This document shows positions 1 to 64,000 of a stretch of DNA of 64,000 nt, piece by piece. The stretch is from Desulfobacterales bacterium. GTDB lineage: Bacteria; Desulfobacterota; Desulfobacteria; Desulfobacterales; JAHDSC01. The translations under genes were made by a program, and so were the position numbers. The notes under the pieces were generated by a model. It was not told the origin of the DNA. It was given only the letters and a program-made list of their open reading frames with translations, and searched no databases. Where the stretch lies: the NCBI GenBank assembly GCA_016931455.1, contig JAFGES010000054.1, positions 1 to 64,000 on the forward strand. Direction: 5' to 3'. Each line of letters starts with the position of its first letter. Position 1 is the first letter of the stretch.

Positions 1-92
1 AAAACAGTCTTTTTATATAGTTCATCGCCAAATAACGAAAATCTGAAATAGGGAAAAGAATTTTTATTACTCATCAACAAAGAGGTATAATT

Positions 93-1289
93 ATGAAAAG
101 ATTTACGGTAGTCCTTGTTTGTATTTTTTGCCTCGTAGGTCTGGTGACAACAGGTGCATTGGCTAAGGATGCGGTAAAGGTGGGAATTGTTCTGCCACTC
201 ACCGGTGACCAAGCTAAATTTGGAGAAGTTGAAAAACTATCTTTCGATCTGGCTTTGGAAGAAATCAATGCAGCCGGCGGCATCAACGGAAGACCGCTGG
301 AGTTGATCATTGAAGACGATACCGGTCGACCGGACGTCGGTCGCTCGGTCGTTGAAAAACTCATTACCAAAGACAAGGTTGTCATGGTGGGGGGCGGCTA
401 TAGCAGTTCCGTAACCTATGCAGCAGCCGGAGTCTGCCAGCAAAATCGTATTCCTTTTTTAGTCAATACGGGTTCGGCAGACAAAATTACCACTTCGGGC
501 TGGGATTACATTTTTCGCTTGAACCCTCCGGTCAGTGAATATGCCGGTGCAATAGAATCATTGCTTACGGATGTGATAAAACCCAAAACAGTGGCTATTT
601 TATATGAAAATACGCTATTTGGGACAAAAGGTGCAGCTTCTTTTGAAGCGACCTGCAAACAAATTGGATACAAAGTGGTATTAAAAGAAGGCTATGAGCA
701 TGGGGGAATCGATTATAAACCGGTTTTGATAAAGGTTAAAGAGCGTAATCCCGATATTCTTTATATGATTTCTTATATTATGGATGCCTCTTTGCTGATG
801 AAGCAAGCAAAGGAATTAAAATTAACACCCAAAATGTTTATCGGCGGTGCTGCCGGATTTACTCTGCCGGAATTTGTCGAAAATGCGGGCATCGCTTCTG
901 AAAAAGTCATTTCAGCCACCCTTTGGCATCAAGTGCTTCCCTATCCCGGCGCTATGGAATATTACAAAAAGTTTGTGACGAAATATAACAAAGATACTGA
1001 ATATCATGGAGCGGAGGCTTATGCAGCCGCTTATGTCATTGCCGATGCTCTCAAAAGAACCAAATCTTTTAAGAATACTGATATTAAACAAGCCCTGCTT
1101 GAAACTGATTTGATGACGGTTTTTGGACCGGTCAAATTCACGTCATACGGCAAGATGAAGAATCAGAATCAATTACCCACTTATGTTGTTCAATGGATCG
1201 ACGGGAAATTGGAAATGGTCTGGCCGGCTCCGCTGGCGACGAAACCATTTGCTTATCCCGTTGACTGGCTGAAAATCTGGGGATATTAA
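93..1289 (+). CDS. Branched-chain amino acid ABC transporter, periplasmic substrate-binding protein (LivK-like)
   Basis: A 398-residue type I periplasmic binding protein that would capture a branched-chain amino acid or related ligand in the periplasm and deliver it to the LivHM permease encoded next. A Sec signal peptide (charged MKR, hydrophobic core, cleavage after ALA near residue 24) precedes a mature start KDAVKVGIVLPLTGD, the typical beginning of the Peripla_BP_6 family. Other family hallmarks are the GGINGRPLELI segment near residue 63 and GAEAYAAAYV near residue 305. An AGAGG Shine-Dalgarno lies just upstream of the ATG. It heads the operon with livH, livM, livG and livF and is separated from livH by a hairpin that may keep its expression higher. 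The exact ligand cannot be told; aromatic compounds, amides and amino acids are all known for this family. Confidence 0.93.
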   Translation: MKRFTVVLVCIFCLVGLVTTGALAKDAVKVGIVLPLTGDQAKFGEVEKLSFDLALEEINAAGGINGRPLELIIEDDTGRPDVGRSVVEKLITKDKVVMVGGGYSSSVTYAAAGVCQQNRIPFLVNTGSADKITTSGWDYIFRLNPPVSEYAGAIESLLTDVIKPKTVAILYENTLFGTKGAASFEATCKQIGYKVVLKEGYEHGGIDYKPVLIKVKERNPDILYMISYIMDASLLMKQAKELKLTPKMFIGGAAGFTLPEFVENAGIASEKVISATLWHQVLPYPGAMEYYKKFVTKYNKDTEYHGAEAYAAAYVIADALKRTKSFKNTDIKQALLETDLMTVFGPVKFTSYGKMKNQNQLPTYVVQWIDGKLEMVWPAPLATKPFAYPVDWLKIWGY

Positions 1290-1311
1290 TATTCTTAAAA
1301 AAAACAAGAGG

Positions 1312-1351
1312 AGCTGAGCCGGCGTCCTCATGTTCATATGACGGTTCAGCT
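1312..1351 (+). terminator. Intercistronic hairpin between the binding-protein gene and livH
   Basis: Arms AGCTGAGCCG (1312-1321) and CGGTTCAGCT (1342-1351) pair over 10 bp with one G-U wobble around a 20-nt loop, in the 124-bp gap between the binding-protein gene and livH. There is no good U-tract, so it is more likely a partial terminator or a 3' stabiliser of the binding-protein mRNA than a full stop. Such elements are common where a binding protein is made in excess over its permease. Confidence 0.45.
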
Positions 1352-1413
1352 TCTTTGCTCAAAGCATGTAAGGTTGCCTAAATGTATAAAGATTATTATG
1401 AAAGGAATTTTAA

Positions 1414-2289
1414 ATGGCTGTCTTCCTTCAAACGATTGTGGCTGGGATTCTTATTGGTGGTATCTATAGCTTAATTGGAATCGGAATGACGCTGATTATG
1501 GGCGTGATGGGAATTATCAACCTGGCGCACGGTCAGTTGATGATGGTGGCCATGTATATTACATTTGTTTTATCCCATTTTATGCACATTGATCCTTATG
1601 TTTCCCTTCTTATCGCGATGCCGGCATTATTTCTTTTAGGTGTATTTCTGCAAAAATTCCTACTGAATCCATTAATGAAAGTCGAGTCGATTCTTCCTGA
1701 GAATCAGGTTTTAATGACGGTTGGAATTGGTATGGTACTATCGGAAATTGCTCGTTTCATTTTTTCATCCGATTACAAGACCGTTAAAACATCTTACAGC
1801 TCATCGGTTTTTTTTATCGGCAATATTTCTTTCAATGTCCCTATGTGTATCGCATTCGGTTTTGCAATCGTTTTTACGCTTGCACTTTTTTTATTTTTGC
1901 TTAAAACCGATATCGGCCGATCAATCCGAGCCACTGCGCAAGATAAAGATGCTGCAACTTTGATGGGGGTAAACAGCAACCGGATAACCGTTATCACATT
2001 CGGTTTGGGTTCAGCCCTTGTTGCAGCTGCCGGAAGTTTACTGATACCGATTTTCTACCTTTTCCCGGATGTCGGCGGGCCATTTACCCTTAAGGCTTTT
2101 GTTATTACTATTTTAGGTGGTTTGGGCAGTACGGTCGGTGCAATAATGGGCGGACTTGTACTCGGTATCGCAGAATCACTCGGTGCCACTTATATCGGCA
2201 TGGGGTATAAAGAAATGGTCGGTTTCGTCATATTTATACTGGTCTTAGTGTTCTTACCCGGCGGATTAAAACGTTTGACTAAAATATAG
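1414..2289 (+). CDS. livH: Branched-chain amino acid ABC transporter permease LivH
   Basis: A 291-residue inner-membrane permease of the BPD_transp_2 family, one half of the LivHM channel. Its start, with [20 protein letters not shown] and then [10 protein letters not shown], is the signature LivH beginning, where the segment INLAHG is nearly invariant. About eight hydrophobic segments are visible. The EAA-like coupling region is the stretch with [19 protein letters not shown] near residues 168-187. The ATG is preceded by a GAAAGGA Shine-Dalgarno. It lies between the binding protein and livM (5-bp gap), so translational coupling to livM is likely. Length matches the family. Confidence 0.95.
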
Positions 2290-2294
2290 AGGAA

Positions 2295-3260
2295 ATGATG
2301 AAGAAAAATAATTTAACATTGATTATTCTGGGAATTATTTTGCTGATTTTCCCATTAGTGATCCGCTCGGATTATTACCAGCATCTTATTATCATCGCCT
2401 TTATGTGGGTTGTTATCGGATCTTCATGGAATCTTCTGGCAGGTTACACCGGGCAGGTATCTTTCGGGCATGCCATGTTTTTCGGTGTCGGAGCCTATAC
2501 CGCCGGAATATTGTTTACAAAATTGGGCATATCCCCTTGGTGGGGGATGATGTTCGGCGGCATCGCATCCATGATGATCGGCCTATTTGTCGGTTGGGTT
2601 TGTTTTAGATTGAGAGGCCCTTATTTTGCCTTGGCCACGCTTGCAGGTGGAGAAATTTTCAGACTTATTGCCACAAACTGGGAAAGTTTGACTGATGGAA
2701 TGGTCGGCATCCTCATTATGCAAACGTTTAGAAGCAAGATTCCATATTATTATGTTGCTCTTGCCCTGGCTGCAGTCTGTGTTTATTCCATCCACATAGT
2801 GATGCAATCCAAATGGGGATATTATTTTGTATCGATACGAGAAGATCAGGATGCTGCTGAATCCTTAGGAATTAATACAACCCTTTATAAAAATATTTCC
2901 CTTTTAATCAGCTCTTTTTTTACAGGGATGGCCGGCGCCTTTTATATGAATTATATGGCCTTTATAGATCCTCAAGTCGTATTTTCACTCCATTATATCT
3001 CTATTATGGCGATTTTAGTGGGCATCGTGGGAGGAGTCGCCACCATTATGGGGCCCGCTGTCGGTGCTTTTGTGATGGTAGGTGTTCAGGAAACATTCAG
3101 AAGCGCTTTTTTCGGCTTAGCGCCGAAATGGATCAGTGAGTCTCATGCCCTCGTTTTCGGCCTGCTGGTTATATTTGTGATCATGTTTTTAGCCAATGGT
3201 ATCGTAGGCGATTGGTCAAAAATAAAAAGAAATGTTTTTAAAATTAAAGCGCCGGGCTGA
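2295..3260 (+). CDS. livM: Branched-chain amino acid ABC transporter permease LivM
   Basis: A 321-residue inner-membrane permease, partner of LivH. The family motif GYTGQVSFGHAMFFGVGAYT is seen near residues 50-69, and the cytoplasmic coupling stretch SIREDQDAAESLGIN lies near residues 180-194. About nine to ten hydrophobic segments are present. It has no long N-terminal extension, unlike enterobacterial LivM, and is of the shorter type usual outside that group. Two tandem ATGs (2295 and 2298) follow an AGAGGA Shine-Dalgarno, so the start could be one codon later. It is followed closely by livG. Confidence 0.95.
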   Translation: MMKKNNLTLIILGIILLIFPLVIRSDYYQHLIIIAFMWVVIGSSWNLLAGYTGQVSFGHAMFFGVGAYTAGILFTKLGISPWWGMMFGGIASMMIGLFVGWVCFRLRGPYFALATLAGGEIFRLIATNWESLTDGMVGILIMQTFRSKIPYYYVALALAAVCVYSIHIVMQSKWGYYFVSIREDQDAAESLGINTTLYKNISLLISSFFTGMAGAFYMNYMAFIDPQVVFSLHYISIMAILVGIVGGVATIMGPAVGAFVMVGVQETFRSAFFGLAPKWISESHALVFGLLVIFVIMFLANGIVGDWSKIKRNVFKIKAPG

Positions 3261-3283
3261 CGGTGTTTTTAGGAGAAAAATAT

Positions 3284-4009
3284 ATGGCACTCCTTGAAGT
3301 AAAAAATCTTACCAAGGCTTTTGGAGGGCTCAAGGCGGTAAATAATGTTACCTTTTCCGTGGAAAAGGGTGAAATTTTAGGTCTTATTGGTCCCAACGGA
3401 TCCGGCAAGACCACTACATTTAACTGTATTAATCAGTTTTACAGCATTACCTCCGGCGATATTCTTTTCAAAGGCTCCAGCATTAAAAATTTAAAAACCC
3501 ATCAAATCTGTCAACGCGGTATCGGCCGTACTTTCCAAGTTGTTAAGCCGTTAGCACGAATGACCGTATTAGAAAATGTCACCGCATCTTCTTTTTGCCG
3601 GGTAAATACGATCAAAGAAGCCCAGAAGGAAGCAATACGGATTCTTGAATTTTGCAATCTTACCAAAGAAAAAGACAAATTGGCAAAAAGCCTGCCGATT
3701 GGAGGAAGAAAGCGGCTCGAAATTGCCCGTGCCCTTGCCACTAAACCGGAACTTATACTACTAGATGAAACCGCAGCAGGGCTAAATCCTTCAGAATTGG
3801 ATGAAGCCATCGAACTGATCAAAAAAATCCAAAATAGTGGCATTACGATATTAATTGTCGAGCATATAATGAAAGTCATTATGTCCATATCAGACCGTAT
3901 TCATGCGATTAATTTCGGCCAGACCATTGCTGAAGGCACTCCTCAGGAAGTTGCTAATAATCCGGCGGTGATCGAGGCGTATTTGGGAGAAGAATATGCT
4001 CAAGATTAA
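3284..4009 (+). CDS. livG: Branched-chain amino acid ABC transporter ATP-binding protein LivG
   Basis: A 241-residue cytoplasmic ATPase that powers the LivHM importer with LivF. Walker A GPNGSGKT is at residues 36-43, the signature region reads LPIGGRKRLEIARAL, and Walker B is LILLDETAAGLNP; this last has DET where most LivG proteins have DEP. The frame is open from a GTG at 3263, but the ATG at 3284 has an AGGAG Shine-Dalgarno at 3271-3275 and gives the standard MALLEVKNLTKAFGG start, so it is preferred. Its 3' end overlaps livF by 14 bp, implying coupled translation. Confidence 0.95.
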   Translation: MALLEVKNLTKAFGGLKAVNNVTFSVEKGEILGLIGPNGSGKTTTFNCINQFYSITSGDILFKGSSIKNLKTHQICQRGIGRTFQVVKPLARMTVLENVTASSFCRVNTIKEAQKEAIRILEFCNLTKEKDKLAKSLPIGGRKRLEIARALATKPELILLDETAAGLNPSELDEAIELIKKIQNSGITILIVEHIMKVIMSISDRIHAINFGQTIAEGTPQEVANNPAVIEAYLGEEYAQD

Positions 4010-4700
4010 TGGAATCAATGTATTTTATGGAGATCTTCAGGTCCTTTGGGACGTTTCATTTGAGGTAAAGGAAAAGGAAATCTTAGTTTTAGTAGGGGCC
4101 AACGGAGCCGGAAAATCGACCACGATCAAAACCATATCTTCGCTTCTAACGCCAAGAACAGGAACTATTGATTTTTCGGGCGAACGCCTGGATCGATTAC
4201 CACCTAACAAAATCATCGAGCATGGTATTGTTCACGTGCCGGAAGGCAGACGGTTGTTCCCGGAAATGACGGTGGAAGAAAACCTGATTATGGGTTCTCT
4301 TTACGGCGAAGCTAAAAGAAAGCGGTTTGATACACTGGAACATGTTTATTCCCTCTTTTCCCGGCTTAAGGAAAGAAGAAAGCAAATGGCAGGAACCCTT
4401 TCAGGGGGTGAACAGCAGATGCTGGCTGTCGGGCGTGGGTTGATGTCATGCCCCAAATTAATGATGTTTGATGAGCCATCTTTAGGCCTATCCCCCATTC
4501 TGGTACAAGATATTTTTAATATAGTTAAACAAATCAATAAAGAAGGTGTCACCGTTTTGTTGGTTGAACAGAATGTAAAACAGACTCTCGCCATGTGCAA
4601 TCGCGCTTATGTCCTTGAGAACGGTCGTATCATCCTTGAGGGAACCGGTTCAGAGCTCTTGGAAAATGAACAGGTCAAAGAAGCATTTCTAGGAATCTAA
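3996..4700 (+). CDS. livF: Branched-chain amino acid ABC transporter ATP-binding protein LivF
   Basis: A 234-residue ATPase, second nucleotide-binding subunit of the importer. It shows Walker A GANGAGKST, the LivF-typical HVPEGRRLFPEMTVEENL stretch, signature LSGGEQQMLAVGRGLM, and Walker B LMMFDEPSLGLSP. It starts inside the end of livG (14-bp overlap) and closes the five-gene operon. A GC-rich hairpin follows 18 bp downstream. Length and motifs are standard. Confidence 0.96.
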   Translation: MLKINGINVFYGDLQVLWDVSFEVKEKEILVLVGANGAGKSTTIKTISSLLTPRTGTIDFSGERLDRLPPNKIIEHGIVHVPEGRRLFPEMTVEENLIMGSLYGEAKRKRFDTLEHVYSLFSRLKERRKQMAGTLSGGEQQMLAVGRGLMSCPKLMMFDEPSLGLSPILVQDIFNIVKQINKEGVTVLLVEQNVKQTLAMCNRAYVLENGRIILEGTGSELLENEQVKEAFLGI

Positions 4701-4718
4701 TTAAAAATTTTATTATAG

Positions 4719-4740
4719 GGGCGGGGTACATTCCCCGCCC
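4719..4740 (+). terminator. GC-rich hairpin after livF
   Basis: Perfect 8-bp stem GGGCGGGG / CCCCGCCC with a six-base loop TACATT, 18 bp after the livF stop. There is no T-run downstream on the plus strand, while the upstream flank is AT-rich. It may end the liv operon by a Rho-assisted or pausing mechanism, or protect the mRNA 3' end. A hairpin of the same layout occurs at 58443-58468. Confidence 0.5.
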
Positions 4741-4809
4741 GATATTCCTGCCGCATTATGTAAACTTCAGTACTTACCCATCTGCGTGTTGTCTCTCGAA
4801 TTTTATTTA

Positions 4810-4838
4810 TTGACAAAATATTATAATACAATCAAAAT
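4810..4838 (+). promoter_or_regulatory. Possible sigma-70 promoter for the octaheme cytochrome
   Basis: TTGACA at 4810-4815 and CAAAAT at 4833-4838, with a 17-bp spacer, lie about 130 bp upstream of the cytochrome start in an AT-rich gap. The -35 box is perfect and the -10 box matches four of six consensus bases. A perfect TATAAT also occurs at 4822-4827 but is too close to the -35 box to pair with it. Sequence-only prediction. Confidence 0.35.
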
Positions 4839-4964
4839 AATATTCATACGTCTCACTGGCTTGTCAACCCTACGAAGAGTACTCATTTAGCAAAGCCGAT
4901 TCTAATCTTATTCAAATTGTGCGCTGCACACCACGCAAACAAGTAGTTGGAAAGGAGGATTAAT

Positions 4965-6032
4965 ATGAAAAAATTATTTATTTTTTTATTGGCCCTATCA
5001 ACTCTGAGTGGTATGGGGATGTATAATAAAGTGGCTTCACACGAAATTAAGGCACAGGATTGTATGTTTCTCAATAGCTTACATTATACCGCCAATGGAA
5101 TGGGATACTGGTACAGCAAGGAAAACGGAGGAATTGAAAAAATTACAGGTATTCCTTATTCCGAACTAGGCTGTAAGAATTGCCATGTAAAAGCGTGCGA
5201 TACATGCCATAAAGAAGTAAAAGAGGGAAAAGCTGCGTATTCAAAAAAAGCAGCCGGAAATCAAGGCATTTGTTTGAATTGTCATGGACGGGAACAGGCA
5301 ATAATGAAAATTGACCATCAAATGAACCAGGAAGATGTTCATGTTTCCAATAATATGACTTGTATAGACTGCCATTCTGAAAGGGAAATGCATGGTGATG
5401 GTGTTGAATATGTATCCATGAGGCAAGAAGGTGCGATGGACGCTCAATGCGAAAATTGTCACGATGACATCCGTCCCACCGATTCACATTTGGTCCATCA
5501 AGACAAATTGGACTGCAAAGCATGCCATGTACGCCATGTGGTTAGTTGTACAAACTGCCATTTTGATACCCTTGTCAAAAAAGGAAAAAGAGTTGCAATT
5601 CCCGTTTCCGGATGGGTTTTTCTCATTAATCACAGGGGAAAAGTAACTTCAGGCGGTATGCAGAATTTCGTTACAAAAGGAAATAAAACATTTCTCATAT
5701 TTGCTCCGCATATGAGTCATTCCGTAATGAAAGACGGCAGAAAATGTGAAGAATGCCACGGAACTAAAACAGCCAAGCAAGTTCATGAAGGAAAAGTAAA
5801 CCTAACCTGGCTTAAAGACGGCAAAGTGGAAAATCTAAAGGGGGTTATCCCTGTGGCCGAGGGGGTAAACTATCAATGCGTTTATCAGGATCGTAAAGAA
5901 GACAAATGGGTTCCAATCGAACATCCTGATGAACCGATGCTTCATTATCCTGCCTTCGGTGAGCCGTTGTCGAAAAAACAACTTGAAAGTCTGGTTAAAG
6001 TTCAAGAGGCGCCTATACCTAAAATGGAATAA
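4965..6032 (+). CDS. Octaheme c-type cytochrome, periplasmic
   Basis: A 355-residue exported protein with eight CxxCH heme-attachment motifs: CKNCH, CDTCH, CLNCH, CIDCH, CENCH, CKACH, CTNCH and CEECH. Seven are clustered in the N-terminal 200 residues and the last is near residue 260. The N-terminus (MKKLFIFLLALSTLSG) is a signal peptide or uncleaved anchor. The likely role is periplasmic electron transfer or a redox reaction on a small nitrogen or sulfur compound. The C-terminal third has no heme and could bind a partner. The ATG at 4965 is chosen because a strong AAAGGAGG lies at 4951-4958; the frame also opens at a TTG at 4947. No cytochrome-maturation or membrane-partner gene is adjacent. 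Heme count is certain; the reaction is unknown. Confidence 0.9.
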   Translation: MKKLFIFLLALSTLSGMGMYNKVASHEIKAQDCMFLNSLHYTANGMGYWYSKENGGIEKITGIPYSELGCKNCHVKACDTCHKEVKEGKAAYSKKAAGNQGICLNCHGREQAIMKIDHQMNQEDVHVSNNMTCIDCHSEREMHGDGVEYVSMRQEGAMDAQCENCHDDIRPTDSHLVHQDKLDCKACHVRHVVSCTNCHFDTLVKKGKRVAIPVSGWVFLINHRGKVTSGGMQNFVTKGNKTFLIFAPHMSHSVMKDGRKCEECHGTKTAKQVHEGKVNLTWLKDGKVENLKGVIPVAEGVNYQCVYQDRKEDKWVPIEHPDEPMLHYPAFGEPLSKKQLESLVKVQEAPIPKME

Positions 6033-6049
6033 GGGTTTGCGGTATAAAA

Positions 6050-8458
6050 TCACATTGCTGATTTAAAGAACTCTTCAGGATCAGTAATCGAATCGGGTTT
6101 TTTTGTATATTCAGTTGGAGCGGTTCCTTCTTTAAAGCACTCAAATATTGTTCTTTTCGACTCAGGAATAGGTAAGAGGCCGGTTTCAGCATCAATTTTT
6201 GAAAAAACTACTCCTTCCGGCACTTGAAACACGCGGATAGGCTTATCGGCAAGAACCTTTTTCATAAAATCGAGCCAGATAGGAATTGCCGCTCTGGAAC
6301 CGGTTTCCCCCTTACCCAGAGAACGCTCGTCATCAAATCCAACCCAGGTACCGGTTATATAGCGAGGGGTATATCCCACAAACCATGCATCGAATAGATT
6401 GTTTGTCGTACCCGTTTTTCCTGCTACCGGCCGTTTCAGTTCACGAACTCGACGACCGGTTCCATGCTTAACGACACCTTGAAGAAGATTGGTCATGATA
6501 TAGGCCGTACTTTTTTCAATGACCTTCTCCCTGCCGGGACTGAATTCCTCCAGTAAATTCCCATCCCGATCAAATATTTTGGTTATAAAAACCGGTTGGA
6601 TCAAATAGCCAAGATTGACAAAAACAGAATAAGCATTGACAAGTTCTATCAGAGATACACCGGAAGAGCCTAAGGCGATGGAAAGATTTCTACTCAATTC
6701 TGATTGAATACCCATTTTTCCGGCATAATCGATAGTATAATCAATTCCAATATCTCTTAAAATTTTTATGGTGACGACATTACGAGATTCTGCGAGAGCG
6801 TCTCTCAAAAGGGTAGGGCCATAAAATTTTTCTTCGTAATTTTTAGGCTTCCAAGTAAAATCATGTTCCATGTCCTCAAAAACAATTGGAGAATCAATTA
6901 TCACCGTTGAAGGCGTATATCCCTTATCCAGAGCGGCCGCATATATGATCGGTTTAAAGGCGGAACCCGGCTGACGTCTAGACTGGACTGCTCTATTAAA
7001 CTGATTTTCCTTAAAATTTCGTCCTCCCACCATCGCTTTTACATGACCGGTATCTGATTCAATACATAATAAAGCAGATTGAGCTTCCGGTTTCTGCTCA
7101 AGGGAAAGCTGCCATAAATCCTTGTCTTCCTTTTTTGCATTAATTCTTACAAGAATAACATCGCCAACCGTCAGGACATCACTGGGATGCTGAACCCGCG
7201 CTTCATAATAAGCAACTTCCGGATCGGGTTTGCGCGCCCACCGCATATCGGCTATCTTGATTTCGCCCAATACATTGCCTATGCGAACAAGGGTCGTATT
7301 ATTTTTGTCATCGACCTTTATCACGACTCCTTTCACATGCTTGCCTTCTTCCAGAAAATCCTTATCTAGTTCATCTTGAAGTTTTTTTGAAAACGTTTCA
7401 ATTTCCTCAGGTACGAGATGCTTAATGGGGCCACGGTATCCTTGGCGTTTATCTACAGCATCTAATCCTCTTTCGATTGCTTTCCGAGCCGTCTTTTGCA
7501 TTTCAATATTAACAGCCGTATAAATCTTAAGCCCATCGCTGTACAAAGCATCGGGCCCGTATTTTTTTTCAATATAGCGCCGAATATGTTCGGTATAAAA
7601 AGGGACCTCTTCGATATACCAGTTTCTTCTCGGCTTTATATCAAGCGTCGTGTTGATGGCTTCCGTAGCTTGAATGTTCGTAATGTAACCCTCTGCAACC
7701 ATTCGATTTAAAACGTATATTTGGCGTTCCTTTGCCTTTTCCGGATGTCGGAAAGGCGAATAACGACTAGGGGCCTGCGGAAGGCCTGCTAAAATTGCAC
7801 ATTCGGCGAGGTTCAAATTCTCAACGGATTTTCCAAAATAATTTTCTGAAGCCGCCTGCACACCATAGGCACCGTGCCCTAAATAAATTTGATTCAGATA
7901 TAAAAATAGGATCTCATCTTTAGTAAACTTTTTATCAATACGATAGGCCAGTAACGCCTCTTTTATTTTTCGCCGATAGCTTCTTTCCGGTGTCAAAAAA
8001 AAAGACTTCGTGACCTGTTGGGTAATAGTGCTTCCGCCCTGAACAATCTCACCAGCCTCGACATTTTTGTAAAACGCTCTAACAATACTAAATAAATCTA
8101 TTCCCTTGTGTTTATAAAATCTGGAATCTTCAGCCGAAACAAACGCATTGATCAGTTGCTTAGGCAGCCTATCCATTGAAACCACTTTTCGACGTTCTTT
8201 ATAAAATTCAGCTACTTTTCGGTTGTCATCTGAATACACCTCTGTAATTACGGAAGGACGGTAATCAGGGAGAGAAAAAATTTTAGGCAGATTTTTGCTA
8301 AAATAAAAATAAACACCGAAAATTACTATTACGCCCGATAGCATGCCCAAAAAAATCAACCCAAGTGACCATCGAAGAAGTCCGGCAATAAAGCCTCCCC
8401 CTTTTTGCTTGGCACGCTTTCTTAAAATCTGTGATGTGCTTTTACGTTTTGCCATCAT
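6050..8458 (-). CDS. mrcA: Penicillin-binding protein 1A (peptidoglycan transglycosylase/transpeptidase)
   Basis: An 802-residue class A penicillin-binding protein that polymerises and cross-links peptidoglycan at the outer face of the inner membrane. Order: basic cytoplasmic tail, one membrane segment (about 27-52), GT51 glycosyltransferase domain with SAEDSRFYKHKG (catalytic Glu near 110) and GGSTITQQVTKSF, an OB-like insert (about 330-455), and the transpeptidase domain. The transpeptidase motifs are SAFK (Ser499, Lys502), SRN (558-560) and KTGT (681-684). Length fits the PBP1A family. The start has two tandem ATG codons and only a weak ribosome site. It is convergent with the cytochrome gene, with 17 bp between the stops, and the CBS/ACT gene lies 21 bp upstream, possibly co-transcribed. 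Confidence 0.95.
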   Translation of the reverse strand: MMAKRKSTSQILRKRAKQKGGGFIAGLLRWSLGLIFLGMLSGVIVIFGVYFYFSKNLPKIFSLPDYRPSVITEVYSDDNRKVAEFYKERRKVVSMDRLPKQLINAFVSAEDSRFYKHKGIDLFSIVRAFYKNVEAGEIVQGGSTITQQVTKSFFLTPERSYRRKIKEALLAYRIDKKFTKDEILFLYLNQIYLGHGAYGVQAASENYFGKSVENLNLAECAILAGLPQAPSRYSPFRHPEKAKERQIYVLNRMVAEGYITNIQATEAINTTLDIKPRRNWYIEEVPFYTEHIRRYIEKKYGPDALYSDGLKIYTAVNIEMQKTARKAIERGLDAVDKRQGYRGPIKHLVPEEIETFSKKLQDELDKDFLEEGKHVKGVVIKVDDKNNTTLVRIGNVLGEIKIADMRWARKPDPEVAYYEARVQHPSDVLTVGDVILVRINAKKEDKDLWQLSLEQKPEAQSALLCIESDTGHVKAMVGGRNFKENQFNRAVQSRRQPGSAFKPIIYAAALDKGYTPSTVIIDSPIVFEDMEHDFTWKPKNYEEKFYGPTLLRDALAESRNVVTIKILRDIGIDYTIDYAGKMGIQSELSRNLSIALGSSGVSLIELVNAYSVFVNLGYLIQPVFITKIFDRDGNLLEEFSPGREKVIEKSTAYIMTNLLQGVVKHGTGRRVRELKRPVAGKTGTTNNLFDAWFVGYTPRYITGTWVGFDDERSLGKGETGSRAAIPIWLDFMKKVLADKPIRVFQVPEGVVFSKIDAETGLLPIPESKRTIFECFKEGTAPTEYTKKPDSITDPEEFFKSAM

Positions 8459-8479
8459 CTAAGAGCTCTTTATTTAAAA

Positions 8480-9169
8480 TTATTTTGAGTCATCATAAAT
8501 TACCCTTTCACCCTTCCGATGGTCTACCATATACAGCATTGTGCCTTTTTCTTCAATCTGCTTTATCAGAAGTGGAAGTTTTTCCCTGTCAATATCGTAA
8601 ACTCGAAAATAGACATTAATAAAACCGGAAGGGGCATCTGCTTCAGAGCTTAATATTGCCGCGATTCGCCCCCCATATTCATGAATAAGCTCACCGACAT
8701 CCCTAATGGGCCCCAACAAATCTTTAAAGCGGATAGCAATTTCTATTCCTTTTTTGCCCAAACCCGCAAAAGATGCAATAACTCTAAAAAGATCGCTGCG
8801 AGTGATAATACCAACGAGCCGATTCGTTTCATCGACTACCGGCAGACCCGAAATCTTTTTTTCCAAGAGGATGGCGGCAGCCTCCTCAACCGTATCATTC
8901 GGATGCACCGTATAAGGTTTACGGGTCATTATATTTTTTACCCGTATTTTCGATACAAGATACAAAAGTTCATGAATATCAAGGGTTGTAGCATCGGAAG
9001 GCGAAGCTTTTTTAAGATCTCTGTCTGTTATAATTCCGATTATATTTCCTTTTTTCATAACCGGAAGAATATTGATCTTATGTTCCTGCAAAAGAAAAAT
9101 CGCATCTTGCATCGATTGATCCGCATCCACGGTAATAACATCCTTGCTCATCCAGTTTTTGATCAGCAT
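8480..9169 (-). CDS. AcuB-like protein with two CBS domains and an ACT-like domain
   Basis: A 229-residue cytoplasmic protein. Two CBS domains (about residues 1-55 and 70-130; repeated pattern of MSKDVITVDAD and MTRKPYTVHPND, each ending in GIITDRDL or GIITRSDL) form one nucleotide-binding Bateman module. The C-terminal 85 residues (IEIAIRFKDLLGPIRDVGEL onward) look like the ACT-type domain of the AcuB family. It probably senses adenosine nucleotides or a small ligand, but no target is evident. The start is the ATG at 9169 because GAGGAGAAAG lies directly upstream; the frame is open to a GTG at 9211. It sits just upstream of the PBP1A gene on the same strand. Confidence 0.82.
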   Translation of the reverse strand: MLIKNWMSKDVITVDADQSMQDAIFLLQEHKINILPVMKKGNIIGIITDRDLKKASPSDATTLDIHELLYLVSKIRVKNIMTRKPYTVHPNDTVEEAAAILLEKKISGLPVVDETNRLVGIITRSDLFRVIASFAGLGKKGIEIAIRFKDLLGPIRDVGELIHEYGGRIAAILSSEADAPSGFINVYFRVYDIDREKLPLLIKQIEEKGTMLYMVDHRKGERVIYDDSK

Positions 9170-9468
9170 TGTCTTTCTCCTCAACACGTCCGATAATGTT
9201 TTTGTCGGCACATAACAAATTGCTTTTTATAGTTTTTAAATCGATATGACCCTACATTTTTATTACATATTCATTTCAAAATTACAAGCAGCGAGGTTAA
9301 AACAGCATCAAGTAAAGATTCTTGACTTGGAAAAGAAAAGTCTTTATGAAGTGGAACCTTATATGGTTTATTTTCGATTCCAAGTTCATATATGCAGAGG
9401 TGAATTCGAACCTTACCATCATCATTCGAGTTGTTTTTAAAAAATAATTGAAAATATAGTCGGAAAGA
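9170..9468. other. Intergenic region between the divergent CBS/ACT and argS genes
   Basis: About 300 bp with no supported gene; open frames here are short and lack ribosome sites. It must hold both divergent promoters. A plus-strand candidate for argS is listed separately. The copies ACTTGGAA near 9325 and TTCCAAGT near 9378 form an 8-bp inverted repeat with a loop of about 45 bases, which may be chance. Confidence 0.5.
9322..9350 (+). promoter_or_regulatory. Possible sigma-70 promoter for argS
   Basis: TTGACT (9322-9327) and TATGAA (9345-9350) with a 17-bp spacer, about 120 bp before the argS start. The boxes match five and four consensus bases respectively. Weak, sequence-only prediction. 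Confidence 0.3.
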
Positions 9469-11136
9469 ATGAAACAGAAAATAAGAAATTTGATCCTTCA
9501 GGCTGCAAAAGAGGCTTTTCAAAAAGGCGACTTGCCGGCTTCTCAATTTCCATGTGTGGAAATTGAAGAATCTAAGATCGCACTACATGGTGATTTTTCA
9601 ACTAATATTTCCATGGTTATGGCTGCGACCCAAAAAATGTCGCCCCGAAAAATTGCAGAATTAATTTTAAAACATATGCATGATCCCGATGGGCTGCTTT
9701 CAAAAATCGAAATTGCCGGACCGGGTTTTATAAATTTTTTCATCAAGCCCTCTTTTTGGTACCCGTTCCTACGAGAAATTCACGAAACAAATTTAGCTTA
9801 TGGCGCCACAGATATCGGTCAAGGGGAAAAAGTACTGATAGAATTTGTAAGTGCGAATCCAACCGGACCGCTTCATGTCGGCCATGGCCGCGGAGCTGCT
9901 GTCGGAGATAGCGTGGCCAATATTCTCTCCTTTTGTGGATATGATGTCAAAAGAGAATACTACATAAACGATTCGGGGAGGCAGATCAATACGCTTGGAC
10001 GTTCGGTTTTTTTGAGATATAAGGAGCTATTTGGTCAAAATATCGAGTTCCCGCAAGACTGTTACCAAGGAGATTACATTGTCGATCTTGCCGTGAAAAT
10101 CAGGGAAGATTTAAACGGTGATCTACTATCACGGTGCGAAGATGATGCCATCGCTTATTGTGCTCGTTTCGCCGCCGAAAATATTTTAAACGGAATCCAA
10201 GCCGATTTGGAATCCTTTGGAGTCCATTTTGATCAATGGTACTGCGAGCAAAGTTTATATGATTCCGGCAAAGTGGATCAGGTTATTGAAAATTTTTCAA
10301 AAAAGAACATTATTTATAAAAAAGACGGAGCCATCTGGTTTAAAACGACTGAATATGGTGATGAAAAAGATCGTGTCGTTGTTCGAACAAATGGTCAGAC
10401 CACCTATTTTGCTTCAGATATTGCCTATCACCAAGATAAATTTGAGCGCGGCTTTAATCGAGTGATTGATGTTTGGGGTGCGGATCACCACGGATACATT
10501 CCACGCATGGCTGCTTCAATTGCAGCAGCAGGCTACCATGTGAATCAATTCCATGTAATTCTAGTTCAGCTTGTCAATCTTTTAAGAGGTGGAGAGCCTG
10601 TTGCCATGTCAACGCGTGCCGGTGAATTCGTAACACTAGAAAACGTCATCAGTGAAGTCGGATCCGATGCAGCCCGTTTTTTATTTCTAACCCGCCATTA
10701 TGACAGTCCTCTGGATTTTGATTTAGAGCTTGCCAAGAAAAAGACAAACGATAATCCGGTCTTTTATGTTCAATACGTGCATGCCAGGATCGCCAGCATT
10801 GCGGCAAAAGGTCTGGAAAAAGGGATACAAGATGTATCTTGTTGGAATGAAGCTGCCGTTGCGATGTTGAAGGAACCTGAGGAAATCCAACTGATTAAAA
10901 ATATGGCGCGATATCCGGAAATTATCCGACAAAGTGCCGAATTCATGGAACCCCATCGAATCACATTTTATCTAATGAATTTGGCGGCCTCTTTTCATGC
11001 ATATTATAACAAACATCGCGTTTTAACCGATGAATACTTATTAACCCATGCCCGGCTTTATCTTGTTTCGGCAGTCAAAAAGGTGATCCGAAATGGCCTT
11101 ACCCTTCTGGGGGTGAGCGCCCCGGAGAGAATGTAA
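9469..11136 (+). CDS. argS: Arginyl-tRNA synthetase
   Basis: A 555-residue class I aminoacyl-tRNA synthetase that charges tRNA-Arg in the cytoplasm. An N-terminal Arg_tRNA_synt_N domain (residues 5-90) is followed by the HIGH-type motif [16 protein letters not shown] (HVGH at 136-139), the [11 protein letters not shown] region standing in the KMSKS position, and the all-helical DALR anticodon-binding domain (about 440-555). Length is normal. The ATG follows GGAAAG. It begins a run of same-strand genes to mutL. Confidence 0.96.
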
Positions 11137-11167
11137 AGGCTTTGCCCTTGCTGATACAGTTGCTGTA

Positions 11168-11887
11168 ATGCGAAAAAAAAAGATAAAAGAGCAGCCTTCG
11201 CAACTTAAAAATGATTCTAATTCAAGGCTACGGGCGAAGGGATCTATGAAATGGATCTTTTTGATTCTCTTCATTTCTGCCTGGATGTTTATTTTAGGCA
11301 TTTTTGTTGGAAGAGGGACGGCACCTGTTAAATTCGATATAAATAAACTCCAAAAAGAATTGGCCGCCTATAAAAAAATTGCTGCTCAAAAAGAACTGAG
11401 CCGTTTTAATCTTAATCCGAATTCCGGCTTAGAGCCGGAATTCGGATTTTACGAAGATCTCAAACACACCAAAAATGATGTCAAACAAAAAACAGAAAAA
11501 TTTCAGATCAAACCAAAATCAATCGCAAGAAAATCAAATTTAGAGAAAAAAAAACAAATTGTAACTGAAGATACACCCAAAAAGGTAAAAAATGTTGATT
11601 CTACCCAAAAAGCTAAGACGTCTTCACTCAATTCCAACGATCTTACTGACAAAAAAATTACGATTCAGGTTGCTTCGCTAAAAAATCTGAAAGTTGCCGA
11701 CCAAATGGTTGCAAGGCTCAAAAAAAAAGGATATTCTGCCTATAGGACGATTGCTAAAATTCCCGGCAAAGGAAATTGGTACCGAATAAGAATCGGCTAT
11801 TTCAAAAACATAGCTGAGGCTCAAAGCATATTCAATCAATTAAAGAAAGAAAAATTTAAGCCTATTTTTGTCAATCGGCAATCTTAA
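11168..11887 (+). CDS. SPOR-domain protein with single membrane anchor
   Basis: A 239-residue protein. A short basic cytoplasmic N-terminus, one membrane segment (about 28-47, ending FVGRG), a long Lys-rich low-complexity linker (about 60-155), and a C-terminal SPOR domain (about 158-237: KITIQVASLKNLKVADQMV then WYRIRIGYFKNIAEAQ). SPOR domains bind denuded glycan strands of septal peptidoglycan, so a cell-division or envelope role is likely (bitopic, periplasmic C-terminus). It sits between argS and gatC, as is common for SPOR genes near argS in this group. The coding sequence contains a perfect 16-bp inverted repeat at residues 83-94 (listed separately). No clear ribosome site before the ATG. 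Confidence 0.85.
   Translation: MRKKKIKEQPSQLKNDSNSRLRAKGSMKWIFLILFISAWMFILGIFVGRGTAPVKFDINKLQKELAAYKKIAAQKELSRFNLNPNSGLEPEFGFYEDLKHTKNDVKQKTEKFQIKPKSIARKSNLEKKKQIVTEDTPKKVKNVDSTQKAKTSSLNSNDLTDKKITIQVASLKNLKVADQMVARLKKKGYSAYRTIAKIPGKGNWYRIRIGYFKNIAEAQSIFNQLKKEKFKPIFVNRQS
11414..11448 (+). repeat. Perfect 16-bp inverted repeat inside the SPOR gene
   Basis: AATCCGAATTCCGGCT (11414-11429), a 3-base loop TAG, then its exact reverse complement (11433-11448), followed by TT. It lies in the codons of the linker between the membrane anchor and the SPOR domain and would make a very stable hairpin in the mRNA. It could slow ribosomes or polymerase or be the trace of a small palindromic insertion. Confidence 0.9.
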
Positions 11888-11925
11888 GGACAGCAACTCC
11901 GAACAAAGGTATTAGGAAGGATACG

Positions 11926-12213
11926 ATGAAAATTACAAAAGAGGAAGTGATGCATGTTGCAAACCTTGCACATCTCGATATGGACGAATCATCGATAGAT
12001 ACTTTTACATTTCAGTTAGGAAAAATTTTAGAATATGTCGATACCCTCAATCGCGTGGATACTGAAGGTGTATTGCCGACTTACCATGCGATTGCGTTGA
12101 CAAATGCTTTTCGAGAAGATATTCAAAAAGATCATTTTGATAAAGAGCAGGTATTGGGCAATGCACCCGAAAAAGAAGATGGAAGCTTTATTGTTCCAAA
12201 AGTCATTCAATAA
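11926..12213 (+). CDS. gatC: Asp-tRNA(Asn)/Glu-tRNA(Gln) amidotransferase subunit C
   Basis: A 95-residue GatC, the small belt-like subunit that stabilises GatA on GatB. It shows the family start [20 protein letters not shown], the central [19 protein letters not shown] and the ending with [23 protein letters not shown] ribosome site precedes the ATG. It is followed 14 bp later by gatA. gatB lies 6 kb away on the other strand. Confidence 0.95.
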
Positions 12214-12227
12214 GGAAGAACGTGGAC

Positions 12228-13688
12228 ATGAAGTTGCACGAACTGACGATTCAAAAGGCCCATGAGCTATTAAAGCAAAAAGAAATATCTTCTCAAGAGC
12301 TCACCCAAGCCGTACTGAATCGAATTGAAGCGGTTGATGCGAAAGTGGGCGCCTATATTTCCGTAGCAGGTGAAATGGCCGTTGATCAATCTAAACTTGC
12401 TGATAAAGCAATTTCAGCGGGCAATATTTCCTCCCTTACGGGCATACCGATAGCGATTAAGGATGTGATTTGTACAAAGGGGCTTCGAACCACTTGTGCA
12501 TCGAAAATGCTTGAGAATTTCATACCCCCTTATGATGCCACGGTAATAAAAAAATTGCAGAAAGCCGGTGCGGTAATTATCGGCAAGGTGAACATGGATG
12601 AATTTGCGATGGGGTCATCCACTGAAAACTCAGGTTTTCAGTTAACCCATAATCCCTGGGATTTGGATAGAATTCCAGGGGGATCCAGCGGCGGATCGGC
12701 AGCCGCTGTTGCGGCGGATATGTGTCTGGGGGCACTGGGATCCGATACGGGGGGGTCTATTCGGCAACCTGCCTCTCATTGCGGTGTGGTCGGCTTAAAG
12801 CCTACCTATGGAAGGGTTTCTCGATTCGGGCTTGTCGCCTTTGCTTCTTCTCTCGACCAAATCGGCCCTCTAACAAAAAATGTCAACGATTGTGCACTAT
12901 TGATGAATACGATTTCCGGATACGATTCTAAGGATTCTACGTCTATGCCACGAGAAGTGCCGGATTACACATTATCCTTTAAAGAAAATTTAACCGGCGT
13001 TACCATTGGTATCCCCAGGGAATTTAATACATCTAAAGGGTTTGATCCCAGTGTACTATCTTCTGTTAAAAATGCCGTAAAAGTAATTGAATCGCTGGGG
13101 GCTAAATGCATTGAAATCTCCCTGCCGCATACTCAATATGTTGTTGCCGTCTATTATGTCATTGCTCCTTCGGAAGCCAGTTCCAATCTTGCTAGATATG
13201 ACGGAGTCAGGTACGGTTTCAGAGATAAAACTAAAAAAAGTCTTATAGAAATGTATCGGGGAACCCGATCCGCAGGTTTCGGCTCCGAAGTCCAACGTCG
13301 GATTATACTGGGAACCTATGCCCTTTCCGCAGGTTACTATGACGCGTATTATAAGAAAGCTTCACAAGTCAGAACATTAATCATAGAAGATTTTAAAAAG
13401 GCATTTGAAAAATGTGACATCCTTCTTTCACCCGTAGCGCCCACGCCGGCTTTTAAGATCGGCGAAATGTCGGAAGATCCGCTCACGATGTACCTGTCCG
13501 ATATATTCACTCTTTCAGCAAATCTTGCCGGTATCCCCAGTCTATCCGTTCCCTGTGGTTTCTCGGCGGAAGGACTTCCGATCGGGCTACAAATCATGGG
13601 AAATTATTTCCAAGAGGAAACAATTTTAAGAACAGCTTATCATTACGAAAATGCGACCGATTTCCACAAAATAAAACCAACCCTATAA
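12228..13688 (+). CDS. gatA: Asp-tRNA(Asn)/Glu-tRNA(Gln) amidotransferase subunit A
   Basis: A 486-residue glutamine amidohydrolase of the amidase-signature family. It releases ammonia from glutamine and channels it to GatB for conversion of Glu-tRNA(Gln) or Asp-tRNA(Asn). The Ser-cisSer-Lys triad is visible: Lys78 in PIAIKDVI, Ser153 in [12 protein letters not shown], and Ser177 in [12 protein letters not shown]. The start is put at the ATG 12228, 9 bp after AAGGAAG; the GTG at 12222 is only 3 bp from that site. Normal length, coupled to gatC. Confidence 0.96.
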
Positions 13689-13711
13689 ATCTACAGGAAA
13701 GGATAACGATT

Positions 13712-13885
13712 ATGAGTATTCAGCCGGAAGGTGAAGATTTAAGGAAAGCTGTTAAATGGATTTCCGAGCAGCGACAATCGGACTCGACAAAAAACTTAGA
13801 AAAATTAGTTAATGAAGCTAGCTTGATGTTCAACCTGTCACCAAAAGATGAAGCATTTTTATCGCGATTTTTCCAGGAAAAATAG
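13712..13885 (+). CDS. Small conserved-looking protein between gatA and mutL
   Basis: A 57-residue acidic/basic protein (starts MSIQPEGEDLRKAVKWISEQ, ends FLSRFFQEK) with a good AGGAAAGGA ribosome site 23 bp after the gatA stop. It is predicted to be all-helical, with no signal peptide, no membrane segment and no cysteine. The spacing, ribosome site and neighbour-like codon use support a real gene although it is short. Short open frames of this kind are often seen at this position in related genomes (recollection, not checked). Function unknown. Confidence 0.7.
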   Translation: MSIQPEGEDLRKAVKWISEQRQSDSTKNLEKLVNEASLMFNLSPKDEAFLSRFFQEK

Positions 13886-13946
13886 AAAATCCATCGGCTC
13901 GAAGCAGCAAAAATTTTTATAAAGCTCAAAAACTCAAATTATCGAC

Positions 13947-15710
13947 GTGTCGAATATTAAAATACTCCCGGAAATCCTTTCAAACAAGATCGCTGCCGGT
14001 GAAGTGGTTGAACGCCCGGCAGCAGTCGTCAAAGAACTGGTGGAAAATGCTATCGATGCCGGCAGCAACCGAATCATTATCGAAATAGAAAAAGGTGGGC
14101 GTGCGCTGATCCAAGTTGCCGATAACGGGATTGGTATGAACTATGATGATGCCCTGCTTTGCATTGAACGTTATGCCACTAGTAAAATCAGCTCTGATCA
14201 AGATCTTTTCTCAATCCGCACCCTTGGCTTCAGGGGTGAAGCACTTCCAAGTATTGCCGCCGTATCTCGTTTTTCTCTCATTACACGAGCTAAAAACGCG
14301 CAAGCCGGCACTGAAATTATTATTGAAGGGGGTAAAATAAAAAAAATTTCCGAGGTCGGAGCTCCGATAGGAACGATGGTGACAGTTAAACATCTTTTCT
14401 TTAATACTCCGGCTAGAAGAAAATTTTTAAAAACCATCTCTACGGAAATGAGCCATATTGCTGATACCATTGCAGGCATGGCAATGGGTTGGCCGGCTAT
14501 TCAATTCATGCTCCACCACAATGGAAAAATTATTAAAAACTGGCCGGTGGCATCTGATTCGGTTGAAAGGATTGCCGATGTTCTAGGGACAGACCTTCGA
14601 AAGAATCTTAAAAAAATAGAATTTGATAAAAGCGGCATTTCAGTAACCGGCTGGATATCTTCCCCCCGCATCATTCGCAGCACATCGCGGGGTATTTATA
14701 TTTATATCAATGGACGCGCAGTGCGCAGCAAAATTATACAGCATGCACTTTTTGAAGGGTATTCAGGCCGGCTGATTAAAAATCAATTCCCGGTAGCAGT
14801 GCTTTTCATTAAATTGCCCTTTGACCAAGTCGATGTCAATGTCCATCCGACAAAAAGCGAGGTGCGTTTTCTAGAATCCCAAAAAGTTCACGATACTATT
14901 TCAGCCGGCGTATCTGAAACATTGCAGGCTGCTGATCAATATCAATGGCCTCAAAACAAATCACAGAACAAAACAAAACTAATTATCTCCGAGTCGTTAC
15001 CCGACTTCAGCAGCCGGCCTAATTTCAACCTTTCAGAAAAAGAAAGCCCCCGAAATCCGAAAAAAATAACTTATGATGTTCCCAAATTTGAACCTTCAAA
15101 ACAGCGTGCACTTTGGAATAAAAGACATTTTGATGATTTAAGAATCATAGGACAGCTTCATCATACCTATATCGTTTGCGAATCAAATGAGGGGCTTATC
15201 CTGATTGATCAACATGCGGCCCATGAAAGAATTCTTTTTGAGCAGTTAAAACATCAATCAACATCCATGGAAGTCAGAGTCCAAAAACTTTTGATTCCGG
15301 AAACAATTGATCTGGGGTACCGTGAGGCGCAATTACTTGAAAGGCTCATACCGGATCTTTTATCCATGGGTCTTGAAATCGAGCCTTTCGGTGGGCATAC
15401 CTTTGCTGTAAAATCCATACCCGCCCTGCTGTCGGGAAGAGATGTCAAATCGCTTGTCGTCGAAATCATCGAAAAAATAGCTGGTCTGGGCGTTACTAAG
15501 GATTTAAAAAAAACGATTGACCCATGCTTGATGCTCATGGCATGCCACGGTGCGATACGGGCCGGGCAAAATCTTACGATCGAAGAAATAAAGGCATTGA
15601 TACGGCAACTGGATCAGTGTGACAATCCTTCTCACTGTCCACACGGACGTCCCACCTGGATCAGCTGGCCTTTAAAAAGTCTTGAAAAATCTTTTAATCG
15701 GATCGTTTAA
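13947..15710 (+). CDS. mutL: DNA mismatch repair protein MutL (endonuclease type)
   Basis: A 587-residue GHKL ATPase that couples MutS mismatch recognition to strand processing. N-terminal ATPase motifs: NKIAAGEVVERPA, ENAIDAG, DNGIGM and FRGEALPSIAAVS. A transducer domain (about 210-330) and a linker (about 335-390) follow. The C-terminal dimerisation domain has the metal endonuclease motif DQHAAHERILFE (DQHA-x2-E-x4-E), ACHGAIRAG and CPHGRP, so this MutL should nick DNA itself, as in bacteria without MutH. The start is a GTG at 13947 giving the standard SNIKILPE beginning; the ribosome site is weak. 61 bp after the small gene. Confidence 0.95.
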   Translation: MSNIKILPEILSNKIAAGEVVERPAAVVKELVENAIDAGSNRIIIEIEKGGRALIQVADNGIGMNYDDALLCIERYATSKISSDQDLFSIRTLGFRGEALPSIAAVSRFSLITRAKNAQAGTEIIIEGGKIKKISEVGAPIGTMVTVKHLFFNTPARRKFLKTISTEMSHIADTIAGMAMGWPAIQFMLHHNGKIIKNWPVASDSVERIADVLGTDLRKNLKKIEFDKSGISVTGWISSPRIIRSTSRGIYIYINGRAVRSKIIQHALFEGYSGRLIKNQFPVAVLFIKLPFDQVDVNVHPTKSEVRFLESQKVHDTISAGVSETLQAADQYQWPQNKSQNKTKLIISESLPDFSSRPNFNLSEKESPRNPKKITYDVPKFEPSKQRALWNKRHFDDLRIIGQLHHTYIVCESNEGLILIDQHAAHERILFEQLKHQSTSMEVRVQKLLIPETIDLGYREAQLLERLIPDLLSMGLEIEPFGGHTFAVKSIPALLSGRDVKSLVVEIIEKIAGLGVTKDLKKTIDPCLMLMACHGAIRAGQNLTIEEIKALIRQLDQCDNPSHCPHGRPTWISWPLKSLEKSFNRIV

Positions 15711-15730
15711 TATAATAGAGAATACCTCCA

Positions 15731-17458
15731 TTATTGTCTAATTGCCCCTTCGCTTTCCGAATTCAACTCCGAAATAATGATATAGCTTTTCGTTTCCCCG
15801 GTCAGCAATCCACCGGTTTTGGCAACCAGGGAAAATACCAGTTCGTATTGACCGTCATCGTCCATGTCGACAATCGCATAATCACTGATATATCCTGAAA
15901 AATCGCGGGTTTTCCATTTTTGCGAAAGCCCCACATTATCCCACGTCAAGCAGGCGATATAACCGCTTTTAAAAATTCTTAACCTTGAAAGCATACGCTT
16001 GGCCGCATCGATATTTTTGACAGTAATAACCTCTTTTTTACCATCATGATCCACATCAACGATATGGATACGTTGCGGCAAATAGTAATGATCCATTTTG
16101 GGTTCGCCCGCCTCTTGTTTTTCAATTAGATCGGATGGATATTCAAGGAAAACGGCATTGCCGCCATAAGTTTCATTGCTTTTCCATTCCTCGCTTCCAT
16201 TAGGTTCCACGATCCGCAGATAATCATTATTTGTAAATGCAACAATTTTTTCCTGCCCGGTGTTCAGCACATCGCCATAGGTAAAACCGTAAATGTTTAT
16301 TCCTTTGGGTAGTTTTTGCTCCTGGGCGGGCTCATAACGGCCATTGCGCCATGCCATTTCATAAACATCTCCCGTAAAGAGCTGATCCATGCCTTTCTTC
16401 TGGCCTAGCAGTATTTGACCGCGATTCGGCACATTTAAAACCCTGAAGTACCATTTTAAATCCGTTTCAATCCTTATGAACTGTGTATCACTGAATTCCA
16501 GCACAAAAGATTGAAGCCGACGACTTTTTCGAATTATATTGGTGATGAATATCTCTGATTTTCCATTCTTATTGATGTCGGCAACATCGACCCCAAGGAG
16601 TTTTTCGTATGCTTCGATTTCAATCTCTGTTACTTTTTCAAATCTTCCCTCTATATAGCGGTAGATAAAAATCGTATTCTCACTGATAAAAACCGTTTCC
16701 TTTTTACCGTCACCATCGACATCACCGATAGACATACCGGTGATTGGAGTTTTAAAATTTTGGCTTTTCCATAATGAACTTGTAGCGCCATTTGAAATCG
16801 TAAGATTCGAATTTTCAGTGGTTGGAATGAGTGTATCGGGATGAAGGCGACTTTGGCTCGTCTCGTCTTTTTTTTGTGGGGAGGTTTGATATTCAAACGT
16901 CTTACGTTCGAAAACTTCACTGTTGATCTGTTCGGCAAAAAGGCTAATATGTCGAATAACGTCGGAATGGCTGTTGCCGAGTCGATTGAAAACGACACGT
17001 GGTTTGTTTTGCTGAACGTCAATAAACTGTATATCGGTACTGATACTCTCGCCGAAAACAGTTAGGCTGCCGAAGATAACAAAATCGGCTTTTAATTGCA
17101 CACCGAGAGAAACCGCAGTTTGAGCATTGATCGGTTTGGCTATGTCTCCAATTGCTTGTTGAGTTTCTTCACGGCTGATAGGAATGACTTTCTCTTCTTG
17201 AGCCATCCGGGTTGATAACATATCCGAAATGCCGTTTTGAAGAAAGGTTAAATCTTTTTCCGAATAAATATTTAAGGGTAAAATTAATACACGAGCGGAA
17301 TTACCGGCCGGAAGGCTATCACACGGCAATATAAAAACCGTAAGCAAAATAATGACTATGGCATTGAACTTTATAATTATGTTTGTTATCCTCAGTTTCA
17401 CCTTAGGTTTGCTCCTCTTTAAAGAATTGGAATTGGATAATTTTTTGAACATTAACAT
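15731..17458 (-). CDS. Exported FG-GAP/VCBS-repeat protein with TolB/CsgG-like N-terminal domain
   Basis: A 575-residue protein with an N-terminal membrane or signal segment (about residues 27-48) after a long basic tail. Residues 55-185 (VLILPLNIYSEKDL; LQNGISDMLSTRM; ADFVIFGSLTVFG) resemble the alpha/beta N-terminal domain of TolB or FlgO-type outer-membrane factors. From about 230 on there are calcium-type FG-GAP/VCBS repeats: DVDGDGKKETVF, DINKNGKSEIFI, DVDHDGKKEVIT and DMDDDGQYELVF. It probably sits in the periplasm or on a membrane; ligand unknown. It is divergent from the porin gene across a 427-bp gap and convergent with mutL (20 bp between stops). The length of the N-terminal tail is uncertain, since ATG codons also occur one and two codons in. 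Confidence 0.75.
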   Translation of the reverse strand: MLMFKKLSNSNSLKRSKPKVKLRITNIIIKFNAIVIILLTVFILPCDSLPAGNSARVLILPLNIYSEKDLTFLQNGISDMLSTRMAQEEKVIPISREETQQAIGDIAKPINAQTAVSLGVQLKADFVIFGSLTVFGESISTDIQFIDVQQNKPRVVFNRLGNSHSDVIRHISLFAEQINSEVFERKTFEYQTSPQKKDETSQSRLHPDTLIPTTENSNLTISNGATSSLWKSQNFKTPITGMSIGDVDGDGKKETVFISENTIFIYRYIEGRFEKVTEIEIEAYEKLLGVDVADINKNGKSEIFITNIIRKSRRLQSFVLEFSDTQFIRIETDLKWYFRVLNVPNRGQILLGQKKGMDQLFTGDVYEMAWRNGRYEPAQEQKLPKGINIYGFTYGDVLNTGQEKIVAFTNNDYLRIVEPNGSEEWKSNETYGGNAVFLEYPSDLIEKQEAGEPKMDHYYLPQRIHIVDVDHDGKKEVITVKNIDAAKRMLSRLRIFKSGYIACLTWDNVGLSQKWKTRDFSGYISDYAIVDMDDDGQYELVFSLVAKTGGLLTGETKSYIIISELNSESEGAIRQ

Positions 17459-17681
17459 GAATAATTATAATTTCAAATAATATTTTAGAAGCTTTGTTCG
17501 ATGGTATGCAACCTATCGGCAACTCAATAAAATATCAATATATGGTTGATAACAAACGTTAGTAACACATTATATTGAATTTTAAGATCCCTCAGCTATG
17601 AAGACCTATTATTTTTTTTCGGCAAAAAATATCTTTAAAATTATTTTAACATATTGATATTTTTATTAATATAATTTTTTC

Positions 17682-17709
17682 TTGACATTTACCCATCGTC
17701 TTGATAACT
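17682..17709 (+). promoter_or_regulatory. Predicted porin promoter
   Basis: TTGACA at 17682-17687 followed by ATAACT at 17704-17709 (16-bp spacer), with a run of A/T just upstream that could act as an UP element. It would start a leader of about 170 nt containing the hairpin at 17751-17810. Prediction from sequence only. Confidence 0.45.
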
Positions 17710-17750
17710 GATCAACTGAATATAAATAAAAATTCAAGGTATCATTTCTT

Positions 17751-17810
17751 AGTTACATGCAATCAAATTATATGGAAAGGAGGTGGAATAAAATATTATT
17801 GCATGTAATT
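17751..17810 (+). promoter_or_regulatory. 5' leader hairpin presenting an orphan Shine-Dalgarno
   Basis: TTACATGCAAT (17753-17763) pairs perfectly with ATTGCATGTAA (17798-17808); with a flanking G-U and an A-U pair the stem reaches 13 bp. The 34-base loop holds GGAAAGGAGGTGG (17774-17786), a near-perfect match to the 16S anti-Shine-Dalgarno, but no normal start codon follows at the right distance. The real porin start lies 76 bp after the hairpin and has its own AAGGAGG. This resembles a stabilising ribosome-binding element or standby site in the mRNA leader. Confidence 0.6.
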
Positions 17811-17885
17811 TCTCCATGATAAAATCGAAAAATTATTAACTTTGCTTTTATTTAATTATCAAACCCGTTAAGGAGGAAATTCAAG

Positions 17886-19187
17886 ATGAAAAAGTTTGCA
17901 ATTTTGGCATTAGCTGCTGCAATGGTTGTTGCTTTTACATTGCCGGCTTCAGCATTTGACAGCGAATTCGGCGGTTATTGGCGTACAAGAGCTTATACTC
18001 AGCAAAATTTCAACGGCAATGATGATCAACCCGGCGGAGATCTTTCTAAAGTCGATACTCGAACGAGAATTTACTATACTGCTAAATTCAGTGAAGACTT
18101 TAAATTCGTCAATAAATTTGAATTTGATGCGGATTGGGGTGATAAGAAAGATGGCTACGGTGATATCACAGCAGATGGTATCAAAGTCGAAATAAAAAAT
18201 TCTTATGTCGACTTCAATTTGGATTGTTATAATTTTAAAATCGGTGTGCAACATTGGGTATTGGCACGCGGATTTGTTTTTGATGAAGATTTTGCCGGTG
18301 CAATTGTGACCTATAATATGGAGGGCATTGCCATTCCATTGATTTGGGTAAAGGGGTATGAAGGCGACGAAAACTCTTCACCAGATATCGCTGACAACAA
18401 CACAGCGGACTTCGACTACTATGCGATCGCTCCTTCCTTCAAACTCAGCGATACACTTACCATTAAACCTTATTTCTTGTGGGCCACAACCGATGAACCG
18501 AGTGATGCTAACAACTTGTACGACATTCCTAAAATCAATAATGTCGATGTTTGGGACCTTTCAGACAATGCCGACATTTATTATCTCGGTGTAGATCTGG
18601 ATGCCAAGCTGGATATGGCTTCCATCTGGTTTACCGGTGTTTATGAAATGGGTACGATAGAATATGCCGATGGTGATGATGTGGATATCAGCGCATATCT
18701 GCTGGCCATTGGTGCAAGTGCGGATTTGGGCGGACTTGATGTCCACGGCCAGGTATTTTATGCCAGTGGTGATGATGATGCTGATGACGATGACTATGAA
18801 GAATTTGCCGGCCCCAAAGGACGTTCTTACATCTGGTCGGAAATCATGGGGTGGGGAATCTTTGATATGGGATTAGAAAAATCCGCGGGTGCTCCCGGCG
18901 ATCAGATTTCCAACATCTGGGCGGCTAACCTTGGTGTCGGTTTCGCGCCCATGGATAAACTGAAACTCAAAGCAGACTTGTGGTATGCCCAACTTGCCGA
19001 AGATAACACATATGGCGAAAATGAGCTGGGTACTGAAATTGATCTGACAGCTACCTACAAAATAATGGATAATCTTAGTTTGGATCTGATTGGTGCTTAT
19101 CTTTTTGCCGGTGATGCTACTTCTTTAGATGGGCAGAACGAAGACGATCCTTACGAAATTGGTACACGTCTGTCACTTAGTTTCTAA
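17886..19187 (+). CDS. Outer-membrane beta-barrel porin
   Basis: A 433-residue outer-membrane protein. A Sec signal peptide (MKKFAILALAAAMVVAFTLP, cleavage after ASA) is followed by FDSEFGGYWRTRAYTQQNF, the usual first strand of porins in this phylum, then many alternating amphipathic strands. It ends on RLSLSF with a C-terminal Phe, the BAM recognition signal. Acidic loops are rich in Asp, notably one with DDDADDDDYEEF near residues 297-308, and could bind cations. An AAGGAGG ribosome site precedes the ATG, and a strong terminator follows. The structured leader, promoter and terminator suggest a highly expressed single gene. Substrate specificity unknown. Confidence 0.85.
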   Translation: MKKFAILALAAAMVVAFTLPASAFDSEFGGYWRTRAYTQQNFNGNDDQPGGDLSKVDTRTRIYYTAKFSEDFKFVNKFEFDADWGDKKDGYGDITADGIKVEIKNSYVDFNLDCYNFKIGVQHWVLARGFVFDEDFAGAIVTYNMEGIAIPLIWVKGYEGDENSSPDIADNNTADFDYYAIAPSFKLSDTLTIKPYFLWATTDEPSDANNLYDIPKINNVDVWDLSDNADIYYLGVDLDAKLDMASIWFTGVYEMGTIEYADGDDVDISAYLLAIGASADLGGLDVHGQVFYASGDDDADDDDYEEFAGPKGRSYIWSEIMGWGIFDMGLEKSAGAPGDQISNIWAANLGVGFAPMDKLKLKADLWYAQLAEDNTYGENELGTEIDLTATYKIMDNLSLDLIGAYLFAGDATSLDGQNEDDPYEIGTRLSLSF

Positions 19188-19218
19188 AAAATTACATCAC
19201 ATAATGATGTAAACTTAT

Positions 19219-19255
19219 AAAAAAGCCGGAAGGATACAGCCTTTCGGCTTTTTTT
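19219..19255 (+). terminator. Rho-independent terminator of the porin gene
   Basis: Arms AAAAAAGCCGGAAGG and CCTTTCGGCTTTTTTT pair over about 14 bp (one G-U) around the loop ATACAG, with the T-run immediately following. A classical intrinsic terminator 31 bp after the porin stop. Confidence 0.9.
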
Positions 19256-19332
19256 AATTTTCACTCGCTTTTATCTATCTCCTCTTTTCGAATTATAACT
19301 CATCGTTGAAGCAATTTAGGAGGGAGGATTTC

Positions 19333-19830
19333 ATGGAATTGAAAAAGAATTTTAAGGTGATTTTTATCGCCTGCTTACTTTTTCTATCAACTGCGTTTTT
19401 GCATGCCTGCCGGAATCATTTTTACAATTATAACGGTGCGACCGCAAAGCAAGAAAACCGTTTGGCCTTACTTGCCGAAGGGGCACACGATCAATTCCTG
19501 CAAACGACCGATCTTTCCATCAAATATACTTATTCGCAAAAATCAAACAGGATAGAGCTTTCCGGCGTCGTTGACTTTACTGCCCATCTGAAACATTTTG
19601 AAACTATAGAATATTTTTCGCTTAGGATGCATTTCCTGGATGTAGAAGGAAAAATCCTACAAAGTAGCCGGATTTTAACCGCAGACAATCATCAAAAAAT
19701 TAATAAAATGGCTTTTAAACAAAATTTATTAATACCCTCAAATGCTCATGCGCTCGCATTTAGTTATTCCGGTCGGGTAATGGGAGGGGGAGAATCGCCA
19801 AGTGCGTGGGATTTCTGGATGGTGCCTTAG
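19333..19830 (+). CDS. Small predicted lipoprotein of unknown function
   Basis: A 165-residue protein with a lipoprotein signal: basic MELKKNFK, hydrophobic core, and lipobox LHAC with the lipidated Cys26. The mature part looks like an all-beta domain (ELSGVVDFTAHLKHFETIEY and FSYSGRVMGGG), possibly an immunoglobulin-like fold, and ends GGGESPSAWDFWMVP. The start is the ATG at 19333, behind AGGAGGGAGG; the frame is open from a TTG at 19306. Its stop is 4 bp from the gatB stop on the opposite strand. Function unknown; residue after the Cys is Arg, which does not indicate inner-membrane retention. Confidence 0.75.
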   Translation: MELKKNFKVIFIACLLFLSTAFLHACRNHFYNYNGATAKQENRLALLAEGAHDQFLQTTDLSIKYTYSQKSNRIELSGVVDFTAHLKHFETIEYFSLRMHFLDVEGKILQSSRILTADNHQKINKMAFKQNLLIPSNAHALAFSYSGRVMGGGESPSAWDFWMVP

Positions 19831-19834
19831 TAGT

Positions 19835-21265
19835 CTATGCCATAAGCTTTTTATTTAAAATTTCATTTACAAGCTGCGGATTTGCTTTGCCTTTAGTCTT
19901 CTTCATTACTTGACCGACAAAAAAGCCGAAAAGCTTTATCTTTCCATTTTTATAATCCTCAACCTCTTGAGGACATTGATCCAAAATATTTAATACGATT
20001 TTTTCAATAGCGCATTTATCCGTGAGTTGAATAAGGCCTTTTTCCTCAACGATTTGCTTCGGTGATTTGCCCGATTTTGCCATTTCCTCAAAAACAGTCT
20101 TGGCAATCTTTCCGCTGATAATATCTTTGTCAATCAACTCTAACAGCTGGGCGAAATGATGGGCTGATATGGGTGATGCCTCAATAGATATATTTTCGGC
20201 GTTCAAAAGCCCAAGCAGCGATCCCATAATCCAATTACTCACCTGTTTTGGATTCGGAAATGTTTGAACACATTCTTCAAAATAGTCGGCAAGCTCTCGG
20301 CTCGATGTCAGCACCCCGGCATCATAGGAAGGTAACTTATATTGAGTGATAAACCGCTCTTTTTTTTTATTCGGAAGTTCAGGAAGACTTGATTCGACCT
20401 CGGCAATCCAGTCTTCATCGATAACAAGCGGCAAAAGATCCGGGTCCGGAAAATACCGATAATCGTGCGCCTCTTCCTTGCTTCGCATGGGTAAGGTTCT
20501 ATTTTTTAAAGGATCCCACAGACGTGTTTGCTGTATAATTCGACCACCGCCGGCAACAACTTCCTTTTGTCGGTTGATCTCATAATGAAGCGCCTTTTCC
20601 ACATGCCGAAAAGAATTTAAATTTTTCAATTCGGTTCGAGTTCCTAATTTTTCATCCCCTGTTGGACGAATCGAGATATTCGCATCACATCGGAAGCTCC
20701 CTTCTTCCAAGTTGCCATCACAGATGCCGATATAGCAAACAATAGACCTTAATTGGCGCAAATACGCTCCTGCTTCTTCAGGAGTTCGAATGTCCGGTTC
20801 ACTTACAATCTCAATCAGAGGGACACCCGCCCGGTTCAAATCGACAAAGCTGATCTGTCTTTTCTGATCATGAACGAGTTTGCCGGCATCTTCTTCCATA
20901 TGGATACGTGTGATACCGATGCGTTTTGAATAATTGTCGATCTCGATATCCACATGTCCGAACTCTGCAATCGGCATTTCATACTGGGAAATTTGATATC
21001 CCTTCGGCAGGTCCGGATAGAAATAATTTTTACGGGCCCACATGCTCTTGCGACCTATTTTACAGTTCGTTGCAATAGCCATACGCATGGCGAATTCAAC
21101 AACCTTTTTATTGAGAACCGGGAGCACACCGGGTAAACCTAGACAAACCGCACAGGTATGCGTATTGGGGGAGGCGCCGAATAATGTTGAACAATTGCAG
21201 AAAATTTTAGTTTTAGTTTTCAACTGTGCATGAACTTCAAGCCCGATTACGGATTCAAACTGCAT
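19835..21265 (-). CDS. gatB: Asp-tRNA(Asn)/Glu-tRNA(Gln) amidotransferase subunit B
   Basis: A 476-residue GatB, the kinase/amidotransferase subunit that binds tRNA and activates the misacylated Glu or Asp. Hallmarks: [19 protein letters not shown] at the start, zinc cysteines in FCNCSTLFG and [11 protein letters not shown], the [13 protein letters not shown] motif, and the DANISIRP and [10 protein letters not shown] stretches. The C-terminal YqeY/tail domain ends [18 protein letters not shown]. Length is standard. It is encoded alone, opposite in strand to gatCA about 6 kb away. Confidence 0.96.
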
Positions 21266-21424
21266 TTTAAATTACCATTTTTTTATTGGCTTTGGAGCCG
21301 ATTATTTTTAAAAAAACTTATTGCCTTACAAAAATAATTTTTACCCCACTATGTAGGTATTTAAATGCCAAATATTGTACGATTATTGATTATTAGTCAA
21401 GCGGTTTTCAGAATTTTGAACTGC

Positions 21425-22930
21425 TCAGTCAACCGTAAGATTAATCGGCAACTGCACATTTTGGTGAAAAATCTTTAACAACTCTTCAAATTCAAGTCGA
21501 AAGGCCTCATATTGGTCAATATTAATATAGCGACTAGCGCCGCTACTGGTCAAAGGAACGATATCTTCCGTCCACTCATACCCTTGGCTTTTGAAAATCG
21601 ACCTGATTTGGTCATTTAATTTTCGGCTTGAATTCAAGCTTCCGGAATTCGCCAAGAACCAACTACGCGGCGTGTATTGGTTCCGATTACAAAGAACCTT
21701 TGATATCGCTTTTGGCAGATCTTTTTCTATTGCGGTCATACCCGTTTGGGAATTAAAAATTTCCAAATTCATTCCCGCCATAGAAGACGAAATAACACAC
21801 GGTAGATCGGACCGAAAGTATTCATAAATACTCCGGCATGCATTTTCATATAAAGATAGGTGGACCCCGATTTTAGATTGCGCTAAATATTTCGGCACAT
21901 CTTCTCGCCTAAGATTGGCTAACACCCTCACTCTTTTTGCAAGTCCTGCCTGTTGAATTTTTTCTTTGAATATTTTTACATTCGTTTCGGTTCCACGACC
22001 CAAAAAAAGTGCTCTACAATGGCCCAAAAGGGGATGCTGCAATAAGGTTAACATCAACATGTGCCGCTTACGCGGCATATCGTCGAAAGTCGCGTTAAAA
22101 ACCATGTCAAAAAGTTTTTCTTTACCGACATCTATCGGTGCATCATTGGATAGAAAATCCCCATGTGCCAAACGGGTTGTTATAATCCCCTGCTGTCCCT
22201 TTAAAAACATCTCATCTTCTTTGCCGCCGACACCAAAGAGGCAGGGATCTTCAGAAGTGGAAAAAACCCGTAGCCAGGTATGACGAAAAATGACGCCCAT
22301 TGGGGGTTCAATATAAAAAAAATAATAACGCGATAAGTCTTTCAAAAGCTTATAATTGAAAAAAATATAAGGAAGTGAGAAAATTCTCAGAACCCCTTTT
22401 TCATAAGGCATTTTGGGCTTTTTGAGAATCTGACAGAAATGACGGAGTTTAAACTGTTTCTGAATTTTTTCGCTTAGTTTGTTTTGAATCTTTCGGTTTT
22501 CGATTTTAAAAAATTTTCTGATTTCCGAGTAGTTTATCAGATCACTCTGAGCCTTTCGAAGCTGGTCCCATTGTCCGGGAAACGGGAGTAGCGCAAGAAA
22601 AAGTTGAGCTTGCTTTGATACAAAAGAATGCTTTGACTTTGATACAATATCTTTGAAGAAATCAAGCCGCTTTTCTAAGGCTTCGTAAGGCCAATAAAAT
22701 CCTCGGGTACCTTCAAGTAAGGGGCGCTGCCAGACCAGTAATTGGGCAAAAGCATTTAAAATCCGTTTGCGCAGTTTCTGATAATAAACCGGATCAGTGG
22801 TTTCAAATAGCCTGCCGGAATCGATGAGGAAAAAAAATTGCTCCAATATATCCAGCAATTCAAAATGGGATTGTTCTGTATATAATTGCGGGCGGCTGAA
22901 TTTTTGTCTTTTTTCGTTCGACTGGTTCAA
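21425..22930 (-). CDS. Glycosyltransferase-like protein
   Basis: A 501-residue cytoplasmic protein. The C-terminal half has a GT4-like Rossmann domain: AKRVRVLANLRREDVPKYLA, then SKIGVHLSLYENACRSIYEY with the usual E-x7-E-like region, and LPCVISSSMAGMNLEI. The first 170 residues are helical and unlike common glycosyltransferases. No signal peptide or membrane span. The start is uncertain: a TTG at 22930 without a good ribosome site is the only plausible start near the open-frame beginning. It is divergent from the five-gene plus-strand glycan cluster and is likely part of the same pathway, adding a sugar to a surface glycan. Donor and acceptor unknown. Confidence 0.7.
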   Translation of the reverse strand: MNQSNEKRQKFSRPQLYTEQSHFELLDILEQFFFLIDSGRLFETTDPVYYQKLRKRILNAFAQLLVWQRPLLEGTRGFYWPYEALEKRLDFFKDIVSKSKHSFVSKQAQLFLALLPFPGQWDQLRKAQSDLINYSEIRKFFKIENRKIQNKLSEKIQKQFKLRHFCQILKKPKMPYEKGVLRIFSLPYIFFNYKLLKDLSRYYFFYIEPPMGVIFRHTWLRVFSTSEDPCLFGVGGKEDEMFLKGQQGIITTRLAHGDFLSNDAPIDVGKEKLFDMVFNATFDDMPRKRHMLMLTLLQHPLLGHCRALFLGRGTETNVKIFKEKIQQAGLAKRVRVLANLRREDVPKYLAQSKIGVHLSLYENACRSIYEYFRSDLPCVISSSMAGMNLEIFNSQTGMTAIEKDLPKAISKVLCNRNQYTPRSWFLANSGSLNSSRKLNDQIRSIFKSQGYEWTEDIVPLTSSGASRYINIDQYEAFRLEFEELLKIFHQNVQLPINLTVD

Positions 22931-23208
22931 TTTTGTACGTTTTGGGTTAGATATTATTAAAATCGCGGGATGAAATTCTTTAGAAGCACCCTTACATATA
23001 GCAACTGCAAGCTTTTTTTTGAATATTATAAATTAAACTTGCCCCACCGGATATCCGGCGATATAATGCAATTATTAAAAGTGATTCATTAAAAAAATGG
23101 TTATTTATTTATTATAATAAATCATCTGCATCGAAACACAGGTAAATCTAAAATCAATTCTTTCAAATCAAAAAAATAACATCTTATCACAAACTGACGA
23201 AAAAGTGT
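22931..23208. other. Divergent intergenic region of the glycan island
   Basis: 278 bp between two divergent glycosyltransferase genes, AT-rich. A 12-bp perfect palindrome CCGGATATCCGG lies at 23047-23058 and could be a regulator site. No convincing -10/-35 pair or terminator was found. Confidence 0.4.
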
Positions 23209-24408
23209 ATGGGCCGTAATTCAACTTATAATATATTAATGTATTCTCACGACACCTATGGTCTTGGGCACATCCGCAGAACGATGGCCATTGCCTCCCA
23301 TTTGCGAGGAGAAAATATCAATATTCTTATTCTGACCGGTTCTCCCATCGCCGGTCGCTTTTCTTTCCCGGAACAGATTGATTTTGTACGCATACCGGGC
23401 ATGATAAAAAAAACCAATGAAGAGTACCTGCCGCTTTCAATAAAGATCAATCCCAAGCACGCACTTGATATTCGCAAGAACATCATCACAGCTACCGCCA
23501 AAACTTTTAAACCGCATCTTTTTATCGTGGACAAAGAACCCCTCGGACTTAAAAAAGAGGTTTTGCCTACACTCCAGTGGTTGCGCCGATGCTTGCCGCG
23601 AACGCGAACGATTTTGGGATTACGAGATATTATGGACGATGGAGAAACCATCCGCAAAGACTGGCTGGAAAAAGGTGTTTATGAAGTTTTGGATCAACTG
23701 TACAGTGAAATATGGATTTATGGAATTCAAAAATTTTATGATCCGATCCAAGAATATGCCATTCCGGAAAATATTAGTCGTAAGATGTATTTTACCGGCT
23801 ATATCCCGCGAAAGGTTCCCAATAAAGACATTGTTGATAGGGCTCGAAAAGCGTATGCACTCAAGAAGGATGAAAAGTTGGTCGTAGTGACGACCGGCGG
23901 AGGTGGAGATGGATACACAATGATGGATACTTTTCTTTCAATGCTCGAAACCGAACCTATACCCTTTTGCTTCAAAAGTGTTTTAATCACCGGACCGTTT
24001 ATGCCGATGAAAAAACGTAATGATATCTTCGAACGTTCCAAACGGTTGGGTGTGGCAACTTACCGATTTTACGATAAAATGGAAGAATTGTTGGCGGCGG
24101 CGGATCTTGTTGTCAGTATGGGTGGATATAATACGGTTTGTGAAATTCTGACCCAGGAAACCGTTTCTTTGCTTGTTCCTCGCGAAACTCCCCGCAAAGA
24201 ACAGCTTATTCGATCCACGGTCCTTCATAACCAAAACCTTGTTGATTTTATCCCCTGGCGGGTTATTTCACCCCAAACGCTACGCAAAAAGATACTGGAC
24301 CTGCTTGAGCATCCTGAACATTATCGAAAAGCCATCGCAAATTTCCAGCTAACCGGTATCGAAAACATGCAGCAACGCCTGCGGATTTTTAGGAATAATA
24401 AAATATGA
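23209..24408 (+). CDS. MurG/GT28-like glycosyltransferase (COG4671 type)
   Basis: A 399-residue protein with two Rossmann halves. The N-terminal half has the donor-independent signature YSHDTYGLGHIRRTMAIA (residues 12-29), and the C-terminal half has VVVTTGGGGDGYTMMDTFL and MGGYNTVCEIL followed by LVPRETPRKEQLIRS, the nucleotide-sugar-binding loop pattern of GT28/MurG enzymes. It was probably a soluble or peripheral inner-membrane glycosyltransferase. It opens the plus-strand glycan cluster and overlaps the next gene by 4 bp. A paralogue with the same layout lies at 27479-28651. No clear ribosome site before the ATG. Confidence 0.78.
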   Translation: MGRNSTYNILMYSHDTYGLGHIRRTMAIASHLRGENINILILTGSPIAGRFSFPEQIDFVRIPGMIKKTNEEYLPLSIKINPKHALDIRKNIITATAKTFKPHLFIVDKEPLGLKKEVLPTLQWLRRCLPRTRTILGLRDIMDDGETIRKDWLEKGVYEVLDQLYSEIWIYGIQKFYDPIQEYAIPENISRKMYFTGYIPRKVPNKDIVDRARKAYALKKDEKLVVVTTGGGGDGYTMMDTFLSMLETEPIPFCFKSVLITGPFMPMKKRNDIFERSKRLGVATYRFYDKMEELLAAADLVVSMGGYNTVCEILTQETVSLLVPRETPRKEQLIRSTVLHNQNLVDFIPWRVISPQTLRKKILDLLEHPEHYRKAIANFQLTGIENMQQRLRIFRNNKI

Positions 24409-25676
24409 GCAGATCCAATCCTCCGGTTTTAGGTATGATTCTAAAAGGATATCCGCGTATTTCTGAAACTTTTATATCCAATGAGATTCTGCTGCTTGAA
24501 AAACTTGGATTTTCCATTCATATTTTTTCCATGCGTCAGCCGCGGGAGACATTTTGTCATGATAGTGTCAAGCAGATCAAGGCGTCTGTGGACTACCTCC
24601 CGGAATCTCTTTTAACCCATCTTCCAAGCTTATTGTATCACAATGGCATGCTTGCAAAAAAAAGTCCCAAGCTCTATAAAGAGGCTTTTCAAATGGCCCT
24701 GCGCCGCTTTATACGCAAGCATCGGCATGCAACCTTGAAGCATTTATTGCAGGCAGGATATCTGGTTCACAAACTTCTTCCGGCAAGCCGTGCCGTTCAT
24801 CTACACGCTCACTTTGCTCATTCTCCCACTTCGGTTGCCATGTTCGCCGGCCGATTAAGCAACGTGCCTTTTAGTTTTACCGCTCACGCAAAAGATATCT
24901 ATACTTCGGATCCAATGCAGCTTCAGGAGAAAATTGCCCATGCCCGATTCGTGGTCACTTGTACGCAATACAATAAAGATTATCTAACTGAACTCTCCCC
25001 TGATGAAACAACTCCTATCCATCGAATTTACCACGGCATCGACATTGATTTTTTCAGCCATAATAAAGCCTTATGCAAACTGAAATCGAAACCTTGCCCT
25101 CCATACCAAATTCTCACGGTTGCTCGCTTAACCCCCAAAAAGGGTTTGACAACTATATACAAAGCGCTTCGAAATCTTTTGGATATGGGATTTTCCATCC
25201 GCCATACATTAATAGGAGATGGCGAAGACCGCCATCAACTCCTCGCTCTCATCAAAGAACTATGCATAGGTGATGTTACGCAGTGTCTGGGTACCCTGCC
25301 GCACCAAGATGTATTGGAATACTATCGGCAATCGGACCTGTTTGTGCTCGGTTGTGAAATTGCACCCAACGGAGACCGGGACGGTATACCAAATGTCATT
25401 ATAGAAAGCATGGCGATGGAAGTGCCTGTGGTGGCAACTCGAATATCAGCCATTCCCGAAGTAATTATAGATGAAAAAACAGGGCTTTTAGTACCTCCCG
25501 GCCGACCGGAAAAAATGGCTCAAGCCATGGTGCGGCTTCTAACGGATATGAATTTGAGAAATCAAATCGTCACAGCGGCTAGAAAGCTTGTGATGGATCA
25601 ATTTGACAATAAAATTCTGATTCAAGATCTTGCCGCAATCTACCGTCGGTCAATCCATGAATTTAGCCGACAGTGA
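24405..25676 (+). CDS. GT4 family glycosyltransferase (WcaL-like)
   Basis: A 423-residue GT-B enzyme. Early motif YPRISETFISNEILLLEKLG is typical of the colanic-acid/WcaL and AmsK group; HLHAHFAHSPTSVAMFA lies near residue 130. The C-terminal domain has LTVARLTPKKGLTTIYKAL, the phosphate/nucleotide contacts, and PNVIIESMAMEVPVVATRI carrying the E-x7-E-like catalytic pattern. It overlaps the upstream gene by ATGA, so translation is coupled. It should add a sugar to a lipid-linked or surface glycan from a nucleotide-sugar donor; specificity unknown. Confidence 0.88.
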   Translation: MSRSNPPVLGMILKGYPRISETFISNEILLLEKLGFSIHIFSMRQPRETFCHDSVKQIKASVDYLPESLLTHLPSLLYHNGMLAKKSPKLYKEAFQMALRRFIRKHRHATLKHLLQAGYLVHKLLPASRAVHLHAHFAHSPTSVAMFAGRLSNVPFSFTAHAKDIYTSDPMQLQEKIAHARFVVTCTQYNKDYLTELSPDETTPIHRIYHGIDIDFFSHNKALCKLKSKPCPPYQILTVARLTPKKGLTTIYKALRNLLDMGFSIRHTLIGDGEDRHQLLALIKELCIGDVTQCLGTLPHQDVLEYYRQSDLFVLGCEIAPNGDRDGIPNVIIESMAMEVPVVATRISAIPEVIIDEKTGLLVPPGRPEKMAQAMVRLLTDMNLRNQIVTAARKLVMDQFDNKILIQDLAAIYRRSIHEFSRQ

Positions 25677-25689
25677 GCAACAAGATCAT

Positions 25690-26817
25690 ATGCATATTTA
25701 TTTTTATACCCCTTTTAAACCCCTCGGCCATTTGACCCCTTCCGGAGATCTTATGATTGCCAAGGGTTTATTCAACTATCTGGTTTGCAAAGGGCATCAG
25801 GTGCATCCGGTAAATTCTTTGCGAACCCGATGGATATACTGGAAACCGTGGCTTTGGCCCAAATTCATGCTTGAACAGCAGCGAATCTTAAGAAAAATTA
25901 TCCGTAATCGGCCGGATTTGTGGCTGACTTATCATTCTTATTATAAAGCTCCTGATATTTTGGGACCGATTATTTCAAAACAAGTTAAAATACCTTATGT
26001 AATTTTTCAGGGGATATATTCGACAAAAAGAAAAAGAAATTTGAAAACCCTGCCTGGATTTATTCTCAACAAACAGGCCTTAAAGTCAGCTCAACATGTT
26101 TTTACCAATAGATGCGAAGACCTAATTAACCTGAATCGTATCCTGCCTAAAAAACATTTGACCTATATTTCCCCGGGGATCAAACCAAAAGAATTTTGTT
26201 TTGATACAAAAGCTCGGAGTGAACTAAGATATTCCTGGAATATTAAAAATGAACCGGTTATTCTATCTGCAGCGATGTTTCGTCCCGGTGTCAAGTCTGT
26301 CGGCATTGCTTGGCTGATCCGAACCTGCAGAAAAATTTTTCAAGAAAATAAACGCCTTTGTCTTGTGATTGCCGGCAATGGTGAAGAAAAGAACCGACTT
26401 ATCCGACTGGCTGAAGATCAACTGCCCGGTCAATTTCGTTTTGTCGGCCAAATACCCCAGGATAAAATGTATCGTTTCTATAGTGCCGGAGATATTTTTG
26501 CATTTCCGGGGATAAAAGAATCCTTAGGCATGGTTTTTCTGGAAGCGCAGTCATGTGGTTTGCCGGTGGTTGCCTTTGCAAATGGGGGTATTCCGGAGGT
26601 GGTCAAGGATCGAGAAACCGGATTTTTATTGCCGCCATATGCTTCCGACATGTATGCTGATGCAATTAAAAAACTAATTAAAGACAAAAAGCTGCGTGCT
26701 CAAATGGGTGAGGCCGGACGACAATATGTATGGAGGTATCATGATTTAAACGTAAATTATGAAAAGCTAGAACTTATATTAAAAAAAATCTCCCAACTTC
26801 AAGGCACAAAAGCATAG
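25690..26817 (+). CDS. GT4 family glycosyltransferase
   Basis: A 375-residue GT-B glycosyltransferase: N-terminal MHIYFYTPFKPLGHLTPSGD start, then CLVIAGNGEEKNRLIRLAED, DIFAFPGIKESLGMVFLEAQ and CGLPVVAFANGGIPEVV, the GT4 E-x7-E donor site. The frame is open from 25630, inside the preceding gene, and another ATG lies at 25657. The ATG at 25690, 13 bp after the upstream stop, gives a typical beta-strand start and is preferred, although its ribosome site is weak. Same cluster and direction as its neighbours. Confidence 0.85.
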   Translation: MHIYFYTPFKPLGHLTPSGDLMIAKGLFNYLVCKGHQVHPVNSLRTRWIYWKPWLWPKFMLEQQRILRKIIRNRPDLWLTYHSYYKAPDILGPIISKQVKIPYVIFQGIYSTKRKRNLKTLPGFILNKQALKSAQHVFTNRCEDLINLNRILPKKHLTYISPGIKPKEFCFDTKARSELRYSWNIKNEPVILSAAMFRPGVKSVGIAWLIRTCRKIFQENKRLCLVIAGNGEEKNRLIRLAEDQLPGQFRFVGQIPQDKMYRFYSAGDIFAFPGIKESLGMVFLEAQSCGLPVVAFANGGIPEVVKDRETGFLLPPYASDMYADAIKKLIKDKKLRAQMGEAGRQYVWRYHDLNVNYEKLELILKKISQLQGTKA

Positions 26818-26820
26818 GTA

Positions 26821-27447
26821 ATGATAGAGGTAGATCCGATCACACATTTCGGCATTCTACGCCACGCCGAAACACAATGGAATCTTCAAAAGCGAATTCA
26901 AGGCCAAAATGATAGTCCCCTGACATTTGAGGGAATACAGCAGGCAAGATCATGGGGTCTTGTGCTCAAGGATCAGGTTTGGGATCAGATTTTAACCAGT
27001 GATATCGGGCGCGCACTTAAGACGGCAACCCTTATCAATATTTACTTACGAATCGGCATCAAATGTGATAAACGGCTTCGGGAACAAGACTGGGGTCGAT
27101 GGTCCGGCAAGACGCTTGCAGATTTAAAAAAAGAAGAACCTGCGCTTTTATCTGATCAAGAAAAAGCAGGGTGGAAGTTTTGTCCGCCTGGTGGAGAGAG
27201 TCGCCGGACGGTTTTAAAGCGCAGCATGGAAGCTTTAAAAGAAGCTACTGCAAAATGGTCAGGTAAAAATATCCTCGTTGTCACGCACGAAAGCGTTATT
27301 AAATGCCTTACTTATTATTTTTCTGCGCGTCGGTTTCTTCCTTCCGAACCTTCTTTGCTCCTTGGGAATTATCTGCATCGCTTAAAATGGGATTCTCTGG
27401 GATTGGGTATTGATAAAATTAATGCCCTGGATTTAACGGGAGCCTAA
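26821..27447 (+). CDS. Histidine phosphatase family protein
   Basis: A 208-residue branch-1 histidine phosphatase. RHAETQWN (His15 is the phosphohistidine) is followed by RIQGQNDSPLTFEGIQQA, SDIGRALKTATLI, the acid region LREQDWGRWSGKTL, and NILVVTHESVIKCL with the second catalytic His. It lies 3 bp after a glycosyltransferase gene and 31 bp before the next. In this setting it may dephosphorylate a sugar phosphate or nucleotide-linked precursor of the glycan; a general phosphoglycerate mutase-like or cobalamin (CobC-like) role cannot be excluded. Confidence 0.85.
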   Translation: MIEVDPITHFGILRHAETQWNLQKRIQGQNDSPLTFEGIQQARSWGLVLKDQVWDQILTSDIGRALKTATLINIYLRIGIKCDKRLREQDWGRWSGKTLADLKKEEPALLSDQEKAGWKFCPPGGESRRTVLKRSMEALKEATAKWSGKNILVVTHESVIKCLTYYFSARRFLPSEPSLLLGNYLHRLKWDSLGLGIDKINALDLTGA

Positions 27448-27478
27448 ATTCCCGATCATCTACAAATTTATAAATATA

Positions 27479-28651
27479 ATGAAAATTATCTATTACTGCC
27501 AGTATGTCCTGGGAGTCGGACATTTTTTCAGGAGCCTTGAAATTTGCCGTCAACTTTCAGAGCATGAGGTTATTCTGGTCACAGGAGGCACCCCGATTGA
27601 CGTGGTTTTGCCGGCGCATGTTCGCCAATTCCATCTACCCGAAATTATGATGGATCACAACTTCGATCACCTACTATCCAAAGATAGCGAACAATCGCTT
27701 AACCATATTAAAATACTGCGCCGAAAATACCTTTACAACCTTGTTCAACAAGAAAAGCCGGATATCATCTTTATAGAACTTTATCCCTTCGGACGAAAAG
27801 CGTTTCGTTTTGAGCTCGATCCGATCTTAAAAGCAATTCGAAATAAAATTTTACCATCAAGTCGCGTGATTTGCAGTTTGCGGGATATACTGGTGGAAAA
27901 AAATAACCCTGATTCATATGAAACGCGTGTCATAGAGACTCTTAATCGTTATTTTGATGCTCTCCTGATTCATTCCGATCCTGAACTGATCAAATTAGAC
28001 GAAACTTTCTCAAAGACCAAAGAGATTTCAATTCCAATCGCTTATACCGGCTTCGTAACGCCAAAACCTCTACCGAATACCCGCCGAAAGCTACGGCAAG
28101 AGTTGGGCCTTGAATTAAATGCATTTTTAATCCTTGCAAGTGCCGGTGGAGGCAATGTCGGCGCATCACTACTGGAAAATGTAATAAATGCTTTTCAGTT
28201 TATTGAAAAAGAAAATCCATTCTACCTAATTGTTTTTACAGGCCCTTTCATGAGCGAAGAAAAATTTAATCATCTTAATAAATTTTCAAACAACCAGGTT
28301 CGGATTCATCGTTTTACTTCGGATTTCGTTTCATATCTGGCGGCTGCAGACCTCTCGATAAGCATGGCAGGTTACAACACTTGCCTAAATATTTTGGCCG
28401 CAAGGGTTCCGGCTTTGGTATGGCCTTTTTCTCAAAACCGTGAGCAAAAATTCCGAGCTGAAAAGCTCGCCCAAATGGGCGCACTTCAAATATTGGAAGA
28501 TAAGGATCTAAAACCCTTCAGGCTTGCAGCTGTTATAAACCAAGTGATGTCCCGACGGTTTCAGCCCTCGAAACGAATTGACCTAAATGGTTCGATCAAT
28601 ACGGCAAAATGGCTTAAAAGATGGATGCACAATATTGGGAACAAATCATGA
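27479..28651 (+). CDS. MurG/GT28-like glycosyltransferase, paralogue of 23209-24408
   Basis: A 390-residue GT-B-like protein with the same architecture as the gene at 23209: YYCQYVLGVGHFFRSLEICR near residue 5, an IFIELYPFGRKAFRFELDP stretch in the first half, and ASAGGGNVGASLLENVI then SMAGYNTCLNILA and ALVWPFSQNREQKFRAEKL in the second half, the nucleotide-sugar-binding region. The two differ enough in the middle to act on different acceptors. Its stop overlaps the next gene's start (ATGA). Confidence 0.75.
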   Translation: MKIIYYCQYVLGVGHFFRSLEICRQLSEHEVILVTGGTPIDVVLPAHVRQFHLPEIMMDHNFDHLLSKDSEQSLNHIKILRRKYLYNLVQQEKPDIIFIELYPFGRKAFRFELDPILKAIRNKILPSSRVICSLRDILVEKNNPDSYETRVIETLNRYFDALLIHSDPELIKLDETFSKTKEISIPIAYTGFVTPKPLPNTRRKLRQELGLELNAFLILASAGGGNVGASLLENVINAFQFIEKENPFYLIVFTGPFMSEEKFNHLNKFSNNQVRIHRFTSDFVSYLAAADLSISMAGYNTCLNILAARVPALVWPFSQNREQKFRAEKLAQMGALQILEDKDLKPFRLAAVINQVMSRRFQPSKRIDLNGSINTAKWLKRWMHNIGNKS

Positions 28652-29448
28652 ATGACACCTCTGCATCGATATGGCACCACCTTCCCTCTGATCTCGTTTC
28701 AAGGATAGAAACATGCGTCGATGCAGCGTGCGGCCGATTAAGTACAAAAAATCCTGTAAGTATTTTTTTTCGTGCTGATGATATTGCCGTTCCGGGAAAG
28801 AATTTTTTTCAACTTATTGAGTTGTTTATAAGCTACCGAATTCCACTTTCCTTAGCAGTCGTACCGGCATGGATCACGAAAATTCGCTGGCAAACGATTA
28901 AACAATCGGCAAACAAAGCCCCGAAACTCTGGTGTTGGCATCAACACGGTTGGCGGCATATGAACCATGAATCTAAAGGCAAAAAGCAAGAATTTGGGCC
29001 GGGGCGGTCAATTGATCGAATTAGAAAAGATCTTCTGTACGGGCGAAAGCGCCTTGAAATGGTTCTGGGTAATGCTTTTTATCCGGTCTTCACGCCACCG
29101 TGGAATCGTTGTGATCACAATACGCTTGAACTTTTAAAAAAGTTCAAATACCGGGCCGTCTCTCGCAGCCAATACAGCAAGCCGTTACCCCCGAATGGAT
29201 TGCCGGATTTTTCCGTAAATGTTGATTTGCATACCTGCAAGGAAACGAATCCAATCGAAGCTTGGAATCATCTCTTTAAAGAACTGTTTCAGTCGCTATC
29301 CAGCGGCTTCTGTGGAATCATGCTTCATCATCAGCGTATGAATGAGCCTGCATTCATTTTCCTCGAACTTCTTTTAAGAGCCTTAATAAAAGAAAAATAT
29401 TTTCGTCTTGTCAGTTTGAAGGATCTATCCGAAAATAGAAAAACATAA
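28648..29448 (+). CDS. Polysaccharide deacetylase-like protein
   Basis: A 266-residue protein with NodB-type motifs: FFRADDIAVPG (motif 1 aspartates), WHQHGWRHMNHE (motif 2, H-x3-H metal ligands), and FTPPWNRCDHNTLELL (motif 3). It may remove acetyl groups from a glycan. No signal peptide is seen, so it would act in the cytoplasm on a lipid-linked precursor, unless exported by a cryptic route. It starts at the ATG 28648 that overlaps the upstream stop; the frame is open 27 bp further back. It ends the cluster. Confidence 0.78.
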   Translation: MNDTSASIWHHLPSDLVSRIETCVDAACGRLSTKNPVSIFFRADDIAVPGKNFFQLIELFISYRIPLSLAVVPAWITKIRWQTIKQSANKAPKLWCWHQHGWRHMNHESKGKKQEFGPGRSIDRIRKDLLYGRKRLEMVLGNAFYPVFTPPWNRCDHNTLELLKKFKYRAVSRSQYSKPLPPNGLPDFSVNVDLHTCKETNPIEAWNHLFKELFQSLSSGFCGIMLHHQRMNEPAFIFLELLLRALIKEKYFRLVSLKDLSENRKT

Positions 29449-29655
29449 TTTGACCGCAATTGCCTTCTTAAAAAATTTATGATATTATTTTTATAAATTT
29501 CAAATGAACGAATACCTTTCAATTAAAACAAAACCAGATATCTAAACTGTTTTCTTACCATTATAAAAATATAGAAGTAAGCCATTAGCCGTTTGTTTTT
29601 AAGCAGTGCAATTGCCTTTTCATATGTTGAAAGTTTTGTGGGAAAAATTTTGGCT
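29449..29655. other. Gap between the glycan island and the permease cluster
   Basis: About 207 bp. It contains an AT-only inverted repeat, AAATTTAT (29473-29480) and ATAAATTT (29493-29500), of low significance. A TTG-started extension of the next gene into this gap is possible from 29593, but no ribosome site supports it. Confidence 0.35.
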
Positions 29656-30351
29656 ATGAAACAAAACTATATTCATGTCCCATCAGTGAAAACGCCTCAG
29701 ATAGACCGCCAGGTCGTTCTTCCTTTTTTGAAATCATTGGAAATTTCTTTCAAAAACCTTCAGGTTCGTTTTTTTCGCTCTCTAATCACTACGATGAGCC
29801 TCGTGTTGGCTGTTTCTTTTCTCAGTTTTGTTAATGTAAGTACGGATGTGGCCAATAGCCTCCTGAATACGCACGACATTTCTATCCGCCAAGCATTAAT
29901 CCGTTCCGGTTACGATGTGAGTCCGGAGGATACGAGTGTCGGTAGCAGTCCCAAACAACGCTGGATTGTAATTCTATCTCTCCTGGTCTGCGTCGTCGGA
30001 ATTGTCAATGCTCAACTGATGGCCGTAACCGAACGTTTTCGGGAAATCGGAACCATGAAATGTCTGGGTGCGTTAGATCGTTTCATTCTTAGGTTATTTC
30101 TCATTGAAGCGGGTATGCAAGGCCTTGCCGGTGCGAGTATCGGCGCTTTCGCCGGTGGGTTCTTTTCGCTTTTGAATGCGTTTCTTAGCTTCGGACCAAT
30201 AGCCATTGCCACTGTCGCTTGGAAAGAAATCGCACTGTCCGTATTTCTGGCTATCGTTATTGGATGTTCATTGAGTCTGTTGGGAGTTCTTTATCCCGCT
30301 ATTCTGGCCGCAAAAATGCAGCCGGTGGAAGCGATGCGAGCGGAATATTAA
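29656..30351 (+). CDS. Minimal FtsX-type ABC permease
   Basis: A 231-residue membrane protein. One membrane segment (about residues 42-60 from the ATG), a short extracytoplasmic stretch of about 55 residues, and then three membrane segments with the FtsX signature: IVNAQLMAVTERFREIGTMK, CLGALDRFILRLFLIEAG, and a last segment ending YPAILAAKMQPVEAMRAE. It lacks the large periplasmic MacB domain (about 200 residues) of usual FtsX/LolC-type permeases. It is followed 44 bp later by its probable ATPase. The ATG at 29656 is chosen over a TTG at 29593. Confidence 0.8.
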   Translation: MKQNYIHVPSVKTPQIDRQVVLPFLKSLEISFKNLQVRFFRSLITTMSLVLAVSFLSFVNVSTDVANSLLNTHDISIRQALIRSGYDVSPEDTSVGSSPKQRWIVILSLLVCVVGIVNAQLMAVTERFREIGTMKCLGALDRFILRLFLIEAGMQGLAGASIGAFAGGFFSLLNAFLSFGPIAIATVAWKEIALSVFLAIVIGCSLSLLGVLYPAILAAKMQPVEAMRAEY

Positions 30352-30395
30352 GTTCGGTTGTAAGATACTAAAAATAAAATTTCGGGTGAACACGC

Positions 30396-31133
30396 ATGCC
30401 ATTCACACGTAAAATTGTTCGCGTTTCAAAGGTAACAAAAACATTTCAATTAGGAAAAGTCGAAGTACAGGCTTTAAAGGGTGTTGATCTTGAAATTGCC
30501 GCCGGCAATTACATTTCGATTATGGGGCCGTCCGGCTCCGGTAAAAGCACACTTTTCAACATGATCGGCGGCCTTGACAAACCGACTTCAGGTAAAGTTT
30601 TTATAGACGAAGTGGATATTGCACAGCTTGATGCTTATGAACTCGCCTGGCTACGGTGTCGAAAAATCGGCTATATTTTCCAAACCTTTAATATTATCCA
30701 AGTTATGACTGCCTTAGAAAATGTTACCCTCCCCATGATCTTTGCGGGTATGAGCAATGACGCAGCCGTCGAAAAAGGAATTCAGCTCCTGAAACTGGTA
30801 GGACTGGGAGACCGCTTCCAACACAAACCCTTTGAACTCTCAGGTGGACAGCAGCAACGGGTTGCCGTGGCCCGTGCCCTCGCAAATGATCCGGCGATTA
30901 TTCTAGCTGATGAACCGACGGGCAATTTAGATCTAACAACAGGGGCAGAAATTATCACTTTGTTAAAGCGTTTGAGCCAAGAAAGACAAGTCACCGTAAT
31001 TTCGGCGACCCATGATATCAAAATGTTAAACGTTTCCGATCAAGTCGTTTGGATTCGTGACGGCCGTATCGAAAAAATCGAGGACCGGGAGGAACTCTCC
31101 ATATCCGTCGGGCAGGTAGATATCAAAGGGTAA
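30396..31133 (+). CDS. ABC transporter ATP-binding protein, LolD/MacB type
   Basis: A 245-residue ATPase of the MacB/LolD/FtsE class: Walker [10 protein letters not shown], the Q-loop [20 protein letters not shown], signature [15 protein letters not shown], and Walker [13 protein letters not shown], with the class-typical GNLD ending. It should drive the FtsX-type permeases encoded on both sides, which would use its ATP cycle to move a substrate or protein across the periplasm. No MacA-like adaptor is encoded near. Confidence 0.92.
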
Positions 31134-31184
31134 ACCGATGTAAATTTCGATACAATCAGGCAATGCCGGCTGGGAAAGTAAATC

Positions 31185-34100
31185 ATGTCAATCTTTTTCA
31201 TTTCAAATTTTAAAAGAAAAAAATATATGGTTTTCCATCACAGCCATAGAACAGCAAACACGTTACTGGGGTTTATCCTTTTTTTCTTTTCAACTCTTCT
31301 GCTGAATTTTCCAATTATCGCCAAAGCCCAAAATACGCCTGAACATCATCTTATGGATGTTATCGAGGCTCTGACCGCCATGGGCGACAGGAGCAGCGGC
31401 ACTGCCGGTTGTGAAGCAGCTGCGGTTTATATTAAAAAAAAGTTTTCCCAATTGGGGATTGATCAGATCGGGTCGCATCGCTTTTCAATACCCGTGATTC
31501 GAAATAGCGAAAGTTGCCTTTATTTGCCTGAACGTGATCTCACATTACCCCTATGCCCGATGATGCTTAATGCAATTTCGCCGGAAACCATTGCACCCGA
31601 GGGGCTGGAAGGCCCACTTTTATACGTTAGTTCAGGTGAACTCTACCAATTTAATGGTAAAATCATTAAAGGGGCGATTATCCTGATGGATATCGAGTCG
31701 GGTAAAAATTGGCTCAATGCAGTAAATCTTGGTGCAAAGGCTTTGATATATGTGGATCGGGGCCTGACACCGAAAACTTATTTTGAAGAAAAATTCGAAC
31801 TTTCCCCGATTCAGTTTCCCCGATTCTGGCTCCCTTATGCTCATCTTAAAAAAATATTCGACAACTTCGAGAATGCGCCCCAGGGTCTTGTCACTTCTCG
31901 TATCCGGCTGAATTCCAAAATGTCATGGCAAATAGCCCCGTGTGAAAATATCTATGGTCTGATTCCTGGAAACGATCCGCGTCTACAAGAGGAGTTGGTA
32001 TTGGTTGAAGCATTTTATGACAGCACTGCAATGGTTTTGGGGCATTCACCCGGTGCCGACGAGGCATGCAGCGCAGCAACCCTTTTGGAGGTAGCCCGCT
32101 ATCTCAAAAAAAATCCTCCGGCCAGATCGGTTTTGTTAGTGGCCACTAGCGGTCACGCCCAAACGCTATCAGGGATGCGAGAGTTGATTTGGAGTCTGAG
32201 CACAAATGCCAAAGAACTGAGAAAGATGCAAACCTTATTCAAGGAAAGGGCGCAGAAATGCCGCAACTATATTAAAGCGTTAGAAAACGCCTCTTTTTCG
32301 GATCCAGAAGAAAATGCATCCAATATTTTGTTACAGGAGGCTGTGGACGATCGCATCAAAACGGAATTAGATAAAATTTCACGTCAGTTGATGTTTTTAC
32401 GACTTCAACAAGAAAATGCATCGGATCCGGCAATCATTGATCAGCTGGCTCATCGCCGCCTTTTGTTAACACGTTTTGGTTGGCGCGCCACCCGTGATCC
32501 ATTTACTCAGGAAGAACTCCGGATATTAAGTGAAATCATTCCGCAGGCTATAAATGATCAGAAAACCATTCTTAGTGACGTCGAAAATCAACTCAAGACG
32601 CTCAAAAGCGCACGCAATTTTCGAGCGCTTGTAAAGTCGATGGAACTGACGGCAGTTGTTTCACTGCATCTTTCCAGTCATGGCGATGGAATTGGTGCTT
32701 TTAATCAGGGATGGTTGTATCCTTTGAAAACTGAAATCAACAGGGTAGAGGCTTATAGCATGTTGGCAGAAGTTCTGCGCAATTCAGCCCAAAACACACA
32801 TCAAGCCGATGGAAGTCACTTCTTGTTTTGCGACACCCTCCGTCCGAGTCGTCTGCATCCTTGGCAGAGTTATTTTATCGACCGCCCGGCTTTAGGCGGA
32901 GAAGTGAGCGCTCTGGCTGGATATTTAGGTATCAGCCTGGTGACGGTTAATGACGCAAGGCCCATGTGGGGAACTCCTTATGATTTACCTGAAAAGGTAG
33001 ATAGAGAACAAACTTCAAAGCAAACCATCATAGTATGCAATCTAATAAATTCTTTGGCGCAAGTATCAAAACTGCATACCGGTAATCTACCCGGAAATGG
33101 ATTTGCAACCATAACCGGGCGAGCCAAATTTCTGCGTCACGGTGAACTTTTTGCCGACCAGGCCGCTCCCGGAACGATGATTTTAGCCTATCAGGGGACG
33201 GGTCGCTATCATGCAATGGTTGATTCGTTGGGCCTTTTTCGTATCAAGGGCGTGGCGGACAAAAAACACGTTTTGGACAAGGTCATTATTGAGGGTTATC
33301 GTTTTGACCCGTCCAACGGATCGGTGATTTGGGCAATTGACAAAAAACAAACCGGCAAACCCGCATACCGACTCAAAATGCAGCGCAGAACGATGGAAAC
33401 GGATCTGGTGATGTTCGCCTGCAAACAAACAACGCTTTTCAATTTACTGGAACCGAGAAGTTTTCGCTACATGACTAAAATTGAACTTCTTGATGCCCGT
33501 CGCGAGGCCGAACCCTTGCGTTTTTGGTACAGCCGAATAGACACGCGTGCATCAATCATCAGTTCGATTTACTTGGAACCTGGAACACCTCTTAAAATGA
33601 CACTTTCCGATACCGTCCTTCATAAAAAAATGATTCTTACCAACGCTGAAGAAGAACGTCCGGAAGGAATCGGCTACCGGGTAGATGATTATCCCACTAT
33701 TGATTATACGGAATTTAAGGTCGCTCGCGACATGTGGATGTTGCTTGCGCCCCGGATCACCAATCTTGAGGACCATGGAATTTTTAATACGAAAATTCGC
33801 AACCTTCAGCAGGAAGGGGTAGAAGCATTAAAACAGGCTAAACACGCGCTGGAGGAAAAATTATATGATCAGTTCACTGAAGCTGCTAGAAGATCCTGGG
33901 CTTTGGCAAGTCGAGTCTATGATGATGTGCAAAAAACTCAAAAGGATGTCCTGTTCGGCGTGCTTTTTTACATCGCTCTTTTTGTCCCATTTGCATTCTG
34001 TTTAGAACGTTTGCTCTTTTCATATACGGATATTCACAAACGAATTATTGCTTTCTGCGCAATTCTCATTCTACTGATTGCACTCATTTACAAAATTCAT

Positions 34101-36092
34101 CCTGCATTTCAGCTAGCTTACAGTCCAATGGTGGTTATCCTTGCTTTCTTTATTATCGGTCTATCGCTAATGGTAACTCTGATTATTTTTTTCCGTTTCG
34201 AAGAGGAAATGATTTTACTCCAACGACGGGCAAAACATATGCAGGCGGCGGAAATTAGCCGTTGGAAAGCTTTTGTAGCAGCCTTCTTTTTAGGTGTGAG
34301 CAACTTGCGAAGACGTCGTCTGAGGACGATTCTAACCTGTCTAACGTTGATCATCCTCACTTTCACCATTATGAGCTTTACGACGGTTAAAACCATGCGC
34401 CATCATGGACGTCTATTAGTTGAAAATCGAGCATCCTACCAAGGATTTCTTTTAAAGAACTTTAATTGGCAGGACCTGCCGCCGGAAGCCCTCGGCATAT
34501 TATTCAACGCTTTTGAGGGCAAAGCTATATTATCACCTCGCGTCTGGCTGCAAAATGAAGACAGAACCTGCGCGACTTCAGTGCCCGTAAGATTCAAGAA
34601 CATCGTAAATGAAGCTCAAGGGCTTGTCGGCCTTTCCGCCCATGAGGTCGATGTTACGCAACTCAACAAAATTCTTGTGGGGGGAAGGTGGTTTCAAGAA
34701 GAGGAACTGTTTTCGGTTTTACTGCCGGATCGAATGGCCGTTTATCTGGGGATTGATCCCAAGCAACCACAAGGCCATGTTGTTTTATTGTGGGGTGTTC
34801 CTTTTGTTGTTGTGGGTACTTTTTCCGGCAAAATGCTTCAAGAACAAGTCGATTTGGACGGCGAACCGATAACACCGGTCACCTTTCCCAGTGAAGTCTC
34901 CATGGAAATCACGGAAGTTGAAATGGAAGCCTTGGAATCGGGTGAAGAGATTCAAATTTATCAAAGCCGATACCAGCACACAGCCGGAGACCTTACATTA
35001 ATCATTCCTTATAAGACTCTTTTGGCGGCAGGGGGCCGACTCAAAGCCGTAGCCATTCGCCCGAATTCCGAGAGCCAAGTCCAAACCATGGCTCAAAACC
35101 TGGTAGACCGATTCGGGCTCACTTTATTCAGCGGTGAACCCAACGGCATCTTTATGTACAATGCAAGCGACACATTGATTTACAGCGGAGTTCCCAATAT
35201 CGTTATTCCGTTGTTTATCTCCATCTTTATCGTTTTAAACACCATGATCGGAAGCGTTTATGAAAGAAAAAGAGAGATCGGAATTTATACATCGGTCGGG
35301 CTGGCACCATCACATGTATCTTTCCTCTTCATAGCGGAAGCGATGGCCTTTGCGGTTTTAAGTGTCGTTCTCGGCTATCTGCTGGCTCAGACAACTGCCC
35401 GCATTTTTGCCGGAACAGTCCTCTGGAAAGGAATTACGGTTAATTATTCATCTCTATCAGGGGTTGCCGCTATGGTTCTTGTCATCGTGGTCGTACTGGT
35501 ATCGGTTATCTATCCATCAAGGGTGGCAGCTCAAATCGCCATCCCGGATGTGAAACGCTCCTGGTCACTTCCAAGTCCTCGGGGCAACATTCTTGAAATT
35601 ACACTTCCCTTTCTGATGAATTATCGGGAGCACCGAAGTGTCGGTGGATTTCTCTTAGCTTACTTTCAAGAGCACCAAAATGTTTCCCATGGAATTTTTT
35701 CAACCGGCGATGTCGGTTTTTCTTTTCAGTGTCTTATATTTCCCAACAATACCCAAATGCAATCCGTAGAGTCCGAAGAAGCTTGCTGTATCGAAGAATG
35801 TGTTTTGATTAATTCAAAGGTGTGGCTAGCCCCCTTTGATTTTGGGATCATGCAGGACGTAGCGATCAGTTTCTGTCCTGCCGCTGAAGAATCCGGATAT
35901 ATGGAAATTAATGTTCGCATCGAACGTAAATCCGGAGAGATAAACGCCTGGAAAAGGATTAATAAATCTTTCCTTTATGAACTTCGAAAACAACTTTTGA
36001 TTTGGCGTTCACTCGATGAATTATCCCATGCCCACTACCACCAAATGATCGATTTTAAACAAGCAAATAATAAGGTCAATTCGGAGCCGTGA
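31185..36092 (+). CDS. Giant fusion protein: PA and M28-peptidase-like domains joined to an FtsX permease
   Basis: A 1635-residue membrane protein. Order: signal or membrane segment (about 25-48); PA-type domain (about 135-200; GPLLYVSSGELYQFNGKIIK); M28-like aminopeptidase fold (about 250-600) with YDS, PGADEACSAATLLEVARYL and ATSGHAQTLSGMREL; a coiled helical insert (340-480); a long extracytoplasmic beta region to about 910; three membrane segments (922-1003); the FtsX permease with LRRRRLRTILTCLTLIIL and YERKREIGIYTSVGL; and a 180-residue C-terminal domain. The M28 metal ligands are poorly kept (FYDS for HYDS; SGHAQ for the EE pair), so catalysis is doubtful. Likely partner of the ATPase upstream. 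Stop overlaps the next start. Confidence 0.7.
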   Translation: MSIFFISNFKRKKYMVFHHSHRTANTLLGFILFFFSTLLLNFPIIAKAQNTPEHHLMDVIEALTAMGDRSSGTAGCEAAAVYIKKKFSQLGIDQIGSHRFSIPVIRNSESCLYLPERDLTLPLCPMMLNAISPETIAPEGLEGPLLYVSSGELYQFNGKIIKGAIILMDIESGKNWLNAVNLGAKALIYVDRGLTPKTYFEEKFELSPIQFPRFWLPYAHLKKIFDNFENAPQGLVTSRIRLNSKMSWQIAPCENIYGLIPGNDPRLQEELVLVEAFYDSTAMVLGHSPGADEACSAATLLEVARYLKKNPPARSVLLVATSGHAQTLSGMRELIWSLSTNAKELRKMQTLFKERAQKCRNYIKALENASFSDPEENASNILLQEAVDDRIKTELDKISRQLMFLRLQQENASDPAIIDQLAHRRLLLTRFGWRATRDPFTQEELRILSEIIPQAINDQKTILSDVENQLKTLKSARNFRALVKSMELTAVVSLHLSSHGDGIGAFNQGWLYPLKTEINRVEAYSMLAEVLRNSAQNTHQADGSHFLFCDTLRPSRLHPWQSYFIDRPALGGEVSALAGYLGISLVTVNDARPMWGTPYDLPEKVDREQTSKQTIIVCNLINSLAQVSKLHTGNLPGNGFATITGRAKFLRHGELFADQAAPGTMILAYQGTGRYHAMVDSLGLFRIKGVADKKHVLDKVIIEGYRFDPSNGSVIWAIDKKQTGKPAYRLKMQRRTMETDLVMFACKQTTLFNLLEPRSFRYMTKIELLDARREAEPLRFWYSRIDTRASIISSIYLEPGTPLKMTLSDTVLHKKMILTNAEEERPEGIGYRVDDYPTIDYTEFKVARDMWMLLAPRITNLEDHGIFNTKIRNLQQEGVEALKQAKHALEEKLYDQFTEAARRSWALASRVYDDVQKTQKDVLFGVLFYIALFVPFAFCLERLLFSYTDIHKRIIAFCAILILLIALIYKIHPAFQLAYSPMVVILAFFIIGLSLMVTLIIFFRFEEEMILLQRRAKHMQAAEISRWKAFVAAFFLGVSNLRRRRLRTILTCLTLIILTFTIMSFTTVKTMRHHGRLLVENRASYQGFLLKNFNWQDLPPEALGILFNAFEGKAILSPRVWLQNEDRTCATSVPVRFKNIVNEAQGLVGLSAHEVDVTQLNKILVGGRWFQEEELFSVLLPDRMAVYLGIDPKQPQGHVVLLWGVPFVVVGTFSGKMLQEQVDLDGEPITPVTFPSEVSMEITEVEMEALESGEEIQIYQSRYQHTAGDLTLIIPYKTLLAAGGRLKAVAIRPNSESQVQTMAQNLVDRFGLTLFSGEPNGIFMYNASDTLIYSGVPNIVIPLFISIFIVLNTMIGSVYERKREIGIYTSVGLAPSHVSFLFIAEAMAFAVLSVVLGYLLAQTTARIFAGTVLWKGITVNYSSLSGVAAMVLVIVVVLVSVIYPSRVAAQIAIPDVKRSWSLPSPRGNILEITLPFLMNYREHRSVGGFLLAYFQEHQNVSHGIFSTGDVGFSFQCLIFPNNTQMQSVESEEACCIEECVLINSKVWLAPFDFGIMQDVAISFCPAAEESGYMEINVRIERKSGEINAWKRINKSFLYELRKQLLIWRSLDELSHAHYHQMIDFKQANNKVNSEP

Positions 36093-38101
36093 AAAAAAAG
36101 ATAAATGATATCGACTCATCAGACTCGAGTTCCCGAATTCGATTGCGGGCCATCATCCTCGGACTGTTTCTCGCTGTTGTAACCTGTGCACTAACACCGT
36201 TTAACAACGCATATCACCAAGCAACACCACTAGGTGGAGGGCATTTCCCACTGGCCCCTTTTTTTATTCTTTTATGGCTAACCTTACTCGTTGCGGCTGT
36301 TAAAAAGCTGTTCAGAGGCTGGACCGGTTTGACGGGAAAAGAGATTTTAATGGCCTGGATACTAATGGTTCTCGTATCCGGAATTGCTTATACCGGCTTA
36401 GTTCGTACCTTCTTTATCAATCTCACTGCACCCTTCCATTTCGCAACTGTTGGAAACCGCTGGAGAGAAATTCTTCACCCTCTTCTTCCCAAAGCCTTAT
36501 ACCCCCAAAACGAGATGGCAATTGAAAATTTTTATAACGGGCTATCCGGCGGACGACAGATGCACTGGTGGGAAGTTATTCACCGTATTCCTTGGGAAAC
36601 CTGGTTACTGCCGCTGATTATTTGGGGTATTTTTATCTTGCTTTGTTATTTTGTCATGCTTTGCTTGGTGAATATATTAAGTAGACAGTGGCTTCACAAT
36701 GAAAGAATGAATTTTCCCCTTCTGCAAGTTCCTCAGGTCATGGAAGAGGCTTTGGATAATAATGGAATCGGCCGCTTTTTGAAAAATCGTTTTCTTTTAG
36801 CCGGTTTGATGGTACCCATTTTTCTGCACCTATTAAACGGCCTTCATTTTTATTTTCCAACGGTTCCACAGCTGCCGACGTTAATCCTGGCGGGTCCGTA
36901 TTTTCCCCAATATGGTCTTTTTTCAGGTTTTCAAAAACTTAAAATTTATATTTACCCAGCCTTTATCGGTTTTGCCTTTCTGACTTCACGACAGATCTCC
37001 TTTTCCTTCTGGATATTTTTTATACTGGGAGGTCTGCTGATCGGTCTGTTGAACTTGATCGGCTACAATATTCCTGCAGCGGCCTTGGGTATAACTTTTG
37101 GTCCAACCCTTTCCAGACCTGAAGAGACTCAGATGATTGGAGCTTACGGCGTGTTTTTTCTTTTTATTCTTTGGCTGGCGCGGCATCACTTGCTGGATGT
37201 TTTACGCCAAGCTTTTAGTTTTGGAACCCGGGAACATTCTGAGACGGAGTGGTTTTCAATCCGCCTGTCTTTTTGGGGTTTAATCTTCGGTACTGTTGGA
37301 ATTATTCTCTGGTGCTTTTATTTTGGAATGCCCATGAGTGTTTGTTTTTTAGTTGTCGGGTCTTTTTTTATGATTATGCTCGTGTCCAGTCGTATCATTT
37401 GCCAGGGGGGACTTGCATACTTCACTTTGACCGTTGCCCCGATCGACGGGCTTCTTGCATTTCTGGGGCCCCAATTTTTTAGCAATATCGGTTTATTACT
37501 TGCCGCGGTGATCCAAAAAATACTTTTTTTGGACCTTCGAGAAGCACTTATGCCTTCTTTAGTTCATGCACGTGAGATTACGCAGAAAATGAAAAACAAA
37601 AGGCTGATTCTGTTCGCTATAGTGGTTGCTCTAATCGTGGGCGTGGTTGTTTCTTTTTTAGCCATGCTAACGCTTTGCTACAAATACGGGGTCCGCGAGC
37701 TGCAGTTGGATTGGGCGACCCGAACCACCGTGGCCGTATATGAAAACATTGAAACACTGATTGAATCACCGATAAAACCCGGCGAATGGGTTTTAATTTT
37801 TTCCCTTGTCGGCGCAGTGGTCATGCTGATTTTAGTGATATGCTACCATCAAATCTATTGGTGGCCGATTCATCCGATCGGCTATCTGACCGCTTACAGT
37901 TCGGCAATGCGAATTCTTTGGTTCAGCTTTTTTGTAGGCTGGCTTTTTAACGCGATTTGTATGCGCTATGGCGGTGTAATTTTATTCAAAAGGCTACGTT
38001 ATTTTTTTATTGGATTGATCATCGGAGATTTTTTTATGGGAGGAATCTGGGCACTGGTGGGTCTCTTCGGAGACGCAAGTTACCTGGTACTGCCGGATTA
38101 A
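36089..38101 (+). CDS. Large polytopic membrane protein, DUF6785/OPT-like
   Basis: A 670-residue inner-membrane protein with at least 12 hydrophobic segments. It resembles the DUF6785 group and, more loosely, oligopeptide transporters (OPT family): LTPFNNAYHQATPLGGGHFP early, then RQWLHNERMNFPLLQVP and GGLAYFTLTVAPIDGLLA. The GTG start overlaps the giant protein's stop (GTGA), so translation is coupled. A second protein of similar type follows. Transport of peptides or a related amphiphile is plausible but unproven; the family has no established substrate. Confidence 0.65.
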   Translation: MKKKINDIDSSDSSSRIRLRAIILGLFLAVVTCALTPFNNAYHQATPLGGGHFPLAPFFILLWLTLLVAAVKKLFRGWTGLTGKEILMAWILMVLVSGIAYTGLVRTFFINLTAPFHFATVGNRWREILHPLLPKALYPQNEMAIENFYNGLSGGRQMHWWEVIHRIPWETWLLPLIIWGIFILLCYFVMLCLVNILSRQWLHNERMNFPLLQVPQVMEEALDNNGIGRFLKNRFLLAGLMVPIFLHLLNGLHFYFPTVPQLPTLILAGPYFPQYGLFSGFQKLKIYIYPAFIGFAFLTSRQISFSFWIFFILGGLLIGLLNLIGYNIPAAALGITFGPTLSRPEETQMIGAYGVFFLFILWLARHHLLDVLRQAFSFGTREHSETEWFSIRLSFWGLIFGTVGIILWCFYFGMPMSVCFLVVGSFFMIMLVSSRIICQGGLAYFTLTVAPIDGLLAFLGPQFFSNIGLLLAAVIQKILFLDLREALMPSLVHAREITQKMKNKRLILFAIVVALIVGVVVSFLAMLTLCYKYGVRELQLDWATRTTVAVYENIETLIESPIKPGEWVLIFSLVGAVVMLILVICYHQIYWWPIHPIGYLTAYSSAMRILWFSFFVGWLFNAICMRYGGVILFKRLRYFFIGLIIGDFFMGGIWALVGLFGDASYLVLPD

Positions 38102-38138
38102 GATTAAATAACATATCAACAGCGGATGCGATGTTTGC

Positions 38139-40100
38139 ATGTATGAGGATAAAGAACTACAGGAATACAGAGATCTACTAAAAATACCGACTCATTTCGA
38201 GGAAGGATTTGACTGGAAAACTATTGTAGGTGCAGTTTTTATCGGATTCCTCATGATGCCGGGTAGTATGTATCTCCAACTGGTGATCGGTACCGGGATC
38301 GGCCCTGCTGCAAGGTGGGTAACGATTATTCTGTTTGCCGAGATTGCCAAAAGGTCTTACACGGAGCTCAAGCAACAAGAAATTTTCCTGCTTTATTATA
38401 TGGCAGGTGCAGCCCTTGCTTCTCCATTTCAAGGACTTTTGTGGAATCAATATCTGATTCAATCCGATGCAGCCAAGATGCTCGGTCTGACTGAATTTAT
38501 TCCCAATTGGGTCGCACCGGCCCCGGGTTCAATTTCATTGGTGGAACGGACGTTTTTCCACCGTGACTGGTTAATCCCCATACTCTTGCTGATTGGATCT
38601 CAAATCATTCAGCGAATCGATCATTTCGGGCTGGGATACGCCCTTTATCGGATCACTTCGGATGTGGAAAAGCTTCCCTTTCCAATGGCACCGGTAGCAG
38701 TTCTCGGAACCATGGCGCTGGCTGAGTCCACGGAAGAAAAACAAAAAAGCTGGAAATGGCGCATTTTTTCCATCGGCGGTGTCATTGGGCTTGTTTTCGG
38801 AGGAATCTATGTACTCTTACCGACTGTATCAGGTCTTCTTTTTGCCGAACCCATTCGCCTGATTCCAATACCGTGGATTGAATTAACCCGCCATACAGAA
38901 GAGATATTGCCGGCGGTCGCGACAGGCATACAGCTTGATTTGGGGCTCATATTCATTGGAATGGTGTTACCTTTCTGGGCCGTAATCGGAGGCCTTGTCG
39001 GTCTCATTATTACGATTGTCGCAAATCCGATTCTCTATCACCAGGGCATTCTCCAGCGTTGGCATCTGGGGATGGGGACTGTGGATACGGTTTTTGCGAA
39101 CAGTTTTGATTTTTATATGAGTTTTGGAATCGGTCTGGGTTTATCCATCGCATTTGTAGGAATTTGGTCGGTCATTCGATCTTTCGGAAAAAACAATAAA
39201 GGTCCGCGTGGCAGCTTCAAAGATCTTTTCCGACCACCGCCCGGACGGGGGGATTTCAACTTCTGGATTTCCATCGGAATTTATGTTTTTTCGACTCTTG
39301 CATATGTCGGCTTTTGCGTTTGGCTCGTACCCAATTTCCCCTGGATTTTTTTCATTGGCTATGGGTTTGTTTATACACCGATCATATCTTATATAACGGC
39401 CCGAATGGAAGGAATTGCCGGACAGTTTGTCAGCCTTCCCCTTGTAAGAGAAGCAAGCTTTATTGCGGGCGCTAAATTTTTTGGTTACCAGGGCATCGAA
39501 ATTTGGTATGCACCTATTCCCATTCACAATTATGGCGAAGCAACGGTTCACTTCCGTGAAATTGAATTAACCGGCACCAGTATTCGCGGGATCATAAAGG
39601 CTGAAATTGTCGTTTTCCCGGTAGTAATGGTTGCCAGCCTTCTTTTTTCCCAATTCATCTGGCGACTGGCACCCATTCCTTCAAACAGTTATCCCTACGC
39701 CCAGGAGTTATGGCACCTTCAAGCACTGAACACCCTTTTGATGCAAACCTCAACCCTGGAAGGCAACTCGCTATTTTTTCAAGCCTTGAAAGGAAGTTAT
39801 GTCTTGACAGGTCTGGGGTTCGGAATCATTACTTATGGATTGCTGACGATTTTGCATCTTCCGATTTTATTGGTTTATGGTGTTGTGCGCGGTCTTGGCC
39901 AAAGTACACCCCATGGGCTTATTCTGGAAGTCGTTGGAGCCATGTTGGGACGATTTTTCTTTTTAAAGCGCTATGGTGCCATGTGGCGTCAGTATGCACC
40001 GGTTCTGCTGGCCGGTTTTTCCTGCGGTATGGGATTGATGGGCATGTTCGCCATGGGTTTTGCGCTCATCCTCAAATCATTAGGACGACTAGCTTATTAA
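38139..40100 (+). CDS. Large polytopic membrane protein, OPT-like, paralogue-type partner of the preceding gene
   Basis: A 653-residue membrane protein with about 14 hydrophobic segments, sharing layout with the preceding protein. Features: KTIVGAVFIGFLMMPGSMYL near the start, RWVTIILFAEIAKRSYTELK, a repeated YRITSDVEKLPFPMAPVAVL that matches the R-x-W/F-P-x2 loop of the partner, and IAGQFVSLPLVREASFIAG in the last third. Two such proteins in tandem may make one heteromeric carrier. Ribosome site weak. Function inferred from distant similarity only. Confidence 0.62.
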   Translation: MYEDKELQEYRDLLKIPTHFEEGFDWKTIVGAVFIGFLMMPGSMYLQLVIGTGIGPAARWVTIILFAEIAKRSYTELKQQEIFLLYYMAGAALASPFQGLLWNQYLIQSDAAKMLGLTEFIPNWVAPAPGSISLVERTFFHRDWLIPILLLIGSQIIQRIDHFGLGYALYRITSDVEKLPFPMAPVAVLGTMALAESTEEKQKSWKWRIFSIGGVIGLVFGGIYVLLPTVSGLLFAEPIRLIPIPWIELTRHTEEILPAVATGIQLDLGLIFIGMVLPFWAVIGGLVGLIITIVANPILYHQGILQRWHLGMGTVDTVFANSFDFYMSFGIGLGLSIAFVGIWSVIRSFGKNNKGPRGSFKDLFRPPPGRGDFNFWISIGIYVFSTLAYVGFCVWLVPNFPWIFFIGYGFVYTPIISYITARMEGIAGQFVSLPLVREASFIAGAKFFGYQGIEIWYAPIPIHNYGEATVHFREIELTGTSIRGIIKAEIVVFPVVMVASLLFSQFIWRLAPIPSNSYPYAQELWHLQALNTLLMQTSTLEGNSLFFQALKGSYVLTGLGFGIITYGLLTILHLPILLVYGVVRGLGQSTPHGLILEVVGAMLGRFFFLKRYGAMWRQYAPVLLAGFSCGMGLMGMFAMGFALILKSLGRLAY

Positions 40101-40192
40101 TATTTATTGTTGATGTCGATGCCGTGAAGACTGGAATCCGGTTTGCTCATTGAATGTAAGAATCGACACTAAATAGATAAAAAGGGGAGGGT

Positions 40193-40819
40193 ATGAAAAA
40201 GAAAACGTATATGTTCTTATGGATGAACGTGACGCTCTTATTTACAGCCGGCATATGCCTAGCCCAAATTCCTCATGGAGTGGGCGGATTTATTCTGGGT
40301 AAAAATATCTCTGAATATAAAAAATCAATAAAAGCTGAAACCGCTTTGCCGATTCGTTATATGGAATACCTACGGGAAGTGGAAATCATTAAAACGGAAG
40401 ATTTTAAAAGTGGGCTTATCTGTTATGGAACCTGTTTGAACCCTGGGCAAATTGTGCGTATTAAACTCAAGTACGCCGATTCCACTAAAAAATTTTATGA
40501 TACACTTTTTGAGCGCTTCAAGAAGCGTTTTGGTAAGCCCTCTGAGTGGCGGGGCGATTCTTTTCATATTGTCATTGCCTGGAAATGGAATTTTACCGAT
40601 GCTGAAAACAACCACATCAGCTTGATTTTGCAGCACAATACCAAAGATGAAGAGGAAAAAATAGGTAACGTTGTTAAACTTACGATGTGGAATCTAATCG
40701 AAGCGGAAAGTTTATGTTTTGAAAAAAAAGAAAACCGGCAGGCGGAAAGAGATCTTAAAGGTATAGACGAAGATATTGGTTCGGTTCCGCTCCATTGGGA
40801 CCGCTTAATTCCCCGATAG
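40193..40819 (+). CDS. Exported protein of unknown function
   Basis: A 208-residue protein with a signal peptide (MKKKTYMFLWMNVTLLFTAG, cleavage likely after CLA). The mature part begins IPHGVGGFILGKNISEYK and has alternating beta/charged segments; two cysteines (SGLICYGTCLNPGQ) lie close together and might form a disulfide in the periplasm. A GGGGAGGG ribosome site precedes the ATG. It sits downstream of the OPT-like pair and may act in the periplasm with them. No recognised domain. Confidence 0.7.
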   Translation: MKKKTYMFLWMNVTLLFTAGICLAQIPHGVGGFILGKNISEYKKSIKAETALPIRYMEYLREVEIIKTEDFKSGLICYGTCLNPGQIVRIKLKYADSTKKFYDTLFERFKKRFGKPSEWRGDSFHIVIAWKWNFTDAENNHISLILQHNTKDEEEKIGNVVKLTMWNLIEAESLCFEKKENRQAERDLKGIDEDIGSVPLHWDRLIPR

Positions 40820-40840
40820 AATCGTCTTTTTACGTACTCC

Positions 40841-41740
40841 ATGCAAAATTCCGATCCGATCATATGTAGAAAAATAGCTTGGAATGGTATCTGCTTTTCA
40901 GCACCCGTCAACTGGGAGGTAGCGCAGATAGGAAAACGTTACCTCATGCTGGAGGATACGGAAGGGCCGGTTTTGGAAGTCAAATGGAACCGAATCAAGG
41001 GATTTTTTTCCTCAAAAGCTTACCTACGTCAACTGGCAGCATTTTATAAACGACACTTTAAAAAAAAATTGACCGAATTTCCTCTTCCGGACCAATGGGC
41101 AAATATGATAGGCAATGGCTATCAGGCTCGATGTTTTTCCTGGCAAGGGAAAAACTTTGGTGGTAAAGGCATTATTCTTTATTGCACCATCTGTCAAAAT
41201 GCAACGTTGATTCAATTTTACCATAAGGCCGCCTCAAATAGAGCATATCGCATAGAAAGCCTTTTGTCTTCTTTTCAAGACCATCGAATAGACGATCAGA
41301 TTTTCTGGTCTATCTTTGATATCCAAGCAACGATTCCAGTGAATTTCCAGTTGGTTCGATATCAATTTGAGGCCGGCAAATTTGAATTGGCATTTGCTTC
41401 CAAAGGACAAAAAATTATTCTGTATAGGTGGGCTCTGACATCAATTCTGCAGTGCGAACAGGATTTTGTCCAATTTGCCGAAGCAATGACTCATCTGCCG
41501 AAAAAAAATCCGAATTACAGAAGCTTAAAGAGCTGTAAAGGCTTAGAGTGGGAAATAGTTTCCCCCAAAGCTTTTTGGCGGCGGTACCTCTATTGGCCAG
41601 GGGAAAAGACTTTATTTCAATGGGTTAGGATTTGGCAAGTGGAAGAGAAAAATCGTATTCTGGGAATTAGGGCAGAAGGTAAAAAAGCTTTCGATCCTTT
41701 TTTTCTTGAAAGAATTTGCACGAATTATGAGGCTCTTTAA
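40841..41740 (+). CDS. Uncharacterised protein with internal duplication
   Basis: A 299-residue cytoplasmic protein of unknown function. Two stretches look alike: residues about 18-48 (ICFSAPVNWEVAQ ... LEVKWN) and 165-197 (ATIPVNFQLVRY ... IILYRW), each being a Pro-x-Asn-aromatic start followed by a beta-rich hairpin and an ending with Trp. This hints at two copies of one beta-sandwich-like domain. Its last 14 bases overlap the PqqD-fold gene, implying coupled translation. No clear ribosome site precedes the ATG. Confidence 0.62.
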   Translation: MQNSDPIICRKIAWNGICFSAPVNWEVAQIGKRYLMLEDTEGPVLEVKWNRIKGFFSSKAYLRQLAAFYKRHFKKKLTEFPLPDQWANMIGNGYQARCFSWQGKNFGGKGIILYCTICQNATLIQFYHKAASNRAYRIESLLSSFQDHRIDDQIFWSIFDIQATIPVNFQLVRYQFEAGKFELAFASKGQKIILYRWALTSILQCEQDFVQFAEAMTHLPKKNPNYRSLKSCKGLEWEIVSPKAFWRRYLYWPGEKTLFQWVRIWQVEEKNRILGIRAEGKKAFDPFFLERICTNYEAL

Positions 41741-42125
41741 AAGAAAAGAAAAGAAAATAGGTTTAAATCGTGCCGAAGCCCTTAGATGTATACCGGTTAA
41801 AAATATACAGGTTATTGAAGTTCGGATAGAAACAGGTGAGGTTCTTCTTTCCTATCCCCTTCATGTTCGCCCCTGGATCGCCGGCCTATCCAGACGTTTT
41901 GGAGTCCGTTCGGATAGTTATCCGACAAAAAAACTACAGATGGATGTGCTCGGAACTGCTGTTTGGGACCTTGTTGACGGCAATCGCAGCGTATTGAAAA
42001 TAATCCGGGAGTTTGCCGAAAAATATCAACTTCACCCCAAAGAGGCGGAAGTATCCGTAACCCAATTTTTCCGTGAGCTGGGAAAACGTGGGATTATCGG
42101 CCTTAATCCAAGTCCGGTGGATTAA
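41727..42125 (+). CDS. PqqD-fold (RRE-like) protein
   Basis: A 132-residue protein. After a basic N-terminus (MRLFKRKEKKIG) and a beta-rich segment, the C-terminal 75 residues match the PqqD winged-helix: KKLQMDVLGTAVWDLVDGNR, VLKIIREFAEKYQL, AEVSVTQFFRELGKRGII. PqqD-like domains bind the leader of a ribosomally made peptide and present it to a modifying enzyme, but many members lack a known peptide. The start is the ATG at 41727, which overlaps the preceding gene by 14 bp; the frame is open from a TTG at 41706. No radical-SAM partner gene lies in the window. Its stop interlocks with that of the STAS gene. Confidence 0.8.
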   Translation: MRLFKRKEKKIGLNRAEALRCIPVKNIQVIEVRIETGEVLLSYPLHVRPWIAGLSRRFGVRSDSYPTKKLQMDVLGTAVWDLVDGNRSVLKIIREFAEKYQLHPKEAEVSVTQFFRELGKRGIIGLNPSPVD

Positions 42126-42484
42126 GGGTCACGGCTTGGTATTTGTGAGGCCTCAAAATTTTTGAGGGCATCCCCCCTATTTGGAACAATCGGAATAATG
42201 GAATCAAATCCGGCTATTTCAAAGACCTCTTTAACATAATCTTCCATGGAACAAAGTATAACCCTGCCGTCAGAATGTTTAAGCTGTTTTGCAACTTTTA
42301 GAATGACACGCAGCCCGGCACTGGAAACATAATCAAGGGATTCAAAATCTATAATCATATTTCTTGAACCCTTTTCAATGATCTCAAAAATTTTTTTCTC
42401 AAATTCCGGTGAAGTGTTGGAATCAAGTCGGCCTTTAGGCTTAATTATGTAAATATCATTTTGTTTTTCTTCTATAACTTCCAT
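42122..42484 (-). CDS. STAS-domain anti-sigma-factor antagonist (RsbV/SpoIIAA-like)
   Basis: A 120-residue STAS protein. Early strands IYIIKPKGRLDSNTSPEFEK and the phospho-switch site DYVSSAGLRVILKVA with Ser54/Ser55 show the antagonist fold; phosphorylation of the conserved serine would be by the kinase encoded next (42579-43010). It is expected to bind that kinase in partner switching. AGGAGGGT is the ribosome site. Its stop shares bases with the convergent PqqD gene. Confidence 0.88.
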   Translation of the reverse strand: MEVIEEKQNDIYIIKPKGRLDSNTSPEFEKKIFEIIEKGSRNMIIDFESLDYVSSAGLRVILKVAKQLKHSDGRVILCSMEDYVKEVFEIAGFDSIIPIVPNRGDALKNFEASQIPSRDP

Positions 42485-42578
42485 GAATTACCCTCCTGTT
42501 CATCATTTCGAATCGCTTCTCAAAAAAATTCTAATCATCAATCCGATGAGACTATATTCTTATCGGACTACTTATTTA

Positions 42579-43010
42579 TTATCGGCCAACTGTAAATTTC
42601 TTTTTCATTGTTAAAATATTTTTATTTCCATCTCTCTCATAAACGATATCATTCATCAGCTGTTTAATCAGATAAACCCCTAGACCGCCGATCGGACGTT
42701 CTTCAAGACCACATTCAAAATCAGGCTTTTCAGTTTTAACAAGATTAAAAGGGATGCCGTCATCTTCGATGCGAATAATTATATGTCCATTTTGGGTTGA
42801 AAACATAATTTTAATCCAATGGTCGGCATTATCCACATATCCATAGGAAATAATATTCGTAAATATCTCCTCTAATGCTAAGTTAATCTCAAGCAGATGT
42901 TTTCGAGAAAGTCTGCAAGAGTTACCGAATGCTTCCAGCTTGCGGGACAAAATATCTAATTCCGAAAGTCTATTTTTAAGGCAAAAGTAAACCGTATTTT
43001 CAAGCATCAC
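42579..43010 (-). CDS. RsbW/SpoIIAB-like ATP-binding kinase
   Basis: A 143-residue HATPase_c_2 protein: N-box LALEEIFTNIISYGY, ATP lid HIIIRIEDDGIPFNL and the glycine box GGLGVYLIKQLMND. Such proteins phosphorylate STAS antagonists and hold a sigma factor or another partner. It is followed 94 bp downstream by the STAS gene. The start can be either of two tandem ATGs. Confidence 0.87.
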   Translation of the reverse strand: MMLENTVYFCLKNRLSELDILSRKLEAFGNSCRLSRKHLLEINLALEEIFTNIISYGYVDNADHWIKIMFSTQNGHIIIRIEDDGIPFNLVKTEKPDFECGLEERPIGGLGVYLIKQLMNDIVYERDGNKNILTMKKKFTVGR

Positions 43011-43052
43011 TATTTATTTCAATAAATATTGTTTTTAGATTACAAATCCAAT

Positions 43053-43580
43053 TTATAACACGCTGACGCCGATCAACTCTTTACAAGACTCACAACATGC
43101 GGAATAATCAACGAGTAAGCGGTTTTCCCACGCATATATTCTCCTAACCACCCCTTTAAACATTTTAGGAATCAGCTCCGGAAATTGTTGCATCGCCCGG
43201 GAAAATTTATCGCGATCCAGAATTAGACATGAAAGCGCCGATAAAGCTTTCAAGGAATAAAGGCGCGGCAAATTGCCGAGCAAAGCAAGCCCGCCTAAAA
43301 ATTCCCCTTGACCATATTCTCGAATTAATAATTCACTCTCTCTATTTGTGTACAACAGTCCGCATTTTCCGGTAATAATATAAAAAGCCTGACTATCATC
43401 GTCATCTTTTTGAAACAGATAGTCATTTTGTTTGAATGTCTCTCTGTTGCACAGATAGGCTAAAACCTTAAGGACTTCCATTGGAAGTCCTGAAAAAAAA
43501 TAGATTTCACGCAAAATCTCTATATTTTCTTCAAACTCACAAGCTTGACATTCTTTATTTTTTTCCGGTGATAAGCTCAT
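43053..43580 (-). CDS. Cyclic-nucleotide-binding-fold protein with terminal cysteine motifs
   Basis: A 175-residue protein. The core (about residues 20-140) is a cNMP-binding beta-roll: YFFSGLPMEVLKVLAYLC, then QAFYIITGKCGLLYTNRES and GQGEFLGGLALLGNLPRLYS. The usual E and R phosphate-binding pair (F-G-E-x-A-L ... R-S/T-A) is partly replaced (LGGLALLGNLPRLYS), so ligand binding is uncertain. No DNA-binding domain is present. A CQAC motif near residue 10 and CCESC near the C-terminus could bind a metal. The start ATG at 43580 has AAAGGAA upstream and overlaps the ABC gene end by 26 bp. Confidence 0.8.
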   Translation of the reverse strand: MSLSPEKNKECQACEFEENIEILREIYFFSGLPMEVLKVLAYLCNRETFKQNDYLFQKDDDDSQAFYIITGKCGLLYTNRESELLIREYGQGEFLGGLALLGNLPRLYSLKALSALSCLILDRDKFSRAMQQFPELIPKMFKGVVRRIYAWENRLLVDYSACCESCKELIGVSVL

Positions 43581-46077
43581 ATAACATTCCTTTACTCTCA
43601 ACAAGTTCATCATAAGTTCCAATCTCAGCAAGTTTTCCAGCCTTCATAACCGCGACTTTGTCATAATTTTTGATAATATCCAAACGATGGATAACCGCAA
43701 TCAATGTACTTTTACCTTTCCACCGGGTCTCGATCAAACTTTGTATTCGCGCCTGAGATTTATTATCGAGACCGGAAGTTGCTTCATCCATGATCAGTAT
43801 TTTGGGTTTTTTGAGTAATACTCGTGCGATGGCAAGCTTCTGTCGCTGTCCTCCGGAAAGCTTATCGCCTTGACTACCGACATTATATTGCATGCCGATA
43901 TTTACGATGGCCTCCATGATATCCTCCTCGATCAAAAGCTGAATGATGCTCTGATATATTTTATCTTGGATTCGTGGATTGTTTGTTTTAGTTTTTCCAA
44001 AGAAAATATTGTTCAAGATCGATTGATTATAAATATAATCCGATCGCTGATAAAAAGAAAAAGCACCTGGAAAATACATGGAAATTTTTTCTCTAAACCG
44101 TTTTCGCCCTTTTAAGATAAGTTGCCGCAAATTCTCTGAAAGGGCTACCATTTTGTGTTTACCGGGCGTAAATCGTAATGCTGATTTCAAAATTTTTTCC
44201 CGTTCATCCGAAGAAAGTTGATGTAAATCGATTTTTTTCAATCGGTCGGCAAGAATTTTATATTCACTCAACTCTTCCGATGAAATGGGGCTCTGTTCAA
44301 AAAACATCTCCTCTGCCGGTAGATTCCGTAATATATCTACCGTCCGTTGGGTCAGTTTTGCTCCTAAGTTTAAAAGCGGATCTATCAGCTCGTTTTCACT
44401 TAAAAAATTCTGAAAATATTCATTTTTAAACAAGTTTTTATCAGAAAACGATTCTTGTCCGAATGCACCGAAAGTTAAATTTTCGGTGATGCTCGAGTAA
44501 TTCATATAATTATTTTCATTAAAGAATTCAACATATTCGGACAATTCTTTTCCAAATTTAAGGTGAAATTTTCGTCGGACCCGAATGAGCTGGTTTCCCA
44601 TCTCCTTATTTTTTTGACGATCGATAATTGCATGTAAACCAAATCGAAGAACATCTACAAACAGACCGGTTTGTTGAAGAACTTCAATCATATCGTCAAG
44701 CGTCGGCATTACATCGTCTTTGTCGGAACCATCTTCTTTAATTTTTGCTGAACACGCATAAAGGAGATTTTCTTTGATGGTTCCGGAAAAAATAAAAGGC
44801 ATCTGAGAAACAAAGCCCAAGTTGTTAATTATATCCCTTTTTGATAAATTCGAAACTTCCTTTTCCCCAATCCAAACGTGACCGCCGGTATATTTGTAAA
44901 GCTGCCCGATGCATTGAGCTAAAGTGCTTTTTCCGCTACCGGAAAAACCAACCAAAGCTAAATGCTCACCGGGTCTTAAGGAAAACGTAACGTTATCGAT
45001 AAGCTTGATACCGCTTTCAGGTTCAAATGATAATTCTTGGACCTCAAGACTGCCGGCTAAATCAAAAGGTTTACGCCCTGAAGGCTCAAGTTCGTATTCC
45101 GGAAGAAGATCGAAATATTCCATCGTCCGATAATAGCTTATAGAAGCATCCTGATAGCTCTGATAAAAATCGATAAGTTCCTTCCAGGGATCATATAGTT
45201 TCTCTTGCGCCGATAGAAATGCGACTAACGCACCGAGTTCCAATTGACCATTGATTGCCAGATAGCCACCTAAAATAAATATGAGAAATGGGCTTAGGCT
45301 ATTGAAGAAATTATTAAAACCTTTAATCCCAAATCTGTAAAAATTCCAGATGATCCTAATCTTCGTCAGCTTATTGACCAGGTTATCATATTTTTGGTTT
45401 TCAATATGATAAGCACCATTGCCTTGGATTTCATGAATACCGGTGATGGATTCCGCAATTAGACTTGAAAGTTTTCGGGTCGTGTCAACACGTTTTTTAT
45501 TTTCAGTATTGGCACGTTTTTGCAGCATAGGTAACAAAAAAAGTACAATGGGATAGATACTAAGTGACACAGCGGCTAAAAGCGGATTCAGCCAAAAGAG
45601 ATAGCCTGCAAAAGCGATCAGCGTTAAAATATTAGTGACGGGGACGGCAATCGCCATACCCACAAAATCGCCTGCTGAAGCCAGCTCGGCAACCAGTGAT
45701 GAAACCACCATTCCGGGTTGAGTTTTTCTAAAAAAACTTAGCGGTAGGGTTAAGATATGATGGTATAATTCTTTGCGCATTGCTGCCGTTGCCCGTTGGC
45801 CGATAACGGTTTGAAGAATATTAATAAGATATTTAAGCCCGCCGGAAGCAAAAACTGCAACCAGATAAATTCCACAGTAAAGCAATAATAAATCGATTTT
45901 TTTTAAACGAATGGCCTCGTTAACGATTCTTTTTTGCATCTCCAAAGGAAGGACTCTGGCAAAAACAGTGATTAGAATAATTATAATCAAAAGTACTTGG
46001 AGCTTCATGTTGCCGGAAAATACCCATGAAAAAAGCGATTTTTCAGCAACCGGTATTTGCATTTCAGCTTTTTTCAT
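43555..46077 (-). CDS. ABC exporter (TMD-NBD fusion) with expanded helical subdomain
   Basis: An 840-residue inner-membrane half-transporter. The membrane domain (about 20-315) has six segments. The nucleotide-binding domain has Walker A GFSGSGKST (377-385), signature LSGGQRQKLAIARVL (near 740) and Walker B ILIMDEATSGLD. The distance from Walker A to signature is about 360 residues, compared with about 110 usually. The extra 250 residues look like repeats of the segment after the Q-loop: SGTIKENLLYA, SSITENLTFGA, NQSILNNIFFG. The ATG at 46077 follows GGAGGAG; the frame is open to a GTG at 46095. Its 3' end overlaps the cNMP-fold gene by 26 bp, so both may work together. Confidence 0.86.
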   Translation of the reverse strand: MKKAEMQIPVAEKSLFSWVFSGNMKLQVLLIIIILITVFARVLPLEMQKRIVNEAIRLKKIDLLLLYCGIYLVAVFASGGLKYLINILQTVIGQRATAAMRKELYHHILTLPLSFFRKTQPGMVVSSLVAELASAGDFVGMAIAVPVTNILTLIAFAGYLFWLNPLLAAVSLSIYPIVLFLLPMLQKRANTENKKRVDTTRKLSSLIAESITGIHEIQGNGAYHIENQKYDNLVNKLTKIRIIWNFYRFGIKGFNNFFNSLSPFLIFILGGYLAINGQLELGALVAFLSAQEKLYDPWKELIDFYQSYQDASISYYRTMEYFDLLPEYELEPSGRKPFDLAGSLEVQELSFEPESGIKLIDNVTFSLRPGEHLALVGFSGSGKSTLAQCIGQLYKYTGGHVWIGEKEVSNLSKRDIINNLGFVSQMPFIFSGTIKENLLYACSAKIKEDGSDKDDVMPTLDDMIEVLQQTGLFVDVLRFGLHAIIDRQKNKEMGNQLIRVRRKFHLKFGKELSEYVEFFNENNYMNYSSITENLTFGAFGQESFSDKNLFKNEYFQNFLSENELIDPLLNLGAKLTQRTVDILRNLPAEEMFFEQSPISSEELSEYKILADRLKKIDLHQLSSDEREKILKSALRFTPGKHKMVALSENLRQLILKGRKRFREKISMYFPGAFSFYQRSDYIYNQSILNNIFFGKTKTNNPRIQDKIYQSIIQLLIEEDIMEAIVNIGMQYNVGSQGDKLSGGQRQKLAIARVLLKKPKILIMDEATSGLDNKSQARIQSLIETRWKGKSTLIAVIHRLDIIKNYDKVAVMKAGKLAEIGTYDELVESKGMLYELITGKK

Positions 46078-46401
46078 ATCAAAATGCTCCTCCACCGCTT
46101 GAGGTATACTGGGACGATAGACTATTTTCTAAATTACACAGATTCGATAGAATTGGTTTTGGTCCAACATCGATCAAATAATCGACACGGGTGGGCACGA
46201 GAGTGCGATTATTAATACTTATTCTAACAAAACTATCTGCGAATAACCATTGTTAAATACCGATAATCTTATTTTTATCGCCATAACTCCTTCATTCAAG
46301 CTTTATTATATAAAGTAGACCTCGTTCCCATTATTTTATTTTGACAAAACATACACTTAAAGGATATAAAAGCGAATTTAACAAATAAAAAGAGGTCTAT
46401 A
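46078..46401. other. Divergent gap between the ABC exporter and the DUF2065-queA-tgt operon
   Basis: 324 bp without a supported gene. The plus-strand promoter is given separately. Nothing else distinctive was seen except weak AT-rich stretches; the promoter for the leftward ABC/cNMP/kinase operon must be here. Confidence 0.5.
46341..46370 (+). promoter_or_regulatory. Predicted sigma-70 promoter of the DUF2065-queA-tgt operon
   Basis: TTGACA at 46341-46346 and TATAAA at 46365-46370, spacer 18 bp; start would fall about 25 bp before the DUF2065 ATG. One of the clearest promoters of the window. Confidence 0.6.
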
Positions 46402-46587
46402 ATGGAATTTTTCCTGTGTGTACTCGGAATGGTAATGTTTATCGAAGGATTGCCATATGTCGCATTCCCCGAAAATATGAAGACCTGGATCAAAAAAATT
46501 ATCGAAATACCGTCCGGAACGTTACGGCGATTCGGGTTTATCCTGATGATGTTGGGACTGTTGCTGGTTTATATAGGAAAAAGATAA
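46402..46587 (+). CDS. DUF2065 small membrane protein
   Basis: A 61-residue protein with two hydrophobic segments (about 1-22 and 43-58), start MEFFLCVLGMVMFIEGLPY and end GLLLVYIGKR, matching DUF2065. Members are small inner-membrane proteins of unknown function often near purA/hflC. An AGAGG ribosome site precedes the ATG. It ends 5 bp before queA. Confidence 0.85.
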   Translation: MEFFLCVLGMVMFIEGLPYVAFPENMKTWIKKIIEIPSGTLRRFGFILMMLGLLLVYIGKR

Positions 46588-46592
46588 AGGCT

Positions 46593-47654
46593 GTGTTTTC
46601 TTTACACGACTATAATTACGATCTCCCCGAAAACCTAATCGCTCAAACACCAATGGCGCAAAGGGACCAAGCAAGACTACTTGTTCTGCAACGAAAAACC
46701 GGTGTTATATCGCACCATCTGTTTTGTGATATTTACGACCTTCTTTCATCAGATGATTTAATTGTTATCAATAATACGGAGGTAATTCCAGGCAGGTTAA
46801 GAGGTCGCAAGGATACCGGCGGCAAAGTCGAAGTTCTTATCTTAGATTACGCCGGTGGAAGCAAAAAAATAGAAACAGAGGGTAACTGGATTTGCCAATG
46901 CTTGGTAAAAGCCTCAAAACGGCCGAAGCGTGGAGCCTCCATATATTTTGATGGCGGGCTGAGCGCTGAAATTATAAATTTTAGTGATGGAATTTATACA
47001 ATAAAATTTTGTTGCCGAAATGATTTTGAAAGTCACCTTTACCAAATCGGCGATATTCCTCTGCCTCCTTATATCAAAAGGTCGACCGATCATTCATCCT
47101 CCACGGACCTTTCATATTACCAAACGGTATATGCCAGCCGAAAAGGTGCTATCGCCGCTCCTACAGCCGGACTCCATTTTTCTGAAGATTTGCTTGAAAA
47201 ATTAAAATCAAAAGGTATTAAAATTGTTGCAATTACTCTACATGTGGGTTATGGAACTTTTTTACCGGTAAGGGTTTCCGACATCAGAGATCATAAAATG
47301 TATTCGGAGTCTTATATTGTCCCGGAAGAAACTGCAAAGCAGATAAATCTCGCCAAAAAAAATAATCGGCGAATAGTGGCTGTTGGAACAACATGCATAA
47401 GAACTATAGAATATGCAGCAGATAATAATGGATATGTCGCTTCAGGAAAAGGTGAATGCGATCTTTTCATATATCCCGGCTATAAATTTAAAGTGGTTGA
47501 TGCTATGGTTACAAATTTCCATTTACCCCAATCGACGCTTCTTATGCTAGTATCCGCATTCGCAGGACATAAAAAAGTGATGAACGCCTATAAGGAAGCT
47601 ATCGAAAATAGGTACAGGTTTTTTAGTTATGGAGATGCCATGTTTGTTACATGA
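46593..47654 (+). CDS. queA: S-adenosylmethionine:tRNA ribosyltransferase-isomerase
   Basis: A 353-residue QueA, which transfers and isomerises the ribosyl part of SAM onto preQ1 in tRNA to make epoxyqueuosine. Visible motifs: HDYNYDLPENLIAQTPMAQR, LVINNTEVIPGRLRGRK, AAPTAGLHFSEDLLEKLKSK, HVGYGTFLPVR and AVGTTCIRTIEY. The start is a GTG at 46593 behind AAAGG; the frame is open back to 46416, but that part overlaps DUF2065 and does not match QueA. tgt follows. Confidence 0.94.
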   Translation: MFSLHDYNYDLPENLIAQTPMAQRDQARLLVLQRKTGVISHHLFCDIYDLLSSDDLIVINNTEVIPGRLRGRKDTGGKVEVLILDYAGGSKKIETEGNWICQCLVKASKRPKRGASIYFDGGLSAEIINFSDGIYTIKFCCRNDFESHLYQIGDIPLPPYIKRSTDHSSSTDLSYYQTVYASRKGAIAAPTAGLHFSEDLLEKLKSKGIKIVAITLHVGYGTFLPVRVSDIRDHKMYSESYIVPEETAKQINLAKKNNRRIVAVGTTCIRTIEYAADNNGYVASGKGECDLFIYPGYKFKVVDAMVTNFHLPQSTLLMLVSAFAGHKKVMNAYKEAIENRYRFFSYGDAMFVT

Positions 47655-47674
47655 AACTTATAAACAACCGATAA

Positions 47675-48817
<1,143 letters not shown>

Positions 48818-48860
48818 ACCCTACCTGTATATCCTCCTAAAGTGAAAAGAAAGGGAACCA

Positions 48861-49082
48861 ATGAAAGAAAAAGTTCAAGAAATTATTAATAAAATAAGAC
48901 CGAATCTCCAGGCGGACGGTGGTGATGTAGAGCTTGTTGAAATAGAAGACGGCGTTGTTAAGGTGCGTTTAAGAGGTGCCTGCGCAGGATGTCCGATGTC
49001 CCAAATGACGCTTAAAAATATGATTGAAAGGGTTTTGAAAAAGGAAGTTCCAGGAGTAAAATCAGTAGAATCGGTGCAATAG
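48861..49082 (+). CDS. NifU C-terminal-domain Fe-S cluster scaffold
   Basis: A 73-residue NifU-like protein: INKIRPNLQADGGDVELVEI and the CAGCPMSQMT cysteine pair (Cys41, Cys44), which binds a [4Fe-4S] cluster for transfer to apo-proteins. Good AAAGGGA ribosome site. Single-domain size is usual for the stand-alone form. Located 43 bp after tgt, probably same operon. Confidence 0.93.
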   Translation: MKEKVQEIINKIRPNLQADGGDVELVEIEDGVVKVRLRGACAGCPMSQMTLKNMIERVLKKEVPGVKSVESVQ

Positions 49083-49182
49083 ATGAAATTATATTATTTT
49101 TTATAGATTTGCTTGTAGATTATTTAATTTTTTGATAACGGGTACACGATTCGTATAACTTGGATCAAACATTCATTCTTTT

Positions 49183-49233
49183 CGCCCGATCATACTAAAT
49201 CGTTGCAAGACGCAAAGTATCAAAAATCGGGCG
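49183..49233 (+). repeat. Inverted repeat upstream of the aminotransferase
   Basis: CGCCCGAT (49183-49190) and ATCGGGCG (49226-49233) pair over 8 bp around a 35-base loop, about 40 bp before the aminotransferase start. It could be part of a structured mRNA leader or operator; evidence is slim. Confidence 0.3.
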
Positions 49234-49273
49234 GGAGTTTTCGGATGAAAACCAATGATTGGATGGCTATCGT

Positions 49274-50455
49274 ATGACAGTAGCAAAGAAAATCGAAAGT
49301 ATGCTGTCCAGATCTTCCTGGATACGTAAGATGTTTGAGGAGGGAACGCGCTTAAAGGCAATCCACGGAGCTGAAAAAGTTTTTGATTTCAGCTTGGGCA
49401 ACCCCAATTTAAATCCCCCCCCAAATTTCAAAACAGCACTGCAAAATATTGTAAAAAACTCTTCCGGTACCGATCACGGTTATATGTCCAATGTAGGGTA
49501 TCCCCATGTCCGAAAGTCTGTCGCGCAATATGTTTCCGTTGAACAGAACTTAGCGATCTCCGAAAAAGAAATCATTATGACCTGTGGCGCGGCGGGGGCA
49601 TTAAATGTCGTTTTGAAAACAATTCTCGACCCCGGCGATGAGGTTATTTCCCCTTCACCTTATTTTGTTGAATACAATTTCTATGTAGACAACCATGGCG
49701 GCATTCTCAAAGCCGTTCCCACAAAGCCTGATTTCAGCTTGGACATTGAGGCAATCGCCTCGGCCATTACTGAAAAGACCAAAGCGATCATTATTAATTC
49801 TCCAAATAACCCTACCGGGATGATATATCCGGAAGAAAGCCTCAGGGAACTTGGAAAGCTTTTAGACAGTTCCGGGAAAAAATTTAATCGGACTCTATAT
49901 CTTATTTCAGATGAGCCTTATCGCAAAATCGTTTATGACGGATTTAAGGTTCCGAGTATTTTTTCCAACTATACGGAAAGCGTTATTTGCACCTCATACT
50001 CTAAAGATATTTCCATCCCCGGCGAACGGATTGGATTTATCGCAGTACATCCTCAGGCTGTGTTTAAAGAAAATCTTTTAGGAGGTATGGCATTTGCAAA
50101 CAGGATTCTTGGATTTGTAAATGCACCGGCGTTGATGCAGCGCGTCATTGCATCCTTACAGGGTGTGAGTGTCGATATTTCCACTTATGCCCGCAAAAGG
50201 GATCTGCTATGTAAGGGACTTGCAAATTGCGGGTATGAATTTGTTCAGCCATTAGGTGCTTTTTATCTTTTTCCTAAAACCCCTATTTCAGATGATGTTG
50301 AGTTTGTTCGAGCCCTACAGGATGAATTGATTCTTGTTGTACCGGGCAGTGGATTTGGTCGCGCAGGACACTTTAGAATCGCCTTTTGCGTTGATGACAA
50401 GACCATTACAAATTCTATTCCGGGATTCAAAAGGGTTCTTGAAAGGTACGAATAA
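49274..50455 (+). CDS. Aminotransferase, class I/II (PLP-dependent)
   Basis: A 393-residue fold-type I aminotransferase: FSLGNPNLNPPPNFKTALQN in the start, MTCGAAGALNVVLKTIL (cofactor phosphate loop), SPNNPTGMIYPEES, SDEPYRKIVYDG and the PLP lysine in TSYSKDISIPGERIGFI. The order suggests an aspartate-type enzyme; GERIGFI and the closing LVVPGSGFGRAGHFRIAFC are typical. Amino donor unknown. Start: ATG 49274 (a TTG opens the frame at 49259). The ribosome site is not obvious. Confidence 0.9.
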   Translation: MTVAKKIESMLSRSSWIRKMFEEGTRLKAIHGAEKVFDFSLGNPNLNPPPNFKTALQNIVKNSSGTDHGYMSNVGYPHVRKSVAQYVSVEQNLAISEKEIIMTCGAAGALNVVLKTILDPGDEVISPSPYFVEYNFYVDNHGGILKAVPTKPDFSLDIEAIASAITEKTKAIIINSPNNPTGMIYPEESLRELGKLLDSSGKKFNRTLYLISDEPYRKIVYDGFKVPSIFSNYTESVICTSYSKDISIPGERIGFIAVHPQAVFKENLLGGMAFANRILGFVNAPALMQRVIASLQGVSVDISTYARKRDLLCKGLANCGYEFVQPLGAFYLFPKTPISDDVEFVRALQDELILVVPGSGFGRAGHFRIAFCVDDKTITNSIPGFKRVLERYE

Positions 50456-50605
50456 GTTGAAAAAGGATTGCACTCAAGAAATACTTTAAGTATAGTGCCC
50501 AATCAATTAAAGTAAGGTACTTTAAAATAGGAAAATGATCGTTTCCAAACGAAGCTATGGAAGCCAATGATAAAACAAACTATCAACTAATGGAAAGGAG
50601 ACACC

Positions 50606-51010
50606 ATGAATGTATTAAAAATTGACCACCTCGGAGTTGCAGTTAAAAGTATTGATGGCGTAAAAAATTTCTGGGCGGATGTACTTGGATTGAAACATGA
50701 AGGTTCTGAAACCGTTGCAGAGCAGAAAGTCACCACGGCTTTTTTCCCGGTAGGTGAAAGCGAAATCGAGCTTTTGGAATCAACCGCTGAAGATGGACCC
50801 ATTGCCAAGTATATCGATAAAAAAGGAGAAGGTATTCAACATGTCGCTTTCCGCGTGGCGAACATTGAAGAAGCATTAGCCGAATTAAAAGCAAAAGGCA
50901 TTAAGCTTATTGATGAAAAACCGAGAATCGGTGCCGGCGGAGCCAAAATCGCATTTTTACATCCCAAAGCAACAAACGGCGTTTTGGTTGAATTATGTGA
51001 AAGAGACTAA
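50606..51010 (+). CDS. mce: Methylmalonyl-CoA epimerase
   Basis: A 134-residue VOC-fold epimerase which interconverts (S)- and (R)-methylmalonyl-CoA. The metal ligands His and Glu are seen in [11 protein letters not shown] (His), [11 protein letters not shown] (His) and GVLVELCE (Glu). The sequence matches the archetypal length. GGAAAGGAG lies just before the ATG. It begins the methylmalonyl-CoA operon, followed by the mutase 150 bp later. Confidence 0.96.
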
Positions 51011-51159
51011 AAAAATATTTAAGTCGTAAGAAACAGGTGGATATGGAAAATACCTGAAATCTGAAACTTAAAGTTAAATCATCACAGGTTAATCGACTGA
51101 AAGAGTTAAAAAAGGAAGTACGTAGGAGCCAAAAAATTGATAAACGAAAGGAGTATGTG

Positions 51160-53283
51160 ATGGGAGAACATCCACAAATTAAACAGTGGGAAGAACTTGC
51201 AAACAAGGCGATGAGAGGTAAACCTCTTGACTCGCTGAACTGGGACACTCCGGAAGGAATATTGGTAAAACCTTTATATACCGCCGAAGACGTAGAAGGA
51301 TTACCCAGCGTAAATACCCTGCCGGGTTTGGCCCCATTTGTACGCGGCCCACAGGCAACCATGTATTCCGGTAGACCCTGGACCATTCGTCAATATGCCG
51401 GATTCTCTACAGCAAAAGATTCAAATGCCTTTTACAGAAGAAATGTTGCTGCCGGTCAGACCGGTCTTTCGGTTGCTTTTGACCTTGCTACCCACAGAGG
51501 ATATGACTCCGATCATCCGAGAGTATCCGGTGACATCGGTAAGGCAGGGGTTGCCATTGATTCGGTTGAAGATATGAAGGTTCTATTCGACGGTATTCCA
51601 CTGGAAAAAATGACGGTTTCAATGACGATGAATGGAGCGGTTTTACCGATTCTTGCCGGTTATATTGTTGCCGCCGAAGAACAAGGCGTAAAGCAAGAGC
51701 AACTGGCAGGTACCATCCAAAACGATATTCTGAAAGAATACCTCACCAGAAATACCTATATTTATCCACCCAAGCCTTCTATGCGGATCGTATCGGATAT
51801 TATCGGTTACTGTTCCCAGAATATGCCCAAGTACAATACCATCAGTATCAGCGGTTACCATATCATGGAAGCCGGTGCAAACTGCGTTCTCCAAACCGCT
51901 TTTACGCTGGCGGATGGTGTTCAATATGTTAAAACGGCTATAGAAGCCGGTCTTGATATCGATAAATTTGCTCCACGCCTATCTTTCTTCTTTGGCGTTG
52001 GTATGAACTTTTTCATGGAAATTGCCATGCTGAGAGCAGCTCGTTTCCTGTGGCATGAGCTCATCAGCAAGTTTAACCCGAAAAACTCGAAGTCCACCAT
52101 GCTCAGAACCCATGTTCAGACATCGGGTTGGAGTTTGACGGAGCAGGATCCTTATAACAATATCATCCGAACCACGCTGGAGGCACTATCTGCAGCCCTG
52201 GGCGGAACGCAGTCCCTGCACACCAACTCCTTTGATGAGGCCGTGGCGCTGCCGACCGACTTCTCCGCAAGAATTGCCCGAAACACTCAGATCATTATTC
52301 AGGAAGAATCTCAGGTCTGCCATGTGGTCGATCCCTTAGGCGGTTCATATTATATTGAATACTTGACCGATCAGGTCATCAAAGAAGCCCGTAAGATCAT
52401 TGAAGAAGTTGAGCAATTGGGCGGAATGGCCAAAGCAATTGAAACCGGTATGCCCAAAATGCGTATCGAAGAAGCCGCCGCAAGAAAACAAGCTCGCATC
52501 GACCAGGGCCTGGATGTTATCGTGGGCGTTAACAAATATAAGATTGAGGAAGAGCCGCTTGATAATGTTCGTGAGGTTTCTGATTCTGTCCGCGATGAGC
52601 AGATCGAAAGGCTGAAAGAGCTGAAAGCCAAACGGAATAACGCTGAAGTTAAAAAATGCCTTGAAGCTATTACCAAGGCCGCTGAATCCGATGGCAACCT
52701 ATTGGCAGCCTGTATCCCGGCTGTAAGAGCTCGTGCAACCTTGGGTGAAATTTCCGATGCCATGGAAAAGGTTTTCGGACGCTTTGTGGCGACAACGCAA
52801 TGTATCTCCGGCGCTTATGCAGCGGAATATGGGGACAGCGAAATATTTGCCGCCGTAAAGAAGAGAACCGACAACTTCCTGGAAAAAGAGGGCCGCAGAC
52901 CAAGAATTCTTGTTGCTAAGCTCGGTCAGGATGGTCATGACCGCGGTATCAAGGTTATCGCCACCGCTTTTGCAGACCTTGGATTTGACGTGGATATCAG
53001 TCCCATGTTTCAGACGCCTGAAGAAGCAGCCCAGATGGCAATTGAAAATGACGTCCATGTTGTCGGCATGTCAAGTTTGGCTGCCGGACATAAGTCCCTG
53101 CTGCCTAAATTAGTAGCAGAACTTAAGAAAAGAGGCGGCGAGAATATTCAAGTAGTCATTGGTGGGGTAATTCCTCAGCAAGATTATCAGTTCCTCTATG
53201 ATGCCGGTGCGATCGGGGTTTTCGGACCTGGAACCGTCATTACGGATGCTGCCAACAAAGTGCTGAATGCACTGGAGAAATAA
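51160..53283 (+). CDS. mcm: Methylmalonyl-CoA mutase, full-length with B12 domain
   Basis: A 707-residue coenzyme-B12 mutase that interconverts (R)-methylmalonyl-CoA and succinyl-CoA. The TIM-barrel part (1-560) has the active-site run [31 protein letters not shown], and the catalytic [15 protein letters not shown]. The C-terminal part has the cobalamin ligand motif GQDGHDRG with His593. One protein carries both parts, so it would act as a homodimer. It follows the AAAGGAG site; start ATG 51160 (a GTG three bases earlier is possible). MeaB is 2 bp downstream. Confidence 0.97.
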
Positions 53284-53285
53284 TA

Positions 53286-54293
53286 ATGACATTTAGAGAT
53301 CCGAAAGATCCTCAAGATTATGTCGAAGGCGTATTGGCCCAGGATAAACGGATAATTGCCAAAACCATTACGCTGATTGAAAGTTTCCTGCCGGCTCATC
53401 AGGAGCTGGCACGGAAAATCATCAATAAACTGCTTCCGTATACAGGTAAAGCGGTGCGGCTAGGCATAACAGGTGTACCAGGGGCTGGGAAAAGTACGTT
53501 TATCGAAGCCCTTGGCATGATGCTGGTCAAAAAAGGGCATCAAGTGGCTGTGCTTGCCGTTGATCCCAGCAGCAAAAGAAGCGGCGGGAGCATTCTGGCA
53601 GACAAGACACGCATGGAGAATCTTTCAATCGAGGAGAAGGCCTTCATCAGGCCTTCTCCTTCGGGAAGTACCCTAGGTGGTGTTGCCAGAAAAACCAGAG
53701 AGACCATGCTTGTTTGTGAAGCTGCCGGCTATGATGTCATGATTGTTGAAACCGTAGGAGTTGGGCAGTCCGAAACAACCGTAGCTTCCATGGTCGATTT
53801 TTTCTTGGTTCTGATGATTGCTGGTGCAGGCGATGAGCTCCAGGGAATTAAAAAAGGGGTGCTGGAGCTTGCTGATGCGATCGCAATTAATAAGGCCGAC
53901 GGTGATAATATACAAAAGGCGAAACTGGCCAGACGGCAGTATGAAACAGCCATGCATTTTCTAAATCCCGCTTCACGCAATTGGTCGCCTCCCGTTTTAA
54001 CCTGCAGTTCTATAGCATCAGATCCAAAAGGTATTGAAGATATATGGGAAACTGTTTTACGGCATAAAGATATTTTTACGGATTCAGGAGAATTTCAGGA
54101 AATGCGCAGACAACAGTCTCTGGATTGGATGTGGTTTCTTCTGGATGAGGGCCTGAAAGAGCGTTTTCATCGCAATCCGGAAGTCCAAAAACAGCTGCCC
54201 AAAATTATAAGAGATGTGAAATATGGAGCGATAGAGCCGACCGTAGCGGCATATGACCTACTTTTTTTACTTGACAATAAGAGATCGGTATAG
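53286..54293 (+). CDS. meaB: Methylmalonyl-CoA mutase-associated GTPase MeaB
   Basis: A 335-residue G3E-type GTPase that protects and reactivates the mutase and gates cofactor loading. P-loop GVPGAGKST (63-71), the AVDPSSKRSGGSILADKTRM block, VETVGVGQSE and the NKADGDN nucleotide-specificity loop. It overlaps operonically with mcm (2-bp gap). It contains a perfect inverted repeat (see below). Confidence 0.96.
   Translation: MTFRDPKDPQDYVEGVLAQDKRIIAKTITLIESFLPAHQELARKIINKLLPYTGKAVRLGITGVPGAGKSTFIEALGMMLVKKGHQVAVLAVDPSSKRSGGSILADKTRMENLSIEEKAFIRPSPSGSTLGGVARKTRETMLVCEAAGYDVMIVETVGVGQSETTVASMVDFFLVLMIAGAGDELQGIKKGVLELADAIAINKADGDNIQKAKLARRQYETAMHFLNPASRNWSPPVLTCSSIASDPKGIEDIWETVLRHKDIFTDSGEFQEMRRQQSLDWMWFLLDEGLKERFHRNPEVQKQLPKIIRDVKYGAIEPTVAAYDLLFLLDNKRSV
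53632..53660 (+). repeat. Perfect inverted repeat inside meaB
   Basis: AGGAGAAGGCC (53632-53642) and GGCCTTCTCCT (53650-53660), 11 bp with a 7-base loop, within codons for a conserved MeaB stretch (KAFIRPSPSGSTLGG). It may be a chance result of the conserved coding there. Confidence 0.6.
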
Positions 54294-54318
54294 CTAAATG
54301 CAGATTTGCATTTTTAGC
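54293..54318 (+). terminator. Weak hairpin/T-run after meaB
   Basis: Stem GCTAAATGCA / TGCATTTTTAGC with a two-base bulge around loop GATT, containing a T5 run in its right arm. It lies directly at the meaB stop. It may end or attenuate the mce-mcm-meaB transcript before the carboxyltransferase gene 187 bp on. Confidence 0.4.
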
Positions 54319-54480
54319 CCTCTTGTCCGAAGTAATTTTTAGAAGCTAATTAACTTTAATTTTGCCAATTTTTTGTTATTTTCTGCTTTTTTCTAATCGA
54401 TAAAAACATTAAATTTGGCTGGGAAATATCTATCTAATTAAGATAAAAGGTTAACCTGGAGAGATGAAAGGAATTTGATG

Positions 54481-56034
54481 ATGGGTATGACGGAAGATAA
54501 AATAAATCAACTGAAGGAACTTAATAAAAAGATCCTGCAGATGGGTGGCGAAAAGGCTGTCGCGAAGCATAAAGCAGCCGGTAGAATGACTGCCCGTGAA
54601 CGGTTGAACTATCTGTTTGATCCGGGAACATTTCGTGAACTTGACAGACATGTTAGGCATCGATGCACCCATTTTGGTATGGATAAAGTAGAAGTTCCGG
54701 CTGACGGCGTTATTACCGGCTACGGCCAAGTAGATGGTCGCCCGGTTTTTGCTTTTGCTCAGGATTTTACGGCTCGTGCCGGCAGCCTGGGCGAAATGCA
54801 TGCCAAAAAAATATGCAAAGTCATGGATTTATCACTAAAAGCCGGTTGTCCGTTTGTCGGGCTGAATGATTCCGGTGGAGCCAGAATACAGGAAGGAGTG
54901 GATTCACTTGCCGGATATGGAAATATCTTTTTCCGCAATTCCTGTGCTTCCGGTACCATTCCACAGCTTTCCGCAATTATGGGGCCTACCGCCGGCGGCG
55001 CTGTTTATTCACCGGCAATGACGGATTATATTTTTATGGTTAAAGGCACCAGCTTCATGTTTATCACCGGCCCTCAGGTAATCAAGGCGGTTTTGGGAGA
55101 GGAAGTCTCTCAAGAAGACCTGGGTGGTGCTATGGCGCATAACACCAAGAGCGGTAATGCTCATTTTGCTGCTGAAAATGATGCGGATTGCCTCGACCAG
55201 ATTAAAACGATGCTGTCTTATCTACCTGCAAACAGTATGGAAGATCCGCCGATTGTTGATACCGGTGATGATCCCAACCGTGTTTGCTCGGAGCTCGACA
55301 CCATTATTCCGGATAATCCCAATGCCGGCTATGACATGAAAGATGTTATTCGATCTATTGTTGATAACGGCGAATTTTTTGAACCTCACCAATATTATGC
55401 ACAAAACATAATCATTGCTTTCGCCAGATTAAACGGCCGATCCATCGGTATTATCGCAAATCAGCCGAAGGTTTTGGCAGGCTGCCTGGACATTGATGCT
55501 TCGGATAAAGCGTCTCGTTTTATTCGTTTCTGCGATGCCTTTAATATTCCAATGCTGACAATTGCAGACGTTCCCGGTTATCTGCCCGGCACGAATCAGG
55601 AATGGGGTGGTATTATCCGTCACGGAGCAAAACTGCTCTGGGTTTATTCCGAAGCGACCGTTCCTAAACTTCTTCTTGTAACTCGTAAAGATTACGGTGG
55701 ATCCTACCTTGCGATGTGTTCCAAAGAACTCGGAAACGACTTCGCTATCGCCTGGCCGACTGCCCAAATCGCAGTTATGGGTGCGGCTGGTGCTGCCAAC
55801 ATTATCTATCGCAAAACGATTGACTCAGCTGAAGATAAAAATGCCAAACGGAAAGAGTGCGTCGATGAATACGAAGCCCTCTTTAACAATCCCTACCGTT
55901 CAGCAGAACGGGGTTATATTGATGATGTTATTATTCCGCGCGATAGCCGATCGCGTTTGATCGAAGCTCTTGAAATTCTATGTACCAAGAGAGAACTCAG
56001 ACCGCCGAAGAAACATGGCAATATTCCTCTGTAA
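54481..56034 (+). CDS. mmdA: Methylmalonyl-CoA carboxyltransferase, acyl-CoA carboxylase-type subunit (12S/MmdA-like)
   Basis: A 517-residue member of the acyl-CoA carboxylase beta / MmdA family that transfers the carboxyl group between methylmalonyl-CoA and biotin. Motifs: HKAAGRMTARERLNYLFDPG, GLNDSGGARIQEGVDSLAGY (acyl-CoA oxyanion hole), GPTAGGAVYSPAMTDYIFMV, and the C-terminal biotin-side FNIPMLTIADVPGYLPGT. No zinc finger or biotin domain. The start lies among ATG 54478, 54481 and 54487; spacing from AAAGGA favours 54481. Works with the biotin-bearing 56423 gene. Confidence 0.93.
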   Translation: MGMTEDKINQLKELNKKILQMGGEKAVAKHKAAGRMTARERLNYLFDPGTFRELDRHVRHRCTHFGMDKVEVPADGVITGYGQVDGRPVFAFAQDFTARAGSLGEMHAKKICKVMDLSLKAGCPFVGLNDSGGARIQEGVDSLAGYGNIFFRNSCASGTIPQLSAIMGPTAGGAVYSPAMTDYIFMVKGTSFMFITGPQVIKAVLGEEVSQEDLGGAMAHNTKSGNAHFAAENDADCLDQIKTMLSYLPANSMEDPPIVDTGDDPNRVCSELDTIIPDNPNAGYDMKDVIRSIVDNGEFFEPHQYYAQNIIIAFARLNGRSIGIIANQPKVLAGCLDIDASDKASRFIRFCDAFNIPMLTIADVPGYLPGTNQEWGGIIRHGAKLLWVYSEATVPKLLLVTRKDYGGSYLAMCSKELGNDFAIAWPTAQIAVMGAAGAANIIYRKTIDSAEDKNAKRKECVDEYEALFNNPYRSAERGYIDDVIIPRDSRSRLIEALEILCTKRELRPPKKHGNIPL

Positions 56035-56136
56035 AGGAGCAAAGGAGCAGCTATATTCCCTTCATGTTTTTGCCGGGAATTATTTAGCCTATAAATTTTA
56101 TTTTGTTTCGAAAACCTTTAGCCATACGGAGATCAA

Positions 56137-56349
56137 ATGGATATTTCAAAAAAAATGGCGGCCGCTATCGCGGCGGTAACGACCTATATAAAGACAGAGG
56201 AAGAAATGCTTGCAATGCAGGCTGCAGCTGCGCGTGCACCTTTGCCCGAAGCGCATCTTTGGGGAACGAGTGCTCGGCGGGATATGATGCAGCTTCGCGG
56301 CATGATGCAATTGAGAACCTTTCATGGATCAAACTTACGTTCTCGTTAA
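56137..56349 (+). CDS. Small carboxyltransferase assembly subunit (OadG/MmdE-like, unanchored)
   Basis: A 70-residue protein between the carboxyltransferase genes. Its start MDISKKMAAAIAAVTTYIKT resembles the amphipathic C-terminal helix (AAI-A-AV-Y pattern) of OadG/MmdD and the MmdE small subunit that tie the carboxyltransferase complex together. It has no membrane anchor, which fits a soluble transcarboxylase. The remainder is Met/Arg rich (RRDMMQLRGMMQLR). GGAG lies 5 bp before the ATG. Assignment by position and helix pattern only. Confidence 0.6.
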   Translation: MDISKKMAAAIAAVTTYIKTEEEMLAMQAAAARAPLPEAHLWGTSARRDMMQLRGMMQLRTFHGSNLRSR

Positions 56350-56422
56350 ACGTTAAAGTTTTTTGAATCTGTAAAAATAAAAAAGATTTTAAAATAATTT
56401 CTTAAAGAGGAGAACCTTAAAG

Positions 56423-58411
56423 ATGAGTGATCACGATCAATTAAAACTCACGGAAATGAATTATAGCCCTGACAGACCCAAGGCGGAAAACCCAATTAAG
56501 ATTGAGGACTTAACATTCCGCGATGGTCATCAATCGCTGTTTGGTACCAGAGGCCGAACCGAGGATATGATCCCTGTTGCCGAAATGATGGATGAGATCG
56601 GGTTCTGGGCACTGGAAACATGGGGCGGCGCTACTTTTGATACCATGCATCGTTATTTAAACGAAGATCCATGGGAAAGATTAAGAACGCTAAAAAAATA
56701 TGTCAAAAAGACGCCCTTTTCCATGCTCCTTAGAGGTCAGAACCTGGTGGGTTACCGAAATTATGCCGATGACGTAGCCAAAGCGTTTGTTGAAAGAGCC
56801 GCGGCTAATGGTATGGACATTTTCCGTACGTTTGATGCTTTAAACGACTACCGTAATTTTGAGACCGTTGTTCCGGCAATTAAAGCCGCCGGCAAACACT
56901 TCCAAGGGGTTATATGTTATTCACTGACCGAACCCCGTTTGGGTGGTGATGTTTACGGCTTGGATTATTATGTCAGAAAAGCGAAAGAATTGGAAGCCAT
57001 GGGAGCTGATACCATTTGTGTCAAGGATATGGCCGGTCTGATTGCTCCTTATGATGCTTATTCCATAGTCAAAGCTCTTAAATCAACCGTAAAGTGTCCG
57101 ATTCACCTTCACAGCCACTCTACATCCGGTATGGCTGCTTTAGCTGAACTGAAAGCCATTGAAGCCGGAGTCGATATTGTAGATACATGTATGGCACCCT
57201 ATGCGGGTCGGACCTCCCATCCTCCGATTGAGCCGCTTGTCATGACACTTCTGGGCACCAATCGTGACACCGGTTTTGATATCCGCAAGCTGGTAGAAAT
57301 TGATGCCATTCTTGAAAAAGAATGTGTTCCGAAATATATGCATCTGCTGGATGATTCTAAATTGTCTGCAATTGATATCGGCGTGCTTTTACATCAGACA
57401 CCGGGCGGCATGATCTCCAACCTGGTAAATCAGCTCCGACAGATGGATGCTCTTGACCGAATTGATGATGTTTATAAAGAGCTCCCCAGAGTTAGAAAAG
57501 AACTGGGCCAGGTTCCGCTGGTTACACCGACAAGCCAGATCGTCGGTATTCAGACTGTTAATAATGTTCTCTTTGATACCCCCGAAGAACGTTACAAGAT
57601 GATCACAGCTCAGGTAAAAGATTTGGTATTTGGTCTCTATGGAAAGACAGCTATTCCGATCGATCCTGAAGTTCAGAAAAAAGCGCTCAAGGGATATCCA
57701 AGGGGAGAAAAACCTTTTGGAGGCAGACCGGCTGAAATTCTTGATCCCGAACTTGATGCCGCCAAAAAAGCGGTATTGGATACCGGCCTTGGAAAAGATA
57801 TTGATGATGTGATCCTTTATGCCATTTATCCGGTTACCGGCACAAAGTTCCTGAAATGGAAATATGGCAAGGAAGTACCACCGGAAGAAGTAAGAGCCAA
57901 AACTCTTGAAGAAGCTCTGAAAGAAAAAGAATTAATGACAAAAGCCCGTCAAGGCTTACTCGTTGAAAAGATACAAAAAGAAATACCGGAAAAAGGCGAA
58001 GCCTTGCGCAAATTTAACGTTTTCATCGATGAAGATTATTTTGAAGTGGATGTTGAAGAAGTCGGCGGTGCTCCGGTTGTCAGTTTTGCCGCTCCAAGAC
58101 CTGCTGCCGCTCCGGCCGCCGCTCCTAAAGCTGCTGCTCCGGCTGCAAAACCTGCTGCAGCACCCAAAGCTGCCGCTCCTGCGGTTGCTACTGCAGACGG
58201 GACCCCGGTTATTGCTCCGATGCCGGGTATGATCGTTCGCTATGAAAAAGAAGTTGGGGACGAAGTTGCTGAAGGTGACACGGTCTTGATCCTTGAGGCA
58301 ATGAAAATGGAAAACGCAATGACGGCACCTTGTGCTGGAACCATTAAAGAAATTCCTTATGGTCCTGGTGATTCTGTTCCGAAAGATGCGGTACTGGCCG
58401 TTATCGGTTAA
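56423..58411 (+). CDS. Biotin-carrying carboxyltransferase subunit (pyruvate carboxylase B / oxaloacetate decarboxylase alpha-like)
   Basis: A 662-residue fusion. Residues 20-300 form the HMGL-like TIM barrel with TFRDGHQSLFGTRG, CVKDMAGLIAPYDA (carbamylated Lys) and HLHSHSTSGMAALA (metal histidines). A PYC_OADA domain follows (about 320-530), then a long Ala/Pro-rich hinge (555-585) and a biotinyl domain with EAMKMEN (biotinylated Lys628). This equals the 5S plus 1.3S parts of transcarboxylase: it carries CO2 from biotin to pyruvate, giving oxaloacetate. No biotin carboxylase lies adjacent. An AGAGGAGA site precedes the ATG. Confidence 0.93.
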   Translation: MSDHDQLKLTEMNYSPDRPKAENPIKIEDLTFRDGHQSLFGTRGRTEDMIPVAEMMDEIGFWALETWGGATFDTMHRYLNEDPWERLRTLKKYVKKTPFSMLLRGQNLVGYRNYADDVAKAFVERAAANGMDIFRTFDALNDYRNFETVVPAIKAAGKHFQGVICYSLTEPRLGGDVYGLDYYVRKAKELEAMGADTICVKDMAGLIAPYDAYSIVKALKSTVKCPIHLHSHSTSGMAALAELKAIEAGVDIVDTCMAPYAGRTSHPPIEPLVMTLLGTNRDTGFDIRKLVEIDAILEKECVPKYMHLLDDSKLSAIDIGVLLHQTPGGMISNLVNQLRQMDALDRIDDVYKELPRVRKELGQVPLVTPTSQIVGIQTVNNVLFDTPEERYKMITAQVKDLVFGLYGKTAIPIDPEVQKKALKGYPRGEKPFGGRPAEILDPELDAAKKAVLDTGLGKDIDDVILYAIYPVTGTKFLKWKYGKEVPPEEVRAKTLEEALKEKELMTKARQGLLVEKIQKEIPEKGEALRKFNVFIDEDYFEVDVEEVGGAPVVSFAAPRPAAAPAAAPKAAAPAAKPAAAPKAAAPAVATADGTPVIAPMPGMIVRYEKEVGDEVAEGDTVLILEAMKMENAMTAPCAGTIKEIPYGPGDSVPKDAVLAVIG

Positions 58412-58442
58412 TCAAACCAAAAGATCTGTATGATATTACTTT

Positions 58443-58468
58443 GCGGGGCTGCGTCCATGCAGCCTCGC
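58443..58468 (+). terminator. GC-rich hairpin after the biotin subunit gene
   Basis: GCGGGGCTGC (58443-58452), loop GTCCAT, GCAGCCTCGC (58459-58468): 10 bp with one G-U pair, no T-run. Similar in layout to the hairpin after livF. Probably ends or protects the carboxyltransferase transcript. Confidence 0.5.
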
Positions 58469-58615
58469 ATATAGACAGACGAATCTAATTTATAAGTTTT
58501 AATTTACCTGATGAATTTATTGGCAAAAACTTTAATTCTAAAATAGCGGTTTAGATTTTCCTAAGGCGCTATCGTAGGATTATCATAGTCAACAAAAACT
58601 AAGGAGAAAGCGATC

Positions 58616-59779
58616 ATGAAGATCCATGAGTATCAGGCAAAAGCATTATTTAGAAAATATGGTGTTCCTGTTCCCGAAGGTGGACCCGCTTTCAGCGTTG
58701 ATGAAGCCACAGAAATCGCTGCAGGCTTAGGAGGATATCCGGTTGTTGTTAAAGCTCAGATTCATGCCGGTGGGCGTGGAAAAGGCGGCGGTGTAAAACT
58801 TGCAAAATCCCATGAAGAAGCTAAGGAATATGCCAGCCAGATTCTTGGTATGACCCTGATTACAAAACAGACCGGGCCTGAAGGAAAACTGGTCAAAAGA
58901 CTTCTAGTTGAAAAAGGCTGCAATATTGCTAAAGAGCTTTACTTTAGCGTTCTTCCTGACAGATCAAATGCAAAGATTTGCCTCATGGCAAGTGAAGCCG
59001 GCGGTATGAGCATCGAAGAAGTAGCAGCGGAAACTCCTGAAAAAATTATTAAAGTTTATGTTGATCCTCTTCTGGGCATCATGCCTTATCACACGAGAGC
59101 GCTTGCATTTAAACTGAATATTCCTAAAGCAGGTATGAAACAGTTCGGTCAACTAGTCAACGGCCTCTATAATTTATCAATGGAGTATGACTGTTCATTG
59201 GTAGAGATTAATCCTTTGGTAATCACAAAGGAAGATGAAATCATCGCAATCGACGGCAAAGTTAATTTTGATGATAACGCTCTTTTCCGCCATAAAGACA
59301 TTATGGAATTCCGTGATCTTGATGAGGAAGATCCTCTTGAAGTTGAAGCTTCCAAGTTTAACCTGAATTATATTAAACTCGATGGCAACGTCGGTAATAT
59401 GGTTAACGGAGCCGGCCTCGCAATGGCGACGATGGACACAATTATGCTTGCCGGTGCTGAACCTGCAAACTTTCTGGATGTTGGCGGCGGAGCCAATGCT
59501 GAACAAGTTAAAAACGCTTTCCAGATCATGCTGAGTGACCCAAATGTTAAAGCAGTTCTGATTAATATTTTTGGTGGAATCTTGCGTTGTGATCGTTTGG
59601 CTGAAGGTGTTGTTAATGCAGCTAAAGAGGTTGGCCTTAATGTTCCGGTCGTAATTCGTATGGAAGGAACAAATGTGGAAATTGGTCGTAAAATTCTGGC
59701 AGAATCCGGTCTTCAGTTAATTAGTGCCGTTGATATGAAAGATGCTGCCATAAAAGTTGCTGCTGCGGTAAAAAGTTAG
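58616..59779 (+). CDS. sucC: Succinyl-CoA synthetase (ADP-forming) beta subunit
   Basis: A 387-residue ATP-grasp subunit: start [48 protein letters not shown] and [17 protein letters not shown]. Converts succinyl-CoA to succinate with ATP formation (or the reverse), with SucD. AAGGAGAAAG ribosome site. 204 bp after the carboxyltransferase operon. Confidence 0.97.
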
Positions 59780-59979
59780 CCAACATAAGATTAATAATTT
59801 CCGTTACGAAACCTTGCGGCAAATAGAATAAAGCTCATGAATATAAACCGATTGATCGGATTCTTATAAAATTGATCATTATTTAAAATAATTCGGTAAA
59901 CGGATTTTTCGGTTGATATAAAGTTTTTTTTAGAGAGCTTTTTTCAGATGGAAACCAACAAAAATAGCGAGGAAAAAAA

Positions 59980-60861
59980 GTGAGTATATTTGTTGATAAA
60001 AATACAAAACTTGTGGTTCAGGGAATAACCGGTAGTGAAGGTATGTTTCATACAAGGGCATCCATTGAGTATGGGACCAATGTGGTTGCAGGCGTTACAC
60101 CCGGCAAGGGTGGACAAAAAATGGATAATGTTCCCGTTTTTAATACCGTTGAGGATGCCGTAAAAATTGCCGGCGCCAATACCAGCGTGATTTTTGTACC
60201 GCCTCCTTTTGCAGCTGATGCGATTATGGAAGCAGCCGACGCTGGAATCAAAATGATTGTTGCAATCACCGAGGGTATTCCTGTCCTGGATATGTACCGA
60301 GTTAAAAATTATCTCAAGGATAAAGGATGTCGCTTAATTGGTCCTAATTGCCCCGGTATTATTACTCCCGGCGAGTGTAAAATTGGTATCATGCCGGGCA
60401 TTATCCATAAACCCGGTGGACCGATCGGAGTTGTTTCCCGCTCTGGAACCCTGACTTATGAAGTTGTTGATCAGCTGACCAAAAATGGTTTTGGTCAAAC
60501 TACCGTTATCGGTCTCGGTGGAGACCCGGTTAACGGCACCAATTTTATTGACTGCTTGGACGCCTTCCAAAAAGATCCTGCAACTAAAGGTGTGGTAATG
60601 GTTGGTGAAATTGGTGGAGATGCTGAAGAAAAAGCATGTGAATTTATTAAAGCTAATGTAACCATGCCTGTCATCGGCTTCATTTGCGGTATTACAGCAC
60701 CTCCAGGGCGTCGAATGGGCCATGCCGGTGCAATTATCAGCGGCGGAGCAGGTACTGCTCAAGGCAAAATCGCTGCCATGAAAGATGCTAAAGTTAATGT
60801 ATGCGAGAATCTTGGCACCTTTGGTGAGTTGGCTGTTAAAGTATTTAAAAATCTTAAATAA
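59980..60861 (+). CDS. sucD: Succinyl-CoA synthetase (ADP-forming) alpha subunit
   Basis: A 293-residue CoA-binding subunit: [18 protein letters not shown] (CoA loop), [31 protein letters not shown], and the phosphohistidine loop [17 protein letters not shown] (His248). GTG start behind GAGG. The gap of 200 bp from sucC is wider than usual, but no gene or clear terminator is in it. Confidence 0.97.
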
Positions 60862-60904
60862 GTTTTTTATTTAAAGCTTTATTTCTGATTATAAAAATAA
60901 AATT

Positions 60905-60941
60905 GCCCACTTTCTTTATAATAATCTTAGAGAAAGTGGGC
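60905..60941. terminator. Bidirectional terminator between sucD and the NUDIX gene
   Basis: GCCCACTTTCT (60905-60915) and AGAAAGTGGGC (60931-60941), perfect 11 bp with a 15-base loop. T-runs follow on the plus side (ATTTTATTTT) and on the minus side (AATTTTATTTTTA), so it stops transcription from both convergent genes. Confidence 0.88.
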
Positions 60942-60944
60942 ATT

Positions 60945-61388
60945 TTATTTTCCGAACCCAAAATGATCTTCTAATACCTTCCGTGTCATGGAGCTTACCT
61001 GAAGTTTTTTTATTTCCTTTTCCGTTATCCAACCCGCCTCCAAAGCATCATCACCGGCATGTGGAATGCCACTGATATAATCTCCTATTAAATCGACAAT
61101 TACATAATGATAACGAATATTTCCTTTATTGTCGGATTCTATGAAATCAAAAGTGAATATCGGATCTCCAGCATGAATAATAACACTAGTTTCTTCTTTA
61201 GTCTCTCTCTCCGTTGCCACTTTTAAAGTTTCACCCAGTTTCACTTTTCCCCCCGGTATCGCCCATATCCCTTCTGAAGGTGGGTTTTTCCGCTTAACCA
61301 GTAAAATTTTATTTTCCTTGAATACAAAACTGCCGACTGCCACTTGAGGAAATTGAGGATAAAAGTAATTATTTTGTTTTGAATACAT
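60945..61388 (-). CDS. NUDIX hydrolase
   Basis: A 147-residue NUDIX protein with the box GGKVKLGETLKVATERETKEE (residues 46-66; metal-binding Glu residues in RETKEE). The glycine that usually follows EE is Ser. It starts MYSKQNNYFYPQFPQVAVGS and ends with a helical segment. Cleaves a nucleoside diphosphate linked to another group; which one is unknown. ADP-ribose or a mutagenic nucleotide is most likely. Confidence 0.9.
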   Translation of the reverse strand: MYSKQNNYFYPQFPQVAVGSFVFKENKILLVKRKNPPSEGIWAIPGGKVKLGETLKVATERETKEETSVIIHAGDPIFTFDFIESDNKGNIRYHYVIVDLIGDYISGIPHAGDDALEAGWITEKEIKKLQVSSMTRKVLEDHFGFGK

Positions 61389-61703
61389 TTTTAGAACCTT
61401 TAATCGAATATTTTTTTATATTGTTAGAAACAATAACATTAGATTTTTTTTAGATCAATGGATTGATTTTATGAATCATTTACTTTTTGCAAAAAATGTA
61501 TTTGAATAGACAAAATTATGTTTCAACTTGTAATTTTAAAAATTCTTGAATTCTTGACTAAATATTTGTATAAGTAAAAAGATAAGCTTAAAAATAAAGT
61601 TTAAATTGATCTGAAGGACTGATTTGCTGTTACTTTTGATCTGCTTTTATGTGGTGTTAATTGCCGATCGCAGGGTCTATAATATTTTAAAGGAGGATAT
61701 GAA
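61389..61703. other. Divergent gap between NUDIX and universal stress genes
   Basis: 315 bp, very AT-rich, with no supported gene. It holds the predicted promoter of the stress-protein gene (below) and a leader of about 130 nt before its ATG. Confidence 0.5.
61546..61574 (+). promoter_or_regulatory. Predicted promoter of the universal stress protein gene
   Basis: TTGAAT (61546-61551) and TATAAG (61569-61574), spacer 17 bp. Both boxes match five or four consensus bases; a long leader of about 125 nt would follow. Confidence 0.45.
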
Positions 61704-62174
61704 ATGGATAAAAAAATCTTAATCGCATTTGATGATTCTGAAAACGCTAAAAGAGCCGTTGAGTATGTAGCAAAGTGTTTCAACCCAAATACTAAAATCA
61801 CTTTATTTAGCGTTATTCCCGACAGCAGCACCATATGCGATATGGAAAGCCCTGAATTAATCCCTTACTTTAAAGCTGAAAAGAGTAATTTTTGTCTATT
61901 GGAAGATAAGAAAAAAGATTTAGTAAAAAAGGCTTTACAAGTAGCTAAAGAAATTCTGCTCGATGCCGGTTTTGATGAACAAAATATTATTTTGAAAATC
62001 GAACCTAAAAAACAAGGAATCGCAAGAGACATTGTCAGTGAAGCTCGCGCTGGATACAACACTATCATAATGGGACGAAGAGGATTGTCGGCAATTAAAG
62101 AATTTTTCCTCGGAAGTGTTTCAAGTAAGGTCCTTAGCTTGGCAAAAGATATGTCGGTTATGGTTGTAGATTAA
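61704..62174 (+). CDS. Universal stress protein (UspA family)
   Basis: A 156-residue UspA-fold protein: start MDKKILIAFDDSENAKRAVE and ATP-binding pattern MGRRGLSAIKEFFLGSVSSK (G-2x-G-9x-G-S type), so it probably binds ATP. Ribosome site AAAGGAGG. Stand-alone gene with own promoter; acts in the cytoplasm in stress or dormancy. Confidence 0.92.
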   Translation: MDKKILIAFDDSENAKRAVEYVAKCFNPNTKITLFSVIPDSSTICDMESPELIPYFKAEKSNFCLLEDKKKDLVKKALQVAKEILLDAGFDEQNIILKIEPKKQGIARDIVSEARAGYNTIIMGRRGLSAIKEFFLGSVSSKVLSLAKDMSVMVVD

Positions 62175-62194
62175 TTTTTTTAAATAAAATATAA

Positions 62195-62224
62195 GAGCCG
62201 CTGTTTTTTCAATTACAGCGGCTC
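62195..62224. terminator. Hairpin between the convergent UspA and CBS genes
   Basis: GAGCCGCTGT (62195-62204) and ACAGCGGCTC (62215-62224), perfect 10 bp with a 10-base loop. T-rich sequence follows on the minus side (TTATATTTTATTT), so it best fits the leftward CBS gene but may serve both. Confidence 0.75.
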
Positions 62225-62253
62225 ATAACTCACTATTTTTTTTATCAAACCGA

Positions 62254-62721
62254 TTAATCAGTTTCTTCTACTTCGGGTATTATTGTTCTTAAAATATCCT
62301 CTTTCCCCACAACTCCAACTAAAATGCCATTTTCCAAAACAGGTATCGTATGGAAATTTTTTTCAACCATCAGAGTTGCCACATCTTCAATAGTCGTTTC
62401 CGGAGACACAGTAACGGGGTCGGTTGTCATAGCCTGAGCTACGGTAATTGCTGCGATTTTTTGAATTTCAGATTCAAGGTGCTTTTTGGAAGTTAATGAT
62501 ATAAATCCATCTAAGAAGGTAAAGAGAGAAGGAATCGGTAGCTTTTTTTGCTGGGCGATCAAATCGCTCTGACAAATAATTCCCAACAGCTTTCCTTCCT
62601 TATCTACAACGGGAATACCATTAATACGTTTTTCCAAAAGTATCTTTGAAGCAAAAATGATCTCGGTCTCAGGTGAAACCGTGATCGGCTTTTCCGTCAT
62701 AATATCTTTGACTTGCAGCAT
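62254..62721 (-). CDS. CBS-pair protein
   Basis: A 155-residue protein made of just two CBS domains (about 1-60 and 90-150): MTEKPITVSPETEI, LLGIICQSDLI, then MTTDPVTVSPETTI and LVGVVGKEDIL. An adenosine-nucleotide or similar sensor in the cytoplasm. The SD is AAGGTGA. Related by fold, but not adjacent, to the CBS/ACT protein at 8480. Confidence 0.9.
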   Translation of the reverse strand: MLQVKDIMTEKPITVSPETEIIFASKILLEKRINGIPVVDKEGKLLGIICQSDLIAQQKKLPIPSLFTFLDGFISLTSKKHLESEIQKIAAITVAQAMTTDPVTVSPETTIEDVATLMVEKNFHTIPVLENGILVGVVGKEDILRTIIPEVEETD

Positions 62722-62788
62722 TTTATCACCTTAATTTATTATATTGGAAGATCGAAGCCGGCTCTATCCTTTTTTTGAACAGCAAAAA

Positions 62789-63337
62789 CTAATTCGGCAA
62801 ATAAAATTTATCTAAATTTTGATCTATTTTCCAAACTGAACCATCATCATTAAACTTCACAATAAAATTATTTCCTTCACCCCGGCAACCTACTGTGGAT
62901 TCCTGCTGACTTGATTTTTCCAACTGTTGACACATTTCTTGAATGTAAGCTTTAAAAGGCATTCGAAATGATTCAACAATTGCCGTTTGTTCTTCCGAGT
63001 CACTATTTAAATAATTTTCCTTTGCAATCAGATAATTTAAATATAATTTAAAAAATTTTTCTTTTTCCTTTAAAGCCTGAAATTGTTTCATTTCGCTTTG
63101 TGAAAGTTGAATTTCTTTATTATTTTTTTGAGGTTTTAATGGTTTTTTCTCTAAATTAAATTTATAGCCATATCCAAAAGCTGCGGTTATAAATGCAGAA
63201 ATTATAGCGAAGAACGCCCATACTTGCGGTGGTTTTAAACATTTAAGAAGCTGCCAAAAACCTAGGGACAGACACTCATCCGGTACACGGTTACCGTTTC
63301 CTTTTTTTTCAATTTCCGGATTTACATTTTTTTTCAT
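62789..63337 (-). CDS. Membrane-anchored protein of unknown function
   Basis: A 182-residue protein with one membrane span (about residues 38-58, AFFAIISAFITAAFGYGYKF). An N-terminal 35-residue tail is rich in charged residues. After the span a Lys/Gln-rich helical region (65-150) ends in a small beta motif (NNFIVKFNDDGSVWKIDQ). No recognised family. It lies 67 bp upstream of the CBS-pair gene on the same strand. Confidence 0.7.
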   Translation of the reverse strand: MKKNVNPEIEKKGNGNRVPDECLSLGFWQLLKCLKPPQVWAFFAIISAFITAAFGYGYKFNLEKKPLKPQKNNKEIQLSQSEMKQFQALKEKEKFFKLYLNYLIAKENYLNSDSEEQTAIVESFRMPFKAYIQEMCQQLEKSSQQESTVGCRGEGNNFIVKFNDDGSVWKIDQNLDKFYLPN

Positions 63338-63552
63338 TTTGGATTTACCTCAATCCTTATATTTTAATAATATTATACACATAATTTCAACCAAAACAAA
63401 ATTTTAAAATAATTTAATCTAAAATTTTTACCAATATCTATATAAATTGTAAAGAATGAACTTTTAGGGCAATGATTGACACTGAAAAACAGTTTTGATA
63501 GCTATAGATTTTCAGATGATTATCATTTAATTAAATAAGGAGAACTGAGAAA

Positions 63553-64000
63553 ATGGTTCAAAAAATCCGTATTGGTGCCCTGATTTCAGGAGGCGGTACC
63601 AATTTGCAAGCAATTATTGACGCCTGCGAATCAGAAAAAATAAATGGGAAAATGGTGTTTGTAGGTTCGGATAATCCGGAAGCCGGTGGCCTTGAAAGAG
63701 GGAAAAAACACGATATCCCAACTTTTTTTGTAGATTATGTTTCAATCCTTAGGGATTTCAAAAAAAACCCGAAGGATGCGATCCTACCTGATGATTTCAA
63801 TACGAATGATGTTCTTTCAAAACATTGCCTCTTTCCATCGGATTACAAAATAGAAAAAGTAAAAACCTTTATGCAATCAAGAGCGATTGCTGAGGCGAAG
63901 CTGATCGATAAAATGAATAATTATCCGTTTGATCTTTTAGTTCTTGCCGGTTTTATGAGAGCCTTAACCCCTTATTTTATTGATCGGATCAACTCCGATC
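63553..64000 (+). CDS. purN: Phosphoribosylglycinamide formyltransferase, 5' part (cut by the window end)
   Basis: The first 149 codons of a PurN, which formylates GAR in purine synthesis. Start MVQKIRIGALISGGGTNLQA, then NPEAGGLERGKKHDIPTFFV and LLVLAGFMRALTPYF match the family. An extra stretch of roughly 35 residues (about 77-118, with DDFNTNDVLSKHCLFPSDYK) separates the two usual blocks. Ribosome site AAGGAGA. The catalytic Asn/His/Asp part lies beyond the window or at its edge. Confidence 0.85.
   Translation, partial: MVQKIRIGALISGGGTNLQAIIDACESEKINGKMVFVGSDNPEAGGLERGKKHDIPTFFVDYVSILRDFKKNPKDAILPDDFNTNDVLSKHCLFPSDYKIEKVKTFMQSRAIAEAKLIDKMNNYPFDLLVLAGFMRALTPYFIDRINSD

Follow-up and report, generated by a model that had tools for sequence, protein, structure and literature searches.

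The analysed window, a stretch of 64,000 nt from a Desulfobacterales bacterium (contig JAFGES010000054.1), carries on its reverse strand an ABC exporter gene whose 3' end overlaps the gene of a cNMP-fold protein, followed by the genes of an RsbW-like kinase and of a STAS-domain protein (Table 1). Residues are numbered here on the 846-aa product that starts from the GTG codon. The in-frame ATG at 46077, where an earlier sequence-only reading of this DNA had ended the exporter, gives a product of 840 aa and is a better fit to the relatives than the GTG at 46095.

Table 1. Features of the exporter locus and of neighbouring genes (positions in the window)
Feature	Residues	Position	Strand	Basis or remark
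ABC exporter with triplicated helical subdomain		43555..46095	(-)	846 aa from GTG 46095
Transmembrane domain	20-330	45106..46038	(-)	ABC_membrane PF00664, E 4e-34; helices in AlphaFold2 model
Walker A GFSGSGKST	383-391	44923..44949	(-)	motif reading
Copy 1 of helical segment, Q-loop Gln431	426-490	44626..44820	(-)	profile comparisons
Copy 2 of helical segment, without Q-loop Gln and signature	497-590	44326..44607	(-)	profile comparisons, conservation
Helical tail of copy 2, without counterpart in other copies	591-653	44137..44325	(-)	profile comparison, model
Copy 3 of helical segment, running into signature	654-745	43861..44136	(-)	profile comparisons
ABC signature LSGGQ	746-750	43846..43860	(-)	motif reading
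Walker B / D-loop KILIMDEATSGLD	765-777	43765..43803	(-)	motif reading
cNMP-fold protein		43053..43580	(-)	PF00027, E 7e-15; conserved partner of exporter
HATPase_c_2 protein, RsbW-like anti-sigma kinase fold		42579..43010	(-)	PF13581, E 2.4e-23; frequent neighbour
STAS-domain protein, anti-sigma antagonist fold		42122..42484	(-)	PF01740, E 3.6e-23; frequent neighbour
Accessory genes: two unknown proteins and a PqqD-domain protein		40193..42125	(+)	PF05402, E 8.8e-9; often with the family
Glycosyltransferase / polysaccharide deacetylase-like cluster		23209..29448	(+)	relatives flank homologous exporter in Desulfospira and Rhizobiaceae

The exporter is a half-size transporter of the MsbA/TM287-288 fold with intact ATPase motifs, presumably a homodimer. 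Its single chain consists of an ABC_membrane domain followed by an ABC_tran nucleotide-binding domain (NBD; PF00005, E 6.7e-29, with the Pfam match split into two stretches), which is the arrangement of type IV ABC exporters, and all the ATPase motifs are present (GFSGSGKST, Q431, LSGGQ, DE770-771 and H803). The nearest NCBIfam matches are MsbA-type models, though the score against the MsbA equivalog TIGR02203 (297.5 bits) lies under the curated cut-off of 602. Pfam detected no peptidase C39 domain in the exporter, so that it does not qualify as a PCAT (HetC-like) transporter, and its own chain contains no cNMP-fold domain, this fold being encoded by the separate overlapping gene.

In the usual NBD architecture, about 100-110 residues separate Walker A from the signature, and we measured 103-108 in the ordinary exporters of this genome and of its class relatives (37 matched stretches, 33 distinct). 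The exporter of the window departs from this architecture with 363 residues between G383 and L746, in agreement with the sequence-only reading, which had estimated about 360 instead of about 110. The distance is likewise long in its relatives (360-384 across the 37 Desulfobacterota loci in which both motifs were recognised).

The helical subdomain of ABC transporters passes ATP hydrolysis on to the membrane domain and is present as a single copy in ordinary exporters. The sequence-only reading had proposed that this subdomain was multiplied here, based on the three motifs SGTIKENLLYA, SSITENLTFGA and NQSILNNIFFG. All three are present, lying about six residues past the positions then given (431, 528 and 684) because another start codon was chosen. 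To compare these regions, an alignment of 32 family members (30 from Desulfobacterota and two from Rhizobiaceae) was cut into the segments S1 (426-505), S2 (500-600) and S3 (657-752), which were then matched as profiles. The family profiles aligned with each other in hhalign with probabilities of 91.9% (S1-S2), 95.1% (S1-S3) and 98.7% (S2-S3), over 54-81 columns. Each segment also matched the profile of the ordinary stretch from Q-loop to signature (97.7%, 89.2% and 98.2% for S1, S2 and S3, respectively), the comparison of copy 2 being the weakest link. Because hhalign E-values hold for single comparisons, we assessed significance with column-permuted decoys: the real score of each pair exceeded those of all its 100 decoys, and the highest decoy probability was 10.2%. 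The profiles of the transmembrane domain and of the N- and C-terminal parts of the NBD did not match S1-S3, except for segments that overlap by construction.

Several residues occupy equivalent positions in the copies. Asn443, Asn539 and Asn696 are each conserved in all 32 sequences, as are Arg507 and Arg664, and in copies 2 and 3 alike the Arg precedes the Asn by 32 residues. The hydrophobic helix with a glycine that had been described at the end of each segment corresponds to the conserved position Gly486 (30 of 32 sequences), Gly578 and Gly734 (32 of 32 each). As also described there, only the last segment leads into LSGGQ: the signature adjoins copy 3 and the Q-loop belongs to copy 1. Pairwise identity among the copies is low (11-19%).

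AlphaFold2 modelled the full exporter from 16 sequences with a mean pLDDT of 79.7, and most of the NBD and of the insert scored about 80-94. Modelled alone, the insert reached a pLDDT of 88.8 and a pTM of 0.84. Copies 2 and 3 repeat one order of secondary-structure elements: a first helix (497-518 in copy 2, 654-674 in copy 3), a strand (522-524, 679-681), a second helix (536-541, 693-698), a second strand (543-545, 700-702) and two closing helices (559-567 and 571-589 in copy 2, 707-723 and 727-735 in copy 3). The whole model matched TM287/288, TmrAB, PCAT1 and further exporters in Foldseek. With only the insert as query, Foldseek gave no PDB match (best E 0.25), a profile search of PDB sequences with the insert returned weak matches only (E of 0.02 or more), among which those to ABC transporters map to the copy-3 part of the profile, and no Pfam family covers the insert. 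Together, the decoy-controlled profiles, the invariant equivalent residues and the modelled secondary structure support the view that the helical segment between Q-loop and signature was multiplied into three diverged copies. The proposed multiplication does not account for the whole insert, however: copy 2 bears a unique helical tail of about 60 residues (591-653), which matched neither S1 nor the ordinary NBD and transmembrane profiles and whose weak signal against S3 reflects a shared edge. The insert is therefore not purely a duplication.

We searched homologues for the same insert. Of 395 Desulfobacterota genomes, 28 contain it in full, at 35 loci in all, and it is also present on more than 260 alphaproteobacterial plasmids. 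All 35 Desulfobacterota matches span essentially the whole insert profile, without any two-copy or partial intermediate among them. The most divergent query matched 263 plasmid records from Rhizobium, Sinorhizobium, Ensifer, Ruegeria, Azospirillum, Sulfitobacter and others. Among 200 genomes of Bacillota, we obtained just two insert matches, both short and weak. The conservation of the insert across these genomes and plasmids rules out a sequencing or assembly artefact. The profile matches to ordinary NBDs speak against an unrelated domain acquired through gene fusion or as a mobile insertion. No description of the insert was found in the literature that we searched, whose coverage leaves out most subscription journals, and the exporter with triplicated subdomain is apparently an undescribed, conserved variant of a known transporter fold.

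The family is closely associated with the cNMP-fold gene. In the window, the likely start of this gene is the ATG at 43580, which is backed by the alignment with relatives and yields an overlap of 26 nt with the 3' end of the exporter gene. A cNMP gene lies directly 3' of the exporter in 14 of 15 loci in genome contigs and in 21 of 22 additional loci from Desulfobacterota whose flanks were long enough, that is, in 35 of 37 Desulfobacterota loci overall (two of which, L014 and L028, may be one contig, judging by length). It also adjoins the exporter in those Rhizobiaceae loci that were read together with their annotation, and the cNMP domain is fused to the C-terminus of the exporter in Azospirillum (P0005) and Ruegeria (P0006). 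The suggestion that the adjacent cNMP-fold gene could be the regulator thus gains genomic support from a near-universal adjacency, overlapping reading frames and fusion in two genera. The two loci devoid of the cNMP gene (L021 and L039) have kept the insert; because their inserts are not clear conservation outliers, the covariation of insert and cNMP gene received no support.

The cNMP-fold partner shares the PF00027 domain with the sensors of the CRP family but differs from them in that no second Pfam domain was matched and in that the phosphate-binding cassette is altered in the clade of the window. Instead of the pattern GE(x)ALL...R(x)A, the protein of the window presents GGLALLGNLPRLYSLKA, and GGLALL replaces GExALL in its clade. 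The usual glutamate is missing from this cassette and a classical cyclic nucleotide is therefore doubtful as the ligand of these proteins, as judged from their sequences. The cassette is near-canonical in the Rhizobiaceae relatives. In the clade of the window, the partner commonly carries cysteines close to its two termini and a C-terminus of the type G-(V/I/L)-x-x-(L/I/V). Next to it, the HATPase_c_2 kinase and the STAS antagonist are encoded together, as in an RsbW/STAS partner switch. These two genes lie downstream in many Desulfobacterota loci, although not in all: several loci contain neither gene inside the 16-20 kb read.

The alphaproteobacterial members present a different ATPase domain. 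In the two aligned Rhizobiaceae members, degenerate residues stand at Walker A, Q-loop, signature, Walker B and H-loop, and the insert keeps closer to the consensus than the NBD does (differences of +0.17 and +0.20); this difference is at most +0.09 in Desulfobacterota members. The 30 aligned Desulfobacterota members all retain Walker A, the Q-loop Gln, the signature, the Walker B Glu and the H-loop His. The motif loss was seen in a sample of five alphaproteobacterial members (L049, L050, L059, L060 and L061), all from plasmids, and was judged by eye for the three outside the alignment. All five keep the insert and two have a fused cNMP domain. Because the insert of the Rhizobiaceae members is better conserved than their NBD and the motifs are degenerate, the role of the insert appears to be separable from hydrolysis. 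The loci that we read have no canonical exporter half beside the degenerate gene; in Azospirillum, the adjacent gene reads, from its sequence, as a two-ATPase subunit of an importer. In the Rhizobium leguminosarum cluster, a gene with an adenylate/guanylate cyclase domain (L093, 10224-11567) is located upstream of the transporter genes.

Like the type IV ABC exporters (MsbA, TM287/288, Sav1866 and the ABCB group), the exporter of the window has one transmembrane domain and one NBD per chain, canonical ATPase motifs and a full model that matches their fold. It differs from them in having three helical segments instead of one and 363 residues instead of about 104 between Walker A and signature. 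The alphaproteobacterial members share NBD degeneracy with the heterodimeric exporters that have a degenerate site (TM287/288 and TmrAB), but all their main motifs are degenerate and no canonical partner half adjoins them in the loci read. HetC of Nostoc PCC 7120 is an ABC exporter whose cNMP-fold domain is required in vivo and binds ppGpp in vitro (PMC10986499). This system likewise ties an ABC exporter to a cNMP-fold domain and appears to be the only published precedent for an exporter under such a domain in the literature searched. In HetC, however, the cNMP domain is N-terminal and accompanied by a C39 peptidase domain (PMC10986499), whereas the present family has a separate downstream gene or a C-terminal fusion and no peptidase domain was found.

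The reading that we prefer, and to which we give an even chance, is that of an MsbA-type exporter whose enlarged ATPase domain gives the cNMP-fold partner a platform for docking or gating. The three copies would stem from an old tandem duplication of the segment from Q-loop to signature. With the Q-loop still present in copy 1 and the signature in copy 3, the protein should remain able to bind and hydrolyse ATP. Copy 2, its tail and the first helix of copy 3 make up an added domain of about 250 residues, which would be the cytoplasmic platform bound by the cNMP-fold protein from the overlapping gene. The state of this protein, depending on a ligand or, in some species, on the RsbW-like/STAS pair, would then decide whether the ATPase drives transport. 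In alphaproteobacteria, the ATPase motifs would have been lost and the platform and sensor kept, leaving a membrane scaffold or signalling subunit.

Alternatively, the extra copies could form an intramolecular mechanical element that contacts the coupling helices or the opposite NBD and alters the transport cycle, for example by holding the dimer closed, with the cNMP protein acting elsewhere, for instance on other partners. The insert lies exactly where hydrolysis is coupled to the membrane domain and its copies retain the helical-subdomain residues, both of which are consistent with this possibility, but the persistence of the insert where the ATPase motifs are lost and the near-universal pairing or fusion with a cNMP-fold protein make it somewhat unlikely. 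It is less probable still that the family is primarily a signalling receptor, a sensor scaffold with transport secondary or lost that feeds the RsbW-like kinase/STAS switch: such a role would fit the frequent HATPase_c_2 and STAS neighbours in Desulfobacterota, the missing catalytic motifs of the alphaproteobacterial members and the cyclase gene of the R. leguminosarum cluster, but not the catalytic motifs retained by every aligned Desulfobacterota member, nor the several loci where the stretch read contains neither a kinase nor a STAS gene. Finally, the low identity among copies and the absence of a PDB fold match for the insert alone could point to an unrelated helical domain with convergent amphipathic helices and a TI-x-x-N motif, which is very unlikely given the decoy-controlled profile matches, the Arg-Asn spacing and the invariant positions common to the copies.

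Under the preferred reading of a docking or gating platform, the family is a candidate for the direct cytoplasmic control of an exporter. The three-copy arrangement is common to two bacterial groups and is nearly always found beside a cNMP-fold protein, which suggests an undescribed form of pump control. The helical subdomain is normally single and is here conserved in three copies near a sensor-like protein; this family therefore constitutes a natural experiment on the function of the subdomain, and the alphaproteobacterial members, with the insert kept and the ATPase motifs lost, make the splitting of both functions testable. A further and unlikely proposal is that the tandem-multiplied subdomain became a separate regulatory module, under the control of a cNMP-fold partner, that outlived the ATPase in alphaproteobacteria. 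If true, a transporter lineage would have evolved into a sensor scaffold and its coupling element into a signalling part.

The surrounding genes offer a lead on the cargo. The cluster at 23209-29448 encodes glycosyltransferases and polysaccharide deacetylase-like and phosphoglycerate-mutase-like proteins. Relatives of its genes flank the exporter in Desulfospira (L010), and relatives of three of its glycosyltransferases do so in Rhizobiaceae. Because the surrounding genes include glycosyltransferases and a deacetylase-like protein, the locus may be engaged in glycan work and, as a lead only, the cargo might be glycan- or lipid-linked. Genes for a PqqD-domain protein, an M28/FtsX protein and membrane proteins of the DUF6785 type also recur near the exporter. 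In the window, two adjoining large membrane proteins are encoded at 36089-40100, the first a DUF6785/DUF6784 protein and the second without a Pfam match; relatives of these proteins also accompany the exporter at several loci of other Desulfobacterota.
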